From a virus, in IMG/VR virus record IMGVR_UViG_3300028800_000111, positions 1 to 56,118 of that record: a stretch of 56,118 nucleotides of DNA; one strand, given 5' to 3'. The position numbers were made by a program, and so were the translations under genes. Positions 1 through 56,118 of this stretch are shown piece after piece. Numbering within the stretch: position 1 is the stretch's first letter; the number at the start of each line of letters is the position of its first letter. The notes below the pieces were generated by a model, which saw only the letters and a program-made list of their open reading frames with translations, did no database searches and had not been told where the DNA came from.

Positions 1-30
1 CGAGCCGCGAGCGGCTCCGTTCGCGGCTCG
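1..30. other. Fold-back at the left edge of the window
   Basis: Bases 1-10 (CGAGCCGCGA) are the exact reverse complement of bases 21-30. Bases 1-7 do not agree with the equivalent bases 55986-55992 at the other end, while everything from base 8 on does. The simplest reading is that the first 7 bases are a hairpin or assembly fold-back and not genome sequence. Confidence 0.6.
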
Positions 31-425
31 CAAAGGCGAAGGGTCGCGAAGAGGCGGCACTGTCCGCACTGCTCGACCCGGACCTGGCCAGCACGCGGGG
101 CTCGATTAAAGAAAAGTACCGGGCGGCGACGGAAGAGCGGCGGCGTGTGGAACTGGAACTGTCGGGGCTCGAAGCATCTCTACCGCCGGCAATCGAAGGC
201 GACTGGATCGAGCACACTGTTGATCTGCTGCGGGGCTATCTGGCGAACCTCGACGATGCGGCCGAGAGACAGCAGGTGGCGCGCAGGCTGCTGAACCGCG
301 TGGAGTGGGATGGCATCGAGGCGAGGATGTCGTTTTCCATCGGGCCGGAATTGGCCACATCATCAACACGTTCGGCCCGATTTAGCCGCCTGCAATTCGT
401 TGTAACGGCGAGGCTTGCGGCATGA
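1..425 (+). CDS. Large serine recombinase, C-terminal part (gene continues from 54896)
   Basis: This is the 3' end of the integrase whose 5' end is at 54896-56118. Moving the reading frame of that gene across the 126-bp overlap lands in the frame that is open here, and it stops at TGA 423-425. The joined protein is about 504 residues. This part holds the C-terminal coiled-coil region typical of large serine recombinases (E/R/L-rich, for example VELELSGLEASL), which governs synapsis and directionality in that family. The first 7 bases do not match the other end and are probably an artefact. The stop codon overlaps the next start (ATGA). Confidence 0.9.
   Translation, partial: SRERLRSRLAKAKGREEAALSALLDPDLASTRGSIKEKYRAATEERRRVELELSGLEASLPPAIEGDWIEHTVDLLRGYLANLDDAAERQQVARRLLNRVEWDGIEARMSFSIGPELATSSTRSARFSRLQFVVTARLAA
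8..133 (+). repeat. Terminal direct repeat, left copy (126 bp, circle overlap)
   Basis: Identical over 126 bases to 55993-56118. Because the integrase reads through in frame, the repeat marks a circular molecule read past its start. It does not look like a biological long terminal repeat. The unit length is 55,985 bp. Confidence 0.9.
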
Positions 426-538
426 CCGACCCCGCCATCCTTGAACTTCTGCGCATCCTCCAGCGCGACGAACCCCTCACGCCCGACCGCGCGGGCGTTA
501 TCGCCTGCGCCACGGTGGCGCGGGAGCTGGACAGCTAA
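422..538 (+). CDS. Small protein after integrase, 38 aa
   Basis: The ATG at 422 overlaps the integrase stop by four bases (ATGA), the coupling used all along this operon. The product is 38 residues with a leucine-rich helix (ILELLRILQRDE). No family is recognised. It is plausible because of the coupling, but too short to be sure. Confidence 0.45.
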   Translation: MTDPAILELLRILQRDEPLTPDRAGVIACATVARELDS

Positions 539-544
539 AGGTCT

Positions 545-778
545 ATGCCTGAGCCTCGTAAGCCGATCATCATGGAGCGCGTCTCCACTGGCCAGTTGCG
601 CAAGGCCGTGCGCAAGCTGGCGTTGAATCGCTACCCCGTGCGGCTGGCTGTGATTGACGCCGAGTTGCAGCGCAGAAAACAGATGCAGGTGTCTTATCCG
701 GCACAGCCGGGAGCGCAAGCCTCTGCGCATGGTTCGCGGCCTTCCCAACTGGCGGGAGCGATGCGGAGGGCGGCATGA
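545..778 (+). CDS. Small basic hypothetical protein, 77 aa
   Basis: The ATG at 545 follows an AAAGG six bases upstream, and the stop overlaps the next start (ATGA at 775). The first 50 residues are basic and helical (GQLRKAVRKLALNRYP). The last 25 are encoded by a copy of the dispersed repeat CCGGCACAGCCGGGAGCG and the bases after it, so the original C-terminus may have been replaced. Function unknown. Confidence 0.5.
   Translation: MPEPRKPIIMERVSTGQLRKAVRKLALNRYPVRLAVIDAELQRRKQMQVSYPAQPGAQASAHGSRPSQLAGAMRRAA
694..715 (+). repeat. Dispersed repeat family C, copy 1
   Basis: TTAT followed by CCGGCACAGCCGGGAGCG; the core CCGGC-ACA-GCCGG is a 5-bp stem with a 3-base loop. Other copies are at 34398-34419, 37083-37100 and, on the minus strand, 53986-54003. 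This copy lies inside the end of a small gene. Confidence 0.75.
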
Positions 779-1224
779 AGCAATTTCATTTCAGCGATCT
801 ATTGACCGCAACTACGGGCCGATTGGTCTCGTCGCGGCACATGGAGGGCGTCTACGAAATCCTGAATTTCCTTACTGGCGATGATGGACTGTTTACCCAT
901 CAATTGCCACGTGCCGTGCGCGAGTGCGAGCCATGGCTTAGGGCGCAGTTTCCGGCCCTCATGCCGGACAGCCCGCCGATGGCCGCATTGCTTCAGGTTC
1001 TTGATGCGGAGATCGATGCTAGACCGGAGAACGATACGCGTGAAGCAAGAGCCATATTGATCGCAGCGTGGGTGGAGCGCGTTCGTTTGATTTCGGGTAT
1101 GCCGGAATACGTGGCGGTCTACGAGATGGGGGCGGATATGCATACTCGTATCGATCCGCTCGAAGAAGCCGCTGCGATGGTCGGCGACTCCAAAGTGCTG
1201 GTAATCAAGGCGGTCAAATCATGA
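775..1224 (+). CDS. Conserved phage protein (DUF7736-like), 149 aa
   Basis: The N-terminal half carries a run familiar from many tailed phages: LLTATTGRL, then HMEGVYEILNFLTGD and LFTHQLPR, which matches my memory of the family called DUF7736. The function of that family is unknown. The start is coupled to the gene before (ATGA 775-778) and the stop to the gene after (ATG at 1221). The C-terminal half, from about residue 80, is helical and less conserved. The existence of the gene is secure; the family name is from memory. Confidence 0.75.
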   Translation: MKQFHFSDLLTATTGRLVSSRHMEGVYEILNFLTGDDGLFTHQLPRAVRECEPWLRAQFPALMPDSPPMAALLQVLDAEIDARPENDTREARAILIAAWVERVRLISGMPEYVAVYEMGADMHTRIDPLEEAAAMVGDSKVLVIKAVKS

Positions 1225-1442
1225 CCACCTGGCGCATCCTCCACGAGCTGGACCGCGCGCAGCACGCCACACTCGACCGCGTGGCGTGCTGCCTGATTGA
1301 CTACCACACTTTGCCTACGCTGCGTGTGCGGTCGCAAGTCGAGCTGGTAACCCAGCACTCGACCGTGAAGTCCCGACGCAAGCTGTGGCAGGCGCGTTGC
1401 CATCCGAAGACCAAGGACCGCCGCGCGAGGGGGCTCTCATGA
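1221..1442 (+). CDS. Small basic hypothetical protein, 73 aa
   Basis: The open frame extends further upstream, but the ATG at 1221 overlaps the previous stop (ATGA), as elsewhere in this operon, so it is preferred. The protein starts MTTWRILHELDRAQHATLDRV and is strongly basic at the C-terminus (KTKDRRARG). The stop overlaps the next ATG at 1439. No family recognised. Confidence 0.55.
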   Translation: MTTWRILHELDRAQHATLDRVACCLIDYHTLPTLRVRSQVELVTQHSTVKSRRKLWQARCHPKTKDRRARGLS

Positions 1443-1882
1443 GCGCGCTAGTTTCCGACGAGCCGAAAGGCACATTCCGCGAGTGCGGCGGTCGCGGCTG
1501 GGATGATCGCAAGGCTGGCCGCGTTCCGGACGCGATGTGCTTTCGGGCTGAATTGGTCGGTGGTGAATCAATCGATACGCGGCACGCGGGAAAGATCCGC
1601 TATCGCATGACGCCAGGCTATCTGGAGATGTGGGATACGCTCGGCGCTGGCTTAATCGCTCGGATCGCGCTCGGCAAGGTGGTGATGACGCGCTGTGTGC
1701 GCGACAGCTTTACGCCATGGTTCCAGGGGCCTTTCGGGTTTGTGTTTGAGGACGCGGAGCTTTTCCCGTCTCCGATCCCCACGCGCGGGATGCTCGGCAT
1801 CTTTGAGTGGACACCTCCCGAGGGCGCGGTGTTGAGCACGGCGGCGCGCGAGCCGGGATTGTTTGGTGAGGTGACGCCATGA
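1439..1882 (+). CDS. ASCH-like domain protein, 147 aa
   Basis: The C-terminal half contains WFQGPFGFVFEDAELF and IPTRGMLGIFEW. This resembles the end of small phage and bacterial ASCH-domain proteins (typically G-P-Y/F-G-F-V ... P-C-R-G-A-L-G-F-F). ASCH domains are PUA-like beta barrels thought to bind RNA or modified nucleotides. The start at 1439 is chosen for its ATGA overlap; the frame is open upstream. Assignment is by motif resemblance only. Confidence 0.6.
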   Translation: MSALVSDEPKGTFRECGGRGWDDRKAGRVPDAMCFRAELVGGESIDTRHAGKIRYRMTPGYLEMWDTLGAGLIARIALGKVVMTRCVRDSFTPWFQGPFGFVFEDAELFPSPIPTRGMLGIFEWTPPEGAVLSTAAREPGLFGEVTP

Positions 1883-2028
1883 AGGGACTTGGGCTGATTA
1901 TGTTCGGCGGCATGCTGATACTGTTTGCCGCCTACAGTGCGGGCCTCTCTGCTGGACCCGCGCTGGGTCTGGTCTGCGGGGTTGACGCGATAGCGCTGGG
2001 CATGTTTATCGGTGGGAGAAAGCCATGA
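1879..2028 (+). CDS. Small membrane protein, 49 aa
   Basis: Coupled at both ends by ATGA overlaps (1879 and 2025). The sequence is almost all hydrophobic, with two membrane stretches (about residues 3-17 and 22-43), a short polar turn and a basic end GGRKP. A two-helix inner-membrane peptide is the only safe description. Confidence 0.55.
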   Translation: MKGLGLIMFGGMLILFAAYSAGLSAGPALGLVCGVDAIALGMFIGGRKP

Positions 2029-2369
2029 GTGAAACCCGCGAAGCCTTAGTCTATGTCGTTCGCCGCCGCGCGTGCGGCTGTGCGGAAGCGGTGTGCGTCG
2101 ATACACCGGAACGGCCGGAAACAACGCGCGAATTTCTGCGCGACTTCCTGCGCGAGTTCGACGGCGAGCACTTCGTCATCGATCACTTGCCGCTGTCCGC
2201 GTTTAAGCTCTTGCCATTTCTTGCGGACTGCCCGCACGACGGCGCGCCAGTTCGCGAGCTGGACGCGCGCGTGCCCCGCGCAACGCTGGAGGCTGAGGTG
2301 CGCGCGTTGCGCACGCGGGCGGACGCGCTGGAGGCGCTGCTCGCGACGCAGTGCGGGGAGCGTGGGTGA
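2025..2369 (+). CDS. Hypothetical protein with C-terminal coiled coil, 114 aa
   Basis: ATGA-coupled start. An N-terminal beta-rich part has a CGC and a nearby Cys (RRRACGCAEAVC), and residues 85-108 form a leucine/alanine/arginine coiled coil (LEAEVRALRTRADALEALL). No family recognised. The next gene starts directly after the stop. Confidence 0.55.
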   Translation: MSETREALVYVVRRRACGCAEAVCVDTPERPETTREFLRDFLREFDGEHFVIDHLPLSAFKLLPFLADCPHDGAPVRELDARVPRATLEAEVRALRTRADALEALLATQCGERG

Positions 2370-2579
2370 ATGTGTGACAGCGGCAAGGACCATACAAAAG
2401 TTCGGTGCTTGATCGAGCGTCGGCCAGACGCGAGCGGGCAGTCTTGCACGTGGCCATTCTCGGCGGTCGCCCTGGAGGATCTGTTCGAGGGCTGCGAAAT
2501 CGGCGAAAAGGTTGAATTGGAACTGGCTGAATACGAACAGCACGAGCTTGACGCGATGCCGGAATTCGAGGGCTGGTAA
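2370..2579 (+). CDS. Acidic hypothetical protein, 69 aa
   Basis: The ATG directly follows the previous TGA. The C-terminal half is acidic and helical (GEKVELELAEYEQHELDAM). No family recognised. It sits two bases before the Gp37/Gp68 gene in the same operon. Confidence 0.5.
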   Translation: MCDSGKDHTKVRCLIERRPDASGQSCTWPFSAVALEDLFEGCEIGEKVELELAEYEQHELDAMPEFEGW

Positions 2580-2581
2580 CG

Positions 2582-3652
2582 ATGGGCGCAATCAGCAAGA
2601 TCCAATGGACGGACGCCACATGGAATCCCGTGCGCGGGTGTTCGCGAATCTCCGAAGGCTGTCGGAATTGCTACGCGGAGCGGCAGGCCGCGCGGTTCGC
2701 TGGGGCTGGTGAGACGGACCAATCCGGCGAGGTGGTGTTGAGTGCCGGGCCGTTCCACACGTTTGCCGAGATGACGCCGAGTGGTCCGCGCTGGACGGGC
2801 AAGGTAGAGCTTGTCGAGTCGATGCTCGACGCGCCGCTGCGTTGGCGCAAGCCGCGCCGCGTGTTCGTGAATTCGATGAGCGATCTGTTTCACGAGAGCT
2901 TGCCGGATGAGGTGATTGACCGCGTGTTCTCGATAATGTCCGGCTGCCGTCAGCATACGTTTCAGATCCTGACGAAAAGGGCGGAGCGCATGGCCAAGTA
3001 TATGCGCCGATTCAAGCCCGATGGGCGCGGGTGGGTTACACCGGGCGGCGAAGACGCAGAGCTGACGCATTGTCCGGTAGATGCTGCTTGGTGGCCCATG
3101 CGAAATGTATGGCTCGGCGTTTCCGTGGAGGATCAGCAGTCAGCCGATGCGCGTATTCCGCACCTGCTACAAACGCCTGCCGCGTTGCGCTTCGTCTCGT
3201 ACGAGCCCGCGCTGGGGCCAGTGAATTTTGACAGCGACGAGATGGAAGGTCTTCACGCGCTGGGATGTGGCGACTCTGATTGCAAGACGCGCGACAAGAT
3301 CCCTGGCTGTCACGGACTCGACTGGCTGATCGTCGGCGGCGAATCAGGGCCAAATGCGCGCCCGTTTGATATCGCGTGGGCGCGGCAGATCATCGCGCAA
3401 TGCAAGGCGGCGGGCGTGCCGTGCTTGGTGAAGCAGTTGGGCGCGTGCCCGTGGGATTCAGCGTCGAGCGATATTGACCATCTCTTTCAGGCGTGCGGCC
3501 ATCCCTGCGATTGCTGTGATGAATGCCCTAGCAACGAGGGGCAGCGGGCGCGGAAAGAACATCCGCAACCTCTGGTGCTTAATGACCGCAAAGGCGGCGA
3601 ACCTGCCGAGTGGCCCGAGGATTTGCGCGTGCGGGAGATGCCCGCGTGCTGA
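2582..3652 (+). CDS. Phage Gp37/Gp68 family protein (DUF5131), 356 aa
   Basis: The N-terminus IQWTDATWNPVRGCSRIS followed by EGCRNCYAE is the signature of the DUF5131 / phage Gp37-Gp68 family, whose C-x5-GC-x2-CYA cysteines resemble a radical-SAM cluster site. Later family blocks are KPRRVFVNSMSDLFHE (about residues 93-108), FQILTKRAERM, NVWLGVSVED, LRFVSYEPALG and DWLIVGGESG. A C-terminal Cys-rich segment (HPCDCCDEC) precedes the usual PLVLNDRKGG-like end. The length is slightly above that usual for the family because of inserts. The biochemical role is unproven. The partner methyltransferase-like protein (TcmP) often found beside this family is not seen here. Confidence 0.9.
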   Translation: MGAISKIQWTDATWNPVRGCSRISEGCRNCYAERQAARFAGAGETDQSGEVVLSAGPFHTFAEMTPSGPRWTGKVELVESMLDAPLRWRKPRRVFVNSMSDLFHESLPDEVIDRVFSIMSGCRQHTFQILTKRAERMAKYMRRFKPDGRGWVTPGGEDAELTHCPVDAAWWPMRNVWLGVSVEDQQSADARIPHLLQTPAALRFVSYEPALGPVNFDSDEMEGLHALGCGDSDCKTRDKIPGCHGLDWLIVGGESGPNARPFDIAWARQIIAQCKAAGVPCLVKQLGACPWDSASSDIDHLFQACGHPCDCCDECPSNEGQRARKEHPQPLVLNDRKGGEPAEWPEDLRVREMPAC

Positions 3653-3715
3653 TAGAGCATCGCATCCCGCTGGAAGTATGCGCCGATATCGCGGCGTCTG
3701 GGAGTATCCCCCGAT

Positions 3716-3775
3716 GGCGACTGGCGAGAACCAAATGGGAACGCGCGCCCTCACTCCAGATTGTCCAAATCCAGA
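3716..3775 (+). repeat. Dispersed repeat family A, copy 1
   Basis: Begins GGCGACTGGCG and ends TTGTCCAAATCC, with exactly 45 bases from the first base of the left box to the first base of the right box, the same as in the other three copies (5213-5272, 41807-41866, 44704-44763). The middle differs between copies. It lies 36 bases upstream of the winged-helix gene. Confidence 0.65.
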
Positions 3776-3811
3776 AGCATTTCGGAGTTCAGAAACTTGA
3801 ACGCTTGTATC

Positions 3812-4063
3812 ATGTCTCGTCTGCCCATCAACGATCCTCGCGTGCAGTTCGCGATACGGACCCGTGGGCGGAAGCAAGCGTACGTGAAGGTATTGGAAGC
3901 GCTGGAAGCTCAGGCGATGAGTGTAGCGGAACTGATGGAGACACTGGATCTGGATCGCGGTGCGGTCTGTACGGCGCTTGACCGGCTGCGCATCGAAGGC
4001 GCTGTGGAGCAATGCGAAGAGGAGGACGGTAAGTGGAAGCGAACCAGCAGCAACCAAGAATGA
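3812..4063 (+). CDS. Winged-helix DNA-binding protein, 83 aa
   Basis: Residues 18-75 (AYVKVLEALEAQAMSVAEL, then METLDLDRGAVCTALDRLR, then IEGAVEQ) read as a MarR-like winged helix: helix, helix-turn-helix with a recognition helix around RGAVCTALDRL, then a wing. The ATG at 3812 is chosen because the protein begins well there; no clear ribosome site precedes it. The stop overlaps the next start (ATGA 4060). Probably a small regulator in the early operon. Confidence 0.6.
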   Translation: MSRLPINDPRVQFAIRTRGRKQAYVKVLEALEAQAMSVAELMETLDLDRGAVCTALDRLRIEGAVEQCEEEDGKWKRTSSNQE

Positions 4064-4557
4064 ACGAAATCGAGTCCATCCCGCCTGCGCGCATTCTCTT
4101 CCGCGATGGCAAGCCGGTGAACGAAGTGATCACTGAACGCTCGCGCCTAATCGAGCCGTTCGTGAAATTCACGCCGGTACCGCGCGAAGTCTCAACTTAC
4201 TTGCCGCGCGTGCGGGGCCGCGTCCGCATGGCCAAAGCGCCAGCAGTGCGCAAGCCGCGTGCGATGGGGCGCGGGCAAGGCTGGCATCGCAACGATGGGG
4301 TGACGGTCGAACGCATCGCCGAAATGCAGGCGAGCGGCATGTTCGCCCGCGAGATTGCCGCCGAGCTGGGCTGCTCGATGGAGCTGGTATTCAAGCGTGC
4401 GCGGGAAGCGCGGCGGGCCGATCCGGAGCAGGACAAGTTAGGGCGTGTTTGTGCATGCGGTAAGCCTAAGTGGCCTTCGAGGGATAGTTGCAGCACGTGC
4501 CGGTACCGAAAGAAGCGGGCCGAGATTCGGAAGGTGGATAAGTCGTATGACAGGTAG
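4060..4557 (+). CDS. HTH plus zinc-ribbon protein, 165 aa
   Basis: The start at 4060 is coupled by ATGA; a GTG at 4033 would add nine residues. Residues 88-120 (VERIAEMQASGMFAREIA, then AELGCSMELVFKRAREAR) form a resolvase-like helix-turn-helix. The C-terminus holds VCACGKPKW ... CSTCRYRKKR, a CxC...CxxC metal site followed by a basic tail. A nucleic-acid-binding regulator is likely; the target is unknown. Confidence 0.65.
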   Translation: MNEIESIPPARILFRDGKPVNEVITERSRLIEPFVKFTPVPREVSTYLPRVRGRVRMAKAPAVRKPRAMGRGQGWHRNDGVTVERIAEMQASGMFAREIAAELGCSMELVFKRAREARRADPEQDKLGRVCACGKPKWPSRDSCSTCRYRKKRAEIRKVDKSYDR

Positions 4558-4566
4558 GTGTTGGCT

Positions 4567-4761
4567 ATGATACGTTGCGAGTGCTGTTTGTTGCCCTTCG
4601 TGAATTGCCCCTGCGAAGAGCAATGGGACGATCCGTGTAATCAATGCTGGCATTGCGCGCTTCACTGCTGCTGTGAAATCCCCGTCAGGGTGCGGAGGGC
4701 GATGGAACGTGCCGCGAAAGTGACACCTGACTGCTTGCCCGCAGAAGACATCGCGAAATGA
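4567..4761 (+). CDS. Cysteine-rich small protein, 64 aa
   Basis: About a dozen cysteines in 64 residues, in clusters CECC, CPC, CNQCWHC and CCCE, so it must bind metal or form disulphides. The ATG at 4567 has AGG eight bases upstream; a GTG at 4558 is the alternative. No known family recognised. Confidence 0.55.
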   Translation: MIRCECCLLPFVNCPCEEQWDDPCNQCWHCALHCCCEIPVRVRRAMERAAKVTPDCLPAEDIAK

Positions 4762-4807
4762 CGCGACACTCACAAATGCGAAACGAAACCAGCGCGTACG
4801 AACCCAA

Positions 4808-5080
4808 ATGACTCCCTCCGACCGTCTCAAAATCGAGGCCGCGCTCTTAATCGCAGTCGCCGAACTGCGGCGCTACAATCTCGCGGAATTCATCGCGGAC
4901 GAAGACGAAATGCGCGGCGAGTTCCCGGACCATGAAGGACTGCCGGTATCCATCGGTGAGCGCACGGTCGCAATGGCGCGCTGTGCCATCGAGATGTGCG
5001 AGTACGGCCCGCACGCCATACGCAAGGCGTGCGCGAGCGAGCAGGGCGCGGGGATCGCGCGGAAGGAGCGGGCGGGATGA
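4808..5080 (+). CDS. Hypothetical helical protein, 90 aa
   Basis: Mostly helical and acidic (KIEAALLIAVAELRRYN, then EFIADEDEMRGEF). It ends with a basic tail and overlaps the start of the next gene by ATGA at 5077. Unknown family. Confidence 0.55.
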   Translation: MTPSDRLKIEAALLIAVAELRRYNLAEFIADEDEMRGEFPDHEGLPVSIGERTVAMARCAIEMCEYGPHAIRKACASEQGAGIARKERAG

Positions 5081-5211
5081 AAACGTGCGTCGATTGCGGC
5101 CGAGAGTTCGACCCGCGCGAGTCGCTGATGGGCGACGAGGGTCAGTGCCAGATGTGCTGGGAAGCGGAACGCGACCGCGCCTTCTGGGCGATGATGATCG
5201 CTCTTGGCTGA
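5077..5211 (+). CDS. Mini zinc-finger protein, 44 aa
   Basis: ATGA-coupled. The protein is MKTCVDCGREFDPR followed by GQCQMCWEAE, that is CxxC-x19-CxxC, a treble-clef or ribbon-type zinc knuckle, then a short helix with tryptophan. Phages often encode such minimal knuckles; the role is unknown. Confidence 0.6.
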   Translation: MKTCVDCGREFDPRESLMGDEGQCQMCWEAERDRAFWAMMIALG

Positions 5212-5212
5212 T

Positions 5213-5272
5213 GGCGACTGGCGCGAACCCGAAGTAAAAAGTCGCCACAACTCTAGATTGTTCAACATAAGA
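5213..5272 (+). repeat. Dispersed repeat family A, copy 2
   Basis: GGCGACTGGCG at the left and TTGTTCAACATAAGA at the right, with the constant 45-base offset. It starts just after the stop of the zinc-finger gene, in a 325-base stretch without a secure gene. Confidence 0.7.
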
Positions 5273-5290
5273 CACCAGTAACTCTCTCAA

Positions 5291-5413
5291 ATGAAACCCG
5301 GCCCCTCACTTACTCACCAAGCCCTCAGGCTAATCAGCGCAGGCGCGACAGCGCCGAGCACTTACCTCCAGCCAAGCCTTTCTCCCCTTCCTGATCCTCT
5401 CGGCGGGTACTGA
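5291..5413 (+). CDS. Possible 40-aa peptide
   Basis: An ATG at 5291 opens a 40-residue frame (MKPGPSLTHQALRLISAGAT, then a proline-rich end) ending TGA 5411-5413. There is no good ribosome site, no homology is recognised and codon bias is weak. The rest of 5273-5536 shows nothing else except TGTCAC motifs at 5509-5517, like those in the putative origin. Confidence 0.2.
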   Translation: MKPGPSLTHQALRLISAGATAPSTYLQPSLSPLPDPLGGY

Positions 5414-5536
5414 GTATTCGCCGATGAGCTTCCTTTCCTCCAGGCCCCTCCAGCTTTTTGCGCCGCCGTGCGTTCGCGCTTTTCAAGCGGAGCTTCGGAA
5501 AATTTTGTCACTGTCACATCACAACCGGAGAATGCA

Positions 5537-8353
5537 GTGAGTGAGAATACGTCGAGCCTGATCCTTCACGCGGCCCGGTTGCTGTTTACACCCGGCGATG
5601 TGGTAGAGGTGCGGGTTCCCAAAGCACGCGGCCAGAAGGTCATCAGCGGTTACTTTTCCGACTGGGGCCGGATGGCGGAAGCGCTGGTAGGTCTGGAGAA
5701 CGGGAAGTTTCCGGGCCTATACTGGACGTTGAATCCAGTGAGGCCGGCGTTACTCGCCCGGGCCGCTCATAAGGTATTGCCCTATGCAGTGGACACTACC
5801 TCAGACGGTGATATTCTCCATCGCCGCTGGCTACCGATAGACATCGACCCGAAGCGGCCCACGGGCATCTCCAGCACCGATGAGGAGCATGAAGCGGCTC
5901 TGGCCCTCGCCGAGCGAGTCAAAGAGCAACTAAGCGCCTCGGGATGGCCGGAACCAATCTTTGCTGACAGCGGGAATGGCGCGCACTTGCTGTATGCCAT
6001 CGACCTTCCCAACGATCCTGACTCCAAGGATCTAGTGCGTAACTCTCTGCTGTCGCTCGCTGCGCGCTATGACGAGCCGGGCGCGATGGAAGTCGACCGG
6101 ACGATGTTCAACGCCTCCCGGATCATGAAGATCTATGGGACAACGGCCCGCAAGGGGGATAACACACCCGCCAGGCCGCATCGTTTGGCTCGGATTCTGC
6201 AAGTGCCGGCGCTGGTAACCCCCGTCGCGATCGAGGATCTCCAGCAACTCGCTGCGACCGCTCCCGCCGATACGCGGCGTCCATCGCAGACGCGCTCTGT
6301 AAGCTCGCCGCGAATGGCGCGGCAGTTCGATCTATCGGAATTCCTGATGCGCTTTGGGATTCAGCACCGCCGTGGTGTGGCGTATGACGGTGGCACAAAA
6401 TATGTGCTCGAAGAGTGTCCCTTCGACGGCTCGCACAAGGCGCCCGATTCGATGGTGTTCGAAGGCCCCGACGGAAGGCTTGGCTTTAAGTGCCTGCACA
6501 ACAGTTGCGCAGGCCGACAGTGGCGCGACTTCCGCGATCTCTTCGAGCCCAACCGGCCGCAGGGTAACTACCCCCAGGCGCGACAGCCGGCCGCGCACCA
6601 AGCCGAACCGGGGGCCTCGTCAGAAAGTGACGGGAGTGACAAAAATCTCGCGCTCAGCGCTGCAGACGTGGAGGCGGCCGTCAATGTGGCGTGCGAGGCC
6701 GGCGACCTGGAAGCGGCGCTGAGGTTGATCCCCGAGATTGCGCGTGTCCCGCTCTACTCACTCGCGCTAATTGAGGGAACGCTCCGCAAAAAGTTCCGCC
6801 GCGATTTTCCGTTGAAGAATTTTACCCGAGCTGTAAAGGAGGCTCAAGAGGAAATGAAAAAGAAACAAGCCCCACCGCCGCCTGATGACGAGGATCTACC
6901 CCCAGAGGGCGCGCCTGATTTGATCGTCGGAATCCCGCTAACGGACTCTGGCAATGGTGAGCGTTTGGTGAAGTTGTACGGCGAAGACATCCGCTTCTGT
7001 CCCGAGTTTAAGAAGTGGCTGCTCTGGGACGGCTGCCGCTGGAAGGTGGACAGCGATGCGGCGACAGTAACGCAGTTCAGCAAGAACATGCTGCGCCTGC
7101 TGCACAAGCAGGGTGGCTTGCTGACAGACGAGGGCCTGAAGCGCGCCGTGCAAAAGCACGCGAGAGAATCCGAATCGCAAGGCGCTATCTCGGCGTCGCT
7201 GCTGCGCGCTAAGAGCGAACCGGGAATGGCCATTTCGGCCAGCGATCTGGACCAGCATCGCTATTTGCTGAATTGCATCAACGGTGTGGTGGACGTGCGC
7301 ACGGGGGCGCTGTTGCCGTTCGAGCGGCGCTATTACATCACCAAGCTGTGTCACGTGAAGTACATGCCGGAATCGGTCGCCGAGCGCGATTGCCCGCGTT
7401 TCCTGCGCCTGTTGTATTGGGCGATGGGGCTCACTGCTGATATGGGCGAGATGCCAGAGCGGGTAACCCGCATGGTGGACTTTCTACAGAAGTCCTTCGG
7501 CTATGCGCTGACGGGCGATGTGAGCGAAAAAGCGGCGTTCATCTTCTACGGCGCGAAGGGCAACAACGGCAAGACGACTCTGTTGACTATATTCAAGTCC
7601 ATCTTGTCCGAATACGCCGCGCAACTCGACATCAACACCCTAATGACTAGCAAATTTACCGACAACAATGTGCGCGCGGACCTGGCAAAGCTGCACGGCG
7701 CGCGCTTTGTTATCACGTCCGAAGTCGACGACGGCCAGCGGCTCTCCGAGCGGCTCATGAAATACCTGACGGCCGGCATGGGTGAAATCACAGCTTGCCG
7801 TAAGTTCGAAAATCCCTTCGAGTTTCCGGCTACCCACAAAATCTGGATGGATTGCAACTACCGGCCGGAAATCAAAGGCGCGGACGAAGCAATCTGGGGA
7901 CGCCTGATGTGCGTGGCGTTTCTCCAGCGCATCGACAAGGATGACCCCGACATTGACAAGCAGTTGCTCTCGAAGATCCTTGCCGAGTCGGAAGGCGTCC
8001 TGGCCTGGGCGATCCGCGGCGCTATGCGCTGGTCGAAAGAGGGCTTGCAGATGCCTCCCGAGGTCAAAGCGGCCGGCGAAGAGTGGCGCGAAGCTGACGA
8101 TCCGCTGCGCGGCTTCTTTGATGAGTGCTGCGAGGTTGAGGTTGACGATCCGGAATTTTGCTACGTAAAGTGCGCGAATTTCACGAAGGCTTACCAGCAG
8201 TATTGCAAGGACAATAACGAGCCACAGCTTAAAAGTAGCCGGCTCACTCAGCGCCTGGAGTTGAAGGGCATCAAGCTGAACCGCTCCAGGCGGATTAATG
8301 GGAAGCAGATTCGCTGCTGGGATGGCATCCGATTGAAGGAAGATGTGACGTGA
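5537..8353 (+). CDS. P4-like primase-helicase (SF3), 938 aa
   Basis: Replication protein. The N-terminal 250 residues contain HRRWLPIDIDPKRPTG, an archaeo-eukaryotic primase-like DxD, and IFADSGNGAHLLYAIDLP. Near residue 290 a zinc-binding segment (CPFDGSHK ... CLHNSC) follows. The C-terminal half is a D5/P4-type superfamily 3 helicase: Walker A FYGAKGNNGKTTLL at about residue 672, Walker B FVITSEVDD, and the family C motif region MDCNYRPEIKGADEAIWGRL. The frame is open to a GTG at 5468, but the GTG at 5537 has CGGAG eight bases upstream and gives a family-like N-terminus. It synthesises primers and unwinds DNA at the phage origin, probably the repeat-rich stretch just downstream. Confidence 0.92.
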   Translation: MSENTSSLILHAARLLFTPGDVVEVRVPKARGQKVISGYFSDWGRMAEALVGLENGKFPGLYWTLNPVRPALLARAAHKVLPYAVDTTSDGDILHRRWLPIDIDPKRPTGISSTDEEHEAALALAERVKEQLSASGWPEPIFADSGNGAHLLYAIDLPNDPDSKDLVRNSLLSLAARYDEPGAMEVDRTMFNASRIMKIYGTTARKGDNTPARPHRLARILQVPALVTPVAIEDLQQLAATAPADTRRPSQTRSVSSPRMARQFDLSEFLMRFGIQHRRGVAYDGGTKYVLEECPFDGSHKAPDSMVFEGPDGRLGFKCLHNSCAGRQWRDFRDLFEPNRPQGNYPQARQPAAHQAEPGASSESDGSDKNLALSAADVEAAVNVACEAGDLEAALRLIPEIARVPLYSLALIEGTLRKKFRRDFPLKNFTRAVKEAQEEMKKKQAPPPPDDEDLPPEGAPDLIVGIPLTDSGNGERLVKLYGEDIRFCPEFKKWLLWDGCRWKVDSDAATVTQFSKNMLRLLHKQGGLLTDEGLKRAVQKHARESESQGAISASLLRAKSEPGMAISASDLDQHRYLLNCINGVVDVRTGALLPFERRYYITKLCHVKYMPESVAERDCPRFLRLLYWAMGLTADMGEMPERVTRMVDFLQKSFGYALTGDVSEKAAFIFYGAKGNNGKTTLLTIFKSILSEYAAQLDINTLMTSKFTDNNVRADLAKLHGARFVITSEVDDGQRLSERLMKYLTAGMGEITACRKFENPFEFPATHKIWMDCNYRPEIKGADEAIWGRLMCVAFLQRIDKDDPDIDKQLLSKILAESEGVLAWAIRGAMRWSKEGLQMPPEVKAAGEEWREADDPLRGFFDECCEVEVDDPEFCYVKCANFTKAYQQYCKDNNEPQLKSSRLTQRLELKGIKLNRSRRINGKQIRCWDGIRLKEDVT

Positions 8354-8398
8354 ATTTTCGGCCCCGTCCAAGCTTAATAGGACAGCCGGAATAGCAAA

Positions 8399-8445
8399 AT
8401 AGCGGGCTCTGTCCAGCCGGAAGGCTGAGATGTGACGCCCGCTAT
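8399..8445 (+). terminator. Perfect inverted repeat after primase-helicase gene
   Basis: ATAGCGGGC (8399-8407) and GCCCGCTAT (8437-8445) are exact complements. Between them AGCC-GGAA-GGCT (8415-8426) makes a small hairpin with a GNRA-type loop. There is no U-run after it, so it is either a non-classical terminator or a structural element of the origin. Confidence 0.4.
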
Positions 8446-8462
8446 ACGTGTGTCTGGGCGAA

Positions 8463-8670
8463 TCAGCACTGTTTCTGTCAGGCTTGTCACGGTTCTCGTC
8501 ACTGTTTCCACATGGCAACTTTATGAAAACGCTTATTGTGTGACAAGTGACAAGTTTTTTTATATTAAGAGACAGTATAGAAAATGAAATGTGGTTGAGT
8601 GTGTACCACCACATTTCATTCTGGAGTAAAACACAATAGGGCTTTGTGACGCGTCACAGCGTCACAAGTA
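8463..8670. other. Candidate replication origin
   Basis: A dense non-coding block directly downstream of the primase-helicase gene. It holds a near DnaA box GTTTCCACA (8504-8512, 8 of 9), repeated GTCAC/GTGAC units (around 8485, 8498, 8538-8554 and 8645-8665), a perfect 14-bp palindrome TGTGACGCGTCACA (8645-8658), an AT-rich tract (about 8555-8569) and a 13-bp inverted repeat (8583-8620). Iterons, an AT-rich unwinding region and an adjacent initiator gene are the hallmarks of theta-type origins; the assignment is inference. Confidence 0.5.
8583..8620. repeat. 13-bp perfect inverted repeat in AT-rich tract
   Basis: AATGAAATGTGGT (8583-8595) and ACCACATTTCATT (8608-8620) around a 12-base loop. 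It is unlike the GC-rich surroundings and is part of the putative origin. Confidence 0.75.
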
Positions 8671-8688
8671 ATCCGAAACACTTTCCGC

Positions 8689-8718
8689 TTGACGTTTGTA
8701 CGTTTGAGTGCTTATTCT
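8689..8718 (+). promoter_or_regulatory. Sigma70-type promoter
   Basis: TTGACG (8689-8694), 18-base spacer, TATTCT (8713-8718). It points rightward into the 8929 gene and the packaging module. The 8719-8928 stretch between promoter and gene holds no secure gene. Confidence 0.45.
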
Positions 8719-8928
8719 ATGTACGTAATGGAGCTTGTTCTTTTTGGCCGTGTGGCCTTCTCGTCGTAATTAGCATTGCGAGATTGCCGTGCAAAAGGCG
8801 GGCGAACGCTATCCCTGGCGTTTCACTCGCACACGATCCCGGCGCAAGCTCAACGTCGCCACCCCCACGACGATAACCAGGGTTGGTCAAAAGCGCTTGT
8901 CGGGCAACTCCGCGAGTAAGCCAGAACT

Positions 8929-9258
8929 ATGCCTACTGTCCAGGGACAGACTCTTCTCGACGCACTTCGAGCCACAACGCGACCGATCCGATACACACCA
9001 GCGGTCGGCCCGATGGTGGAGATTTCTCCGGCGGAAGCATTGCGTTTGGTAGCACTGGGAGCCTGTACGGGCGTCTGCCGCAACCAGCGTGTAAAGTCGC
9101 TGCGCATGATCGATGCACGCCGGCCCAATCCCGCAGCTGATGCGTACGACGTGTATTGGCACAAATTACACACCTGTCGCCGTTTTGACGGGCAGGTAAC
9201 GCGGCACACGGTTGAGATTTGGGACCGCTACTTCGAGCGCAAAAAGGCGACCGCGTGA
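8929..9258 (+). CDS. Hypothetical protein, paralogue of the next gene, 109 aa
   Basis: The first 60 residues (LLDALRATTRPIRYTPAVGP ... ISPAEALRLVALG ... RVKSLRMIDA) align throughout with the start of the next gene. The stop overlaps that gene's GTG (GTGA 9255-9258). No known family recognised. The C-terminal third (HKLHTCRRFDGQ ... WDRYFERKKATA) is basic and has no counterpart in the paralogue. Confidence 0.55.
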   Translation: MPTVQGQTLLDALRATTRPIRYTPAVGPMVEISPAEALRLVALGACTGVCRNQRVKSLRMIDARRPNPAADAYDVYWHKLHTCRRFDGQVTRHTVEIWDRYFERKKATA

Positions 9259-9602
9259 AGCAACCCGCAACTGGCGATGAGTTGATTCGTCGTCTCCAAA
9301 CAACCACTCTTGACGTCAGAGTGTTGCGGCCCGACTTCAACGGCGCGCTCTGTGTGATCTCCGCTGTTGAAGCGCTGGAGCTGGTCAGTCGTGGCGGCTA
9401 CGAGGGCGGCGGGGGACGCGACCGAATCCGCTGGATACGCCTGATCGCGGCTGTCCCGCCTGTTGTGTTGCCGCCGATCCGCGAACGTCGGTATCTCGCA
9501 AAGGTCAAGCCTGCCGCACAAACGCCAAAGTCTACGCCCAGTGGATTCATCCCGGCTCACGAGTTGATGGCGGGGCGTTTGGCATCGCGTTCGGTGCGTT
9601 GA
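9255..9602 (+). CDS. Hypothetical protein, paralogue of the previous gene, 115 aa
   Basis: GTG at 9255, coupled to the gene before; the frame is open further upstream but that part overlaps. Residues ELIRRLQTTTLDVRVL ... ISAVEALELVSRGG ... RIRWIRLIAAVPP match the upstream paralogue in spacing and hydrophobic pattern. A gene-duplication pair of unknown function just before the packaging genes. Confidence 0.55.
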   Translation: MKQPATGDELIRRLQTTTLDVRVLRPDFNGALCVISAVEALELVSRGGYEGGGGRDRIRWIRLIAAVPPVVLPPIRERRYLAKVKPAAQTPKSTPSGFIPAHELMAGRLASRSVR

Positions 9603-9610
9603 ATGAGTTC

Positions 9611-9673
9611 TTCATTGGCCCCACAGAGCGAACCACGAAGCGCATCTCCCACGTTGCGCGACACAACACCTGC
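9611..9673 (+). repeat. Dispersed repeat family B, copy 3 (diverged)
   Basis: CATTGGCCCCACAGAG near 9616 and TTGCGCGACACAAC near 9655 match, in order and spacing, CATCGGCCCCACAGAG and ATGCGCGATCCAAC of copy 1 at 41878-41938. It lies just upstream of the next small gene. Confidence 0.5.
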
Positions 9674-9691
9674 TTTCTGATCTGACTTCGC

Positions 9692-9910
9692 ATGTCTACT
9701 GCTGGTGCTCTTCATCATGCACGTTCTGAACAATGGCTTCATGCTGAACGCACAGCACGTCCTCAACTCGTTACCGCACTTGACCTACTCCCACGTGCTA
9801 GTGCTCGCACAGCAAAGCTCTACGAAGTAGCAGCAGCTCATGAACACTGTGATCCTCTCGATTGGCTCGAAGCTTTCTGGCGCTGGGCGCGTGGGCTGAA
9901 AACCGCATGA
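9692..9910 (+). CDS. Hypothetical protein, 72 aa
   Basis: Its stop overlaps the ATG of the HNH gene (ATGA 9907-9910), which supports it. Sequence MSTAGALHHARSEQWLHAER ... CDPLDWLEAFWRWARGLKTA: a helical protein with an aromatic C-terminal helix. No family recognised. Confidence 0.5.
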   Translation: MSTAGALHHARSEQWLHAERTARPQLVTALDLLPRASARTAKLYEVAAAHEHCDPLDWLEAFWRWARGLKTA

Positions 9911-10452
9911 CGGCTACAAAACCAAACCGCTCGAAACTGCAAGAATCCAGCGGAATACCCGCGCGCGGAGCCATCAAAAGACCGTGCTCGGAGATCGGCT
10001 GCCACCAACTAACCGATACCGGCGGCAAGTGCCCAACGTGTCGTGTCGCTGCCAACGATGCGCGACGTACTACCAAGCAGCGCGGGTACGATGCGGCATT
10101 CCGTCGCCTGCGCCTGGTGTGTTTCATTCGCGACCGATGGCGCTGTGTGGTGTGTAAGTGGGAGCCGGATATCGTACGGATGTGTCGCGAAGCGGCAGTG
10201 GCAATGCCTCCAGCGGATCGTATTCTCAACGAGTTGCGGCTGCGATTCGCGGATGGGCGCACGCACCTGCACGCCGATCACGTGATCCCAATTGAGCAGG
10301 CGCCCGCGCTCAGGCTGGACCTGGGGAACCTCCAGACGACGTGCAACCACTGCAACGTATCGCGGCGCAACCAGGGCAATCCGCGCGCGGATGTAACGTT
10401 ACCGACCGGGGTACCGGGGCCGGTCGAAATCCCTCACGAGGGGGTCCGGTGA
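9907..10452 (+). CDS. HNH endonuclease, 181 aa
   Basis: The C-terminal third has HLHADHVIPIEQ (HNH His and Asp), then LDLGNLQTTCNHCNVSRRN, and an upstream CVVCKW pair, giving the four cysteines that hold the beta-beta-alpha metal fold. An N-terminal Cys pair group (CSEIGCHQ ... CPTCR) is a small extra zinc knuckle. HNH proteins just before terminase genes help DNA packaging cleavage in HK97-like phages (known for HK97 gp74). The ATGA overlap fixes the start. Confidence 0.85.
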   Translation: MTATKPNRSKLQESSGIPARGAIKRPCSEIGCHQLTDTGGKCPTCRVAANDARRTTKQRGYDAAFRRLRLVCFIRDRWRCVVCKWEPDIVRMCREAAVAMPPADRILNELRLRFADGRTHLHADHVIPIEQAPALRLDLGNLQTTCNHCNVSRRNQGNPRADVTLPTGVPGPVEIPHEGVR

Positions 10453-10512
10453 CCTGGTGCCCCTCATATTTGCGAAATCCCAAGTTTTGCGATTTTTCCA
10501 GGTCGATTTTTC

Positions 10513-11034
10513 ATGGGGCTCCGGGGTCCAATCGCCAAATCCGCTGAAGAACGGCAGTATGACGGCAACCCCGCGCACCGCCCACTTCCCCCGCCGCGCC
10601 CGGACTTCGCGTCCGCCGGTCTCATGCCCCGGCCGCGCGGAATGTCGGCGGCGCAACGGCGCGTGTGGGATGAAATGGTGGTTCCGCTCGGCCCGCTGCC
10701 CGTCGCCCAGGTCTTCACGCTCCGGGATCTGTGCGCCGACATCGCCAAGCTTCAGGAGCTGGAGCGCGGCCAGCGGCAACTCGTGGCGAAGTGGAAGCGC
10801 GAGGCCAAAGCCGCCGGCCAGAAAGTCACCGCCCCTCTGGCTGAGTGCATTGCGAATGATGAGAGCTTCCGGAACCTGGAACGCGTCATGCACAGCCTAA
10901 AGCGCCACGTGAGCAAGATGCAGGTGCAGTCTGGGTTGACGCTGCTCGCGGCGCAACGGCTCGAAGGCTTCGGCGGCTTCATCCCGCCCGCTGTCGGCGA
11001 AGCGCTTGACCCCATCGAGGAGCAGATTCAGTGA
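10513..11034 (+). CDS. terS: Terminase small subunit (P27-like), 173 aa
   Basis: It starts MGLRGPIAKSAEERQYDGNP and continues with PRPRGMSAAQRRVWDEMV, the typical opening of P27-type small terminases. Residues 60-150 are the helical DNA-recognition and oligomerisation region. It recognises the packaging site and recruits the large subunit. The stop overlaps the next start (GTGA 11031). Confidence 0.85.
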   Translation: MGLRGPIAKSAEERQYDGNPAHRPLPPPRPDFASAGLMPRPRGMSAAQRRVWDEMVVPLGPLPVAQVFTLRDLCADIAKLQELERGQRQLVAKWKREAKAAGQKVTAPLAECIANDESFRNLERVMHSLKRHVSKMQVQSGLTLLAAQRLEGFGGFIPPAVGEALDPIEEQIQ

Positions 11035-11402
11035 AACGCATTCGGGCAGGGGAACAACTCGCGCTACCGCTGGTGCGCTCCAGGGAGCTGGCTTCTGCCA
11101 TAGCGCAGCTCCCATTCCCCATCGCTCCGCGCCTCGTGCGCCGTGCCGTGCGCCGCGTGTTGAAGGGCCTGCCGGAAGTCGCGCCCGTGAAGCCTGCCGA
11201 GCTGTGGACCGCCCGCGAGATGCTGGAGCGCCGTGCCGTGCTCGATCAGGTGCGCAAAGAGCAGCGCTGCCGGGCGCGCAACGCGACAGGGCGCAACAGC
11301 GCCCGCGGCTTGGCCGCGTATGTGGCGACGGCAGAAGGTGGGCGCGTCGAGCGGGCGATTCGGAAGTTGAGTGAGCAGGTACAGCATGAGATGGCTCGAT
11401 AA
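11031..11402 (+). CDS. Basic hypothetical protein, 123 aa
   Basis: GTG start overlapping the terS stop. A strongly basic helical protein (LVRRAVRRVLKGLPE ... RCRARNATGRN). The position between small and large terminase suggests a packaging accessory role, but no family is recognised. Confidence 0.5.
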   Translation: MKRIRAGEQLALPLVRSRELASAIAQLPFPIAPRLVRRAVRRVLKGLPEVAPVKPAELWTAREMLERRAVLDQVRKEQRCRARNATGRNSARGLAAYVATAEGGRVERAIRKLSEQVQHEMAR

Positions 11403-11535
11403 AATCCGCGAATGGTTCGGCTTTGAGCCGTCCCACCGCGAACTGGCGCGCCGTTGGGCGCTGATTCAATCGGGCGAGACCTGGCCGCCTGCGCCCAAGC
11501 CTTGCCCTAAGCCGCCATTGTTCCACCACGACTGA
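11386..11535 (+). CDS. Small hypothetical protein, 49 aa
   Basis: An ATG at 11386 overlaps the end of the previous gene by 17 bases. The product MRWLDKIREWFGFEPSHREL is amphipathic, then proline-rich. The amphipathic helix could bind membrane or another protein. Only the position and good reading support it. Confidence 0.4.
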   Translation: MRWLDKIREWFGFEPSHRELARRWALIQSGETWPPAPKPCPKPPLFHHD

Positions 11536-11614
11536 AATGTGCAACCGCTCGCCTATTCGCATTGCCGGGCTCCTGCTGCTGGCCGCCGCGCTTCCATTGG
11601 CGTCAGGCGGCGTT

Positions 11615-11630
11615 TTACGCGCGCGCGTAA
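11615..11630. promoter_or_regulatory. 16-bp palindrome TTACGCGCGCGCGTAA, copy 1
   Basis: A perfect palindrome. It ends 14 bases before the preferred GTG start of the large terminase. Identical copies are at 20795-20810 and 44189-44204, each also just upstream of a start codon. An operator for a dimeric regulator is the simplest idea. Confidence 0.65.
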
Positions 11631-11644
11631 TCGAGAGCGCCGCA

Positions 11645-13378
11645 GTGGCTAAGCAGCGGCCCTACCGGCTGGAAACGTGCGCGTACTGCAATGCTGATAC
11701 GTGGTGCGAGATCCGCGCCAACGGCAAGCCGCAGTGCCGCGCCTGCAAGGTGGAGCGCTTCTTCGAGCGCGTGCTCTACCCGCCGCTGGGCTACAAGCTC
11801 CAGGCGTGGCAGCGGGCCGACCTGCGCGCGCTCTACGGCAACGTGCGCGAAGACAACGGTCTGCGCATCTATCGCAAGGGCTACTGGTCGATGGGCAAAC
11901 AGAACGGCAAGACATTCATCGTGGGGGGGCTGCCGATCTACCACCTGGAGTGCGAAGACGAGTTTCAGCCGGAAGCCTACGTAGTCGCGTCCGCGAAAGA
12001 TCAGGCGGGCGTGGCGTTCAAGGCGTCCGCGCTGCTGGTGCGCTCGAATCCCATCCTGCACGCCCGGTACAAAATCATCGAGTCCGTCAAGCGCATCGTG
12101 CGCCGCGACGGCCATGGAATCTTCGCGGTGCTCGCCGCTGATGGCGATGTACAGGACGGCAAGCGGCCCTCGCTGCTGCTGTTCGACGAGCTGCACCGCT
12201 TCACACGCAAGAAAGCGGAGACGGCCCGCGCGGTGTTGGTGAAGGGCTTCCTGTCCCGCGATATCATCCGCGACGGCGTGCCGGTGGGCGAGCCGCTGAT
12301 GCTCCAGACCACCACGTCAGGCGATGAGTTCGAATCGCCGATGTGGGCGCATGAATACGATTATGCGCGGCACGTAGTGGGCGAGCCGCAATCGGACCCG
12401 ACGTACTTCGCGCGCATCTACCAGGCCGACCCGAAGCGCGTCGAGACGGAACCGGATTACTGGAAATCGCGGGAGGCGCGGGTCGCGGCCAACCCGTCGC
12501 ACCAAGACAATGGCGGATTCTTGTCGGACGCGGTTCTCGAAGCGGAGATGCTGGAAGCCGTGCGGCGTCCGGAGAAGTACTCCGATTATGTGCGGCTGAA
12601 TCTCAACGTGCCCACCGTATCGACGGGCACGCCGATCATCGACATGACGCTGTGGTGCGGCGCGGGCGGCGATCTGGATTTACGCACGGCCCCGGAGTAT
12701 GACCCCGAATATCTGATCTCCAAGTGGGGCTTGATGGACCGCCCCTGCTACGCCGGTATCGACATGGCGTGGACCACGGATCTGGCTTCGGTGGTGTTTC
12801 TCTTCCCGCCGTACGGGTCCGATGTGAAGTGGCGCATCCTGCCGTTCTTCTGGCTGCCGGCGGAACGCATCCCCGCGTTGGAACGCGTGACGCGCGCCGA
12901 GTTGTCGAAGTGGGTGCGCATGAAGTTCCTGGAGACTACGCAGGGCGCGGAGATCGATCACTCGGCCATCATGGCGAAAATCCAATGGGGCGCGAGCCGC
13001 TTCGACGTGCGCGAAGTGACCTTCGACAAGTGGGGCGGCATCAAGGCGGCGTGCAACCTCGTGTTGGTCCCCGAGGGTATGACGTGCATCGATGTGTCGC
13101 AGACCATCGGCGGGTTGACCGCCGCGACGAAGGCATTCATCGGCGCGTATATGAACCGCGCCATCGAGCACGGCAACAACCCGATTCTGAACTGGAACGC
13201 TTCGTGCCTGGCGCTGGCTACGGATGGCGGCGACAACTGTAAGCCCGTGAAGCCGCCGCGCGATACTGCTGCGAAGCGCATTGACGGCATCGCGGCCACG
13301 ATCACCGCATGGTCGCGGGCCGTGACGCTTGACACCAGCCTAAGCGTGTACGAAGAGCGTGGGGCCTTGATGCTATGA
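11645..13378 (+). CDS. terL: Terminase large subunit, 577 aa
   Basis: DNA-packaging motor. An N-terminal zinc site (CAYCNADTWC ... CRAC) is followed by the ATPase: Walker A-like YWSMGKQNGKTFIV (about residues 82-95) and Walker B LLLFDELHRF. The nuclease domain has GIDMAWTTDLASVVF, then VTFDKWGG, and the closing acidic residue in RIDGIAAT. The frame is open to an ATG at 11537, which would add a signal-like hydrophobic stretch of 36 residues containing the palindrome; the GTG at 11645 with GAGAG upstream gives a normal terminase start and is preferred. The stop overlaps the next gene (ATGA). Confidence 0.92.
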   Translation: MAKQRPYRLETCAYCNADTWCEIRANGKPQCRACKVERFFERVLYPPLGYKLQAWQRADLRALYGNVREDNGLRIYRKGYWSMGKQNGKTFIVGGLPIYHLECEDEFQPEAYVVASAKDQAGVAFKASALLVRSNPILHARYKIIESVKRIVRRDGHGIFAVLAADGDVQDGKRPSLLLFDELHRFTRKKAETARAVLVKGFLSRDIIRDGVPVGEPLMLQTTTSGDEFESPMWAHEYDYARHVVGEPQSDPTYFARIYQADPKRVETEPDYWKSREARVAANPSHQDNGGFLSDAVLEAEMLEAVRRPEKYSDYVRLNLNVPTVSTGTPIIDMTLWCGAGGDLDLRTAPEYDPEYLISKWGLMDRPCYAGIDMAWTTDLASVVFLFPPYGSDVKWRILPFFWLPAERIPALERVTRAELSKWVRMKFLETTQGAEIDHSAIMAKIQWGASRFDVREVTFDKWGGIKAACNLVLVPEGMTCIDVSQTIGGLTAATKAFIGAYMNRAIEHGNNPILNWNASCLALATDGGDNCKPVKPPRDTAAKRIDGIAATITAWSRAVTLDTSLSVYEERGALML

Positions 13379-13551
13379 AGAAGCTCAACGAGTGGCGCGA
13401 TGCGATTGCGAAGGTTGGTATCTTCCTCGTTGGTCTCGTGAGCTTCGTTCGCGGCGTGTGGCTGATCTACAAGCCCGCCGGGTACATCGCCGCTGGCCTG
13501 CTGTGCGTCGCGTTGGCTCTACTGCTCGATAAAACCTCGTCGCCCGAATAA
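13375..13551 (+). CDS. Small two-helix membrane protein, 58 aa
   Basis: ATGA-coupled to terL and three bases before the portal start. Two hydrophobic segments (VGIFLVGLVSFVRGVWLI and YIAAGLLCVALALLL) with a short turn. A membrane protein inside the packaging operon is odd; function unknown. Confidence 0.55.
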   Translation: MKKLNEWRDAIAKVGIFLVGLVSFVRGVWLIYKPAGYIAAGLLCVALALLLDKTSSPE

Positions 13552-13554
13552 CCC

Positions 13555-14877
13555 ATGAACATCGTTCGCGCAGCCCGCCTCGCTATCGAACGCCGGATGT
13601 CGATTTCCGACTTCGACAGCGTGCTCGACATGCTGACCGGCGGCGGCACGCCCTCGCACACCGGGAAACTCATCGGGCCGTCGAACGCGATGGCTATCCC
13701 GACGTTTTGGTCTTGCGTGAAGGCGCTGGGAGACGACTTCGCCACGCTCCCGATGGAGCCGTTTCGTTGGGATGACGGGTATATTTCGAAGCAGGAAGCG
13801 CGCGATCACTACCTGTGGCCCCTGCTCACGCAGGAAGCAAACTCGCGCCAATCGGCCTGGGATTTCAAACAGCAACAGGAAGTCTGGCGGAACGTCTGGG
13901 GTAATTGCTACGCCTATGTCGACACCAACGGACGCGGGCAGGTAACAGCGCTGTGGCCGTGGCGTCCGGATCGCGTGAAGGTGTGGCTCAAGGACCCGAA
14001 CGACTTCCGCTCGGAACTCTGCTACGCCTACGTTCCGATGGACCGCTCGCAAAAGCCTATTGTCGCGCCGCAGGATCACATCCTCCACGTGCGCAATATG
14101 AGCCTCGATGGGCTTGTGGGGCTTTCGACCGTGCAGGTTTTCCGGCACACGCTGGGCCTGGCCGAAGCACAGACGGAATTCGCGGGGCGCTTCTACGGCA
14201 ATGGCGCGCAAGTGAAAGGCGTCCTTACGATGCCCGGCAAGCTGGGAGATAAGGGCGAAGCCAATTTACGGAAATCGCTGGAGCAGTACCGTGGCCTCAG
14301 CAACGCGCACAAGATGCTCATCCTAGAGGAAGGGGTGAGCTATTCGCCGCAGACGATGCCATTGAACGATGCGCAGTTCATTGAGTCGATGGGCTTCACC
14401 GGGGAAGACATCGCACGCATCCTGATGATGCCGCAGCACCGCGTCGGGCTCCTGGCTCACGCGACCAATAACAACATCGTGCAGATGGCTATGGAGTACG
14501 TGCAATACACGCTGGGCACGAATGCGGCGAACTGGCAAGGGCGGTTGCACTGCTCGCTGCTCTCGACTCGCGAACGCGACAGCATCGGGCTCTTCCCCGA
14601 TTACAACTATCTACTGTCCGGCGATCCCGAAATGCGCGCCGCGCTGTACACCGTGCTGGCGAATACCGGGGCCTTCGGTCCCGACGACATCCGCCACCGC
14701 GAAGGCGAGAACCCACTCAAGGGCGGCATCGGCAAAGCGCCGCGCGTGCCGCTCAACACTGTGCCGCTCGGCAGTGAACGCGCGTCAGGCAAGAATCCCG
14801 AGCCGAAGCCCGCGCCGCCCGCTGTGCCTGTAGTGGAGCCCAAGGTCAATGGCGTGCCCGCGCCGCCCGTGCAATAG
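13555..14877 (+). CDS. Portal protein (HK97 type), 440 aa
   Basis: Forms the dodecameric ring at the capsid vertex through which DNA passes. Blocks seen in order: AIPTFWSCVKALGDDFATLP (residues 43-62), the wing and stem around VWGNCYAYVDTNGRGQ, QDHILHVRNMSLDGLVGLS and, near residue 285, FIESMGFTGEDIARILMMP. The length is usual for the family. The C-terminal 50 residues are a proline-rich tail (KPAPPAVPVVEPK). It lies between terL and the protease, the canonical place. Confidence 0.93.
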   Translation: MNIVRAARLAIERRMSISDFDSVLDMLTGGGTPSHTGKLIGPSNAMAIPTFWSCVKALGDDFATLPMEPFRWDDGYISKQEARDHYLWPLLTQEANSRQSAWDFKQQQEVWRNVWGNCYAYVDTNGRGQVTALWPWRPDRVKVWLKDPNDFRSELCYAYVPMDRSQKPIVAPQDHILHVRNMSLDGLVGLSTVQVFRHTLGLAEAQTEFAGRFYGNGAQVKGVLTMPGKLGDKGEANLRKSLEQYRGLSNAHKMLILEEGVSYSPQTMPLNDAQFIESMGFTGEDIARILMMPQHRVGLLAHATNNNIVQMAMEYVQYTLGTNAANWQGRLHCSLLSTRERDSIGLFPDYNYLLSGDPEMRAALYTVLANTGAFGPDDIRHREGENPLKGGIGKAPRVPLNTVPLGSERASGKNPEPKPAPPAVPVVEPKVNGVPAPPVQ

Positions 14878-14896
14878 ACGAAAGGTCGATCACAAC

Positions 14897-15376
14897 ATGC
14901 AAGGCAATCCGAATGTAATCCAAGCTCTGCGTGCGGCGCTGCCGCTCGAAGCACACCTGAACTTGCAGTACCGCATGAACGCCCGGCTGTTGCGCTTCCA
15001 GGGCATCAAGAAAGCCGCCTGCAAATTCAGCCAGTTCGCGGACGATGCTCACTCCTGGCTGAAGTGCGTCACCGACCAGTTGCTCTTCCTGTCGGACGAA
15101 GCGGGCGACGCCACCGCCGCGTATCAGATCGACCCGGTAGCGAATCCTCTCAGCGTCACGGAGCTACTCGAAGGCGCGCTCGACCTAGAGATGGCCATCT
15201 GCCGAAAGTATGAAGAGAACATCCAGACCGCCATGGGGGCGCTGGACGATGAGACTCGAAATAAATTCGAGCACCTCATCAAATGGCATCACGATCATGT
15301 GCGCTGGATCGAGAAGAAGATCCGCAACGTGATGGAGTACGGCGAAGCGGAAGTGATTCTCGCAGGCAAGCTCTAA
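14897..15376 (+). CDS. Bacterioferritin-like four-helix protein, 159 aa
   Basis: The start MQGNPNVIQALRAALPLEAH and the whole pattern follow bacterioferritin (G-D/N-P-x-V-I-x-x-L-x-x-A-L-x-x-E): E17 fits the first iron ligand, DDAH fits the ExxH region, E in LDLEMAICRKY fits the third-helix ligand, and HHDHVRWIEKK fits the last helix with its His kept and Glu changed to His. Four-helix length and spacing agree. Bacterioferritins store iron or protect DNA from peroxide; here some ligands are changed, so ferroxidase activity is uncertain. Its place inside the head operon suggests a role in, or packaged with, the virion. Confidence 0.7.
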   Translation: MQGNPNVIQALRAALPLEAHLNLQYRMNARLLRFQGIKKAACKFSQFADDAHSWLKCVTDQLLFLSDEAGDATAAYQIDPVANPLSVTELLEGALDLEMAICRKYEENIQTAMGALDDETRNKFEHLIKWHHDHVRWIEKKIRNVMEYGEAEVILAGKL

Positions 15377-15388
15377 GGAGGGAATTCC

Positions 15389-17044
15389 ATGGCGCTCGGA
15401 TTCGGCAGCAAACAAAACAATCACTACATGCTCGGTAAGCACGACGCGAACGGTAGACCGATTCCGGACGGAGCCCGGCCGCGATTGGAGCCCAAACCGT
15501 TCTTCCGCGCCGCGCTGCGCAACGACGGCACGTACGAACTGCTGATCTATGAAGAGATCGGCGAGGACTGGTGGACCGGCGGCGGCATCACAGCGAAGAG
15601 TTTTAAGCAGGAACTAGACCGCGCCACGGGGCCGTACTCCAGCATCGTACTGCGCATCAACTCGCCGGGCGGCGATGCGTTCGAAGGCGTGGCGATTCTG
15701 AACATGCTGCGCGCCACGGGCAAGCGGATCAAGGTGTGCGTCGACGGACTGGCCGCGTCCGCCGCCTCCATTGTGGCCATGGCAGGCGATGAAATCGAAA
15801 TGGGCGACGGCGCCATGATGATGATCCACAATGCGTGGTCCATCTGCATCGGCCCGGCAGGCGACATGCAGAAGCAGGCCGACGCGCTCAACAACATCGA
15901 TGAATCCATCGCGCAAGTCTACTCCAATAAAACCGGGCTGAAGAAAGCCGACGTGCTGGAGATGATGAACGCCGAGACGTGGCTTACGGCGGCGGATTGC
16001 GTCAAGCAGGGCTTCGCCACCGCCAAGGCCGCGAAGCGTGGCGCGGAACTGCTGGAAGCGCCTGCCCCACTGGCTATGGCGCGGCGCGGCTTCCGCAAGG
16101 CGCTGGCGAGCTTCCGCAATGTGCCGGCGCAGTTCAAGAGTGGGGCCGATTTCACGGACGTTACGGACCTACGCAGCAGCCCGGCGCAAGCTTCGGAAAC
16201 CGAGGAAAATGCCTGCTTATGCTCCTGTAAAGCGTGCAAGGATGGCGATTGCGTCAATTGCTCGGACACTACCTGCAACGATAAGAACTGCGCGGATTGC
16301 CCGATGCAGGAAGAGCGGCAGGCAAGCGCCCGCGCCGCTTCGGAAGCGATGGCGCGGATGCTCCCGAGTAATGTACTTACCTGCGCACAATCATCCATCC
16401 CACAACTGTTTGCCTTATTGACCTCGGGCCATCCGGGGGCGGAAATTGCCGGGCAGGTATTTGGTGAGCCCGTAATCCTGGCCATGCGCCACGGTTCGGC
16501 TGCGTTGTGCCTTGCGTCGAAGGATAGCCCCGTCGCCCGTGTCAAAGGCGTGATCGCGCCGTACAATTCGTTGTCTTCCGACATGGGGGGATTTCAGGAA
16601 GAATATCAGCCCGGATGCTTCGCGGAGTTTTTGAAAACCGACGATCCCCGCGTGCTCTATAACCACAATATCGACGCCATCCTCGGACGCAAGTCTGCCG
16701 GCACGGCGCGTTTTTGGGAAGAGCCGGAGGGCCTGCATTACGAGGCTGACCTTTCGGAGAACACTCAAGTAGGGCGTGATATGCGCGGCCATCTGGAGCG
16801 CGGCGACGTTAAGGAATCGAGCGCGGCCTTCTACATCTATCAGTACCACTGGGAACAGCGCGGCGATGTGCGCGTGCGCGTCATCGAAAAAGCGCGCCTC
16901 GTCGAAGGCTCGCCCCATACTTTCGCGGCTTACGGCAGCGCGACAGCCGAACCGGGCACAGCACCGGCCGCCGCCACCGAAGCCGATTACGAGCATGAGG
17001 CTATCGGCGTTCGACTCCGCATAGCCGAATTGGTTTGCAGATAG
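15389..17044 (+). CDS. Double head protease: ClpP/S14-like plus HK97/U35-like domains, 551 aa
   Basis: Residues 40-230 are a ClpP-like serine protease: IVLRINSPGGDAFEGVAI, the nucleophile region GLAASAASIVAMAG with Ser124, and MMMIHNAW with His147. Residues 270-312 are Cys-rich (CLCSCKACKDGDCVNC, then more CxxC pairs). Residues 385-535 match HK97-type prohead protease: GVIAPYNSLSSDMGGF, PGCFAEFL, YNHN-x5-LGR with His426, GLHYEADLS and VKESSAAFYIY with Ser477/478. Either domain alone matures heads in other phages; both in one frame is unusual. AAGGAGGG lies upstream. It sits just before the capsid gene it should process. Confidence 0.85.
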   Translation: MALGFGSKQNNHYMLGKHDANGRPIPDGARPRLEPKPFFRAALRNDGTYELLIYEEIGEDWWTGGGITAKSFKQELDRATGPYSSIVLRINSPGGDAFEGVAILNMLRATGKRIKVCVDGLAASAASIVAMAGDEIEMGDGAMMMIHNAWSICIGPAGDMQKQADALNNIDESIAQVYSNKTGLKKADVLEMMNAETWLTAADCVKQGFATAKAAKRGAELLEAPAPLAMARRGFRKALASFRNVPAQFKSGADFTDVTDLRSSPAQASETEENACLCSCKACKDGDCVNCSDTTCNDKNCADCPMQEERQASARAASEAMARMLPSNVLTCAQSSIPQLFALLTSGHPGAEIAGQVFGEPVILAMRHGSAALCLASKDSPVARVKGVIAPYNSLSSDMGGFQEEYQPGCFAEFLKTDDPRVLYNHNIDAILGRKSAGTARFWEEPEGLHYEADLSENTQVGRDMRGHLERGDVKESSAAFYIYQYHWEQRGDVRVRVIEKARLVEGSPHTFAAYGSATAEPGTAPAAATEADYEHEAIGVRLRIAELVCR

Positions 17045-17080
17045 TAATTTCAAACGCTGCGAGGCAGCAAGGAGAGACGA

Positions 17081-18454
17081 ATGAATCGAATCCTGGAATT
17101 GGAACAGCAACGGGCTGCGCTCAACACTGCCGCGCAGGCCATCAGTCAGAAAGCCCAGACGGAGAAGCGGCTCATGACGAAGGAGGAACGGGCGACAGTC
17201 GAGTCGAACCTTTCCCAGATCGACGACATCACCGCGCAGATCACCACCGAGCAGCGCCTCGCGGCGTCGAGCAACATCCCCACCGACCGGCGCACGGGCA
17301 CTACGGTCCACGATAACATCGAGGACAACCCCTGCCTGTTTGGCGTAGAGGCGCGCGGCACGGAAACGCCGCAACAGCGCAAGGCGCGTCTGAGCTACGG
17401 CTTCGGCCAGCAGTTGGTGGCCGTGAAGCACGCCGAGCTAGTGCAGCACAGCTCTTCGGGCGGGCAAGTTGACCCGAGGCTGTTCGAACTGCAACGCCGC
17501 GCGACGGCGGCGGCGGGCTCCTCGGAGGCGGTGCCTGCCGATGGCGGCTTCCTGATTCAGCCGGATTTCTCGGATGAGATCCTGGCGAACGCCCACGACG
17601 TGGGCGAGGTCCACACGCGGGCGCGCAACATCCCACTGAGCGAAGCCACCAACGCAATCAAGATCCCCGGTATCGACGAGCAGAGTCGTGCGGACGGTAG
17701 CCGCTGGGGCGGCGTGCGGATGTACTGGGAGAATGAGGCCGACGCGCTCACCGGCAGCAAGCCCAAGTTTCGCCTGGTGGAGATGGTCACCAAGAAACTG
17801 ACTGGACTGTTTTACGCCACCAACGAACTGCTCACCGACGCGCGCGCGCTGGGCTCTGTCGTGATGCAGGCGTTCGGCGAAGAAACCGCGTTCAAGCTCG
17901 ATGACGGCTGTATCCGGGGCACGGGCGCTGGACAGATGCAGGGCATCCTGAACTCCTCGGCGCTCATCACGGTCAACAAGGAGACGGCCCAGGCGTCCGC
18001 CACCATCGTGTGGGAAAACATCAAAAAGATGCGCGGTCGCATGTGGGCGCGCAGCCGCAAGAACTCCGTCTGGTTTATCAACCAGGACTGCGAACAACAA
18101 TTGCAGGGTATGGCGCAGGTGGTGGGCACGGGCGGCGTCCCGGTGTGGCTGCCGGCCGGTGGCGCGGCCGGTCTGCCTTACGACTCGCTCTTCGGGCGCC
18201 CGGTAATCCCCATCGAGCAGTGCGATACGCTTGGCGCGCTCGGCGACATCCTGTATGTCGACATGTCGCAATACATGACGGTCGACAAGGGCGGGATGCA
18301 GTCGGCGGTTTCCATGCACGTCCGCTTCCTCACCGACGAACAGACCTATCGCTGGATCTATCGTTGTGACGGTCAATCGCAGTGGCATACGCCTCTGACC
18401 CCCTTCAAGGGCAGCAACACCCTGTCTCCCTTTATCGCGCTTCAGGCCCGGTAA
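17081..18454 (+). CDS. Major capsid protein (HK97 fold), 457 aa
   Basis: The first 100 residues are a coiled-coil delta/scaffold region (ILELEQQRAALNTAAQA ... ERATVESNLSQIDDITAQI) that is normally cut off by the protease. From about residue 145 (EAVPADGGFLIQPDFSDEIL) the HK97 fold follows, with ARNIPLSEATNAIKIPGID, TKKLTGLFYATNELLTD and the C-terminal block LPYDSLFGRPVIPIEQCDTLG. AAGGAGAGACGA gives a strong ribosome site for this highly expressed gene. Confidence 0.95.
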   Translation: MNRILELEQQRAALNTAAQAISQKAQTEKRLMTKEERATVESNLSQIDDITAQITTEQRLAASSNIPTDRRTGTTVHDNIEDNPCLFGVEARGTETPQQRKARLSYGFGQQLVAVKHAELVQHSSSGGQVDPRLFELQRRATAAAGSSEAVPADGGFLIQPDFSDEILANAHDVGEVHTRARNIPLSEATNAIKIPGIDEQSRADGSRWGGVRMYWENEADALTGSKPKFRLVEMVTKKLTGLFYATNELLTDARALGSVVMQAFGEETAFKLDDGCIRGTGAGQMQGILNSSALITVNKETAQASATIVWENIKKMRGRMWARSRKNSVWFINQDCEQQLQGMAQVVGTGGVPVWLPAGGAAGLPYDSLFGRPVIPIEQCDTLGALGDILYVDMSQYMTVDKGGMQSAVSMHVRFLTDEQTYRWIYRCDGQSQWHTPLTPFKGSNTLSPFIALQAR

Positions 18455-18519
18455 GCCCCGCTGGCCAAACCAAAGAACGCACCCCAACAACCGACGAGAA
18501 AAGAGAAGGAGAAAAAGAC

Positions 18520-19008
18520 ATGATTGGTTTCAACGTTTCCGAAGCGGGGCATATCGTCAACCTGATTCCTCCGGTCGATGGCAATAACGGAGCCCCGGTA
18601 ACGGCGCAGGGATTTACGATGGCGGGATGGGATCACGTGTCGATCATTATCCAGATCGGCGTAAGCACCGCGGCGCCCACCTCCATCAAGCTGGTATCCT
18701 CCACGGCGGCCAGCGCCGGCACCACTACGGCGCTGGCCTTCCGCTACTACTCGCAGACCACGGCGGGCGCGTCGCACGACGTGGTCACCGGGCCAACGCT
18801 GGCCGTTGCCGCGACGGGCATCGCCACGCCGTCCGCTAACGACAACATCTTTTACACCATCGAGCTGGACAGCTCGGAGTTGCCGGATGGTCAGCCGTAC
18901 TTGCAGCTCCAGTTCACCAATCCGGCCACGAGCTGCTTGCAGAGCGCGGTCGCCATCCTGAGCGCCGGCCGCCAGCAGTTCCAGGGCAGCCCCACGGTCA
19001 CCGCGTAA
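18520..19008 (+). CDS. Putative capsid decoration or structural protein, 162 aa
   Basis: A strong ribosome site (AGAAGGAG) precedes the ATG at 18520; the open frame upstream overlaps the capsid gene and is ignored. The protein is Ala/Thr/Ser-rich and beta-strand-like (GWDHVSIIIQIGVS, then PTSIKLVSSTAAS). The place right after the capsid gene and the likely high expression suggest a virion protein. No family recognised. Confidence 0.6.
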   Translation: MIGFNVSEAGHIVNLIPPVDGNNGAPVTAQGFTMAGWDHVSIIIQIGVSTAAPTSIKLVSSTAASAGTTTALAFRYYSQTTAGASHDVVTGPTLAVAATGIATPSANDNIFYTIELDSSELPDGQPYLQLQFTNPATSCLQSAVAILSAGRQQFQGSPTVTA

Positions 19009-19079
19009 AGCGGCTGATCTCCTCCGAGGGCGGGGGGCTCGACTTCCGCCCCATCTTTCCAAAGGAGAACAAACGACTC

Positions 19080-19685
19080 ATGAGCGACAACCTCAATATT
19101 GGATCGCGCATCAACGCCGGAAATCTGGAGTTTTACGACAAGCTCACCGGCAACACCGTGCTGGCTCTCCAGACGGGCGCGAATCGCAACACCGGCCAGA
19201 TCACGCTTCCGCTTGTGGCGGCGCGCACGCTTGCGACCAACGATTTCGACACGCTTACCAATCAGGGCGGCGTGCTCGCCAAAAACTCCGACCCGATTCT
19301 GGAACGCTCGAATGGGGCCACGGATAAATCCGTGCGAATATCCTGGGCGTCTGCTTCGGTGAAGGAAATCCAACTGCCGCCGGTAACCTGGCCTTCGGAC
19401 CTGGACCCCAGCAAGACGGTCACAGTCAAGATCCTCGCTGCCATGAAAGCGGCGAGTGTCAATACCCCGACCATCACGGTCGACGCCTTCGAGGGCGTTG
19501 GCGGCTCCAACCTGGGCGGCGCAACGGGCGCGCTCAGCACCACGTTGGCGGTTGTCAGCGTGCCCCTCTCGACAGTTACCGGCTACCCCGGCTTCCTCTC
19601 GCTCGCGTTGACGCCGGGCGCGCACGCCACCAGCTCAAACGACGTATACGTATATGCCGTGTGGTTGGAGTTCACCCGCAAATAG
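19080..19685 (+). CDS. Putative virion structural protein, 201 aa
   Basis: AAAGGAG upstream. Beta-rich throughout, with an N-terminal part like a head-fibre stalk (GSRINAGNLEFYDKLTGNTV) and a C-terminal half resembling a jelly-roll domain (TVKILAAMKAASVNTPTITV ... DVYVYAVWLEFTRK). It probably decorates the head, judged from position; no named family recognised. Confidence 0.55.
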   Translation: MSDNLNIGSRINAGNLEFYDKLTGNTVLALQTGANRNTGQITLPLVAARTLATNDFDTLTNQGGVLAKNSDPILERSNGATDKSVRISWASASVKEIQLPPVTWPSDLDPSKTVTVKILAAMKAASVNTPTITVDAFEGVGGSNLGGATGALSTTLAVVSVPLSTVTGYPGFLSLALTPGAHATSSNDVYVYAVWLEFTRK

Positions 19686-19694
19686 CCGTAACTC

Positions 19695-19726
19695 GCGGGG
19701 CGTGTCTAACCTGAGCCGCGCCCCGC
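19695..19726 (+). terminator. Hairpin between structural genes
   Basis: GCGGGGCG (19695-19702) and CGCCCCGC (19719-19726) form a perfect 8-bp stem, followed by ACTCTTCCC. It could stop part of the capsid transcripts before the connector genes. There is no long U-run, so it is a weak call. Confidence 0.35.
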
Positions 19727-19735
19727 ACTCTTCCC

Positions 19736-20437
19736 ATGTCGATCGATATCAGCACGTACGCGAATCTTAAGTTGGTTACCGCGCCAGCAGTGGAGCCTTT
19801 GGACCTTTTGACGGCCGAGGGGTTCCATCGCGTCGCGAGCGATGCTGGCGGCCCCGTCGATCAGGACTTCCTTTCACTGATTGTGCTGGCGCGGCAGCAG
19901 TGCGAAACCGTAATGAGGCGGGCGCTACTTTCGCAGCAGTGGCAACTCTCGCTGCGAAGCTGGCCCGGCCGCGATTATCAGAACTGGCCGCAAGGAGTGA
20001 ACCAGGGATACGACGCCTATTATCGATTCGATCATGTCGAGCTTCCCTACCCTCCGCTCGCCAGCGTGCAAAGCGTCACCTACACCGACACCAGCGGTGC
20101 TGTCTTCACGATGCCGCAGGGCAACGTCGCGGGCGGGTATAACGTCGATGTGAATTTCGAGCCGGGGCGCATTGTTTTACCGTATTCGCAGATCTGGCCC
20201 ACCACCATCTTGCTGCCGGGCGCCGCGATCCAAATTCTCTACACGTGTGGCTACCCGGACGTGGCCACACTTCAGACGCAATTCGAAGGCTACGCGTCCA
20301 CGATCCAAGCCATGAAGATGATTATCGGCTACTGCTACGAGAATAAGATTCCGCCATCCGAGATGCGGCGCAGCTCAATTGACGCCGGCATGGAATACGT
20401 GATTCAGCAGCTCTTGACGCCTTTCCGGATTCACTGA
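19736..20437 (+). CDS. Head-tail connector (gp6-like), 233 aa
   Basis: The N-terminal helices (LKLVTAPAVEPLDLLTAEGF ... LSLIVLARQQCETVMRRAL) and WQLSLRSWPGR, then ELPYPPLASVQSVTYTDTSG, are typical of the phage connector family represented by HK97 gp6 and phiE125 gp8. The C-terminal helix IQAMKMIIGYCYENKIPP is also typical. It forms the ring below the portal. The stop abuts the next start (ATG at 20437). Confidence 0.8.
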   Translation: MSIDISTYANLKLVTAPAVEPLDLLTAEGFHRVASDAGGPVDQDFLSLIVLARQQCETVMRRALLSQQWQLSLRSWPGRDYQNWPQGVNQGYDAYYRFDHVELPYPPLASVQSVTYTDTSGAVFTMPQGNVAGGYNVDVNFEPGRIVLPYSQIWPTTILLPGAAIQILYTCGYPDVATLQTQFEGYASTIQAMKMIIGYCYENKIPPSEMRRSSIDAGMEYVIQQLLTPFRIH

Positions 20438-20793
20438 TGCCGTGGCCTTCCATCGACGCGGGGAAGTTGCGCCACCTGCTCATCTTCTACTCGCAGGCCC
20501 CGGCGAACCCGGTAGCGTATGACGCGGGCGGCCCGAAAACATCCACCACGGAAGTAGGCCGGGCCTACGCATCGAGCGATCCGAACGACGCGGGCGACGT
20601 GATTCGCGGCGGGCAAACGGTTTCAGAAGAATCCATTCCCTTGACCATGCGGTATCAATCCTGGGTCAAGCCGAGCCTGATCGTGACCAACACCACGAAC
20701 GGCAGCTCTTATGTGATTCGCGGCGTGATTAACCACGAGGATCGCGGCGTTCTGTTGACGCTGAAATGTGTCGCGTACGGTGCAAACCAGTAA
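20437..20793 (+). CDS. Head-tail joining (stopper) protein, 118 aa
   Basis: Starts IDAGKLRHLLIFYSQ, then VGRAYASSDPNDAGDVIRGG and a basic loop before the beta strands (MRYQSWVKPSLIVTN ... YVIRGVINHEDRGVLLTLKC). This matches the SPP1 gp16 / phage head-tail adaptor family. It overlaps the connector gene by one base. Confidence 0.8.
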   Translation: MPWPSIDAGKLRHLLIFYSQAPANPVAYDAGGPKTSTTEVGRAYASSDPNDAGDVIRGGQTVSEESIPLTMRYQSWVKPSLIVTNTTNGSSYVIRGVINHEDRGVLLTLKCVAYGANQ

Positions 20794-20794
20794 A

Positions 20795-20810
20795 TTACGC
20801 GCGCGCGTAA
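20795..20810. promoter_or_regulatory. 16-bp palindrome TTACGCGCGCGCGTAA, copy 2
   Basis: A perfect palindrome filling the gap between the stopper gene stop (20793) and the glycosyltransferase ATG (20820). The gene has no Shine-Dalgarno sequence in the nine bases left, so expression must depend on something else, perhaps a factor binding here. Confidence 0.7.
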
Positions 20811-20819
20811 AAAACACAA

Positions 20820-21590
20820 ATGAACTCTCAGCCCTTAGTCACCTGCCTCTGCCCCACCATGGCGAGCCGCCGCGCATTTATGCCGCGCTTGCTCGAATGC
20901 TTCCGCGCGCAGACGTATGCGAATCGCGAATTGCTCGTTGTGGAGGACGACCCCTTCGCTGCCGGACTCTATCACGGCATGGAGGTCAGATCGGTAGAGG
21001 TGCCTCTCAATGAAGACGGAAGCCCATTATTATTGGCCGATCCCGGTAATCCAGAGATTCGCATAATTCGCGTTACGTCCATAGTGCTCGGCGCGAAGCG
21101 CAATGCAGGCGTGGAAGCCGCGCGCGGCGACATCATCGTCCACTTCGATGACGACGACTACAGCGCGCCGAACCGCGTTGCTGAGCAAATAGCGCTCCTG
21201 CTCGTATCGGGCAAGCAGGTAACGGGGTATCACTCTTTCGCGTGCCACGAAACACGGCCCACGCGCGTGCTGGGCGACGACGGCTGGACACCTTATAAGC
21301 CTGAGTCCTGGTGGACCTACCGCCCGCAGTCGGGGCTTTGCACGGGAGGCTCGTCGCTCGCATACCGGCGCGAATGGGCGCTCGCGAATCCGTTCCCGGC
21401 CGTAGCGCTAGGCGAAGACATCGTGTTTGCGGAGCACGCGGCGTCGCTGGGCGAGATTGTTACTTCCGATGGCCACGAGATGCTACTGGTGACGAACCAT
21501 CGCGGCGGCGCCAGCGGGCGGCTGATCGGCGGCGCGGAGTGGACCGAGCTGCTGGGCGCGCCAAAGTGGTGCGGGGAGACCTATGTTTAA
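20820..21590 (+). CDS. Family 2-type glycosyltransferase, 256 aa
   Basis: A GT-A fold enzyme: the N-terminal strand LVTCLCPTMASRRAFMPRLL, nucleotide-binding ELLVVEDD, then GAKRNAGVEAARGDIIVHFDDDDY with the DDD metal motif at about residues 108-112, and a later GEDIVF (acidic catalytic region). It should transfer a sugar from a nucleotide donor. No membrane segment is seen, so it acts in the cytosol. Between the stopper and tail-completion genes it is an insert; it may glycosylate virion proteins or alter host surface sugars. The upstream palindrome replaces a normal ribosome site. Confidence 0.85.
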   Translation: MNSQPLVTCLCPTMASRRAFMPRLLECFRAQTYANRELLVVEDDPFAAGLYHGMEVRSVEVPLNEDGSPLLLADPGNPEIRIIRVTSIVLGAKRNAGVEAARGDIIVHFDDDDYSAPNRVAEQIALLLVSGKQVTGYHSFACHETRPTRVLGDDGWTPYKPESWWTYRPQSGLCTGGSSLAYRREWALANPFPAVALGEDIVFAEHAASLGEIVTSDGHEMLLVTNHRGGASGRLIGGAEWTELLGAPKWCGETYV

Positions 21591-21900
21591 GCTCAGGCAT
21601 CATTCGTGGCGCCTTGGAAACATAGTAAATACGGAGCTGTCGATCTTTGGCGTGTGGGTTTTCCGCCTGGGCCTCTACAGTAAAGGGTTCCGCATCTGCC
21701 TGTTGAATCAGCAAGTGCAGCTTCAATGGAGCCATGCGAAGTATGGCCGATACCTGATACTGACCACTTTCTTTGGCAAATTGATCTATGGCCAACGCGG
21801 CGCAATTGTGAAGCGGCGCATGCTCGGCACTTATCCTGACCTGTTCACCGAAGTCTACCGCAAGCCCGCAGGTGCAGACCCCTACGGGGGAGACTGGTAG
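21583..21900 (+). CDS. Hypothetical protein, 105 aa
   Basis: Overlaps the glycosyltransferase end by eight bases, so it is likely translated with it. Basic and aromatic (RLGNIVNTELSIFGVWVFRL ... KLIYGQRGAIVKRRML) with no clear membrane span. A partner of the glycosyltransferase is possible; no family recognised. Confidence 0.5.
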   Translation: MFKLRHHSWRLGNIVNTELSIFGVWVFRLGLYSKGFRICLLNQQVQLQWSHAKYGRYLILTTFFGKLIYGQRGAIVKRRMLGTYPDLFTEVYRKPAGADPYGGDW

Positions 21901-22140
21901 ATGTTCGTGCTTGAGAAGCTGCGCGCCTGGGCGCGTGGCGAAGCGCCCGACGCGGTGCGCGCCGTGGAGCTCAAGCGCGGCGGCGTGTACGTGCTCGAAT
22001 GCGATGAGCCGCTGTGCCAGGAATCGCTAGCGGATGTCGAGCAGTACCTCGCGAAAGTGAAGGCTCGGACGGGCTGCGAATTCGTCATCCTGGATCGCGG
22101 TTTCCACATCGCTACCACGGAGCCGCGCCATGGCGATTGA
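21901..22140 (+). CDS. Hypothetical protein, 79 aa
   Basis: The start follows the previous stop directly, and the stop overlaps the next gene by 11 bases. An alpha/beta pattern (GGVYVLECDEPLCQESLADV, then CEFVILDRGFHIAT). No family recognised. Confidence 0.5.
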   Translation: MFVLEKLRAWARGEAPDAVRAVELKRGGVYVLECDEPLCQESLADVEQYLAKVKARTGCEFVILDRGFHIATTEPRHGD

Positions 22141-22567
22141 GGACGGCTTGCTCTTGCTGATCCAGACTGGCATGACGGGGGCGCTGGCGGGCGTCGAGGG
22201 CTTCGGCGTGCAGCTCCCCAAGGATTACCTTTCGAGCACCACGCCGCTGGCCTATACCGTGCGCTCGATTGTCTCCGAGCCAACGTATGTACTCGAAGGG
22301 CAGGACGGATTCACCTCGCTTGAGGTGCAGATCGACTGCCACGCGCTCGGCAAGGAACTCGGCGGGCCAGGATTCGCAGGCGCGGTGCAGTTGGCGCGCG
22401 GGGTCGACGCAGTGCTGCGCGGCGGGTACCACGGCACGCTGCCGGATGCGGATCATACCGTGGTCGAAGGTGTTTTTCGGATGCCACAGTTTCTGGACGG
22501 CATCAGCGATGTGAACCGCTCGTTTGTGCGGACGCTCGAATACCAAGTGAATTACCACCAAGTCTAA
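22130..22567 (+). CDS. Tail completion protein (gp17/DUF3168-like), 145 aa
   Basis: Pattern EDGLLLLIQTGMTGALAGV ... LPKDYLSSTTPLAYTVRSI, then LEVQIDCHALGKE and the end VRTLEYQVNYHQV, as in SPP1 gp17 / lambda U type neck proteins. It caps the tail tube and joins it to the head. It lies just before the tail tube gene, the normal position. Confidence 0.7.
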   Translation: MAIEDGLLLLIQTGMTGALAGVEGFGVQLPKDYLSSTTPLAYTVRSIVSEPTYVLEGQDGFTSLEVQIDCHALGKELGGPGFAGAVQLARGVDAVLRGGYHGTLPDADHTVVEGVFRMPQFLDGISDVNRSFVRTLEYQVNYHQV

Positions 22568-22585
22568 GTTAGAGGAGAAATCTCA

Positions 22586-23053
22586 ATGTCCTACGGCGGA
22601 TCGAAAGCTCAATCGGGTAATCAGACGACGCTCAGCATCAACACCGGAACCGTGAGCACGCCGGTGTGGACGCTGATCGGAGAAATCGGCAACTTCGCGC
22701 AGTCGGGAACGCAGAACAAAACCGACGATACAACCAATTTGCAATCGACGGCGGAAGAGTTCATTCCCACGATTCTGACGCCTGGTAAGCTGTCCGGTGC
22801 GTTCAATCGTGTTTCCTCGGACGGTGGACAGGTCGCCATGAAGGCGAGCTTTAACGCCGTGCCTCCCACGTTGGTGCAATACAAGGCGGTATTGCCGAAG
22901 ACGCCTTCGCAGTCCAGCGCAGGCGATTCGATTGTGATTCTGGGCATGGTCGAAGAATTGAATAACCTCGGGGATATCAAGCCCGACAAGAAGGTCTCCA
23001 CGCCGTTCTCGATTAAAATTTCGGGGCCTATCGTGGAGACTCTCGGGAGCTAA
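22586..23053 (+). CDS. Major tail tube protein, 155 aa
   Basis: Follows a GAGGAGAAAT ribosome site. Beta-rich sequence (WTLIGEIGNFAQSGTQNKTD, FIPTILTPGKLSGAFNRV, FNAVPPTLVQYKAVLPK) with the size and position of siphovirus tube proteins, followed by a tail chaperone and tape measure. Subunits stack into hexameric rings. Confidence 0.75.
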   Translation: MSYGGSKAQSGNQTTLSINTGTVSTPVWTLIGEIGNFAQSGTQNKTDDTTNLQSTAEEFIPTILTPGKLSGAFNRVSSDGGQVAMKASFNAVPPTLVQYKAVLPKTPSQSSAGDSIVILGMVEELNNLGDIKPDKKVSTPFSIKISGPIVETLGS

Positions 23054-23059
23054 TAACGG

Positions 23060-23443
23060 ATGGCTAAGACAGACCGGGCGGCGGTTCATCCCGCCGTCCA
23101 ATTCACGCCGGTTGAGATCGGCGGCAGGACGTACCAGCTTTCGTACACGTTCAACGGGCTGGCGGAAGCGGAGGCCATCACTGGCTGCAATCTCTTGCAG
23201 GGCATGGCCGCTGTAGTGAATGGCGGTATCTCGGCGACGCAGCTTCGCGGCGTGCTGTATGCGGCGCTGCAAAAGTCACTCCCTGAAATTACACTAGAGG
23301 AAGCGGGCGCACTGGCCGAAACCGTGTTCATTGAGGGCAGCTTCCCGACGCTGCATCTGGCGCTTCTGAAAGCGTACCGCGTCTCGACCGAAAACCCTTC
23401 GAAGGCCGAACCGCAGGCCGAAAACAGCGGGGGAGCCAGCTAA
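23060..23443 (+). CDS. Tail assembly chaperone, short (G-like) form, 127 aa
   Basis: FTPVEIGGRTYQLSYTFNGL ... AEAEAITGCNLLQGM ... LRGVLYAALQK is typical of the gpG-like chaperone that coats the tape measure during tail assembly. The zero-frame product ends at TAA 23441. A longer form is expected from a -1 shift at 23429-23434. Confidence 0.8.
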   Translation: MAKTDRAAVHPAVQFTPVEIGGRTYQLSYTFNGLAEAEAITGCNLLQGMAAVVNGGISATQLRGVLYAALQKSLPEITLEEAGALAETVFIEGSFPTLHLALLKAYRVSTENPSKAEPQAENSGGAS

Positions 23444-23796
23444 CCCACCAGGAACTATGGGAACGATTCTGGGCCAATGCGCGCGTGCATCTCGGACTGT
23501 CCGAGGCGGAATTTCGCGAGCTGACACCGCGCCAGTATTACGTGCTGATGGACGCGCACCAGGAGCGCGTGCGGCATTCGGAAATGCTGGCGGGCATCAT
23601 TGCATCGACGGTGGCCAACTGGTCGGGCCGCGCGAGTAAGCATTTGAAGCCTTCAACGTTTATGCCGTCAATGGGCGATGAGAAGCCTCCCGCGAAGCAA
23701 CGCACGAATCGAAAGCAAGTAGCGAACGATCTCCGCGCCTGGATCGAAATGCACCGCAAGATGGGGCAGGTAGTCACCACCAATCCACATGCCTGA
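23060..23796 (+). CDS. Tail assembly chaperone, frameshifted (GT-like) form
   Basis: A -1 shift near GGGGGA (23429-23434) joins the short form to the downstream frame, which reads LTHQELWERFWANARVHLGL then SEAEFRELTPRQYYVLMDAH. The W...GL..EF..LTP pattern is the classic T domain. The downstream frame has no start codon of its own in a sensible place and is open from before the zero-frame stop. The fused protein would be about 245 residues and would bridge tape measure and tube protein. Confidence 0.65.
23429..23434 (+). other. Probable -1 programmed frameshift site
   Basis: The zero frame reads AGC GGG GGA GCC AGC TAA; slipping back one base at the G-run gives CGG GGG AGC CAG CTA and continues in the T frame. 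It lies seven bases before the zero-frame stop, as expected for gpG/gpGT. The P-site re-pairing is imperfect, so the exact site is uncertain. Confidence 0.5.
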
Positions 23797-24301
23797 AGAA
23801 TTCAGCGTCAATATTGCTGGTATCGAGGAAACCTGCGCGATGCTCTCGCAGGCCCCGAAGCTCATCGCAAAGAACGCCTTTGCGCGGGGCCTTGCGGCGG
23901 CGTGTGTGCCGGTTGCAAATCTCTTAGAGGAGATGTCGCCAATTATGGAGGACGGATCAATCCACCATCGGCCTCCCCCTGGAGCGCTCAAGGCGCACGT
24001 CGTGACTGATGTAGCCATTGATGCCGAGGGTAGGGGCGGAGTTGCCCAAGTTGGTTTTGGCCGCTGGGGATTTGTGGCTCGCATGGTCGAGTATGGCCAC
24101 CAGATGTTGCCGCATTTCAGCACCAAGGGAAAAGCAAAATCTGGACGCATCAGTATGAACCTATCTAAGCCGGTTCCGGCAATTCCTTTCATGCGACCGG
24201 CAGCCGCTGGCTCTGGCGAGGATGCGATAGATGCTTTCGCGGGCTCGGTGGCAGAAACCTTCCGAGAAGGAATACCAGGATTGACAACTAAGGTCGCATA
24301 G
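23789..24301 (+). CDS. HK97 gp10-like neck protein, 170 aa
   Basis: Pattern NIAGIEETCAMLSQAPKLIA (helix) ... MVEYGHQ ... PAIPFMRPAA at the end: the HK97 gp10 family, with its closing P-x-PFMRPA motif. These proteins help join head and tail. It overlaps the chaperone end by eight bases. Its place after the chaperone, not before the tail completion gene, is out of the usual order. Confidence 0.7.
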   Translation: MPEEFSVNIAGIEETCAMLSQAPKLIAKNAFARGLAAACVPVANLLEEMSPIMEDGSIHHRPPPGALKAHVVTDVAIDAEGRGGVAQVGFGRWGFVARMVEYGHQMLPHFSTKGKAKSGRISMNLSKPVPAIPFMRPAAAGSGEDAIDAFAGSVAETFREGIPGLTTKVA

Positions 24302-24304
24302 AAT

Positions 24305-26650
24305 ATGCCAGCTAAGGCCGGGCAAGTCGTCATTGAAATTACCGCCGGCACCGCCAAGATGGTGGTGGACCTCGAAGCGGCAAAGGGCAAGCTGCGCGAG
24401 TTCGGGCAGGCGGGCACGGGCAGCGCGCGGCAGGCAGCCCAGGAGATGAAAATCCTGGAAGGCAACATTACCAACAACACGCGCGCCGTGTCGCAGTTCC
24501 TGGTGCAGACGCTGAAGCTCGGCCCCGCCATCCAGGCGTCGTTTGCGGTGTTCGGCGCAGTGGCTTTGGGCGGCATGGTCTGGACTGCCGGAAATAAGGT
24601 CTACGACTTTTTCAAGGGCATCGAGCAGGCGCCCGCGAAGATTGCCGCATCGTTCCGCGAGTTGGGCCAGCCGTTGCAGATGACCAATGACACGCTGGCG
24701 GTGTCGAATGCGCGCATTCAAAACACCATCGACAAGCTGGAAGGCCGCCGCGAAAACACCGTAGCTTTGGCTCTGGCCGAAGCGAAAGAGGCGGCAGACC
24801 GACTGGCGGATTCGCTGGACAAGGACATCGGCAAGATCGAAGAGCTGCTCAAAAAACAAGGGACGGGAACCTGGGAGCACCTTCTTACCGGAGGAAAGGA
24901 ATCGGATGGATTGAAGGATTACTTTGAGCGTTATCGTAACGTGATGAGTGATCCGGATCTCACTAATTCGGATAAGCTTGCGGCGACGCGGAAGGCTCAG
25001 GAGTTCTTAGCTCAACAACGTGCCACTGCCGAGGCCTCAGTATCCGTCCAGCGCTTGCCTCTGGCGTATACGATCAATGATGCCGATCCTGGTAAGAGAG
25101 GCGCGACTATAGGGCCGAACCAGGACAAATATTTATCCTTAATCGATTCGCTGAGCCAGCAAGTCAGAAAGGAAGCGTCCAACGTTTCGCTTGAAACGCA
25201 GTCGGGTGACCTTAAGGGCAAAGAAGCGAAGGCGCAGGCTGATGCGGAAGCGCGCCGTAAGGCCCTGGAAGAGCAAAAGAAGCTGCTCGAAATCCAGCGG
25301 CAAGCGGCCCAGCGTGAAGCGGAAGACTGGAAGCACCTGCTTGAACTCCGCGCGCAGAACCAGCGCGAGTTCATGGGCGGCCTGGAAAAGATCGACGCTG
25401 AGGAAGCCGATTTGCTCCGCCAAGAGGTTGAACGCGCACGGCCCAATGCCGAGTGGCAGGGTCCGATACAGGTAGACCCGGAGAAAACGCAGTTCATCAA
25501 GGACATGATGGACGCCAAGCGCATCGCCGAGGCGGCCAAGGAAGCGGAGCGCTTCAATCGCGAGTTGGCAAAAACCGTCGAGGAAGCAGCGCGCGCCAGC
25601 GCGGAGCGTGGCAAGCAAGTCTACGACGAAGGCGGCCCGGGCCGCGCAGCGCAAGAGCGCATCGCGTCGGTGCAGCTCGCCGCGCAACGGGACACGCTGC
25701 AACGCAATGCCTCGCTCGCCGAGCGACAGGCGGGGCTGAGCGGACTCTCCGGGCAGGCGCTCATCAATAAGCAGTATGAGATTCGCCTGAAGCTCGCGAA
25801 GGATCTGGAGAAGATCGAAGACGAGCGCATCGCCAAAGAGCTGAACGCTGAACAAAAAAAGGTTCTGCAAGCGGAGAAAAAAGCAGCGGTCGATAAGGCC
25901 AACGCAGAGGCCGTGAACGAGTGGCAGATCCAAACCGCCGAACTGCAAAAGCAGCAGATGGAAGCCATCACTGGCCCGCTCGCGGGCCAGATCGCGAACG
26001 CCGCGACCGGCAAGAAAACCGACTTCGGTAAAACATTCCAGGATATCGGCCACCAGATGGTGGAATCGAACGTAAAGAAGCTGCTCGACTTCGGAGTAGG
26101 CAAGCTCGGCAGTAAGTCCAATCCCATGTACACGCGCAACGCGGACGGCTTCGACCTGCCCGGCGCTGGCGGCGGATCGACGCGCGGCCCGTGGTCAGAG
26201 CTACCGCCTGGCGCATCGGCCGGCGGCGGCGGATTCGGCGGCATCCTGAAAAGCCTGCCGTTCGGCAATATCTTGAGCAGCCTGTTTTCCAAGGGCGGCG
26301 CGGGCCTCGGTACGAAGCTCGCGGGCCTGCCCACTACAGCGAACCCCATCGACATGATGGGCATCCCGGCGCTTGCAGGCGGCGGCGATGTGGACCCAGG
26401 GCGGCCGTACTGGGTTGGCGACGGCGGCGAAGCGGAGCTGTTCACGCCGCGCTCGGCGGGCACGGTGACGCCAGCAAGCAAGATGGGCGGCGGGGGAGCA
26501 ACGTACAACGTGTACGCGCCTAACGCGGAAGTGGGCGCGTGGAATCGCATCCATCGCGGATTGGAAGCGACGCACGCAGCGGCCGTGCAATCGAGCGGCA
26601 AAGCACAGCAGGAGCGCACGCACCGCACGCCGAAACGGAGCAAGAACTAA
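24305..26650 (+). CDS. Tape measure protein, 781 aa
   Basis: Begins VVIEITAGTAKMVVDLEAAK, then long helices, a hydrophobic segment at about residues 75-100 (IQASFAVFGAVALGGMVW), and a coiled-coil middle (residues 300-560, rich in E/A/K/R/Q). The C-terminal part is glycine-rich with PALAGGGDVDPGRPYWVGDG ... GEAELFTP, a motif seen near the ends of many tape measures. At about 0.15 nm per residue it predicts a tail near 115-120 nm. Confidence 0.88.
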   Translation: MPAKAGQVVIEITAGTAKMVVDLEAAKGKLREFGQAGTGSARQAAQEMKILEGNITNNTRAVSQFLVQTLKLGPAIQASFAVFGAVALGGMVWTAGNKVYDFFKGIEQAPAKIAASFRELGQPLQMTNDTLAVSNARIQNTIDKLEGRRENTVALALAEAKEAADRLADSLDKDIGKIEELLKKQGTGTWEHLLTGGKESDGLKDYFERYRNVMSDPDLTNSDKLAATRKAQEFLAQQRATAEASVSVQRLPLAYTINDADPGKRGATIGPNQDKYLSLIDSLSQQVRKEASNVSLETQSGDLKGKEAKAQADAEARRKALEEQKKLLEIQRQAAQREAEDWKHLLELRAQNQREFMGGLEKIDAEEADLLRQEVERARPNAEWQGPIQVDPEKTQFIKDMMDAKRIAEAAKEAERFNRELAKTVEEAARASAERGKQVYDEGGPGRAAQERIASVQLAAQRDTLQRNASLAERQAGLSGLSGQALINKQYEIRLKLAKDLEKIEDERIAKELNAEQKKVLQAEKKAAVDKANAEAVNEWQIQTAELQKQQMEAITGPLAGQIANAATGKKTDFGKTFQDIGHQMVESNVKKLLDFGVGKLGSKSNPMYTRNADGFDLPGAGGGSTRGPWSELPPGASAGGGGFGGILKSLPFGNILSSLFSKGGAGLGTKLAGLPTTANPIDMMGIPALAGGGDVDPGRPYWVGDGGEAELFTPRSAGTVTPASKMGGGGATYNVYAPNAEVGAWNRIHRGLEATHAAAVQSSGKAQQERTHRTPKRSKN

Positions 26651-27040
26651 ATGCCCTACGGCGGCGGAGGTTCGGTCATCTCGATGCCTTCTACCCCCTG
26701 GCCGAAAGGTCTGGAGATCAAGAACATGCGGCTCGCAGCGGTGAATACGAACCCGTTCACCGGCCAGCAGCAGATTCAGGACTGGGGCGTGAACGTCCAG
26801 GAAGTATCGGTCTCCATGGCCAATATGTCGCAGAGCGCCGTCGCAGCGTGGACCACGTTTCTGTTGGCTCTCAATGGCATTGTGAACGTGTTTCAGTTCC
26901 CCTCTGCTGTAGTGACTGCATTCTCCGACTCGCTGCCGAGCGGCGGGTACTGGCGCCTGAAGGCGAATTCGGTGAGCTGGGCTATCAAGCCCGGCAAGGT
27001 TTATACCGGCCTCACGTTTGAAGCGCGCATTGCGATCTAA
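26651..27040 (+). CDS. Minor tail protein, distal tail type, 129 aa
   Basis: Follows the tape measure directly. GLEIKNMRLAAVNTNPFTGQ, then QDWGVNVQEVSVSMANMSQS and WAIKPGKVYTGLTFEARIAI give a beta-rich pattern with the size and place of lambda gpM-like distal tail proteins. Family assignment is from context. Confidence 0.6.
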   Translation: MPYGGGGSVISMPSTPWPKGLEIKNMRLAAVNTNPFTGQQQIQDWGVNVQEVSVSMANMSQSAVAAWTTFLLALNGIVNVFQFPSAVVTAFSDSLPSGGYWRLKANSVSWAIKPGKVYTGLTFEARIAI

Positions 27041-27043
27041 CCC

Positions 27044-27622
27044 ATGCCGCGTCCGCTCACATCCGGAATGCAGACGCAGGTCGAGGGGCCATCCTTCGCG
27101 CCCGCGCTTTTCGTGATGCTGACTTTCGCGACCGGCCCGCAGTACATCTGGACCGGGCAGACTTCCATTAGTTGGAATGGCCACACCTGGACAGCGCTTG
27201 GCTCTTTGCTTTCACTGACCGCAGCGGAAGAAGGTTCGACAGTGGAAGCGCGCGGCCTGAATGTGGTAGTAAGCGGATTCGACTCCACTCTCTTGCCGGA
27301 TTACTTGAGCGAGTTTCAATTGGGCTTACCAGTGGCGATTTACTTCGGCTGTCTGTCGAGCGGCAGCGTGATCGCAGACCCTGCGCTCGTGTGGGCTGGC
27401 CGCACGGACTTGGCGACGATTCGAGTCGGCGCGGATTCATCGACTGTCGAGCAAGCGTGCGAGGGCCGTTTCCTCGACATGAATATTGCGGTCGACCGGC
27501 GCTTCACGCACGAAGACCAGCAGATGAACTGGCCGGGGGACTTGGGTTGCATGTTTATTGACGGTTTGCAAGAGATCACAAGTTTCTGGGGCCAGTTCCC
27601 AATGAGTAGTAACAACCTCTAA
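27044..27622 (+). CDS. Minor tail protein (gpL-like), 192 aa
   Basis: ALFVMLTFATGPQYIWTGQT, SISWNGHTWTALGSLLSLTA and VEARGLNVVVSGFDSTLLPD, then LVWAGRTDLATIR: the pattern of the tail-tip hub proteins related to DUF2163 / lambda gpL. It precedes the central tail-tip protein, as in lambda-like tails. Confidence 0.65.
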   Translation: MPRPLTSGMQTQVEGPSFAPALFVMLTFATGPQYIWTGQTSISWNGHTWTALGSLLSLTAAEEGSTVEARGLNVVVSGFDSTLLPDYLSEFQLGLPVAIYFGCLSSGSVIADPALVWAGRTDLATIRVGADSSTVEQACEGRFLDMNIAVDRRFTHEDQQMNWPGDLGCMFIDGLQEITSFWGQFPMSSNNL

Positions 27623-27625
27623 CCT

Positions 27626-30600
27626 ATGCCGCGCGGACTCTTTGACGCAATTCTCGGTGGTGTGGAAATCGCGGCCGGCATCGCGATTGACGTGGTTTCG
27701 CATGGTACGGCGGCGGCATGGGGCAATATGCTTATCGGCGCGGGCATCGGTACCGAAATCTCGGGCATCGGCCAGCTCATCCAGGGAGACCCCAAGCAGG
27801 GCTTCGCGACGCTGGAGCGCAACTCCATCGCGCCCTGGTCAATCTCCAATGGCCGCGTACGTACGGGCGGAAAGCTCGTCTATGACCACGAGTGGGGCAA
27901 CAACAACAACTTTCGCGATCTCGTGATTGTGCTGAACGCCGCGCCCTCGCAGATCGATATGGACCACCCCGTCACGTTGCTCTTCGACCAGCAGCGCGTG
28001 CAGCTCGACCCCACCGCCGTACCGAAGAGCGCGGCGGCTGGTTATCCGATCCCGTTTCCTAACCCGTGCAGCGGAACGTCCTTCACGCCTGTCCAGCAGA
28101 CCGTTAACCTCACATCCGTGGTGCGTGCGAATGACGTGGTGACGTTCAAGCTGGCGGATGACATCCCCTATCTCATCGCGGGGGACCAGATCATCGCGCA
28201 GAATGTTCCGGGCGACTTGACGCTCAATGGGACGTTCCAGGTAGCGGAGATCACCAACGCTCCCAGCTCGCACGTGGGCGGCGCGGTGGGGCTCGGCACA
28301 GCGCTGTGGTTTACGGTGCTGAATGGCGGCCTCGCCGCGACCGTTACCAGCGCGGGGCAGGTGAGAACCAAGTGGGCGGATTACGGGCGCAACGTCTACA
28401 TGGAAGTGCTGAACGGCAATCAGGCGCTGGGAGACACGTTCATCGGCATGACGGCTGGCACGCCTTACCAGGGCACTGGCAAGCTGGGAACGCCTGCAAG
28501 CCCCGGCAGCAACTTCGGCGGCGCAGCAGCCCCTAACCCTTGGTCACCGGATACAACGGCGGGCCACACGCCGAGCTTCTGTTCGCTGCAAGGCAAGACC
28601 GCGGTATTTCTGCGCATCCAGTACATGAAAGACTACTTTCCGTCTGGATTGCCACAGATCAGCTTCCTGATGTATGGGAAGAGCAATATCTACGATCCGC
28701 GCCTCGGAAACTTCGGAGCACCGGGGACCACGGCCTACACCGAAAACGCAGCGCTGCTGATCGCGGACTTTCTGCACGCGGGCGCACCGAACGGCGCGCC
28801 GTGGGCAAGCGGCACGACCTACGCCGCCGGCGGCGTAGCCAGTTACAACGGCGTCGATTATGTAAGCTTCACGGGCGCGAATACTGGCAATCAACCGGAC
28901 ACGTCGACGACGCACTGGGTGCCGGTAGTGCCATCGAATCCGATCACGGCATACAACGCCAACACGACGTACGCGAAAGGACAGATCGTCCGTTACGCGA
29001 TTCCGAACTCGCAGCACATCGACGACCTGGGCCTGCAATATGTCAGTATCGTAAACTCAAACACCGGCAACACGCCGTCGAGCAGCCCGTCGCAGTGGGC
29101 ATCGCTTGCGATAGAGGTGCGACAACTCGTCGACGTCGGCTACAAGCTCAATTACGGAAGCGACATCCCGACAAGCCCGCTCACCACAGCCGCGAATGTG
29201 TGTGACCAATCCGTTACGCTCGCGAACGGTGGCACGGAGCCGCGCTACGCCTGCAACGGGCAGTACGAGCTGACCAAGCTGCGCGGTGCGATCCTCGAAG
29301 ACCTGCTCACCTCATGCGCGGGCCGCATCTCTTACGCGGGCGGTCAATACACCATTCAGCCCGGCTACTGGACAGGCGGCAGCCCGGCATCGGTCAACCT
29401 CACCTCCATGGCGGCTGGGCCGTACGCGTGGAAAGGCATCTCGATTCGCGAGCTTTTCAATGGCGTCAAGGGCACCTATATCAGCCCGGCGAATAAGTGG
29501 CAGTCGACCGACTTCCCTTACTATGCGCAGGACGCGCCGCACGGGTATTCCGGCCCGCCGCAGTATGGCGGCGATGTCAACTTGGCGGTGGACGGCGGCG
29601 ACCGGCGCTGGATGGAACTGCACATGCTGTTCACTATCTCGGCAGCCACTGCGCAGCGCATTGCAAAAATCATGCTGTTGCGCAGCCGCTGGGCGGATCT
29701 GCGGATCGGCGGCAATGGAACCTTCCCGCTGAACATGGCGGGCTATCAGTTCGCCGCGCTCGATATCATCGCGGCTACCGTGCCGTTCCTGAGCTTCGGC
29801 GGTAAGCTGCTCGAAGTCACCTCCGTGCGGTTCAAGGTGGATCAAGGCAAAGGCGCGCCCTTGCTCGGCACGGAAATCGACGTACGCGCGACCGACTCCA
29901 GCATCTATGCCTGGTCGACCACGGAAGAACTGAGCGCGCAAGGCTACGCGCAGTCGAACTATCCGACCGGCACATTCCAGGAGGTTGTGCCGCTGCCTTG
30001 GTCGCCCGGCTATGCGCCGCCGCTCGCGGGCGATGCGATAGGCGGCCCGGCGACGTTCGGCCTGGAGCCCGTGTATCCCGTGGACGCGCAAGGCAATGCG
30101 TCGGCCGCGCTGCAAGTCAAGGGCACATACCCGATTAACGCGCTCGATACGGGGATTGAAGCGCCGCTGATTTCCTGCGTCGCGTCGACCTCGGGCGGCT
30201 CGCTCAAGCCAGGCACGTACGTGGTGGGGCTCACGGCGTTCGACAGCGGCTCGGCAAATCACGGCAACTCGGATTATCAGGCACTTGCCATTGTGGAAGT
30301 GGCGGGCTCCGGATCGGCATCTATTGCGGTAACGGTTACCTGGGGCTCGGGCGACGACGGCGGCGATTTGTACTTGGCGCTGTGGAACGCGGATCAGTCC
30401 TACGTCTTCCATCAGAATCAGACTCTCGCGCCAGGCGCGGGCTCGGCGACCATCACCGCGTTTACACAGACCACGCCGGGAGGTCCCGATCCGCTCGGCG
30501 ATCACTTCGGAGTTGTCTTTCAGTCCGTCGAGCACTCGGGTGTATGGGATGGCCAAATCCCGACAACAGGCTCGATCACCGCGACAACGGTAACCATCAC

Positions 30601-31513
30601 AGCCCCCACCACTACGCTGAACCAGTACGCGGGCTACACGCTCTCGCTACTGGGCCGTGAAACGCCGGGCGAAGTGCCGCCGATCAATCTGCCCATCGCA
30701 TCGAATACGGCCAGCTCGGGCGGCCTCGTGACGTTCACCATCGGCGCCGGCGCAGACGGCAACACGCTGGTGGACCTGCGTACGATCTTGCAGGCGCTCG
30801 ATCTGCTGGTAATGCGCGGCAAGTACACCTTCACGTCAACGAGCTGCACGGACCCGAATGTCGCGAATTCGTACTTTCCGACGGGCGCGGATGCGAGCGT
30901 AGAGCCGGGGCACGTGGGCGTGGTGATGACCGGCGCGGACACGGGCGATGTAGTGACCGTGCAGAGCGTAACAGCGGATGGGTTCGGCAATTTCACCGTC
31001 TTCAATTTCGCGGCGGCGTTTCAGATAACGCCTGCGACGGGTGACCTCATCATCTTCTGCGATCCGACTTCGACCGAGATCCCGTCCGCCGCGTTCTCGG
31101 CGCGCAACGCGTCGACGGCCGCGGTGGTGGCGACGCCGGATCTGGCGAATTTTGCCAATCAGACGTGGCTGATTCGTGTGCGGGTGAAAGCGGCGGATGA
31201 GAGCTTCGGGCCGGATGCGCTCGCGCCCATGCGGGACGTATATTTCTTTGGCGCGCAGGGGCAGCGGACCATCACGGCGAGCGCCACAATGCTGCCGACC
31301 GATGGCCAGGTGAACGCGATCATCACGGGCGCGGCAACTTACACGTGCTTGGCGTTCTCGACAGTGCCGAATCAGCTTTTTGTGGTGTCGAATGATTCCA
31401 CCAGCACGGCGAATCTGACGGTGGCGGTGCATTCGGGCGATTCGTTTAATGACGGCGCTACGAGCCGCGTGCTGAGTCCCGGCCAGAGCACCACTTTCAA
31501 GGTCAACAGTTAA
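27626..31513 (+). CDS. Tail tip / central fibre protein (gpJ-like), 1295 aa
   Basis: The largest gene. The N-terminus (GAGIGTEISGIGQLIQGDPK, then WSISNGRVRTGGKLVYDHEW) and the block CNGQYELTKLRGAILEDLLT ... GRISYAGGQYTIQPGYW, near residue 560, follow the baseplate-hub fold of lambda gpJ-type proteins. Carbohydrate-binding-like modules (YAAGGVASYNGVDYVSF ... TTHWVPV, and a second AYNANTTYAKGQIVRY ... PSQWASL) lie at about residues 393-430 and 438-492. Beta-sandwich repeats fill the C-terminal third. It should carry receptor contact. Confidence 0.85.
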   Translation: MPRGLFDAILGGVEIAAGIAIDVVSHGTAAAWGNMLIGAGIGTEISGIGQLIQGDPKQGFATLERNSIAPWSISNGRVRTGGKLVYDHEWGNNNNFRDLVIVLNAAPSQIDMDHPVTLLFDQQRVQLDPTAVPKSAAAGYPIPFPNPCSGTSFTPVQQTVNLTSVVRANDVVTFKLADDIPYLIAGDQIIAQNVPGDLTLNGTFQVAEITNAPSSHVGGAVGLGTALWFTVLNGGLAATVTSAGQVRTKWADYGRNVYMEVLNGNQALGDTFIGMTAGTPYQGTGKLGTPASPGSNFGGAAAPNPWSPDTTAGHTPSFCSLQGKTAVFLRIQYMKDYFPSGLPQISFLMYGKSNIYDPRLGNFGAPGTTAYTENAALLIADFLHAGAPNGAPWASGTTYAAGGVASYNGVDYVSFTGANTGNQPDTSTTHWVPVVPSNPITAYNANTTYAKGQIVRYAIPNSQHIDDLGLQYVSIVNSNTGNTPSSSPSQWASLAIEVRQLVDVGYKLNYGSDIPTSPLTTAANVCDQSVTLANGGTEPRYACNGQYELTKLRGAILEDLLTSCAGRISYAGGQYTIQPGYWTGGSPASVNLTSMAAGPYAWKGISIRELFNGVKGTYISPANKWQSTDFPYYAQDAPHGYSGPPQYGGDVNLAVDGGDRRWMELHMLFTISAATAQRIAKIMLLRSRWADLRIGGNGTFPLNMAGYQFAALDIIAATVPFLSFGGKLLEVTSVRFKVDQGKGAPLLGTEIDVRATDSSIYAWSTTEELSAQGYAQSNYPTGTFQEVVPLPWSPGYAPPLAGDAIGGPATFGLEPVYPVDAQGNASAALQVKGTYPINALDTGIEAPLISCVASTSGGSLKPGTYVVGLTAFDSGSANHGNSDYQALAIVEVAGSGSASIAVTVTWGSGDDGGDLYLALWNADQSYVFHQNQTLAPGAGSATITAFTQTTPGGPDPLGDHFGVVFQSVEHSGVWDGQIPTTGSITATTVTITAPTTTLNQYAGYTLSLLGRETPGEVPPINLPIASNTASSGGLVTFTIGAGADGNTLVDLRTILQALDLLVMRGKYTFTSTSCTDPNVANSYFPTGADASVEPGHVGVVMTGADTGDVVTVQSVTADGFGNFTVFNFAAAFQITPATGDLIIFCDPTSTEIPSAAFSARNASTAAVVATPDLANFANQTWLIRVRVKAADESFGPDALAPMRDVYFFGAQGQRTITASATMLPTDGQVNAIITGAATYTCLAFSTVPNQLFVVSNDSTSTANLTVAVHSGDSFNDGATSRVLSPGQSTTFKVNS

Positions 31514-33046
31514 ATGGGGAAGAAGGCTACTACAATCGGCGGTGTTGGCTCGCCTTCAAGCGCCACCGTCCCAGCCGGCGCGGGGCTCTACTACGACTCC
31601 ACGGGAGCGCTGGTAGTCGGCATTGCGCCAAACCCCGGCAATATCGCAGGCAACGGGCGCTTCGACATCCTGGACGGGTCAGGCAACCCGGTAGCGTGGC
31701 ACTTGGCTGGCTCCGCGACCGTATCCTCAACAGCCATTCCAGGCGGCAATCACTCAGTTTCTACGGGCATTACCGGCAGCGCGGTGACATTCCTGTCCTC
31801 TGATCCCATCGCCATATCCGCCGCGCAATCCTACTATGCTCAGTTTATTGCTGAGGTGGACTCGGGAAGCTCTGCGGCAATCCTGTTCTACGCGGATATT
31901 TACGACAACACCAACACGCTTATTAACACCGTGTTGATTAGTGGGTTCGGATCAACGCCGACAACTTGGACCCAGACTGGCAGCCAGTTCGCGGTTCCGG
32001 CCGGAAATGGGTCCACCGTCAAACTGCGCTGGACCGTGCAAGGCTCTGGCTCCGGGCAGGCGCGCATCGGCTCAGTGGCATTGGTCAATACCATCGTCAA
32101 TCCGTACATCGCGCAGAACGCCATTGCCGCCGGCAACATGCAGGCGAACTCGATCACGGCGGCCGGCGGCGCTGTGGCTGCGAACGCCATCGTGGACAGC
32201 AATATCGCCGCGATGAATGTGTCGAAGCTGATTGCGGGCACGGTCATCTTCACGGGGACGGTGTTCTTCTCGCAGGGTTCCGCGAACCCGGTAATGGAGC
32301 TTTCGAGTACGGATATCTATCTATTCGGCGTTGCAGCCACGGGCGGCGGCAGCGGGTTGACGAGTTCGCCATATATCAACATCAACAACAGCCTCGGCGT
32401 GCTAGTTTCGTCGGGCGGCACCGGCCCCTCGGTGACGATCAACGGGGGCGGTGGCGTCACAGTGTGGCAGGTGAACGGCAGCGTGGCGCATCCCTATGTT
32501 TCCGTCTCTGGCACAGGTGTACTGATCTCCGATGGCGGTTCAACAACTCTGACGGCGAGCGCTGGAGCTGTAACAATCCAGAACGGCTCAACACAGGCCT
32601 CGATGTCCGCCAGCGGTTTTGTTGCATCCAACGGAGCCAACAGCGTTACCGTTAATGGCAGCGGCGTTGTGATTGTGGGAGGCTCGCTTACCTCTCCGTC
32701 CATTACGGGCGGAGCGATGAGCGGCACTACTTTAACCTTGGCTGCTACATCGACTGGCGTCACGAAGACAGTTACCCTCAATCCGGCGGCCAACTTCGCT
32801 ACCCCCGTGTTGATCCAATCGAGCACAGGCACAAGTGTTTCCCTCGACCCGGACCTTGGCGTATTTGTGCGTTTCGGTCTTTTGCGCAGCAATCTTCAGT
32901 ACAACGGGCTGCAATTCAACGGCGCGCAAGTGCTTACGACACGCCAAACCGGCCCCGGCACTCCCAGCGGCTGGGCTGATTCGACAGCTCAAACGTGGGC
33001 GGGAAATCTGCTCACCGCTCTGCAAACACATGGCATGGTGACTTAG
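31514..33046 (+). CDS. Tail tip extension / fibre protein, 510 aa
   Basis: The start follows the previous stop directly. The N-terminal 190 residues form a carbohydrate-module-like domain (GNGRFDILDGSGNPVAWHLA). Then NPYIAQNAIAAGNMQANSIT ... AMNVSKLIAGTVIFTGTVFF recalls the C-terminal stalk of gpJ-type proteins (DUF1983-like), and a beta-rich Ser/Gly/Thr stalk follows to GWADSTAQTWAGNLLTAL. Seemingly the split-off end of the central fibre. Confidence 0.7.
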   Translation: MGKKATTIGGVGSPSSATVPAGAGLYYDSTGALVVGIAPNPGNIAGNGRFDILDGSGNPVAWHLAGSATVSSTAIPGGNHSVSTGITGSAVTFLSSDPIAISAAQSYYAQFIAEVDSGSSAAILFYADIYDNTNTLINTVLISGFGSTPTTWTQTGSQFAVPAGNGSTVKLRWTVQGSGSGQARIGSVALVNTIVNPYIAQNAIAAGNMQANSITAAGGAVAANAIVDSNIAAMNVSKLIAGTVIFTGTVFFSQGSANPVMELSSTDIYLFGVAATGGGSGLTSSPYININNSLGVLVSSGGTGPSVTINGGGGVTVWQVNGSVAHPYVSVSGTGVLISDGGSTTLTASAGAVTIQNGSTQASMSASGFVASNGANSVTVNGSGVVIVGGSLTSPSITGGAMSGTTLTLAATSTGVTKTVTLNPAANFATPVLIQSSTGTSVSLDPDLGVFVRFGLLRSNLQYNGLQFNGAQVLTTRQTGPGTPSGWADSTAQTWAGNLLTALQTHGMVT

Positions 33047-33060
33047 GAACAAAACCTTTC

Positions 33061-33396
33061 ATGAGAATACTCGCTTTCTTTCTATTAGCGCTGGCAGTCC
33101 CGGCTGCCACGTGGGACGGCGCCAAGGGAACAATTACCGTCAGCACGCAGGGCGATGGGCTCACTACTATTGTGGCCGTGTCTTCGATTGATCCCGCTGT
33201 CAGTATGTTCCAGGTATCGGCACTCTGCGATTGCGTCGGGCGGCGTTCCATACAGATCATCCCGGCGACGGTGAGTCCAAAGCTTGGGCCGCGATCATCC
33301 TTCGCCGTCTTCGATATTCCCGAGACGGCAATTTATGGCGTATCTGTCATTGCCTTGAAGGCCACGGAAGTTCAGCAGTTTGGAAGCATTCGATGA
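33061..33396 (+). CDS. Small exported protein, 111 aa
   Basis: The ATG at 33061 opens a clean Sec signal (MRILAFFLLALAVPAAT, cleavage about residue 16). The mature part is beta-rich with one CDC motif. It directly follows the tail fibre gene and couples to the next (ATGA 33393). No family recognised. Confidence 0.55.
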   Translation: MRILAFFLLALAVPAATWDGAKGTITVSTQGDGLTTIVAVSSIDPAVSMFQVSALCDCVGRRSIQIIPATVSPKLGPRSSFAVFDIPETAIYGVSVIALKATEVQQFGSIR

Positions 33397-33734
33397 AAAT
33401 CACTCTAAACGGAATGGAAGTACCTTACATGGATTCCATCTTGCAAGTTGCGCGTTCGAATAGTCGCACGGAAGCGCTTCTGATTCGCGATCTGCGGATC
33501 AAGGTTCTGCCACCAAAGCTGAGGGCGGAGATTGAGGTCGCGGGAGCACCTGCTGGCACCTGCAATCGGGCGACCGTCCAAACCATGCAGCCACGTGTCT
33601 GCACGCTGAGCGATGCGGAATCAGCGGTGATGGTCAAAGCCATGGAGCAATTGGAGGCCGGGGTTGGGGTGCGCCAGGAAGACGTGCCATGGTTCTACCG
33701 CGTACTCGACAAGCTGAAGGCGAAGAACCCGTAA
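33393..33734 (+). CDS. Hypothetical protein, 113 aa
   Basis: The start is ATGA-coupled at 33393; the longer upstream frame is ignored. MKITLNGMEVPYMDSILQVA ... AVMVKAMEQLEAGVGV: a small alpha/beta cytosolic protein. No family recognised. Confidence 0.5.
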   Translation: MKITLNGMEVPYMDSILQVARSNSRTEALLIRDLRIKVLPPKLRAEIEVAGAPAGTCNRATVQTMQPRVCTLSDAESAVMVKAMEQLEAGVGVRQEDVPWFYRVLDKLKAKNP

Positions 33735-33742
33735 GGAGCAAT

Positions 33743-34081
33743 ATGATTACGATCACAGTCAAGCAAGACGGACAGCCGGCGCAGAAGTTCACCATCCCGG
33801 ATGAAGCGCAGAAGTCGCTGGAGCAGTACCGCGAATCGCTGCTCGTCTCCAGGCCATTCGAGGTAGAGACGAAGGACGGCGCGAAGGTGATTCAGCACCG
33901 CATGGTTCCGCAGTTCGACTCTGTTCTCGATCTGGCCAAGCGAGCGCTCTTTGAAAACGTCGTGAACCCTGCGTTGCATCGCTTCCCGCCGCCGACTGTC
34001 GCCGAAGCCCAACGCCAGCACGCAGCCGCAACGCAGGCGCTCGCCGATGCGCACGCGAAGTCTGCTGGATTTCTGGAATAA
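33743..34081 (+). CDS. Hypothetical protein, 112 aa
   Basis: AAGGAG six bases upstream of the ATG at 33743. The N-terminus MITITVKQDGQPAQKFTIPD is beta, followed by long helices and an Ala/Gln-rich C-terminus (AEAQRQHAAATQALADAHAK). Perhaps a coiled-coil assembly factor; no family recognised. Confidence 0.5.
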   Translation: MITITVKQDGQPAQKFTIPDEAQKSLEQYRESLLVSRPFEVETKDGAKVIQHRMVPQFDSVLDLAKRALFENVVNPALHRFPPPTVAEAQRQHAAATQALADAHAKSAGFLE

Positions 34082-34085
34082 GCCC

Positions 34086-34439
34086 ATGGACCCCCTCAAC
34101 TCCACCGCGCTCGAAGCCGCCGGCATCGCGATAGTAGACCGCGCGCAGCAAGCGCTGGGAGCCGAACGCGTGGCGCTCCTGGCCGCCCTGGACGCGCGGG
34201 AAGGGCCGCTGGTGCTCCAGCTATCCAACCTACTGGCAGGGGCCTTGCAGGGGCTGCAAGCGACGGAAGACAAAGCGGCAGGAGATCTGCATGGCTTGCT
34301 GGACAGGCTGAACGGCGCGTCAGTGGCAATGTCACTGGAAGAGGGCCGGGCAGTTTGGAAGCTCTCAATTCCACCGCGCAAGATCGATATCACTGTTTTA
34401 TCCGGCACAGCCGGGAACGAATCCGCCTCCAAGCTTTGA
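34086..34439 (+). CDS. Helical hypothetical protein, 117 aa
   Basis: The ATG at 34086 follows the previous stop. Alanine/leucine-rich helices (ALGAERVALLAALDAREG, then LVLQLSNLLAGALQGLQ). The last 14 residues are encoded by repeat copy C2, so the original end may have been changed. Confidence 0.45.
   Translation: MDPLNSTALEAAGIAIVDRAQQALGAERVALLAALDAREGPLVLQLSNLLAGALQGLQATEDKAAGDLHGLLDRLNGASVAMSLEEGRAVWKLSIPPRKIDITVLSGTAGNESASKL
34398..34419 (+). repeat. Dispersed repeat family C, copy 2
   Basis: TTAT + CCGGCACAGCCGGGA + ACG: one base differs from copies 1, 3 and 4 (GAGCG). CTGTT precedes it, as CTGTT or TTGTT does in copies 3 and 4. It lies at the 3' end of the gene above. Confidence 0.7.
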
Positions 34440-34464
34440 TGATTTGCCAGCGGAGTATTGATCG

Positions 34465-34520
34465 TCGGTGGCTCAACTCCACGTCTTCGTAGCGCGACAC
34501 GACGGTGCGCGATGCAACAG
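34465..34520 (+). repeat. Dispersed repeat family B, copy 4 (diverged)
   Basis: TCGG near 34465 and GGTGCGCGATGCAACAG at 34504-34520 match, in order and near spacing, the two conserved ends of family B. It lies immediately upstream of the ribosome site (GAAAGGAAG) of the next gene. Confidence 0.35.
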
Positions 34521-34542
34521 TAACTCGAAAGGAAGCTCTCAG

Positions 34543-34911
34543 ATGACTTACAAACGTGTCTATGTCCCCGTGCTCCTGGCCTTCGTCGTGGCCTCGTGCG
34601 GCCTACTGATATCCGAGCGCCACGTTCACGCTCAAGGCCCCGGCATACTCACCACCTACGCCGACGTAACAGCTAACGGCGCAGCCCAAGCACTCGCAGG
34701 CAGCGGCGCATGCGGCTCGCTGCAACTTGTGGCGCTGAATACCAACACCGGAGTCATCCGCTTCGGAGACGCGAATGTGAGCGCCACGCAAGGCATCCCG
34801 CTCTATCCCGGCAGTCCAGACCGGGAAGCATTGCCCTACACCATCAATCTCTCAGCAATGTACTTCTACGGAGCATCGGGCGATAAGCTCAGCTTCACGT
34901 GCATGCGGTAA
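34543..34911 (+). CDS. Small exported protein, 122 aa
   Basis: AAAGGAAG upstream. The N-terminus MTYKRVYVPVLLAFVVASCG ... RHVHAQG is a signal or anchor with a likely cut after HAQ. The mature part (TTYADVTANGAAQALAGSGA ... GVIRFGDANVSATQGIPL) is beta-rich and resembles small virion or surface proteins seen in metagenomic phages. Placed directly before the beta-helix protein. Confidence 0.55.
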   Translation: MTYKRVYVPVLLAFVVASCGLLISERHVHAQGPGILTTYADVTANGAAQALAGSGACGSLQLVALNTNTGVIRFGDANVSATQGIPLYPGSPDREALPYTINLSAMYFYGASGDKLSFTCMR

Positions 34912-34924
34912 CCGGAGGCTCATC

Positions 34925-36784
34925 ATGCGAACGATCCTGACGACTCTTTTGGTGTGCGCTGGGCTTCCCTGCGCCGCGTATGGGCAGGCGGTGGGCGTGC
35001 AGCCGCCCGCGCTGCCGATCAAGTGCGCGGGTGGTAGCTGTACGATAAGCAATACGCTGCCAAACCTCGTCGGCACAACTACCTTCTATGCCGACCTGTA
35101 CAGCGGGGCCGATGCGAGCGTGAAAATCAATGCCTGTATCCAGCAGGCGATTCTCTCCAGCGGCATCCTGCGCAGTGTTACCGTCACGACGGGTACCGAT
35201 ACCAGCCTCCCGAATTCCGGCTCCTGGATTACGTCAGGCGGCGGGGGAACAGGGGCCACTGGCACTTTTACCGCCAGTGGTGGAAATTTGGCCACGGTCA
35301 CGATTACAACAGGCGGGGCCGGGTACGCCAGCAACCCTACGCTTGTCCCGAATAGCGGCTCCATCGGTACAAGCGCCATCAGTTTCGCAGGCGATGGAGG
35401 CACATGCGATGCCCGCAAGCTCGGTGGCACGCAATCCCAAGCGATGTCCCAGACGATTGCGCTGGGCAGCGTAGGTCAATCAGCCAACGCGGTTGGAGTC
35501 ACACTGCTGCTTCCCAATACGGGCCTTTGGACGTGGGGCCTCACGGGCGGTACGGCGTGCGGTCTGTACCAATATGGCGGCACTAGTCTAATCGGAACCG
35601 CCGTGGGCGGCGGCTCCAATCGAATGTATTTGGACGCTGCGGGCGGTGCCAACATGGACAGCCTGTATTGCACTGAGGCCTCACCGAGCGGCGGTGGTGC
35701 ATATATTCGCGCTGAAGGTTTTTACGTGCGGAACTCTGGCGGTGGGGCCTTTGCTAACGGACTCGCTCATTTCCGAAAACTGTGGGATGAGTCTCACTTC
35801 CAATGGATTTCCGTCAACAATCCCACTGGCGACGGCATGGTGATCGAACAGGCCTGCTGCGGCGACACCTTTGATAATTTCTACGTGTACGGGTCTGGCG
35901 CAACGACCAACAATGCGTCCGGGTATCCGCTGAAGATTCTCGGCGGGACCATCGGCGATGCGGCCATCAAGATCAGCAACAGCACGTTCAACGGTCCAGG
36001 CAAGGGCAAGTACAACATCTACATCGCTCCAACGGGCGGCGCAACTGTTCGGAGCCTGACCTTCGACAACGTGTATCTGGAGAAGTACTCCACGGACGAT
36101 GCTTCGACGGCTTTGGTTTACAACGGTGCGAATTCCAACGGCGTGCATTTCACGGGCGGTTACGCTTGGCCGGGAACGCAGTGCAATTCGGCTTGCACGC
36201 AAGTCATTTTCGAGAACCATTCCGACGATGGCTTTCAGGTCGATAATTTCGGCATCTACTATACCGACACAGCTGCCATCAACGATGTGGCCAACGGGAT
36301 TTCGATTCCAGGGCCTAGCGGACTCTACGATTGGTTCGCCCACTACTCGGCGACCATAACGCACAATGGATCGTACGCCAATGGCCCCATCCCTCAGATT
36401 GTTTACGTCAACGATCAAACGGCCCAAACCGCGAATCTCGCAGGGACATACACGGTCCCCTCGACCGATGCCGGGGCCTACCGGGCAACTTGCTACGTTG
36501 TGCTGACACGAGCCGCAACCAGTTCCTCAACCCTACCCAACTGCTACATCAACTACACCGACGAGGACACCAGTCACGGGAATAGCTATTGGTTCACCGG
36601 CAATGGGTACACCGGCAACTCCGTTGGAGGCAGCAACCTTAATCAGGCCTCCGCAAACGGAGCCATTTTCAACGCGGCGGCATCGTCCACGATTCAGATC
36701 GGAACCACGAATTACGCCAGTTCGGGAGCCACGGCGATGCAGTACGCCGTCCATGTTCAGTTGGAACTTCTGCGACGGCACTAG
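34925..36784 (+). CDS. Beta-helix tail-spike-like protein with signal peptide, 619 aa
   Basis: Residues 1-21 (MRTILTTLLVCAGLPCAAYG, cut near AYGQ) form a Sec signal. The rest shows a tail-spike plan: TTTFYADLYSGADASVKINA, the usual start of a pectate-lyase-like right-handed beta-helix, then rungs rich in N, G, T and I (ALVYNGANSNGVHFTGGY, FENHSDDGFQVDNFGIYY), and a C-terminal beta domain. Such proteins bind or cut surface glycans. A Sec signal on a virion spike is unexpected; it may instead be a host-displayed glycan-binding protein. Confidence 0.7.
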   Translation: MRTILTTLLVCAGLPCAAYGQAVGVQPPALPIKCAGGSCTISNTLPNLVGTTTFYADLYSGADASVKINACIQQAILSSGILRSVTVTTGTDTSLPNSGSWITSGGGGTGATGTFTASGGNLATVTITTGGAGYASNPTLVPNSGSIGTSAISFAGDGGTCDARKLGGTQSQAMSQTIALGSVGQSANAVGVTLLLPNTGLWTWGLTGGTACGLYQYGGTSLIGTAVGGGSNRMYLDAAGGANMDSLYCTEASPSGGGAYIRAEGFYVRNSGGGAFANGLAHFRKLWDESHFQWISVNNPTGDGMVIEQACCGDTFDNFYVYGSGATTNNASGYPLKILGGTIGDAAIKISNSTFNGPGKGKYNIYIAPTGGATVRSLTFDNVYLEKYSTDDASTALVYNGANSNGVHFTGGYAWPGTQCNSACTQVIFENHSDDGFQVDNFGIYYTDTAAINDVANGISIPGPSGLYDWFAHYSATITHNGSYANGPIPQIVYVNDQTAQTANLAGTYTVPSTDAGAYRATCYVVLTRAATSSSTLPNCYINYTDEDTSHGNSYWFTGNGYTGNSVGGSNLNQASANGAIFNAAASSTIQIGTTNYASSGATAMQYAVHVQLELLRRH

Positions 36785-36813
36785 CAACGTATTTTTTCCC
36801 TACGGTAATCGCA

Positions 36814-37071
36814 ATGATGCCCGCGCCCATCACCGAACCCGCAGTGCTCTCCGTGGAGGCCAAGCAGCGCATGGAGAAGTTCACCAACTACCTCTATGCG
36901 CGATGCGGGCTCGCGGAGAGCACTATCGGATTGGTTACCGGCTACGTGCGGCGCATGATTCCGGCGACTGGCCTGACGCCCTCTGCGGAAGCGCTGGAGC
37001 AATACATCGCGGATATGCGGCGGCGCAAAGTCTCTTACGGCAACCTGACCTTTTGCGTGAACGCGTTTTGA
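36814..37071 (+). CDS. Stand-alone SAM-like (tyrosine recombinase N-terminal) domain, 85 aa
   Basis: EKFTNYLYARCGLAESTIGL ... VRRMIPATGLTPSAEALEQY ... VSYGNLTFCVNAF follows the core-binding domain of XerC/phage tyrosine integrases (helix, GLA-x-STI, Y...V, then the K-x-S-Y-x-x...F helix). The catalytic domain is missing: the stop comes 11 bases before repeat copy C3. Either a truncated integrase fragment or a small regulator using the domain. Confidence 0.55.
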   Translation: MMPAPITEPAVLSVEAKQRMEKFTNYLYARCGLAESTIGLVTGYVRRMIPATGLTPSAEALEQYIADMRRRKVSYGNLTFCVNAF

Positions 37072-37082
37072 TTCTGTTTCCA

Positions 37083-37100
37083 CCGGCACAGCCGGGAGCG
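37083..37100 (+). repeat. Dispersed repeat family C, copy 3
   Basis: CCGGCACAGCCGGGAGCG, preceded by CTGTTTCCA as in copies 2 and 4 (TGTTT-AT). It sits right after the truncated recombinase-like gene. Confidence 0.75.
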
Positions 37101-37151
37101 CTTCTGACTCACAGTTTGTAATCTCCCATCACCGAAAAGGAATCCAATCTT

Positions 37152-38165
37152 ATGAAGACTCTTGTAATCTCGATTTGCGCCTTCGCCGCGCTGCTCTGCG
37201 CGCAAGGCTCCGATTCCGCGGCCTCCATGGACTCCGTACAAGTCCAGGTAGGGCCGAACCTGCCGCTGCACTACCTGCCCGCCGCGATGCCCTACGACGC
37301 GGGCGCGGCGGCATTGCATCCCGTCCACGTGGTACACCGGCGCCCGAAGGCGGGATGCTTCGACACCGCGACGTGCGGCGAGCTCGTGTCCGATGAGTGG
37401 ACGCACAATCTGCGAACCTCTGCCGGCACGACGTATCAGTACAATCAGATGCTCGGCTCGACGGCAGCCGTGATGGCGTATATCGGCCTGACCAATACCG
37501 CCATCACACCCGCCGAAGCGGACGCCACGCTCTCGGGCGAGATCGCGACGAACGGCCTCTCGCGCGCCATCGCAACGCCCACCAACTCTTCGACCACGCT
37601 CAGCGTACCCGCCGCGCCTACGCTTGCGGTGACGGGCGGCTCGGGCGGCACGGCGCAGTTCTACTTCGTGGAGTCGTGCAACTTCGGCATCTGCACGACG
37701 CCCAGCTCCGCGTCGGCCTCGGGCACGCCCAACGCCACGCTCGACGCCACGCACTACATCACCGGCACGTTCACGGGGCAGCTCGGCGCGCAAAGCTATG
37801 TCATCATCCGCAGCAACTCCAGCTCAGCGCCCAGCGGCTCGCTCGGCGGCGGTTCGACGCAATCCTCCACTGGGCAGGTGGGAGCGCCGGCGATTGCCTG
37901 CACAACGAGTGGCACAGTGGTTACCTGCACGTTCGTCGATCAGAGCAACACCGTGGCAGCGTACACCGTGCCGGGTTCGAACTTGACGAATTTCGGCAAG
38001 GCCACGCTGGTGGAGACCTGGACGGCGACTGGCGCGCAGTCCGCGCAGGCGTTCGGGATCTTCAACGCCAGCAGCTCGGGGACGATGGGCTTCGAGGGCA
38101 CGTTCACTCCCGTCAGCCTCAACACTTCAGACACGCTGCAAATAACATGGTCGCTTTTTTTCTGA
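37152..38165 (+). CDS. Exported fibre-like protein, 337 aa
   Basis: AAAAGGAA upstream. Residues 1-18 (MKTLVISICAFAALLCAQ) form a Sec signal. The middle holds TTYQYNQMLGSTAAVMAYIG, as in phage-associated proteins with N-terminal fibre domains; the rest is Ser/Thr/Gly beta-sheet (SSTTLSVPAAPTLAVTGGSG). It precedes another exported repeat protein. Function unknown; a surface or virion fibre is likely. Confidence 0.6.
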   Translation: MKTLVISICAFAALLCAQGSDSAASMDSVQVQVGPNLPLHYLPAAMPYDAGAAALHPVHVVHRRPKAGCFDTATCGELVSDEWTHNLRTSAGTTYQYNQMLGSTAAVMAYIGLTNTAITPAEADATLSGEIATNGLSRAIATPTNSSTTLSVPAAPTLAVTGGSGGTAQFYFVESCNFGICTTPSSASASGTPNATLDATHYITGTFTGQLGAQSYVIIRSNSSSAPSGSLGGGSTQSSTGQVGAPAIACTTSGTVVTCTFVDQSNTVAAYTVPGSNLTNFGKATLVETWTATGAQSAQAFGIFNASSSGTMGFEGTFTPVSLNTSDTLQITWSLFF

Positions 38166-38193
38166 TTCCGATGCGCTTGTCTGATTAACGCAA

Positions 38194-40371
38194 ATGTCCC
38201 GCCCGCTCCTCATCGCCGCGCTGCTGCTCGCCACGTCTCCCGCGTGGGGCGCGTACACGTACTACCGCACCATCACGACGGACCACACGCAGGCGGGCAC
38301 GGCGGATTCTTCCAGCTTCCCTGTGCTCGTGATGCTGAGTAATGGCGGGGTGGGGTACAGCGTGGGTACGACGCTTAAGACGGTCGCCAATGGCGGGCAC
38401 GTCAATAACACCGTCACGCAGTCCGGTGGAGTGGGCGGCACGGAGCCAGCAGACTTAGTGTTTGGCACCACGAATACGTGCTCTACCTTGCTCCCTTGGG
38501 AAACGGAAAGCTATAGTGCGACGACCGGTACGCTAATCGCCTGGGTGAAGCTCTCTACTCTTCACCACAGTTCGAACGACACGTTTTATATGTGCTATGG
38601 GGATGCCTCGGTAACTACCCAGCAAAACACCGGAGCGTTCAGCCCCTCATTTACCTGGGACTTCTCGTACAAGGGCGTCTATCACTTTATCGATGGCACG
38701 ACGTTGAACCTGATCGATTCCGGCAATGCGGCGAACACGATGACGCACCTCAATAACACGTCAACCGCGACTGCTGGGATTATCGACGGAGGGGTCAGTT
38801 ATACCGGGCAGAACGATACCACCACAAGCTCCTTTGCCATCGGAGCGGGGTCGAACTGGAGTGTTGAATACTGGGTAAACCTCAATAACGTCTCGTATGG
38901 TAAAGGAACCTGGACACTCGGTCTGTCAAACAATTACGCGGATACCTTTGACGGAACGAATATTATATTCAGATGGGCTGGGGTTACGGTGCAGGCAGCA
39001 ATGACAACCGGGTCCTGGGTCCATGTAGCTATGACCGTGGACAGCGCCGGCACGACGATGACGTTGTACCTCAATGGTGTTTCCGTAGCGTCTGGGTCCA
39101 GCGCGGCGAACACGTCCCAAAACACGTTCATCACCGGGTCGAACGTAAACGACTTCATGAGCGGCACGATGGACGAAATGCGAGCGTCGACTGCTGTTCG
39201 CAGCTCATCTTGGATCACGGCCGACTACAACAACCAAAAGGCCTCCAGCACGTTCCTGACAATCGGCGCCCAAACGGGCGGTTCGGTCGCCTACAACGCG
39301 GCGGTGCTCGACGCGCTCTCCGCGTTCGACGCGGGCGCGGGCGTGGCCGCGCACTTCGCCACGCCGCGCGACACGGCGCTGGCGTTTGAACGCGCCACGG
39401 GCTTCGCGGCGCACTTCGGGGTAGTGTCGGACCGGATCTACCTTTCGGAATCGTCCACGGTCCACGGGGCGCATTTCGCGGTACCGTCAGACGCGCCCCT
39501 GCTGAGCGAGCGCGCCACGGGCTTTGCAGCGCACTTCGGGGCAGCGTCAGACCGCACATACCTAGCGGAAGGCTCCACGGGGCTCGCTGCACATTTCGCG
39601 GGGCCATCAGACGCGCCGCTGCTCAGCGAATCGGCGGCGGCCCATGCAGCGCACTTTGGGGCGGTGTCGGACGCGATGCGCTTCAGCGATACGGGCGTGG
39701 AATTCGCGGCGCATCTGGCGGCGGCGGCCGACGCCATGCGATTGAGCGACGGCGGATCGACCTTTGCCGCGCACTTCGCCACGGCGTTCGACACATCGCG
39801 GTTGGGTGAGGGCGTTACGGCCTTGCGGGTGAAGCTGATCTTCGTGAGCGATGTGATGGGCGCGTTCGACAGCGCGGCGCGGATCGCGGGCTTGCATGTG
39901 GCGGGGGTGGATGCGCCGGGGGTGTCCGATGCTGCGAGTGAGAGTGCGGGGCTGCATGTGTCGGCGTCCGATGCGCTGGGATTGCGTGAGGGCGTTACGA
40001 GAGGGCGTGCGGTGAGTGTGTCGGATGTGCTGGCGGGAGCGGACGCGGCGAGCCGCCTGGCTGCGCATTACGCGCTGGCGTCGGATGTGCTTGTGATGGC
40101 GTCCACAGTGGGAGCGATACGCGGGCGTGTGGTGTCGGTGTCTGATGGCACGGCGGTAGTGGAAGTAAGCGGGACGCAAGCAGGGCGGTTCCGCGCGGTG
40201 CTCGATGCGATGGGGTTGCGAGAGACGCTGGAGCATACTGGGAGTGCGGCAGTTGTAATTCTGCCGGAGCACTTAGCTGTATATCTAGAGTTTGTGAAGC
40301 TGGCGAGTTACTTGCAGTCGCTGTTTGGGGCGTATGTGAAACAAGTAACTGTGTTGATTGTCGGGCAATGA
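38194..40371 (+). CDS. Exported DUF2341/LamG protein with 20-residue repeats, 725 aa
   Basis: A Sec signal (MSRPLLIAALLLATSPAWG). Residues 20-150 resemble DUF2341 (YYRTITTDHTQAG ... FPVLVMLS ... VKLSTLHHSSNDTFYMCYGD), a glycan-binding-like domain. Residues 155-365 are a LamG/concanavalin-like sandwich (GSNWSVEYWVNLNNVSYGKG ... HVAMTVDSAGTTMTLYLNGV). From about residue 370 a chain of 20-residue units (AAHFx3SDx3LSEx6 pattern) follows, about ten regular and several degenerate. It ends in a hydrophobic helix (FVKLASYLQSLFGAYV). Likely adhesive; display site unknown. Confidence 0.7.
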   Translation: MSRPLLIAALLLATSPAWGAYTYYRTITTDHTQAGTADSSSFPVLVMLSNGGVGYSVGTTLKTVANGGHVNNTVTQSGGVGGTEPADLVFGTTNTCSTLLPWETESYSATTGTLIAWVKLSTLHHSSNDTFYMCYGDASVTTQQNTGAFSPSFTWDFSYKGVYHFIDGTTLNLIDSGNAANTMTHLNNTSTATAGIIDGGVSYTGQNDTTTSSFAIGAGSNWSVEYWVNLNNVSYGKGTWTLGLSNNYADTFDGTNIIFRWAGVTVQAAMTTGSWVHVAMTVDSAGTTMTLYLNGVSVASGSSAANTSQNTFITGSNVNDFMSGTMDEMRASTAVRSSSWITADYNNQKASSTFLTIGAQTGGSVAYNAAVLDALSAFDAGAGVAAHFATPRDTALAFERATGFAAHFGVVSDRIYLSESSTVHGAHFAVPSDAPLLSERATGFAAHFGAASDRTYLAEGSTGLAAHFAGPSDAPLLSESAAAHAAHFGAVSDAMRFSDTGVEFAAHLAAAADAMRLSDGGSTFAAHFATAFDTSRLGEGVTALRVKLIFVSDVMGAFDSAARIAGLHVAGVDAPGVSDAASESAGLHVSASDALGLREGVTRGRAVSVSDVLAGADAASRLAAHYALASDVLVMASTVGAIRGRVVSVSDGTAVVEVSGTQAGRFRAVLDAMGLRETLEHTGSAAVVILPEHLAVYLEFVKLASYLQSLFGAYVKQVTVLIVGQ
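39345..40200 (+). repeat. Tandem 60-bp coding repeats
   Basis: Units of 60 bases coding for 20 residues, with AAHF at the start and SDA.LSE in the middle, regular from about 39345 to 39950, then drifting and with one longer unit. Near-identical DNA stretches between units (for example around 39420, 39540 and 39660) suggest recent duplication. Confidence 0.75.
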
Positions 40372-40374
40372 AGA

Positions 40375-40436
40375 TGTTGGATCGCGCATCGAGCTTTCGC
40401 GTCGTGTTGTTTGAGGGTTCTGTGGGGCCGATGGCT
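40375..40436 (-). repeat. Dispersed repeat family B, copy 2
   Basis: Read on the minus strand: TAGCCATCGGCCCCACAGA at one end and GATGCGCGATCCAAC at the other, the same length as copy 1 at 41878-41938 to within one base. It lies right after the repeat-protein gene. Confidence 0.7.
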
Positions 40437-40483
40437 ACGCCTAAAGTTTGCAGTTGAATCTGAGAGAAAGGAGGAATCGCAAA

Positions 40484-40777
40484 ATGGATAAGCCGGATTT
40501 GAGCGCGCTTCGCGTTGGTGGCCGCGTCGTATTTGTTGACCCCGTGGCAGTGCAGCATGAAGCGCTCGTAACCGCTGTTTGGGGCAATCCCGCCAATAGC
40601 GTGCCGTGCATCAATATCGTGTTCGTAAGCTCTGACGATAAGATGCAAGACCCGTACGGGCGGCAGATCGAGCGCCAAACTTCGCTGTGCCACCGTTCGG
40701 TCAATCCCGCTCATGGTTTCTATTACATGATGCCGGGAGATACGCCGAACCCGATTGTAGCCGCGTTCGAGAAGTAA
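40484..40777 (+). CDS. Hypothetical protein, 97 aa
   Basis: A very strong ribosome site (AAAGGAGG) precedes the ATG at 40484. Small beta protein (VGGRVVFVDPVAVQHEALVT ... INIVFVSSDDKMQDPYGRQI). High predicted expression; no family recognised. Confidence 0.6.
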   Translation: MDKPDLSALRVGGRVVFVDPVAVQHEALVTAVWGNPANSVPCINIVFVSSDDKMQDPYGRQIERQTSLCHRSVNPAHGFYYMMPGDTPNPIVAAFEK

Positions 40778-40779
40778 AG

Positions 40780-40830
40780 GCGCGGGGCTGGTCGCGGAAC
40801 CGATGAGGGACCACAAACGACTGGCCGCGC
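40780..40830 (+). other. Long hairpin before small exported gene
   Basis: Bases 40780-40794 pair with 40818-40830 (GCGCGG with CCGCGC, then CTGGTCG with CGACTGG using G-U pairs), in the gap between two genes. It may control read-through or the translation start at 40849. Confidence 0.35.
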
Positions 40831-40848
40831 GGCGGAGGCGATAAAGCA

Positions 40849-41229
40849 ATGAAACTCCTGTCAGCAATAACGCTCGTAACACTCTTCGCGTTTACCTGCG
40901 GCGCAGTCAGTCTGCTCACGATCACAAAGACGCCCTATGAAGCCTTCACGTGCGGCGTGGACTTCGCGCAAGTCATCGGATCGGACGGCATGACGCTGCT
41001 CGCTGTGGTGGCCACGGACCCGGTAACCGGCACGGATGTGACCAGCACGTATATCGCAGCGAGCCCGGCGCCCGCGATTGTGCCCGCGACAAGCAAGGTA
41101 GCGTTTCGCGTGCAGGGCGGCGCGAACAACAAGCGCGCAGTGATCGGCGTACGCGTGCAGGACTCGACTACCGGGGATATCTTCGAGGGCCAGATTACAC
41201 TGCAAATCAGCAGCGGAACGGGGCACTAG
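40849..41229 (+). CDS. Small exported protein, 126 aa
   Basis: GGCGGAGG upstream. A Sec signal (MKLLSAITLVTLFAFTCG). The mature part is an Ig-like beta sandwich (LLAVVATDPVTGTDVTSTYI ... VAFRVQGGANNKRAVIGVRV). The gap of one base to the next ATG suggests co-translation. No family recognised. Confidence 0.55.
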   Translation: MKLLSAITLVTLFAFTCGAVSLLTITKTPYEAFTCGVDFAQVIGSDGMTLLAVVATDPVTGTDVTSTYIAASPAPAIVPATSKVAFRVQGGANNKRAVIGVRVQDSTTGDIFEGQITLQISSGTGH

Positions 41230-41230
41230 C

Positions 41231-41407
41231 ATGAGCTTCCTTCGCAAGCTGGCAAGCATCATTCACTTCGGCCCCGACCCCTCGCCGAACGCGGCGTACT
41301 TGCGCGAGATGGAAGCGGAATCACAGCCCGGCCCTGGCGCGCTGGAGTTGCAGCGCAAGACGCGCGAAGCGGAAGAGGCGACACGCGAAGAGGAGCGCCT
41401 ACCGTGA
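41231..41407 (+). CDS. Small charged protein, 58 aa
   Basis: Starts right after the previous stop. MSFLRKLASIIHFGPDPSPN is an amphipathic start, followed by an E/R-rich coiled coil (ALELQRKTREAEEATREEER). Its stop overlaps the next start (GTGA 41404). Unknown. Confidence 0.5.
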   Translation: MSFLRKLASIIHFGPDPSPNAAYLREMEAESQPGPGALELQRKTREAEEATREEERLP

Positions 41408-41562
41408 CGTGGGAGCATGCGTGGCGGGTTGTGGTGGCGACGCATCTGCGCTTGGCCTGCTGGCATCTGCGCCGGTTGCGCGTGTTCGCCGCGTGGGGTT
41501 GCTTTCGCTCGGCGCGGTTTCAGGCGCGGTACGCGTCGGGGTTCGATGAGGTGAATTCATGA
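41404..41562 (+). CDS. Small basic protein, 52 aa
   Basis: GTG start overlapping the previous stop; stop overlapping the next ATG (41559). Arginine- and tryptophan-rich (VTWEHAWRVVVATHLRLACW). Coupling supports it; no family recognised. Confidence 0.4.
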   Translation: MTWEHAWRVVVATHLRLACWHLRRLRVFAAWGCFRSARFQARYASGFDEVNS

Positions 41563-41801
41563 AGACGAAGTGCTTGATTCTCGTGGTGCTGCTGGCCGCG
41601 TGTTTGTGTGCGTGCATCAGCGTGCGGCATCAGCGGGTGAACGTGGTGAACGTGGGCGGGCCGTGCGGGCGCGCGAATGTTAATGGCAAGGACGGGGTCG
41701 CGTGCATTTCGTGCGGGTTCTGTCCGTTGGATAAGACTTGCTGGGTACAAGATGCGTTTGGAGTATTTAATAAGTGCCCAAAGCGGAAATCTAGTAAGTA
41801 A
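41559..41801 (+). CDS. Small cysteine-rich lipoprotein, 80 aa
   Basis: MKTKCLILVVLLAACLCACI has a lipobox (LLAAC), so lipid attachment at Cys15 or Cys19 is likely. The mature part contains CISCGFCPLDKTCW, a disulphide-rich knob. It could be a spanin-like or superinfection-exclusion lipoprotein; the position upstream of lysis genes fits either, without proof. Confidence 0.55.
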   Translation: MKTKCLILVVLLAACLCACISVRHQRVNVVNVGGPCGRANVNGKDGVACISCGFCPLDKTCWVQDAFGVFNKCPKRKSSK

Positions 41802-41806
41802 CGTGA

Positions 41807-41866
41807 TCTTATGTTGGACAACCTTGGGCCTCGGGCGATTCGCGATCAACGAGTACGCCAGTCGCC
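41807..41866 (-). repeat. Dispersed repeat family A, copy 3
   Basis: On the minus strand GGCGACTGGCG ... TTGTCCAACATAAGA with the constant 45-base offset. Together with the adjoining family B copy it fills much of the 305-base gap 41802-42106, which otherwise shows no gene. Confidence 0.75.
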
Positions 41867-41877
41867 TTCGGACTCCT

Positions 41878-41938
41878 AGCCATCGGCCCCACAGAGCCAT
41901 CCACGGCAGCGTGCGAAAGAACGATGCGCGATCCAACA
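41878..41938 (+). repeat. Dispersed repeat family B, copy 1
   Basis: TAGCCATCGGCCCCACAGAG at the left, GATGCGCGATCCAAC at the right. Same ends as the inverted copy at 40375-40436. It lies 11 bases from family A copy 3. Confidence 0.7.
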
Positions 41939-42106
41939 GCCATCTTAGTCAAGGAATCGAAGCGTATCTCTGCTCGATAGAAAGAAGGCAAGTAACACTT
42001 ATCGAACATAGATTATCCGCATAGTACATTCCCGCAAACGACAAGGAACGCGGTGGGAGCCAAAGCAACCAACTCCCGCCGCGATTCCCCAAACGAAAGG
42101 TAAATC

Positions 42107-42673
42107 ATGACAATCAAATCACTCGCTGTAATCACTCTCGCGTCCGTACTGCTCGCTTGCGCGGCATTCGGGCAAACCACTACTCCCGTAACTCCGGTCT
42201 TCCCCAGTTTCCCTATGCCGGTAGGCGTCGCGGCCTTCGCCGAGTTCAATCAACTTGGCAACCCGCGATTCACTCTCGGCGTCTCAGCCATCTACCCGGT
42301 AAGCGGGCAAGCAGGCGTATACGGAACCACTACGGCAGATATCCTGCCGCGAAAGGCCGTAGATCCCGCCACGGGTAAGAGCTTCTACGCGATCCAATCG
42401 AGCGTGCGGCAGGGCTTTCACAAGGACATCCTCGACACGGGACACCTCAGTATCTTGCTCGGCGGCGACATTGGGCCCAGCTTCAGCTCTTCCGGGGGCT
42501 CGGTGAATATCGACTTCTCGACATCGTTTGTTCTCACTCCGGTCTATCAGGTGTCGAAGGCGTTCTCGATCATTGCGCCGGTCCGCGCTCTGTATGTGGC
42601 GGGAGTGGGCTGGAATCCCATCCTCGAGGCGGGCGTGGTCATCAATCTGGCAAGTCTGCCGGCGAAGAAATAG
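42107..42673 (+). CDS. Exported beta-barrel-like protein, 188 aa
   Basis: GAAAGGTAA upstream. A signal peptide (ITLASVLLACAAFG, cut before QTT). The mature part alternates hydrophobic and polar strands (FTLGVSAIYPVSGQAGVYGT, STSFVLTPVYQVSKAFSII, AGVGWNPILEAGVVINLASL), like small outer-membrane barrels of 8 strands. It may change the host surface or help lysis. Inference from pattern only. Confidence 0.55.
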   Translation: MTIKSLAVITLASVLLACAAFGQTTTPVTPVFPSFPMPVGVAAFAEFNQLGNPRFTLGVSAIYPVSGQAGVYGTTTADILPRKAVDPATGKSFYAIQSSVRQGFHKDILDTGHLSILLGGDIGPSFSSSGGSVNIDFSTSFVLTPVYQVSKAFSIIAPVRALYVAGVGWNPILEAGVVINLASLPAKK

Positions 42674-42675
42674 CT

Positions 42676-43068
42676 ATGACCTTCACCCAACTAAAAAGCC
42701 ACGTCGTATTTGTCGTACTCATGGTAGTTGCGATCCTCACCGCGCTGCCGCCTTCGGTGCTCGACGCCATCCCTCCGGACTGGAAGCCATTCGTAGCGGC
42801 CGCTATCTCAATCGCCGTGTGGGCGAAGGGGCAGAAGAACCTGGGAATCAATCCCAACGGCACGCCTGCCGCGCTGCCCTACGCGCCGAGCACGCCCGAA
42901 CTGCTAGGCGCCGCGCAGGCCGCGTATGAGGCGTACCGCGCGCAGTCTGGTGGTAAGTCTCTGGCCACGGGCGCGCCCATTCCGGACTGGTCAAAGCTGT
43001 CTGAGGCGATTCAGCAAGGCTGGCAGGTCGCGGCATCCGCCGCCAAGGCGCATGAGGGCGCGGCGTGA
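42676..43068 (+). CDS. Holin-like membrane protein, 130 aa
   Basis: One clear transmembrane helix (VVFVVLMVVAILTAL, residues 11-25) and a second hydrophobic stretch (PFVAAAISIAVWA), then a polar alanine-rich tail. Two bases after the barrel gene, and its end overlaps the endolysin GTG by four bases. A holin or antiholin is likely from context. Confidence 0.55.
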   Translation: MTFTQLKSHVVFVVLMVVAILTALPPSVLDAIPPDWKPFVAAAISIAVWAKGQKNLGINPNGTPAALPYAPSTPELLGAAQAAYEAYRAQSGGKSLATGAPIPDWSKLSEAIQQGWQVAASAAKAHEGAA

Positions 43069-43493
43069 TCCAGGATCAATACCCCAACGTCCTGCTGGCC
43101 CTCTGCCTCTGGCGTGAGGCGCGCGGCCAGTCGCTCGAAGTGAAGCGCGCGATCCGTTGGGTGATTCTCAACCGCGTGGCGCATCCCAGCGGGCCGTTCG
43201 TGGCGTGCAGGGACCTCGTGTCAACGATCCTCTGCCCGCGTCAGTTCTCGTCGTTCAATGCGGGCGATCCGAATGCCGCGAAGATGCCGAGTCCCAAGAA
43301 TCCGGCGGACTGGGCTGCATGGCTTGCGTGCTGCGCGGTGGTCGACGAGCCCACCGAAGACGCGAGCGGAGCTTCGCTCGACACGACGGGCGGCGCAAAT
43401 TACTACTTCGATACATCCATCCAGCCGCCCGCGTGGGCTGATCCGCTGAAGCTCACCAAGCAAATCGATACGACGCGATTCTACAAGCTGTAG
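43065..43493 (+). CDS. Endolysin, SleB-type cell-wall hydrolase, 142 aa
   Basis: LALCLWREARGQSLEVKRAI ... RWVILNRV is the hallmark of the Hydrolase_2/SleB family (catalytic Glu in WREARG), with CRDLVSTILCPRQFSSFN and GANYYFDTSIQPPAWA later on, which form the usual substrate cleft. It cuts glycan strands of peptidoglycan. No signal peptide, so it needs a holin, and two candidates flank it. GTG start coupled to the gene before. Confidence 0.85.
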   Translation: MIQDQYPNVLLALCLWREARGQSLEVKRAIRWVILNRVAHPSGPFVACRDLVSTILCPRQFSSFNAGDPNAAKMPSPKNPADWAAWLACCAVVDEPTEDASGASLDTTGGANYYFDTSIQPPAWADPLKLTKQIDTTRFYKL

Positions 43494-43500
43494 GAGGCTC

Positions 43501-43983
43501 GTGAAACAGTCCATGCGCAAACTCTTCGCTATCTCGCTGCCAGGTGCGGCCTCCTGGTTTCTGGGGGTGTACGCGTCTGTGCTCGCCAGTATCCCCCTCG
43601 CTGTTCAGACCTACATGCTATTGGCGGTCGCGGACTGGATTGTGGGCGCTGTCAATGCGGGCCTGCGCGGCGTGTTTTGTATTCGGGAATCGGTGGAGGG
43701 GCTGTGGCGGAAGGTGATGACGCTGATTTTGATTGGCGTGGCGCATCACATCATGACGCCGCTGCATTTGCCGCTCGATGTGCCGAACACGATTGCGGTA
43801 GCCTTCGTGATTAATGAGGCGATTTCCATCGTGCTGAATATGGCCGATGCGGGGCTGCCGATTCCTCCAGCGTTGGTTGAGATCCTCGCGCAGATGCGCA
43901 AGTATACGGGCCGTGGGAAGAGTGGCAAGCAGGTGCGCGCCGAGATCGACGGGCAAGGGCAGTCGTCCGAGGATGTGGCTTGA
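43501..43983 (+). CDS. Phage holin (holin 4 family-like), 160 aa
   Basis: GTG with AGGAGG just upstream. Three hydrophobic segments (SWFLGVYASVLASIPLAVQT, YMLLAVADWIVGAVNAGL, VMTLILIGVAHHIM) and the motif INEAISIVLNMADAGLPIPP with a charged tail are those of the phage holin / toxin-secretion family. It directly follows the endolysin. Confidence 0.8.
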   Translation: MKQSMRKLFAISLPGAASWFLGVYASVLASIPLAVQTYMLLAVADWIVGAVNAGLRGVFCIRESVEGLWRKVMTLILIGVAHHIMTPLHLPLDVPNTIAVAFVINEAISIVLNMADAGLPIPPALVEILAQMRKYTGRGKSGKQVRAEIDGQGQSSEDVA

Positions 43984-44047
43984 AGCGTCGTGTCATCTGG
44001 TACACCGATGGCCGCTCACACTGGTCCGTACCGTTCAGGAGGTCCCA

Positions 44048-44209
44048 TTGTTTTACGATCATTCGCGATTCCAGGCGTTCTGCCAGCATTGCTTTCAGGT
44101 GTTTGAGGAAGATTCGGCGGTGGATGCAATCCGCTTGGTCGAAGCGCATGAGCGGAAGCAGCACGCGGTAGCCGATCCTTCCGAAGAATTACGCGCGCGC
44201 GTAAAGTGA
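44048..44209 (+). CDS. C2H2-like zinc-finger protein, 53 aa, TTG start
   Basis: A perfect AGGAGG (44037-44042) lies five bases before TTG 44048, which opens a short frame: FCQHCFQVFEEDSAVD ... LVEAHERKQH gives C-x2-C and H-x4-H, a zinc finger. The 3' end is read through palindrome copy 3 (EELRARVK). The unusual TTG start is decided by the ribosome site. Function unknown. Confidence 0.6.
   Translation: MFYDHSRFQAFCQHCFQVFEEDSAVDAIRLVEAHERKQHAVADPSEELRARVK
44189..44204. promoter_or_regulatory. 16-bp palindrome TTACGCGCGCGCGTAA, copy 3
   Basis: A perfect palindrome inside the last codons of the zinc-finger gene. It ends 11 bases before the GTG of the next small membrane protein. Confidence 0.65.
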
Positions 44210-44215
44210 TCTCTC

Positions 44216-44392
44216 GTGGAGTGGCTCGATTGGGCATTTGCGCAGGCTGTGCTGGTGTTTACAGCGCTGCTGGTGGGCTTGATAGCAGGCGGCGAGCTTA
44301 CGTTGGTGGCGGTGCTGCTGCTGCGAGGCCGTGTGCGGATATTGGTGCGAAGGAGTAACGATGCCGAGTCAAAAGCAGACGATGCAAGCTGA
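44216..44392 (+). CDS. Small membrane protein, 58 aa
   Basis: GTG at 44216: VEWLDWAFAQAVLVFTALLV then GLIAGGELTLVAVLLLRGRV gives one long or two short membrane helices and a basic, then acidic tail. No ribosome site; the palindrome takes its place. It overlaps the next gene by 32 bases. A lysis accessory such as an i-spanin is possible. Confidence 0.45.
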   Translation: MEWLDWAFAQAVLVFTALLVGLIAGGELTLVAVLLLRGRVRILVRRSNDAESKADDAS

Positions 44393-44600
44393 CACTATGC
44401 GGGAGCTTCAGCGGCAGTTACACGATACCGCGTGGAGCGCTTATCCCGAAGATGCGCAGCGCGTGCTGTACTTGGCGCTGAAGGCATTCTGCGCATCGAG
44501 AGGCGGGGCGTTGAATGAGTCGGAGGCGGTGTGGATTCCGATGCGGGATAAGAAGGTTTGCATGCTGGATATTGTCTTACTGAAAGAGGGTAAGGTCTAG
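44361..44600 (+). CDS. Hypothetical protein, 79 aa
   Basis: AAGGAG five bases before the ATG at 44361. Helical N-terminus (DTMRELQRQLHDTAWSAYPE) and a beta end (VWIPMRDKKVCMLDIVLLKE). No family recognised. Confidence 0.5.
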   Translation: MPSQKQTMQADTMRELQRQLHDTAWSAYPEDAQRVLYLALKAFCASRGGALNESEAVWIPMRDKKVCMLDIVLLKEGKV

Positions 44601-44608
44601 GTTCGGTC

Positions 44609-44788
44609 ATGATCGATCCGAAGTGGAAAGAGAAGCCCGTGCGTGAGTTAGTGAAGGAGTGTAAGGCTGATGGGACGATTCTTCAGTCGAAAACGCTCAT
44701 TGGTTTTTATGTTGAACGACCCAGGGATCTTGCGATTCACGATCAACGAGTACGCCAGTCGCCTTCGGATGTTAGCCGGGCGGAATAA
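44609..44788 (+). CDS. Hypothetical protein read through a repeat, 59 aa
   Basis: MIDPKWKEKPVRELVKECKA ... LIGFYVERPRDLA then residues derived from family A copy 4. A plausible short gene whose second half comes from the repeat. Low certainty. Confidence 0.35.
   Translation: MIDPKWKEKPVRELVKECKADGTILQSKTLIGFYVERPRDLAIHDQRVRQSPSDVSRAE
44704..44763 (-). repeat. Dispersed repeat family A, copy 4
   Basis: On the minus strand GGCGACTGGCG ... CGTTCAACATAAAA with the constant 45-base offset; its first 31 bases are nearly the same as in copy 3 (one difference). It lies next to the toxin-antitoxin pair. Confidence 0.7.
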
Positions 44789-44794
44789 AGCTCT

Positions 44795-45205
44795 CTACAA
44801 GAACAATTCCGCCGGCACGCGGAAGAACTCGGCGAGCTTGCGGATATGGGCCTTGCTTGGCTCTCGTTTGCCGTTGATGACGTCGGACGCCACGCTGCGG
44901 GAGCCGAAGATCGGCAGGAGGTCCACTTGCTTGAGGCCGCGGTTCTCCATCAGTACGCGGACGATGCGATCTGGCGTGGTTTCGGGCAGCTTGTGGTGCT
45001 TGTCGTCGTAATCCTGGACGAGAACCGAGAGCATCGCTGCAAGCGCTTGTTCCTCGGGAGTGGAATTTTCTTTGAAGTCGAGTTCTTCCATCTGCTCTGT
45101 CAGGCGGTCAAACTCTTCGTCGTTTTCGATGGCCTTGGGAATTACGGCGCCGCAAAGCCGCCCGTATTTCGCTGGATTCAGAACGCTCATGCCCATTTTC
45201 TCCAC
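44795..45205 (-). CDS. higA: HigA-type antitoxin, 136 aa
   Basis: The C-terminal half is an XRE helix-turn-helix (VLMENRGLKQVDLLPIFGSR ... SVASDVINGKREPSKAHIRK), the N-terminal half an acidic helical part. It overlaps the toxin gene by 19 bases, in the toxin-first order usual for HigBA. It neutralises HigB and represses the operon through the palindrome at 45499-45513. Starts further in (45196, 45190) are possible. Confidence 0.85.
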   Translation of the reverse strand: MEKMGMSVLNPAKYGRLCGAVIPKAIENDEEFDRLTEQMEELDFKENSTPEEQALAAMLSVLVQDYDDKHHKLPETTPDRIVRVLMENRGLKQVDLLPIFGSRSVASDVINGKREPSKAHIRKLAEFFRVPAELFL

Positions 45206-45489
45206 TCCTTTCGATCATACTCTTTGTGCGTCAGCAGCGCTTTTACGTAAAGCTGTTGTGCGGCAAACGAAACCGTCGCGATGAGGCGATAGCGATTATG
45301 CCGGATGTTAAACACCAGCACTTTACCGACCTGATCCACCGACGGGTAATCGTCCTGCACCTCCGCTAGCCGCGTCCAATGCGCCCGCCGTGCTACGTGA
45401 AACCAAATGTTCAGTTCAGCGTTAACGTCCAGATCGACCTTTTGCGATTCCGCCAGCTTGTCGAGTCCGCGCTTGCTGATGACGTTCAC
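45187..45489 (-). CDS. higB: HigB-type toxin, 100 aa
   Basis: MNVISKRGLDKLAESQ ... WFHVARRAHWTRLAEVQDDY ... KVLVFNIRHNRYRLIATVSF ... YVKALLTHKEYDRKEW has every block of the HigB mRNA interferase family, including the closing ThxEYd region and central RL. It cuts mRNA at the ribosome. The GTG start lies six bases after the -10 box, so the mRNA is probably nearly leaderless. A stability or defence gene carried by the prophage. Confidence 0.87.
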   Translation of the reverse strand: MNVISKRGLDKLAESQKVDLDVNAELNIWFHVARRAHWTRLAEVQDDYPSVDQVGKVLVFNIRHNRYRLIATVSFAAQQLYVKALLTHKEYDRKEWRKWA

Positions 45490-45495
45490 ATTCAG

Positions 45496-45524
45496 ATATT
45501 AGCATTATGCTAACACGACTGCAA
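45496..45524 (-). promoter_or_regulatory. higBA promoter and operator
   Basis: Minus strand: -35 TTGCAG (45519-45524), 17-base spacer, -10 TAATAT (45496-45501). The inverted repeat TTAGCAT-A-ATGCTAA (45499-45513) covers the spacer and touches the -10, as expected of a HigA autorepressor site. Confidence 0.7.
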
Positions 45525-45539
45525 GCATTTTGCGAACAC

Positions 45540-45917
45540 CTACGCCGCGCGCCTCTCGCGCCACTCGCGATTGAGCCGCGCCACGATGCGCCGGTAATTC
45601 AGCCTGTACTTGCGCGCGAAGCTCTGGCAGCCGATCTGGTGATACTCGCGATGCTCTTCGGGCGTCAACGGAATGCACGTCAAATCCGACGCTTTCATGC
45701 TCATGCCGCCGTCCATCCCGACGTGAGCAGCTTCGCATGGTCCGCGTCCTGACACCACGGAAGGAAGTGACCGAACCCAGGACTTGTAGTCTTCATCCCT
45801 GGCCGGGCCTTTCCGTGGCGGTCCTGGACGCGGGCCGATGCGCTCGGATTGCGGGAGTTTCCGGCCGTGGATCTTCCAGGCCAAGTACGCTTCGAGTTGT
45901 TTTCCGAATAGAGGCAT
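45540..45917 (-). CDS. HNH-like nuclease (DUF968-type), 125 aa
   Basis: CEAAHVGMDGGMSMKASDLT ... CIPLTPEEHREYHQ is the compact HNH motif of the phage DUF968 / Ref-like family (His, then D, then H...H), used in recombination or DNA processing. The start at 45917 gives a normal N-terminus (MPLFGKQLEAYLAWKIHGRK). The start codon lies two bases from that of the opposite-strand gene. Confidence 0.65.
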   Translation of the reverse strand: MPLFGKQLEAYLAWKIHGRKLPQSERIGPRPGPPRKGPARDEDYKSWVRSLPSVVSGRGPCEAAHVGMDGGMSMKASDLTCIPLTPEEHREYHQIGCQSFARKYRLNYRRIVARLNREWRERRAA

Positions 45918-45919
45918 AA

Positions 45920-46108
45920 ATGAAAACCGGTCACAAGAAACAAGCCAACGGCCACGGCGGCCCGCGCCGCGCCTCGCTCTGCAACTGCAACGCGTGCATC
46001 GCCAACTGGCGCGCGCTTTCGCAGGCGCTCGGCGGCAAGGCGGCGGCGGATCGGCTAGCCGAAGAATGCACGGAGCCGCGCGAATCATGCTCTGGATCAT
46101 CGCGGTAA
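45920..46108 (+). CDS. Small cysteine-containing protein, 62 aa
   Basis: MKTGHKKQANGHGGPRRASL then CNCNACIANW, a C-x-C-x2-C site, and a helical end. AGAGG lies seven bases upstream. It overlaps the next mini-gene by 22 bases. Unknown. Confidence 0.45.
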   Translation: MKTGHKKQANGHGGPRRASLCNCNACIANWRALSQALGGKAAADRLAEECTEPRESCSGSSR

Positions 46109-46173
46109 TCGCCTTCATCGCCCTCTGCTTCGCGGGCGTGCTGGTGCTGCTCTTCGGGTGTGAGATCCGCTAA
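46087..46173 (+). CDS. 28-residue membrane peptide
   Basis: MLWIIAVIAFIALCFAGVLV then LLFGCEIR: a single transmembrane helix with a charged end. The next mini-gene starts directly after the stop. Confidence 0.4.
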   Translation: MLWIIAVIAFIALCFAGVLVLLFGCEIR

Positions 46174-46266
46174 ATGCTGCTCGCCCGCGTCATTCTCGTT
46201 GGCCTGGCCGCGCTCGGCGCGCTCGCGTGCCTCGTGGTGCTCGCGGGCGCGAACGGGCGGCGCTGA
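46174..46266 (+). CDS. 30-residue membrane peptide
   Basis: MLLARVILVGLAALGALACL then VVLAGANGRR: a single transmembrane helix with a basic end. It begins at the base after the previous stop and ends at the base before the next ATG. Paired with the peptide above. Confidence 0.4.
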   Translation: MLLARVILVGLAALGALACLVVLAGANGRR

Positions 46267-46596
46267 ATGGCCGATCACGAACCAGAGGGCCGCGCGGGGC
46301 TTTGCAGCCAGTGCGTAAGCCGCGTGTGCTCGCACGCGGGCTGCAACCCGGCGCCACGCCTCACGCCGCGTCAGGCGGAGCTAATCCTACTGCTCGGCAA
46401 GGGACTGAACAATGCAGACATCGCGGCAGTGACGCGCTACCGCTACGGCACGATTAAGCAGATGCTGGCGCAACTTTTCGCGGAACTTCGGCTCGCGAAT
46501 CGCTTGGAGTTGGCGATGTGGGGCCATCGGCATCGGGAAGAATTGGCAGCGATGCTCGATGCGATTGCATTTGAGCGCTCGCTGCCGAAGGGTTAG
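46267..46596 (+). CDS. LuxR-type HTH regulator with Cys-rich start, 109 aa
   Basis: Residues 35-95 (RLTPRQAELILLLGKGLNNA, then DIAAVTRYRYGTIKQMLAQL) are a LuxR/GerE DNA-binding domain (L-T-x-R-Q, then G...N-x-x-I-A, then the T-x-K recognition helix). The first 30 residues have CSQCVSRVCSHAGC, a possible metal or redox sensor in place of the usual receiver domain. Its end overlaps the end of the leftward operon by three bases. Confidence 0.7.
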   Translation: MADHEPEGRAGLCSQCVSRVCSHAGCNPAPRLTPRQAELILLLGKGLNNADIAAVTRYRYGTIKQMLAQLFAELRLANRLELAMWGHRHREELAAMLDAIAFERSLPKG

Positions 46597-47165
46597 GCCG
46601 CGAACTTGGAACGATTGATGGCCACAGTAAGAAATATAGCGCGCACTTCATCCGGCTTTACCTTGCCGCTGTGGCGCGTCAGCGCGTGCTCCAGCACTTC
46701 CGCGAACGCGTCGACCATGCCGCACGCGTCCGCCACTAACGCTGTGGACGGCTGCCGGCGGCTGTCGTCAGGTTGCGCGGCGGTGGCCGCTGCCATCGGC
46801 TTTGCGGGCGGCGTTACTGCGCCGTTAGCTCCAGTGGCCGGTGATGGTAACGCCGGAGTAACAAACGTGCCGTTGGGCTGCTCGCCGCACACGCGCGCGA
46901 CTGCCCAGGTGATAGGCGCACGCGTGCCAGCTTGCTGTTTGGTGATGCTGAAGTTCTCGCGGACGTTTACGCCGAGGTCCATGATCTGCCCCGCGACTTC
47001 CGGGTCGAGAAACATCACGCGGTCATCGGCGAGTGTGAACATGAATCGCTCACCTGATTGCCCGCTTACCGTGCGCCCTTGCGAGTATTTCAGGGCTACG
47101 GTAACGGGAATGTTGGGTGGAAACTCCACGACTTCTCGCGGTTGTCTGTTAGATGCGGTTGCCAT
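46593..47165 (-). CDS. Hypothetical protein, 190 aa
   Basis: AAGGAG upstream of the ATG at 47165. N-terminal beta domain (REVVEFPPNIPVTVALKYSQ ... GERFMFTLADDRVMFLDPEV), a proline/alanine linker, and a C-terminal helical domain. The beta part resembles single-strand DNA or RNA-binding folds in phages, but no family is certain. Last gene of the leftward operon. Confidence 0.55.
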   Translation of the reverse strand: MATASNRQPREVVEFPPNIPVTVALKYSQGRTVSGQSGERFMFTLADDRVMFLDPEVAGQIMDLGVNVRENFSITKQQAGTRAPITWAVARVCGEQPNGTFVTPALPSPATGANGAVTPPAKPMAAATAAQPDDSRRQPSTALVADACGMVDAFAEVLEHALTRHSGKVKPDEVRAIFLTVAINRSKFAA

Positions 47166-47415
47166 ATTGTTCAGTCTCCTTTTTCGCTTCCGCAATTGCG
47201 GTCAGTATCAGGTTGGTAGCGTTGCAAATAACGAATGCGATTTCTCGATTGGTGAGGTTAGCCCGCAGGTCAAGGATCGATCCGGCTGGCAGGCAATAGC
47301 GGCAGACGTGGCACCACATCGGTCCGATGGCGTCGCCGAGCGGACGCACCATCGCGAGTTCGTCTTTATCCACGAGGGAGCCACAGTGCTGGCACTCTTC
47401 CAATTTCTTTGGCAT
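47149..47415 (-). CDS. Small zinc-binding protein, 88 aa
   Basis: ECQHCGSLVDKDEL ... WCHVCRYC gives two CxxC pairs of a zinc ribbon. A helical C-terminus follows (NREIAFVICNATNLILTAIA). It overlaps the next gene by 17 bases. Unknown function. Confidence 0.55.
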   Translation of the reverse strand: MPKKLEECQHCGSLVDKDELAMVRPLGDAIGPMWCHVCRYCLPAGSILDLRANLTNREIAFVICNATNLILTAIAEAKKETEQYGNRI

Positions 47416-47481
47416 GGTATCCTCCGACGCCGCGCGCTTGCGGCGTTTCGGCGCGTTACCGGCGCGTCATCGTCAGGGAGG

Positions 47482-47772
47482 TTATTCGCGGGAGGCGAAG
47501 CGCGGCAGAAAATAACCCTCCAGTTGGCCTGTGCTCCGGTTCAAGTGGCGCGCGATGCCCGCAATATCGTGGGCAAAATTGAAATCATCACCGCCTGCAA
47601 ACCGCGCGAGATCAAGAGCGCATCCGTTGCAGTGCGTCGCGGTAATGTCCATGGTCCAATCCTGCAACGTGCGGCCAGTGTTAATGGGAACCTTGAGAGC
47701 CATCGCGCGTCGGGCGATTTTCTCGATGAGATCCTGCTCGGCCTTCGTGGTGTTCCAGTTAATCGTCTGCAT
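47482..47772 (-). CDS. Conserved phage/mobile-element protein (DUF6900-like), 96 aa
   Basis: INTGRTLQDWTMDITATHCN, then GCALDLARFAGGDDFNFAHD and IAGIARHLNRSTGQLEGYFL follow a small conserved family found on phages and plasmids, which I recall as DUF6900. The C-terminus FLPRFA is typical. Function unknown. Confidence 0.65.
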   Translation of the reverse strand: MQTINWNTTKAEQDLIEKIARRAMALKVPINTGRTLQDWTMDITATHCNGCALDLARFAGGDDFNFAHDIAGIARHLNRSTGQLEGYFLPRFASRE

Positions 47773-47795
47773 CGTCTTTTCCTCCAGCGCCGCGC

Positions 47796-48017
47796 TTACG
47801 CGACGCGTCCTTTCTCAAACTCGGTAACTCTCTCGCTTCCCGCCCCGCGCTTTCGCGGCGCGCGATCGCCAAAGCCCGCGTGCGCATCGCATTCCGCCTG
47901 CCACGCGTTGCGCTCTTCGTACGCGGCGTTATGGCAGCGCGTGTGCGTGGGGCCGTCCGCATCGCGCGTCTGCGATTCGGTGAGCGCGATGGGTGCAGCG
48001 CAGAAGTGGCACGTCAT
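47796..48017 (-). CDS. Small zinc-knuckle protein, 73 aa
   Basis: MTCHFCAAPIALTESQTRDA ... HTRCHNAAYEERN has C-x2-C and, 22 residues on, H-x2-C-H; the rest is charged and helical. Same operon as its neighbours. Confidence 0.5.
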   Translation of the reverse strand: MTCHFCAAPIALTESQTRDADGPTHTRCHNAAYEERNAWQAECDAHAGFGDRAPRKRGAGSERVTEFEKGRVA

Positions 48018-48018
48018 C

Positions 48019-48207
48019 TCAGGCTACCTCTCGCGGGTACGGGAAGCGTGTAATCGGATGGTCTACCAGCTCTTCCAGCACGCACTCAAACGCCCAAATC
48101 TTCGCACAGTGGTAATACCACGTCGAGTAGTCGCGCTTCACGGCGGCGCGCTTCGCTTCCGTGGTGGACGCTGCGATCAGGCAGCGGATTTGCGATTCGC
48201 TCATCAT
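48019..48207 (-). CDS. Small hypothetical protein, 62 aa
   Basis: MMSESQIRCLIAASTTEAKR ... YSTWYYHCAKIWAFECVLEE: helical, with tryptophans. It starts three bases after the stop of the upstream gene and ends just before the next. No family recognised. Confidence 0.45.
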   Translation of the reverse strand: MMSESQIRCLIAASTTEAKRAAVKRDYSTWYYHCAKIWAFECVLEELVDHPITRFPYPREVA

Positions 48208-48210
48208 GGC

Positions 48211-48564
48211 TCAAGCCACCTCCGTCGTATGAATCGCCGGCCGCGTTTCGCTCTGCGCGGGGATGCGCGCGGGCAGCTCTTCGCATTCCGCGGCGCACGC
48301 CTGGCAGCAGCGCAGCGGGCGCGGCGTGCCATCGGGTACGAGAATCTGGTGCTCTTGGCAGAACGTCTGGCCGCATCCGTCGCAGGCGAATTGCGCGCAG
48401 TCCACGCAGAGCAGTTGGCCGCACGCGTCATCGGCGCAGGGCGTTACCGGCAGCGCGATGTAGTCGCCTTCCACGGGCAGGCGGTCGAAGTGCGTGAAGC
48501 AGAGCGGGCAGGTGGCCTCGGCGAAGCGGCTGGTTTTGATGTTGTTGGTGTGTGCGGCAACCAT
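48211..48564 (-). CDS. Cysteine-rich zinc protein, 117 aa
   Basis: At least 14 cysteines with pairs CPLC, CADDACGQLLCVDC, CDGCGQTFC, CCQAC, and an EH pair: two or more zinc knuckles like treble-clef or RING-type fingers. First gene of the leftward operon. No phage family recognised. Confidence 0.55.
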   Translation of the reverse strand: MVAAHTNNIKTSRFAEATCPLCFTHFDRLPVEGDYIALPVTPCADDACGQLLCVDCAQFACDGCGQTFCQEHQILVPDGTPRPLRCCQACAAECEELPARIPAQSETRPAIHTTEVA

Positions 48565-48574
48565 GAATACATAG

Positions 48575-48622
48575 TATCATGCGAGCACGATTAAATCAAC
48601 AGAAAAACATGCTATCATGCGA
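48575..48622 (+). promoter_or_regulatory. Divergent control region with direct repeat TATCATGCGA
   Basis: TATCATGCGA occurs at 48575-48584 and 48613-48622, 38 bases apart, between divergent operons. TATCAT can act as a -10 box for the rightward gene; the second copy lies nine bases before ATG 48627. Confidence 0.45.
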
Positions 48623-48626
48623 AAAC

Positions 48627-48794
48627 ATGCAGATTCCGAAAAGCATGATTTGCACCTGCCTACGGTGCGGCCATTCATGGATCAAGCGAATCGTTACGCG
48701 CCCGGCGCGGTGCCCAAATTGCAAACAGCCGAATTGGGACGTCGCGGCGGGCGAGTTGCCAAGGGGCAGGCCAAAGAAAAAGGCGGGAAAATGA
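48627..48794 (+). CDS. Zinc-ribbon protein, 55 aa
   Basis: ICTCLRCGHSWIKR ... ARCPNCKQPNWDV: two CxxC pairs of a zinc ribbon, then a GRPKKKAGK basic tail. ATGs at 48579 and 48609 would lengthen it; 48627 lies just after the -10-like TATCAT. The stop overlaps the next gene (ATGA 48791). Likely a DNA-binding mini-protein. Confidence 0.55.
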   Translation: MQIPKSMICTCLRCGHSWIKRIVTRPARCPNCKQPNWDVAAGELPRGRPKKKAGK

Positions 48795-49012
48795 GCGTGG
48801 ATGAAGCTAGATTAAAGAAGGCCATTGCGCTGCTCGAAGCGCATGAGGAAGCGTTCGGCAGGACGGCTTGTGAATACATAGCCGCGAAAAGACAGCTCTC
48901 GGAACTCGTGGCCAAGCGTGAGTTTTTGGCGCTCGATATTCAAGCGGCCTCGGAGCGCAAGGAAAAGTTGGCTGCCGAGCTTTCAAGATTTGGTTTGGAG
49001 CCCAAGGATTAG
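48791..49012 (+). CDS. Coiled-coil protein, 73 aa
   Basis: ATGA-coupled. Nearly all helical (DEARLKKAIALLEAHEEAFG ... LAALDIQ-type heptads). Could dimerise with itself or the zinc-ribbon partner. Unknown. Confidence 0.5.
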   Translation: MSVDEARLKKAIALLEAHEEAFGRTACEYIAAKRQLSELVAKREFLALDIQAASERKEKLAAELSRFGLEPKD

Positions 49013-49324
49013 TTAGAAGCCGTTATTTGTGATCGGATCACGGTAATACGTACTCCATGGAAACCTTCCGCCGTCCGCTCGATCCGCAACGCACGCAACC
49101 CCGGCCCCGCCGAGCAGCTTAGATCCGCAAGCCTCCGATGATTTCAATTGCCTCCAGTGCTGATCGAAGAAGCGCAGCGCTTCGGCCTTGCGTTCGTCGG
49201 TGTGCTGGCCAAGCAGGTACGCCGTGCGATTCGCGGCCAGCAGTGGCTCCATTTCATCGACGTATTGGGTGGCTGTGATGTTGGAGTACATTGCTCCAAG
49301 TAAGAGAACCAGGGCGGATTTCAT
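49013..49324 (-). CDS. Small exported protein, 103 aa
   Basis: The upstream frame is longer, but the ATG at 49324 starts a signal peptide (MKSALVLLLGAMYSNITA). The mature part has a helix (YVDEMEPLLAANRTAYLLGQ) and two cysteines. No family recognised. It shares the intergenic stretch 49325-49459, otherwise empty, with the divergent gene. Confidence 0.5.
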   Translation of the reverse strand: MKSALVLLLGAMYSNITATQYVDEMEPLLAANRTAYLLGQHTDERKAEALRFFDQHWRQLKSSEACGSKLLGGAGVACVADRADGGRFPWSTYYRDPITNNGF

Positions 49325-49459
49325 AGATTGATTTCTAACACGGCAGGATGCGAAGGGGGAAGGGGCAAAGACCGTGGATCGGTACTTGTTGATTTTTGGC
49401 TCAGCAAATACTGGTACGGTGGCCTGAGGCGTTCGCCCCAAGGTTATCCTCCGATCTAT

Positions 49460-49487
49460 TTGATTCGGCATTTCAAATTGTTATACT
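49460..49487 (+). promoter_or_regulatory. Sigma70-type promoter
   Basis: TTGATT (49460-49465), 16-base spacer, TATACT (49482-49487). Only eight bases separate the -10 from the ATG at 49496, so the mRNA would have almost no leader. Confidence 0.6.
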
Positions 49488-49495
49488 AACCGGCC

Positions 49496-50005
49496 ATGAA
49501 GACTCTTCAGCCCGCCCTTGCGTTCCTGCTTTGCTTCACCGTCCCAGCCCTGACCCTTGACGCTGCCAAGGTGAAGCCTACCCAGGCGGCTTATCCAGTA
49601 ATCTACTCGGGCGGTTCGCTGCCGACGGTCCAGCCGGGCCAACTGATGAATCTCTTCATCGATCAGGATCAAGTGCGGCTGGTGATGACAGGAAAGAAGG
49701 CAAATCCGGAACCGTTTATCATCAAAACGGCGACGATTACGGAAGTGAGCTACGGGCAGGAAGTTCACCGGCGCATCGGCACGGCTGTAGGGCTAGCGGT
49801 CATCTCGCTGGGGATTGGGCTGCTTGTGGCGCTCAGCAAGTCGAAGAAGCATTACATCGGGCTCGTCTGGGATGCGGGCGCTGGGCAGAAGGGCGGGCTA
49901 GTGGTGCAGGCCGACAAGAACCAGTATCGGGGTCTCATTGCGGCCCTGGAAGGAATCACCGGCAAGAAAGCCGTGGACACGGACAGCACCAAGCCGGGCT
50001 CGTAA
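49496..50005 (+). CDS. Exported or membrane protein with own promoter, 169 aa
   Basis: A signal peptide (MKTLQPALAFLLCFTVPALT). A beta part follows (GQLMNLFIDQDQVRLVMTGK), then a transmembrane helix at about residues 96-114 (GTAVGLAVISLGIGLLVALS) and a small C-terminal domain. A stand-alone gene between convergent and divergent neighbours with its own strong promoter: a likely lysogenic-conversion gene expressed from the prophage. Confidence 0.6.
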   Translation: MKTLQPALAFLLCFTVPALTLDAAKVKPTQAAYPVIYSGGSLPTVQPGQLMNLFIDQDQVRLVMTGKKANPEPFIIKTATITEVSYGQEVHRRIGTAVGLAVISLGIGLLVALSKSKKHYIGLVWDAGAGQKGGLVVQADKNQYRGLIAALEGITGKKAVDTDSTKPGS

Positions 50006-50029
50006 ACGCCGCGCTCCTGTCAGTCTTCT

Positions 50030-50758
50030 TCAACTACCGCCCCGGCGGCGAGGTCCGCTTCGATTTGCATTTGCTCGCTTGCCACGAACATTTCCAGCCG
50101 GTTCAGGTTGGTTTCGAGTATCGCTAAATTGCGCTTTGATCGCGCCAAGACAAGCCAGCCATTCTCCATGCATTTTCTCATCAGTGATAATCGCTTCAGA
50201 CGCCTTGACGAGATCGTCAAGCAGTTGCTCGGGAACGGTATTAGCTTCGGGGCCTCGCTCATGGTCGCCTTCCGTGAACGCTTTTAAATTAGAGACAATC
50301 GCCTGCTGTTTCGTCTCTGTGCCCCGGCGCAGAATCTGAAGCAGGAGCGTAATGGCCTTCCGCTCGTGGGGTAACAGATTCTGTAATTCTAAGTCATGGT
50401 CGGACAACGAAGACCGTCCGGTGTCAGCGTTTTCAGGATAGCTATCTCCCATAACTTCAGAGAGCTGCCCGTCCAAGTCTTCTTTTTTGGCACCTTTTTC
50501 GGCTGGATTACGCTTATGGTTTTGATGGCCTCCCGCTAGCTCTGGCGTAAGAAGTGGAATTGCGTCGGCCCGGCCTATCTTCTGCGCATACAGTGACAGC
50601 GCCGCTATCAGTTCCGGCGGTGCCTCGGCCTCATATTTCTCCAGGGTTACGGCAGACCGTTGAATGGCAATCGCCAGTGCGGGGCGACTCATTCCCAAGG
50701 CCTCTCGAAATGTTCGTAGCGGATTACGCAAAATAAATTTCCAGAAATCTCTTGACAT
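50030..50758 (-). CDS. Phage repressor (XRE-like HTH), 242 aa
   Basis: N-terminal helix-turn-helix (PLRTFREALGMSRPALAIAI, then QRSAVTLEKYEAEAPPELIA). The C-terminal part is helical with no S24 peptidase motif, so it is not a LexA-type cleavable repressor. The ATG at 50758 lies inside the operator; an in-frame ATG at 50770 adds four residues. Divergent from a small Cro-like gene: the expected lysogeny switch. Confidence 0.7.
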   Translation of the reverse strand: MSRDFWKFILRNPLRTFREALGMSRPALAIAIQRSAVTLEKYEAEAPPELIAALSLYAQKIGRADAIPLLTPELAGGHQNHKRNPAEKGAKKEDLDGQLSEVMGDSYPENADTGRSSLSDHDLELQNLLPHERKAITLLLQILRRGTETKQQAIVSNLKAFTEGDHERGPEANTVPEQLLDDLVKASEAIITDEKMHGEWLACLGAIKAQFSDTRNQPEPAGNVRGKRANANRSGPRRRGGS

Positions 50759-50781
50759 ACGCGTATGCATACGCGTATGAT
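50752..50781 (+). promoter_or_regulatory. Early rightward promoter with tandem palindromic operators
   Basis: TTGACA (50752-50757), 18-base spacer, TATGAT (50776-50781): near-consensus. Two back-to-back copies of the 12-bp palindrome CATACGCGTATG (50756-50767 and 50768-50779) fill the spacer, so a bound dimer blocks polymerase. The repressor start codon is in the first copy. Confidence 0.8.
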
Positions 50782-50834
50782 CGTATTTCGATTAAGCGCA
50801 AATTAGCTAAATCGTCTTTAACTCTACTAATCTC

Positions 50835-51104
50835 ATGCAGCAGACGCAACAAACCGTGCGGGAAACAATGCAGGCGATACCGCCGCGCCCGGCCTATCTG
50901 CCACTCAACGAACTGCGCCGGGTATTCAAGCGCAACTCGGCGGGCAAGCCGTTCGCCGAAAAGCTCGGCATATCGCGAACATTCCTGTCGATGATGCTGA
51001 ACGGAAAAACAAACTCGGAACGCGTCATGGAAGCTGCCCAGGCGTACGCACAAGAGCTGCTCGCCCGCGAGAGCGCGGCGGAAGCGGAAAAGCAAAAAAC
51101 GTAA
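50835..51104 (+). CDS. Cro-like HTH protein, 89 aa
   Basis: LNELRRVFKRNSAGKPFAEK then LGISRTFLSMMLNGKTNSER is an XRE-like helix-turn-helix with a strong recognition helix. It is the first gene under the early promoter and divergent from the repressor, so a Cro-type antagonist. A short charged tail follows. Confidence 0.7.
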   Translation: MQQTQQTVRETMQAIPPRPAYLPLNELRRVFKRNSAGKPFAEKLGISRTFLSMMLNGKTNSERVMEAAQAYAQELLARESAAEAEKQKT

Positions 51105-51133
51105 ACAGGCTCACTCATCGGAGGAATGATCCT

Positions 51134-51412
51134 ATGGACTCGGAAACCAAGTCACCAACAATTTCGCAACCCGCTGAACTAAAAAGCCGCAAGTCGGGAA
51201 GAACGCGGGTAACCGCTCGCCAGTTGTCGCCGATCCTGCGGCAGTTGATCGTGGATCGATTTCACGCCTGCCACTCTACCGAGGACATCGCCGAGGAGTT
51301 GCGCGTCCCGGCCCGCACGGTGACGGACGTAGTGATTGCGTGGCTGATCTCAAATCGCTCGCCGCAACCGGAACGCCGGACGAGCTTCGGACTTGTGCGG
51401 AGGGCCGCATGA
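51134..51412 (+). CDS. HTH regulator, 92 aa
   Basis: GGAGGAATGATCCT before the ATG at 51134. LSPILRQLIVDRFHACHSTE, then DIAEELRVPARTVTDVVIAW is a sigma-70 region 4 or resolvase-like helix-turn-helix. Possibly a CII-like activator from its position; ATGA overlap with the next gene. Confidence 0.6.
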   Translation: MDSETKSPTISQPAELKSRKSGRTRVTARQLSPILRQLIVDRFHACHSTEDIAEELRVPARTVTDVVIAWLISNRSPQPERRTSFGLVRRAA

Positions 51413-51675
51413 ACGCCGTAGCTCACGAACCCGACGCCCTGCAACGCGCCCTGCGCCACGCCTCGCCGTTCCTGCGCGAACACGTGGGCGCACCACTTGC
51501 GAACCCAACGCAATCGCTGCCCTACGACAACATCCGGCAGCAGAAGACGATTGCGGCGCTCGAAGAAGCGCTAGCCCGGACGCGTGCGCAGCGCCTGGTA
51601 CTCTTCGCGGCGTTCGTACTCACGGCAATTGTAGGGTACGGCGGCTGGTATCTCTACATCAGGAGCTTGCGGTAA
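51409..51675 (+). CDS. C-tail-anchored membrane protein, 88 aa
   Basis: ATGA-coupled start at 51409. A cytosolic helical part, then LVLFAAFVLTAIVGYGGWYL as a single C-terminal membrane anchor. Could act in superinfection exclusion; no family recognised. Confidence 0.55.
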   Translation: MNAVAHEPDALQRALRHASPFLREHVGAPLANPTQSLPYDNIRQQKTIAALEEALARTRAQRLVLFAAFVLTAIVGYGGWYLYIRSLR

Positions 51676-52062
51676 ATGACCGTGCTGATTCGCGTTAATT
51701 CGATTCTCTCCGCACTGCCGGATCTCTTCACGCGGCTGACGGGCATCTCGTCGCAGGTGTCCGAGCTGAGAGCGCTCCAAAATCAGGACGCCAACGCGTC
51801 CGAGGCGCGCGACATTGGCGCGCATCAGGAGCTGGCCGCGCTGGACGGCAAGATCGGGAAGGAATCGACCGACGCCGAGCTGCGTAACGCGGCGGTGCTG
51901 GATGCGATCCGCCAGTTGCGCGCGGATTTCGCGGTCGCGGCGGGCGATCTCTCGGCGCAGCTAATCCGCATCGAGAAAGACGTCGCCACGATCAAGGCGG
52001 CAGTACACGCGGAAGATGCGGTGGGAGCCAAGATCGTTTTCGGCACGCCGATTCCGCAATAA
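51676..52062 (+). CDS. Helical/coiled-coil hypothetical protein, 128 aa
   Basis: Starts at the base after the previous stop. Long amphipathic helices (LTGISSQVSELRALQNQDAN ... LIRIEKDVATIKAAVHAEDA) suggest an oligomeric rod. It ends with the short motif FGTPIPQ, like LGTPVAQ at the end of the next protein. Confidence 0.5.
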   Translation: MTVLIRVNSILSALPDLFTRLTGISSQVSELRALQNQDANASEARDIGAHQELAALDGKIGKESTDAELRNAAVLDAIRQLRADFAVAAGDLSAQLIRIEKDVATIKAAVHAEDAVGAKIVFGTPIPQ

Positions 52063-52101
52063 CAATTTCGCAGGTCGAAAGAAGGAGCAGCAGTTACAAG
52101 C

Positions 52102-52449
52102 ATGGGCACTCAATCTACTCCGATGGAAGACGTTCAGAAAATCCCGTACTCCGTTCCCGAAACGGATGCTGACGGCAACCCAACCGCACCCAACCCCGGC
52201 GATACATGCGTGGTCACTGCGAGTGACACCGACATGGGCACTGTCGTACCGGACGCGACACCCGCCGCTGGAACCATCGCGAGCGGCTTTGTGATCGGCG
52301 GCAAGAAGCTCGGCACGCTGACCATCACCGCAACCATTACCAAGGCAGACGGCACGCCCGGCCCCGGACCGTATACGCAAGCGCTCCAAATCACGCCCGG
52401 CCCAGCTACCTCGGGAAGCTTGGTACTCGGCACGCCGGTAGCGCAGTAA
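52102..52449 (+). CDS. Ig-like beta protein, 115 aa
   Basis: GTCVVTASDTD-like strands (DTCVVTASDTDMGTVVPDAT) and KLGTLTITATITKADGTPGP are an Ig/Big-like fold, ending SGSLVLGTPVAQ. Ribosome site GAAAGAAGGAG upstream. No signal peptide. Unknown role. Confidence 0.55.
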   Translation: MGTQSTPMEDVQKIPYSVPETDADGNPTAPNPGDTCVVTASDTDMGTVVPDATPAAGTIASGFVIGGKKLGTLTITATITKADGTPGPGPYTQALQITPGPATSGSLVLGTPVAQ

Positions 52450-52481
52450 GTTCCTCCCAACGGGAACCAGGGCTCCAAATA

Positions 52482-52597
52482 CGTGTGGATTCAGCTAATA
52501 CCTCCGAATTAGAGGAGTCCACGCGGCCTGGTCATCGCATACAGGCAGGGCTTGAAGCGGGGATAAAACTTCCGAGGGAGAGAGCCCACCGTATGCG
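52482..52597 (+). ncRNA. Structured leader RNA (candidate)
   Basis: CGTGTGGA (52482-52489) pairs with TCCACGCG (52518-52525), enclosing CTCC/GGAG. CGCATAC (52536-52542) pairs with GTATGCG (52591-52597), enclosing GGGCT/AGCCC and GAAG/CTTC. Two adjacent multi-part stem-loops fill the gap before 52634. They may be a cis-regulatory leader or a small RNA. No known riboswitch class was recognised. Confidence 0.4.
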
Positions 52598-52633
52598 GTG
52601 TCCTGGCATCCGCCAAGTAGGAGATTCAACTCA

Positions 52634-52996
52634 ATGATTAAGCGATTCTTGTGTCTATCGGTGTGCTTGCTCGCATTTACGGTCGCGGCCAGCGCACAGC
52701 AGCCCATTAGCGACGTGCTGATGTGGGGCTACAGCAATCAGATTATCGGCTTGCCCGGCAACGGCCAGCCCCTGACCTACTACACGATGGCAGGCGCGCA
52801 CGCCGCGCCCGACGTCCTGTCGGTAACCTTCACACTACAACTGCGCGACGGTACGGCCGTGTCGCTTACCACCACGCCCTCCAGCGGCTTGGCGCTGGTG
52901 TGCTTCGAAGGCGTGGCGTACAGCGACGTGGTGGGCCAGCCAATCGTCGCAGCCCGCAGCGAGCCGGTGTTCGCGGGAGCGCGGCGGCGCAGGTAA
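52634..52996 (+). CDS. Small exported protein, 120 aa
   Basis: TAGGAG nine bases upstream. A clear Sec signal (MIKRFLCLSVCLLAFTVAAS, cut at ASA-QQ). The mature part is beta-rich (LTYYTMAGAHAAPDVLSVTF). It follows the structured leader. Unknown; perhaps secreted or periplasmic. Confidence 0.55.
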   Translation: MIKRFLCLSVCLLAFTVAASAQQPISDVLMWGYSNQIIGLPGNGQPLTYYTMAGAHAAPDVLSVTFTLQLRDGTAVSLTTTPSSGLALVCFEGVAYSDVVGQPIVAARSEPVFAGARRRR

Positions 52997-53003
52997 CACA
53001 GCC

Positions 53004-53222
53004 ATGCTCTACCAGATCCTCATCATTCTCGCCATGCTGGCCGGCATCGTACTGCTTGCAGTGTTGGTAGCTCCCAGCGCCACGCTGCTCGCGGCGAATT
53101 GCCTGGAGTGGCTGGTGAGCGTGCTACGCGCCCACGCTTACGCATGGGGAGGCTGCTGGCGGAAGTATCTGCTGGACTATCGCGCAGCGCGATTCGGCGC
53201 GCCGTCGGGAGGGGAGGCGTAG
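53004..53222 (+). CDS. Small membrane protein, 72 aa
   Basis: MLYQILIILAMLAGIVLLAV begins a long hydrophobic stretch (to about residue 30), then a polar, aromatic tail (LRAHAYAWGGCWRKYLLDYR). The next gene follows without a gap. Confidence 0.5.
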   Translation: MLYQILIILAMLAGIVLLAVLVAPSATLLAANCLEWLVSVLRAHAYAWGGCWRKYLLDYRAARFGAPSGGEA

Positions 53223-53411
53223 ATGTCGAGTCTGGAGTATAAGTGCGGCGAGCTGGTGGTGGCGTTGAAGCGCCGCCACGCGCAGGTGGTCGCAGCGATA
53301 CGCGCGGTCGAGCAGCTCGCGGAGCACCAGGGAGACAGGGCGGGCGTGCGGGAGATCGTGCGCGCGGTGCAAGCGGAAGAGCGTGCGGCGGTGGAGTCGA
53401 GGGCGTCATAA
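53223..53411 (+). CDS. Small helical protein, 62 aa
   Basis: Directly after the previous stop. A single long helix (CGELVVALKRRHAQVVAAIR ... REIVRAVQAEERAAVESRAS). Unknown. Confidence 0.5.
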   Translation: MSSLEYKCGELVVALKRRHAQVVAAIRAVEQLAEHQGDRAGVREIVRAVQAEERAAVESRAS

Positions 53412-54428
53412 ATGAGCGAAGAAACGATGCTGATGGATCAGGCGCGGGCGTTTGCGCAGCCCAACGAAGCGGGCGAGTTTGAAGAATCCGATTGCGAGCT
53501 GCTGCGTTCGCCGGCCAATCTCGCATTCGTCGCGGTCATCGAGCAGGCGGATGGCTGGCGCGCCTCGTGTTGCGCCGATCTGGCAGCCGGTGGAATGGGT
53601 GGTTATCCGCACGCTAATGCGGCCGTGTTTCCCGCGCGCGCCGAGGCTATAGCCGATGCGTGCGAGCAAATCGTGCTGTGGTGCGCGGATGAAAAGGCCA
53701 TCACCCTCACGCCGAAAAAGCATCGCAAGCAGGCCGAAGCGCTGCAAGGCTGGGCGCTCGACCTGGAGCGCCGCGAGCTGGCGAACGCCGTGCCGGTGGA
53801 CGCGCCGAAGGCCATGGATACCGGCTGCGATGACGACGCGCTGCCGGAAGGCTTCGCGGCTGAGGCGGCGCATGTCATCGAGCCATGCGACAAGTGCGGC
53901 GGCAGTGTCTTTGTGGTGCAAGACGGCCCGGCGAAAGGGCTCATCGCGTGCCCTGTTTGCGAGGCATCGAGCTTTGAGGTGGAATCGCTCCCGGCTGTGC
54001 CGGATGAAACAACTTCTCAGTCTTCCTCCCACCCTGAAGAAAAGGAGGTGATCCAGCAGCAAGTAGCGGCAGACACGGGCGGCGTTTCGGCAAGCGCCGC
54101 CTTTGAAGCGCCTCGCCTCATCGCACTCGATCTGGCTGACTCGCTCTACAAGATGCCAATAGAACGCCTGCTACGCGTAACGTTAGCCGTGATCTTGTTT
54201 GACTTGGGCGCGAAGGTGCGCTGGTCGCCTAACTCGACGCTTGCCATGCTCGCCGACGCCCACAAAGTAAACCGCGCCTCCATAGCCAAGGCCGTGGACG
54301 AAGAGATGAACCCCAAGCCCGCCGCGCCGAGCGGAGCGAAAGCGGCCATCGCCAAGCTGGGCACGCTCGCGGCGAAGCAGAGCGCCGCGAAGAAGGCGGG
54401 GAAGGCGAAGGGGAAGGGCAAGAAATGA
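53412..54428 (+). CDS. Multi-domain DNA-binding protein with basic tail, 338 aa
   Basis: N-terminal domain (residues 1-95) unknown; a zinc ribbon at about 160-185 (CDKCGGSVFVV ... IACPVC); then a linker encoded by repeat copy C4 and the 16S-like stretch (ESLPAVPDETTSQ ... EEKEVIQQQ); a C-terminal helix-turn-helix-like part (TLAMLADAHKVNRASIAKAV) and an Ala/Lys tail (AKKAGKAKGKGKK). The change between domains at the repeat suggests that two genes were joined there. ATGA overlap with the next gene. Confidence 0.6.
   Translation: MSEETMLMDQARAFAQPNEAGEFEESDCELLRSPANLAFVAVIEQADGWRASCCADLAAGGMGGYPHANAAVFPARAEAIADACEQIVLWCADEKAITLTPKKHRKQAEALQGWALDLERRELANAVPVDAPKAMDTGCDDDALPEGFAAEAAHVIEPCDKCGGSVFVVQDGPAKGLIACPVCEASSFEVESLPAVPDETTSQSSSHPEEKEVIQQQVAADTGGVSASAAFEAPRLIALDLADSLYKMPIERLLRVTLAVILFDLGAKVRWSPNSTLAMLADAHKVNRASIAKAVDEEMNPKPAAPSGAKAAIAKLGTLAAKQSAAKKAGKAKGKGKK
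53986..54003 (-). repeat. Dispersed repeat family C, copy 4
   Basis: On the minus strand CCGGCACAGCCGGGAGCG preceded by TTGTTTCAT, like copies 2 and 3. The only copy inside a long gene; it codes for the linker. Confidence 0.75.
54041..54057 (-). other. 17-nt match to 16S rRNA 3' end (antisense)
   Basis: AAAGGAGGTGATCCAGC is the exact complement of the common bacterial 16S 3' end (GCTGGATCACCTCCTTT on the minus strand). It is far longer than any Shine-Dalgarno and no start codon follows at a normal distance. Confidence 0.6.
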
Positions 54429-54718
54429 TGCCTCGCACGTTGACCCGGCAGGAAGACTTCGTGCGCGCTGCCGAGCGCTATGTCGAGGCGCGTCGGAGTC
54501 TGGAGGAGTCGCGCAAGTCGGCAGACAAAGCCAAGCGCGCGCAGGAAATAGCCTCCGCGAAGTTAGAGGCGATCTCCAAAGAGCTTGGGGAGTTCGTCGG
54601 TTGCAATGAAAGCAGGCGATGCGCGGTTTGCTCTGGCGGGACTGTCGTCACGATTGTTTACCTTGATGAGGCTAAGCGCAGCATCACGACGTACGGCTCG
54701 GAGGGCGGGCCAATATGA
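54425..54718 (+). CDS. Coiled-coil protein with zinc pair, 97 aa
   Basis: ATGA-coupled. Residues 8-52 are coiled coil (EDFVRAAERYVEARRSLEES ... QEIASAKLEAISKELGEF), then C-x5-C-x2-C and a beta hairpin (TVVTIVYLDEAKRSITTYGS). Unknown. Confidence 0.5.
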   Translation: MMPRTLTRQEDFVRAAERYVEARRSLEESRKSADKAKRAQEIASAKLEAISKELGEFVGCNESRRCAVCSGGTVVTIVYLDEAKRSITTYGSEGGPI

Positions 54719-54876
54719 GCGCGATCGTGCAGGCCGTGCCAAAGCTTCAGGTGAGCGTTATGCCTGCCGCAGTAGACCCCGCCCGTGAGCTGCTGGCCCT
54801 GCGCTGGCTGATCGACCGCGCCAACGAACACGCTCGCAAGAAAGCCGCCGAATCCAATGACCGAGAGGCAGCCTGA
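54715..54876 (+). CDS. Small hypothetical protein, 53 aa
   Basis: ATGA-coupled ATG at 54715. MSAIVQAVPKLQVSVMPAAV then LLALRWLIDRANEHARKKAA: a helical C-terminus. Last gene before the integrase. Unknown. Confidence 0.5.
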   Translation: MSAIVQAVPKLQVSVMPAAVDPARELLALRWLIDRANEHARKKAAESNDREAA

Positions 54877-54881
54877 AGCTT

Positions 54882-54887
54882 TATAAT
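54882..54887 (+). promoter_or_regulatory. -10 box of the integrase promoter
   Basis: TATAAT, perfect consensus, eight bases before the integrase ATG; the -35 region (around 54858) is weak. It predicts an almost leaderless integrase mRNA with its own promoter inside the early operon. Confidence 0.55.
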
Positions 54888-54895
54888 ACTCGCCC

Positions 54896-56118
54896 ATGGA
54901 CACGGTACTTATCTACGCGAGGGTTTCGACTGAAGACCAACTGGAAAAGTATGGTCTCTCTTCCCAACTGAGGGCCTGCCGCGAATTCGCAGCGGCGCGC
55001 GGGTGGCAGATCCTGGAAGAGATCACCGACGACGGAATCTCGGGCGTCATATTGGACCGGCCGGGCCTCGACCGCGTGCGCCGCCTGGTGCGCGAAGGCG
55101 CGGCTACGTTCGTGCTGATGTTCGATGCCGACCGGCTCAGCCGCGAGCTGGCTCACCTGCTCATTCTCAAGCCCGAAATCGAGAAGCACGCACGGCTGGA
55201 GTTCGTGGCGGCGAAATTTGAAGATTCTCCCTCCGGCCGTATGTTCTTCGGGATGCGCGGCGTCATCGCGCAATACGAGCGGGAAGTCATCCGCGAGCGC
55301 ACTATGCGCGGCAAGAAGGAGCGGGCGCGGGCGGGCCTCATCAGCGGTGGCCGGATCGCGTACGGCTATTGCTATAAGGAAGGCAAGCTGCTACCAGACG
55401 TCGAACGGGCTCCCATCGTGCAGCGCATCTTCACGGCCTACGATTCGGGCTTGTCGCTGCGGGCGGTGGTGCAGGAACTCCGCGCGGCCGGGCTCCCAAC
55501 GTGGGGCGGCAAGCCGTGGGAACGCTCCAGCGTACGGCGCATCTTGGCGAATGAGACCTATGCCGGCGTCGCCTACTATGGCACGTTGCGGAGGGAAGGA
55601 AAGAGCGTTCGCGTGCGCACGTCGGGAGAGCGCATCCCGCTGAGTGTCCCGCCGCTGGTGGACCGCGCGATCTGGGAGCGCGTCGGGGCTCGGCTCGCGG
55701 CGAATCCGCTGGTAGGGCGTCCCAGCTCGGCCTACCTATTGCGCGGCTTGCTGTTCTGCGCGCAGTGCGGCCGGCGCATGTGCGGCGAGCGCGGCAGGTC
55801 GAACGCTTACCGCTGCGTCGGCCGCGATCCGCTGCGCGCCCCCTCTGGCGTTTTGTGCAAGCATTCCATCTCTGTCGCGCGCCTTGACGCTGTGGTATGG
55901 CGCAAGCTGGTCGAGGTCTGCACCAACGGCGAAGCGCTGCGGGCCATTCTTGGCCGCCGCGAGGAAGAGCTGAAGACCAGCTCCGGAGAAGTCGAGCGGC
56001 TCCGTTCGCGGCTCGCAAAGGCGAAGGGTCGCGAAGAGGCGGCACTGTCCGCACTGCTCGACCCGGACCTGGCCAGCACGCGGGGCTCGATTAAAGAAAA
56101 GTACCGGGCGGCGACGGA
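54896..56118 (+). CDS. int: Large serine recombinase (integrase), N-terminal 407 residues; continues at 8-425
   Basis: Catalytic domain: VLIYARVSTEDQ with nucleophile Ser11, FVLMFDADRLSRELAHLL and the long helix E (QYEREVIRERTMRGKKER). Recombinase domain: RRILANETYAGVAYYG. Zinc-ribbon domain at about residues 285-325 (LLFCAQCGRRMCGER ... YRCVGRD ... GVLCKHSISV). Coiled coil from residue 365, ending after the circle join; total about 504 residues. It inserts the phage at a host site through attP x attB strand exchange. No attP core can be defined from the sequence alone. Confidence 0.93.
   Translation, partial: MDTVLIYARVSTEDQLEKYGLSSQLRACREFAAARGWQILEEITDDGISGVILDRPGLDRVRRLVREGAATFVLMFDADRLSRELAHLLILKPEIEKHARLEFVAAKFEDSPSGRMFFGMRGVIAQYEREVIRERTMRGKKERARAGLISGGRIAYGYCYKEGKLLPDVERAPIVQRIFTAYDSGLSLRAVVQELRAAGLPTWGGKPWERSSVRRILANETYAGVAYYGTLRREGKSVRVRTSGERIPLSVPPLVDRAIWERVGARLAANPLVGRPSSAYLLRGLLFCAQCGRRMCGERGRSNAYRCVGRDPLRAPSGVLCKHSISVARLDAVVWRKLVEVCTNGEALRAILGRREEELKTSSGEVERLRSRLAKAKGREEAALSALLDPDLASTRGSIKEKYRAAT
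55993..56118 (+). repeat. Terminal direct repeat, right copy (126 bp, circle overlap)
   Basis: The same 126 bases as 8-133; see the left copy. It lies inside the integrase gene. Confidence 0.9.

Follow-up and report, generated by a model that had tools for sequence, protein, structure and literature searches.

A gene block predicted to encode Sec-exported proteins in the tail module of a siphovirus-type phage

Tailed-phage particles are assembled in the cytosol, and fibres bearing an export signal are unusual because the virus is built inside the cell. A block of eight genes whose products begin with Sec-type signals, found in the IMG/VR virus record IMGVR_UViG_3300028800_000111, therefore raises the question of where these proteins go and what they do there. 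The window analyzed here is the whole of that record, 56,118 bases, and its ends share a direct repeat of 126 bases, so the genome is probably complete and circularised. Profile matches identified genes for terminase, portal, maturation protease, major capsid protein, tape measure, and a J-like tail tip, which marks the virus as a siphovirus-type phage. Searches with the J protein retrieved relatives from IMG/VR contigs and from only one bacterial genome record, that of a Terriglobia (Acidobacteriota) MAG, and by this homology the host is most likely an acidobacterium. The block sits between the J gene and the lysis genes, the position of a tail/fibre module (Table 1); its genes are named below by their first base.

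Table 1. Features of the tail/fibre and lysis region and two outlying genes with predicted signals. Export is predicted; a slash marks the end of a signal; SD, Shine-Dalgarno motif.
Position	Strand	Product	Evidence and remarks
27626..31513	+	J-like tail-tip protein, not exported; opens the host-contact module	PHROG tail fiber protein, E 5e-44; central tail fiber J, E 2e-26
31514..33046	+	Fibre-like protein without signal	Adjoins J gene 3'; scorer negative; weak carbohydrate-binding match, E 0.008
33061..33396	+	Exported small protein, two Cys	Signal MRILAFFLLALAVPA/ATW
34543..34911	+	Exported small protein	Signal end VHA/Q or possible lipobox VASC
34925..36784	+	Exported 619-aa strand-rich protein, 12 Cys in mature part	Signal end AYG/QAV; good SD
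37152..38165	+	Exported tail-fibre-family member, three close Cys pairs	Relatives, and PHROG match of the L044 copy
38194..40371	+	Exported DUF2341 and LamG protein with C-terminal repeats D2, D3, D6	Pfam Laminin_G_3, E 4e-13; DUF2341, E 1e-7; no SD
40849..41229	+	Exported small protein	Very weak likeness to fibre-tail adaptor Gp77, E 0.07, below cut-off
41559..41801	+	Lipoprotein, Cys-rich	Lipobox LCAC
42107..42673	+	Exported small strand-rich protein, outer-membrane-like by pattern	Immediately 5' of lysis genes
42676..43068	+	Membrane protein	Weak holin-like match
43065..43493	+	Endolysin (cell wall hydrolase)	Pfam Hydrolase_2, E 6e-8; PHROG endolysin, E 7e-9
43501..43983	+	Holin	PHROG holin, E 3e-12
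49496..50005	+	Exported or membrane protein outside the block	Scorer positive
52634..52996	+	Exported small protein outside the block	Scorer positive; strong SD

The genome also has an HTH gene (50030-50770) and a HigBA toxin-antitoxin pair on the minus strand (44795-45489), made up of a HigB toxin (Pfam E 3e-25) and an adjoining HTH partner. No integrase was found among the proteins searched in the 56,118-base genome, and the HigBA pair in a circular phage genome makes a plasmid-like prophage possible. A short ORF at 36814-37071 resembles the N-terminal core-binding domain of tyrosine recombinases, with no Pfam match at E 0.05. Elsewhere, a Ferritin-like domain protein (14849-15376; Pfam E 4e-7) is encoded with the portal gene on one side and the maturation protease gene on the other, and a Glycosyltransferase family 2 gene (20859-21590; Pfam E 6e-10) lies within the head-tail module.

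Signals were called with a rule-based Sec scorer; because it was first applied to candidates from the window itself, more weight rests on the controls described here than on the raw calls. All eight signals proposed for the block by the sequence-only reading were convincing, seven being of the signal-peptidase-I type and one, 41559, that of a lipoprotein; examples of the former are 34925, which begins MRTILTTLLVCAGLPCAAYG/QAV, and 38194, which begins MSRPLLIAALLLATSPAWG/AYT. Between 31.5 and 42.7 kb the scorer was positive for 8 of 16 genes, versus 5 of 66 elsewhere in the window (Fisher p 2.8e-4), and some of these five probably reflect a wrong start or a membrane segment. For the terminase ORF (11537), whose homology begins only at residue 69, a wrong start probably accounts for the apparent signal. 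Chance hydrophobic N-termini in GC-rich DNA were ruled out, as only 2 of the window's 278 non-gene ORFs scored positive. The corresponding count for the genes of five control phages was 14 of 278, and from the 48 annotated genes of lambda the scorer picked only Lom, Rz, Rz1, Bor, and RexB, all known exported or membrane proteins. Three further exported proteins had been proposed outside the block; those at 49496 and 52634 held up, and the one at 49013 was dropped because its ORF begins MPNQIDRRITLG.

The N-termini might nonetheless serve no export at all, being hydrophobic segments of virion proteins or artefacts of annotation, a reading that gains from the reliance of the calls on sequence rules and from the lack of a Shine-Dalgarno motif before 38194. 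The other seven genes of the block do have such a motif, and a check for later starts that would remove the signals, up to 70 codons downstream, found none with a motif better than a 3-base match, which ruled out such starts as credible alternatives. With the signal also retained in 27 of 30 relatives, cysteines that are paired and even in number, and signal-bearing genes clustered far beyond chance, we consider this reading very unlikely.

The cysteines provide evidence that is independent of the signal calls. Control fibres were gathered by scanning IMG/VR for one common fibre-shaft motif, NITVDAKGRVT, and among the motif-defined ORFs with an intact N-terminus only 1 of 67 had a Sec signal. 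The exported set of the window contains 33 cysteines in 2160 aa and its exported relatives 114 in 8972 aa, whereas the 49 control fibres have 93 in 27,678 aa, and their GC-rich subset was the same at 0.34 per 100. An even number of cysteines was found in 15 of 18 Cys-bearing exported proteins (binomial p 0.004, some of the sequences being related) versus 17 of 38 controls, in a count that omits the possible lipidated or signal-peptide cysteines of 34543 and 41559. This paired and mostly even pattern suggests folding in the oxidising periplasm. A study of five rumen phage genomes listed 0-2 signal peptides per genome (PMC5723332). Taken together, the signals, start sites, cysteine pattern, and recurrence in relatives support the view that the proteins of the block are very probably exported by the host Sec system and folded outside the cytoplasm.

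The sequence-only reading had described the block as a fibre region, and this description applies to at least one protein, 37152. Its alignment to a 166-aa protein from Chlorobiaceae phage CV-1-33 (L044:7653-8153) covers both domain ends, and the phage protein matches a PHROG tail fiber protein family (E 4e-10) and has no signal. Signal-free relatives were also found in two viral contigs (L045, L047) and two other Acidobacteriota genomes (L180, L182), bearing out for 37152 the suggestion that related phages might carry the same gene minus the signal. Because the signal-free homologue matches the tail-fiber family, 37152 is, by homology, a member of a tail-fibre family to which a signal has been added. 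After removal of the signal it would retain six cysteines, predicted to pair closely at 69-75, 176-181, and 250-259, where the relatives have 0-1.

The description as a fibre region suits other members of the block less well, as 42107 looks like a small protein of outer-membrane type, 41559 has the signal of a lipoprotein, and 34925 has its nearest relative on a bacterial chromosome. The DUF2341 and LamG domains proposed for 38194 were confirmed by Pfam. A beta-helix had been proposed for 34925, and the protein gave no Pfam match, no PDB match, and an AlphaFold model of pLDDT 37 when predicted alone; the model of 42107, predicted with four sequences, reached pLDDT 36. Both models were too poor for a fold search, so the beta-helix of 34925 and a beta-barrel for 42107 are unproven. 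PHROG searches returned no tail-fibre match for 34543, 38194, 40849, or 42107, and neither 42107 nor 41559 had a Pfam or PHROG match, the Lom and Bor families and known exclusion proteins included. No family could be assigned to 33061, 34543, 40849, or 41559. Searches of phage records with 34543, 40849, and 34925 yielded no relatives, and none of 34925 or 38194 was found among viral contigs. A relative of 34925, 31-39% identical and with a signal-like start, was found in 1 of 396 Acidobacteriota genomes, flanked by ordinary chromosomal genes outside any recognisable prophage; this host-like relative could be a phage remnant.

Exported relatives of 42107 occur in three other phages, L014/L036 (9568-10146, 43-44% identical), L050 (5875-6465, 40%), and L017 (18403-18927, 23%), in every case close to endolysin genes. 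A membrane-anchored protein of about 240 aa is encoded next to the exported 42107-like gene and the endolysin gene in L036 (7741-8448), L050 (4893-5624), and L017 (19569-20306), and the two proteins possibly form an inner/outer membrane lysis pair.

Two repeats are dispersed among the genes. A hairpin element of about 40 bases, CCGGCACAGCCGG, has copies at window positions 689-732, 34393-34436, 37074-37117, and 53970-54011; two of these copies flank the gene group 34543-37071, which might be a cassette. A second intergenic repeat, GCGATTCGCGATCAACGAGTACGCCAGTCGCC..., is located between exported genes at 40375-40437 (minus strand), 41835-41938 (plus), and 44732-44769 (plus). An Rfam search gave no matches, including for the latter repeat. 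Sites for separate promoters or terminators of the exported genes were not above chance, although the host may use promoters of a different kind.

Signal-bearing proteins of this kind recur in phages of the presumed host group, sampled as 396 genomes of the single phylum Acidobacteriota, some of which are MAGs, so that contamination is possible. J-related phage G002 encodes an exported protein of 196 aa whose N-terminal domain is present in 38 of the 396 genomes, mostly as one copy each. The signal was found at the best-scoring start in 27 of the 30 loci examined for this exported fibre domain, and in the remaining three the N-terminus was signal-like by eye, at the best-scoring or another start. 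J-related phage G003 has exported paralogues of 800 and 435 aa, the latter matching virion-protein PHROGs that include head decoration (E 5e-7). In Acidobacteriota prophage G392 an exported 476-aa protein with a tail-protein PHROG match (E 4e-11) is encoded one gene past a J-like gene, and at the prophage-like locus G001 an exported 709-aa protein that matches tail-fiber PHROGs (E 1e-33) is encoded directly 3' of a weakly tape-measure-like gene. Across these groups the exported fibres share no more than the signal and roughly the next 100 residues, with differing distal parts, and the same N-terminal domain is found in phage types whose neighbouring genes differ.

Besides the locus in G001, the gene neighbourhood was read at six loci with this domain (L170-L173, L176, and L183), and terminase- and portal-type genes or close likenesses were nearby wherever the stretch reached them, by profile in L170 and by sequence likeness in L171-L173, L176, and L183. 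They share a phage-like cluster in which terminase, portal, head-tail adaptor, and HipA-like genes accompany one or two exported fibres (350-1550 aa). Neither a tape measure nor a lysis gene was recognised within these stretches, and the cluster could be a domesticated prophage or a gene-transfer-type element.

The sequence-only reading had offered two mechanisms, display by the lysogen and export of fibres ahead of release. The findings bear first on the second of these, in the form of a late fitting of exported fibres to the virion, such that heads and tails built in the cytosol meet periplasm-matured, disulfide-bonded fibres once lysis opens the inner membrane. In favor of late fitting are the tail-fibre family of 37152; the tail-fibre, tail, or virion PHROG matches of exported proteins in G001, G392, and G003; and the position of the G001 fibre gene. 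The exported protein is also the sole fibre candidate seen in the phage-like clusters, the block belongs by position to the tail module, and virion fibres typically combine, as these do, a conserved N-terminal base and a variable distal part. But one base domain accompanies different tail modules, no convincing virion homology was found for 34925, 38194, 41559, or 42107, and a search of the open-licence literature turned up no tailed phage whose tail fibres are described as Sec-exported. To our knowledge, no route of periplasmic fibre maturation followed by joining at lysis has been described for tailed phages. Late fitting is thus a possibility that we hold to be rather unlikely, and we regard as slightly more doubtful still the general form of the idea, that tailed phages of Acidobacteriota mature Sec-exported, disulfide-stapled fibres in the periplasm and join them to cytosol-built particles at lysis.

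We instead prefer, with about even confidence, use of the proteins at the cell surface by display or secretion. The products of a late phage gene block would pass through the host Sec system with removal of their signal peptides, and the mature proteins would fold outside the cytoplasm, several with disulfide bonds. By their sequences, 37152 would derive from tail-fibre families, 34925 and the LamG protein 38194 would resemble secreted bacterial proteins, and the lipoprotein 41559 and small barrel-like 42107 look like envelope proteins. Serving as adhesins or as covers for receptors, the set would then work at the producing cell's surface or envelope, and the block may be an enlarged version of lambda's exported genes, with lom beside J and bor elsewhere. 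Display is favored because the block includes both a lipoprotein and a protein of outer-membrane-like pattern, the latter with relatives near lysis genes in three other phages, because 34925 has as its nearest relative a chromosomal gene that stands alone and has a signal-like start, and because lambda lom, whose product is scorer-positive, offers a precedent at the same place, directly 3' of J. In addition, the occurrence of one exported N-terminal domain among differing neighbour genes is more readily explained by a shared envelope target than by a shared tail socket. Against display, no outer-membrane anchor was seen on 34925, 37152, or 38194, and Sec alone takes proteins only to the periplasm. 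The exported genes are located within a virion module, with promoter and terminator signals not above chance, so their expression in a lysogen is hypothetical.

A narrower purpose for surface proteins would be mainly to cover receptors on the infected cell, thereby excluding other phages or protecting progeny, in the manner of Llp, Cor, and Ltp. Exported fibre-like domains and a lipoprotein do stand within one block, and signal-bearing exclusion proteins of the Ltp type are known (PMC11480721), but Pfam and PHROG homology to known exclusion proteins is absent and eight genes encoding proteins of up to 725 aa go beyond the usual need of exclusion, making this purpose improbable.

If tail fibres do make use of their export signals, phages either routinely place their own receptor-binding proteins on the host surface or fit some fibres outside the cytoplasm. 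The exported fibre domain is present in about one-tenth of the sampled genomes of Acidobacteriota, a phylum dominant in soil of which few phages have been studied, and the question is therefore testable in cultured lysogens.

The block can be compared with several known systems. Lambda Lom and Bor, proteins of a temperate phage, have Sec signals as the block proteins do, and lom directly follows J; however, the lambda genes are single and isolated, whereas here eight genes include tail-fibre-family and lectin-type proteins, and Pfam and PHROG searches did not match 42107 to Lom. Domains of phage tail fibres (phrog_4176, phrog_6320, phrog_4900) are found in the 37152, G001, and G392 proteins, directly or via a homologue, but ordinary tail fibres are Cys-poor and signal-free (a signal in 1 of the 67 in the motif-based sample), unlike the proteins of the block. 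The Ltp, Cor, and Llp exclusion lipoproteins resemble only 41559, as small exported lipoproteins with a lipobox; there is no sequence similarity, and most block proteins are larger and not lipidated. PblA and PblB of a streptococcal phage are likewise phage tail-type proteins displayed on the bacterial surface, but they are not known to carry Sec signals and arrive there once cells have lysed. The prophage-encoded Eib adhesins, trimeric autotransporters, are exported fibrous proteins from tailed prophages, and differ in having a membrane anchor of their own, of which none was seen here.
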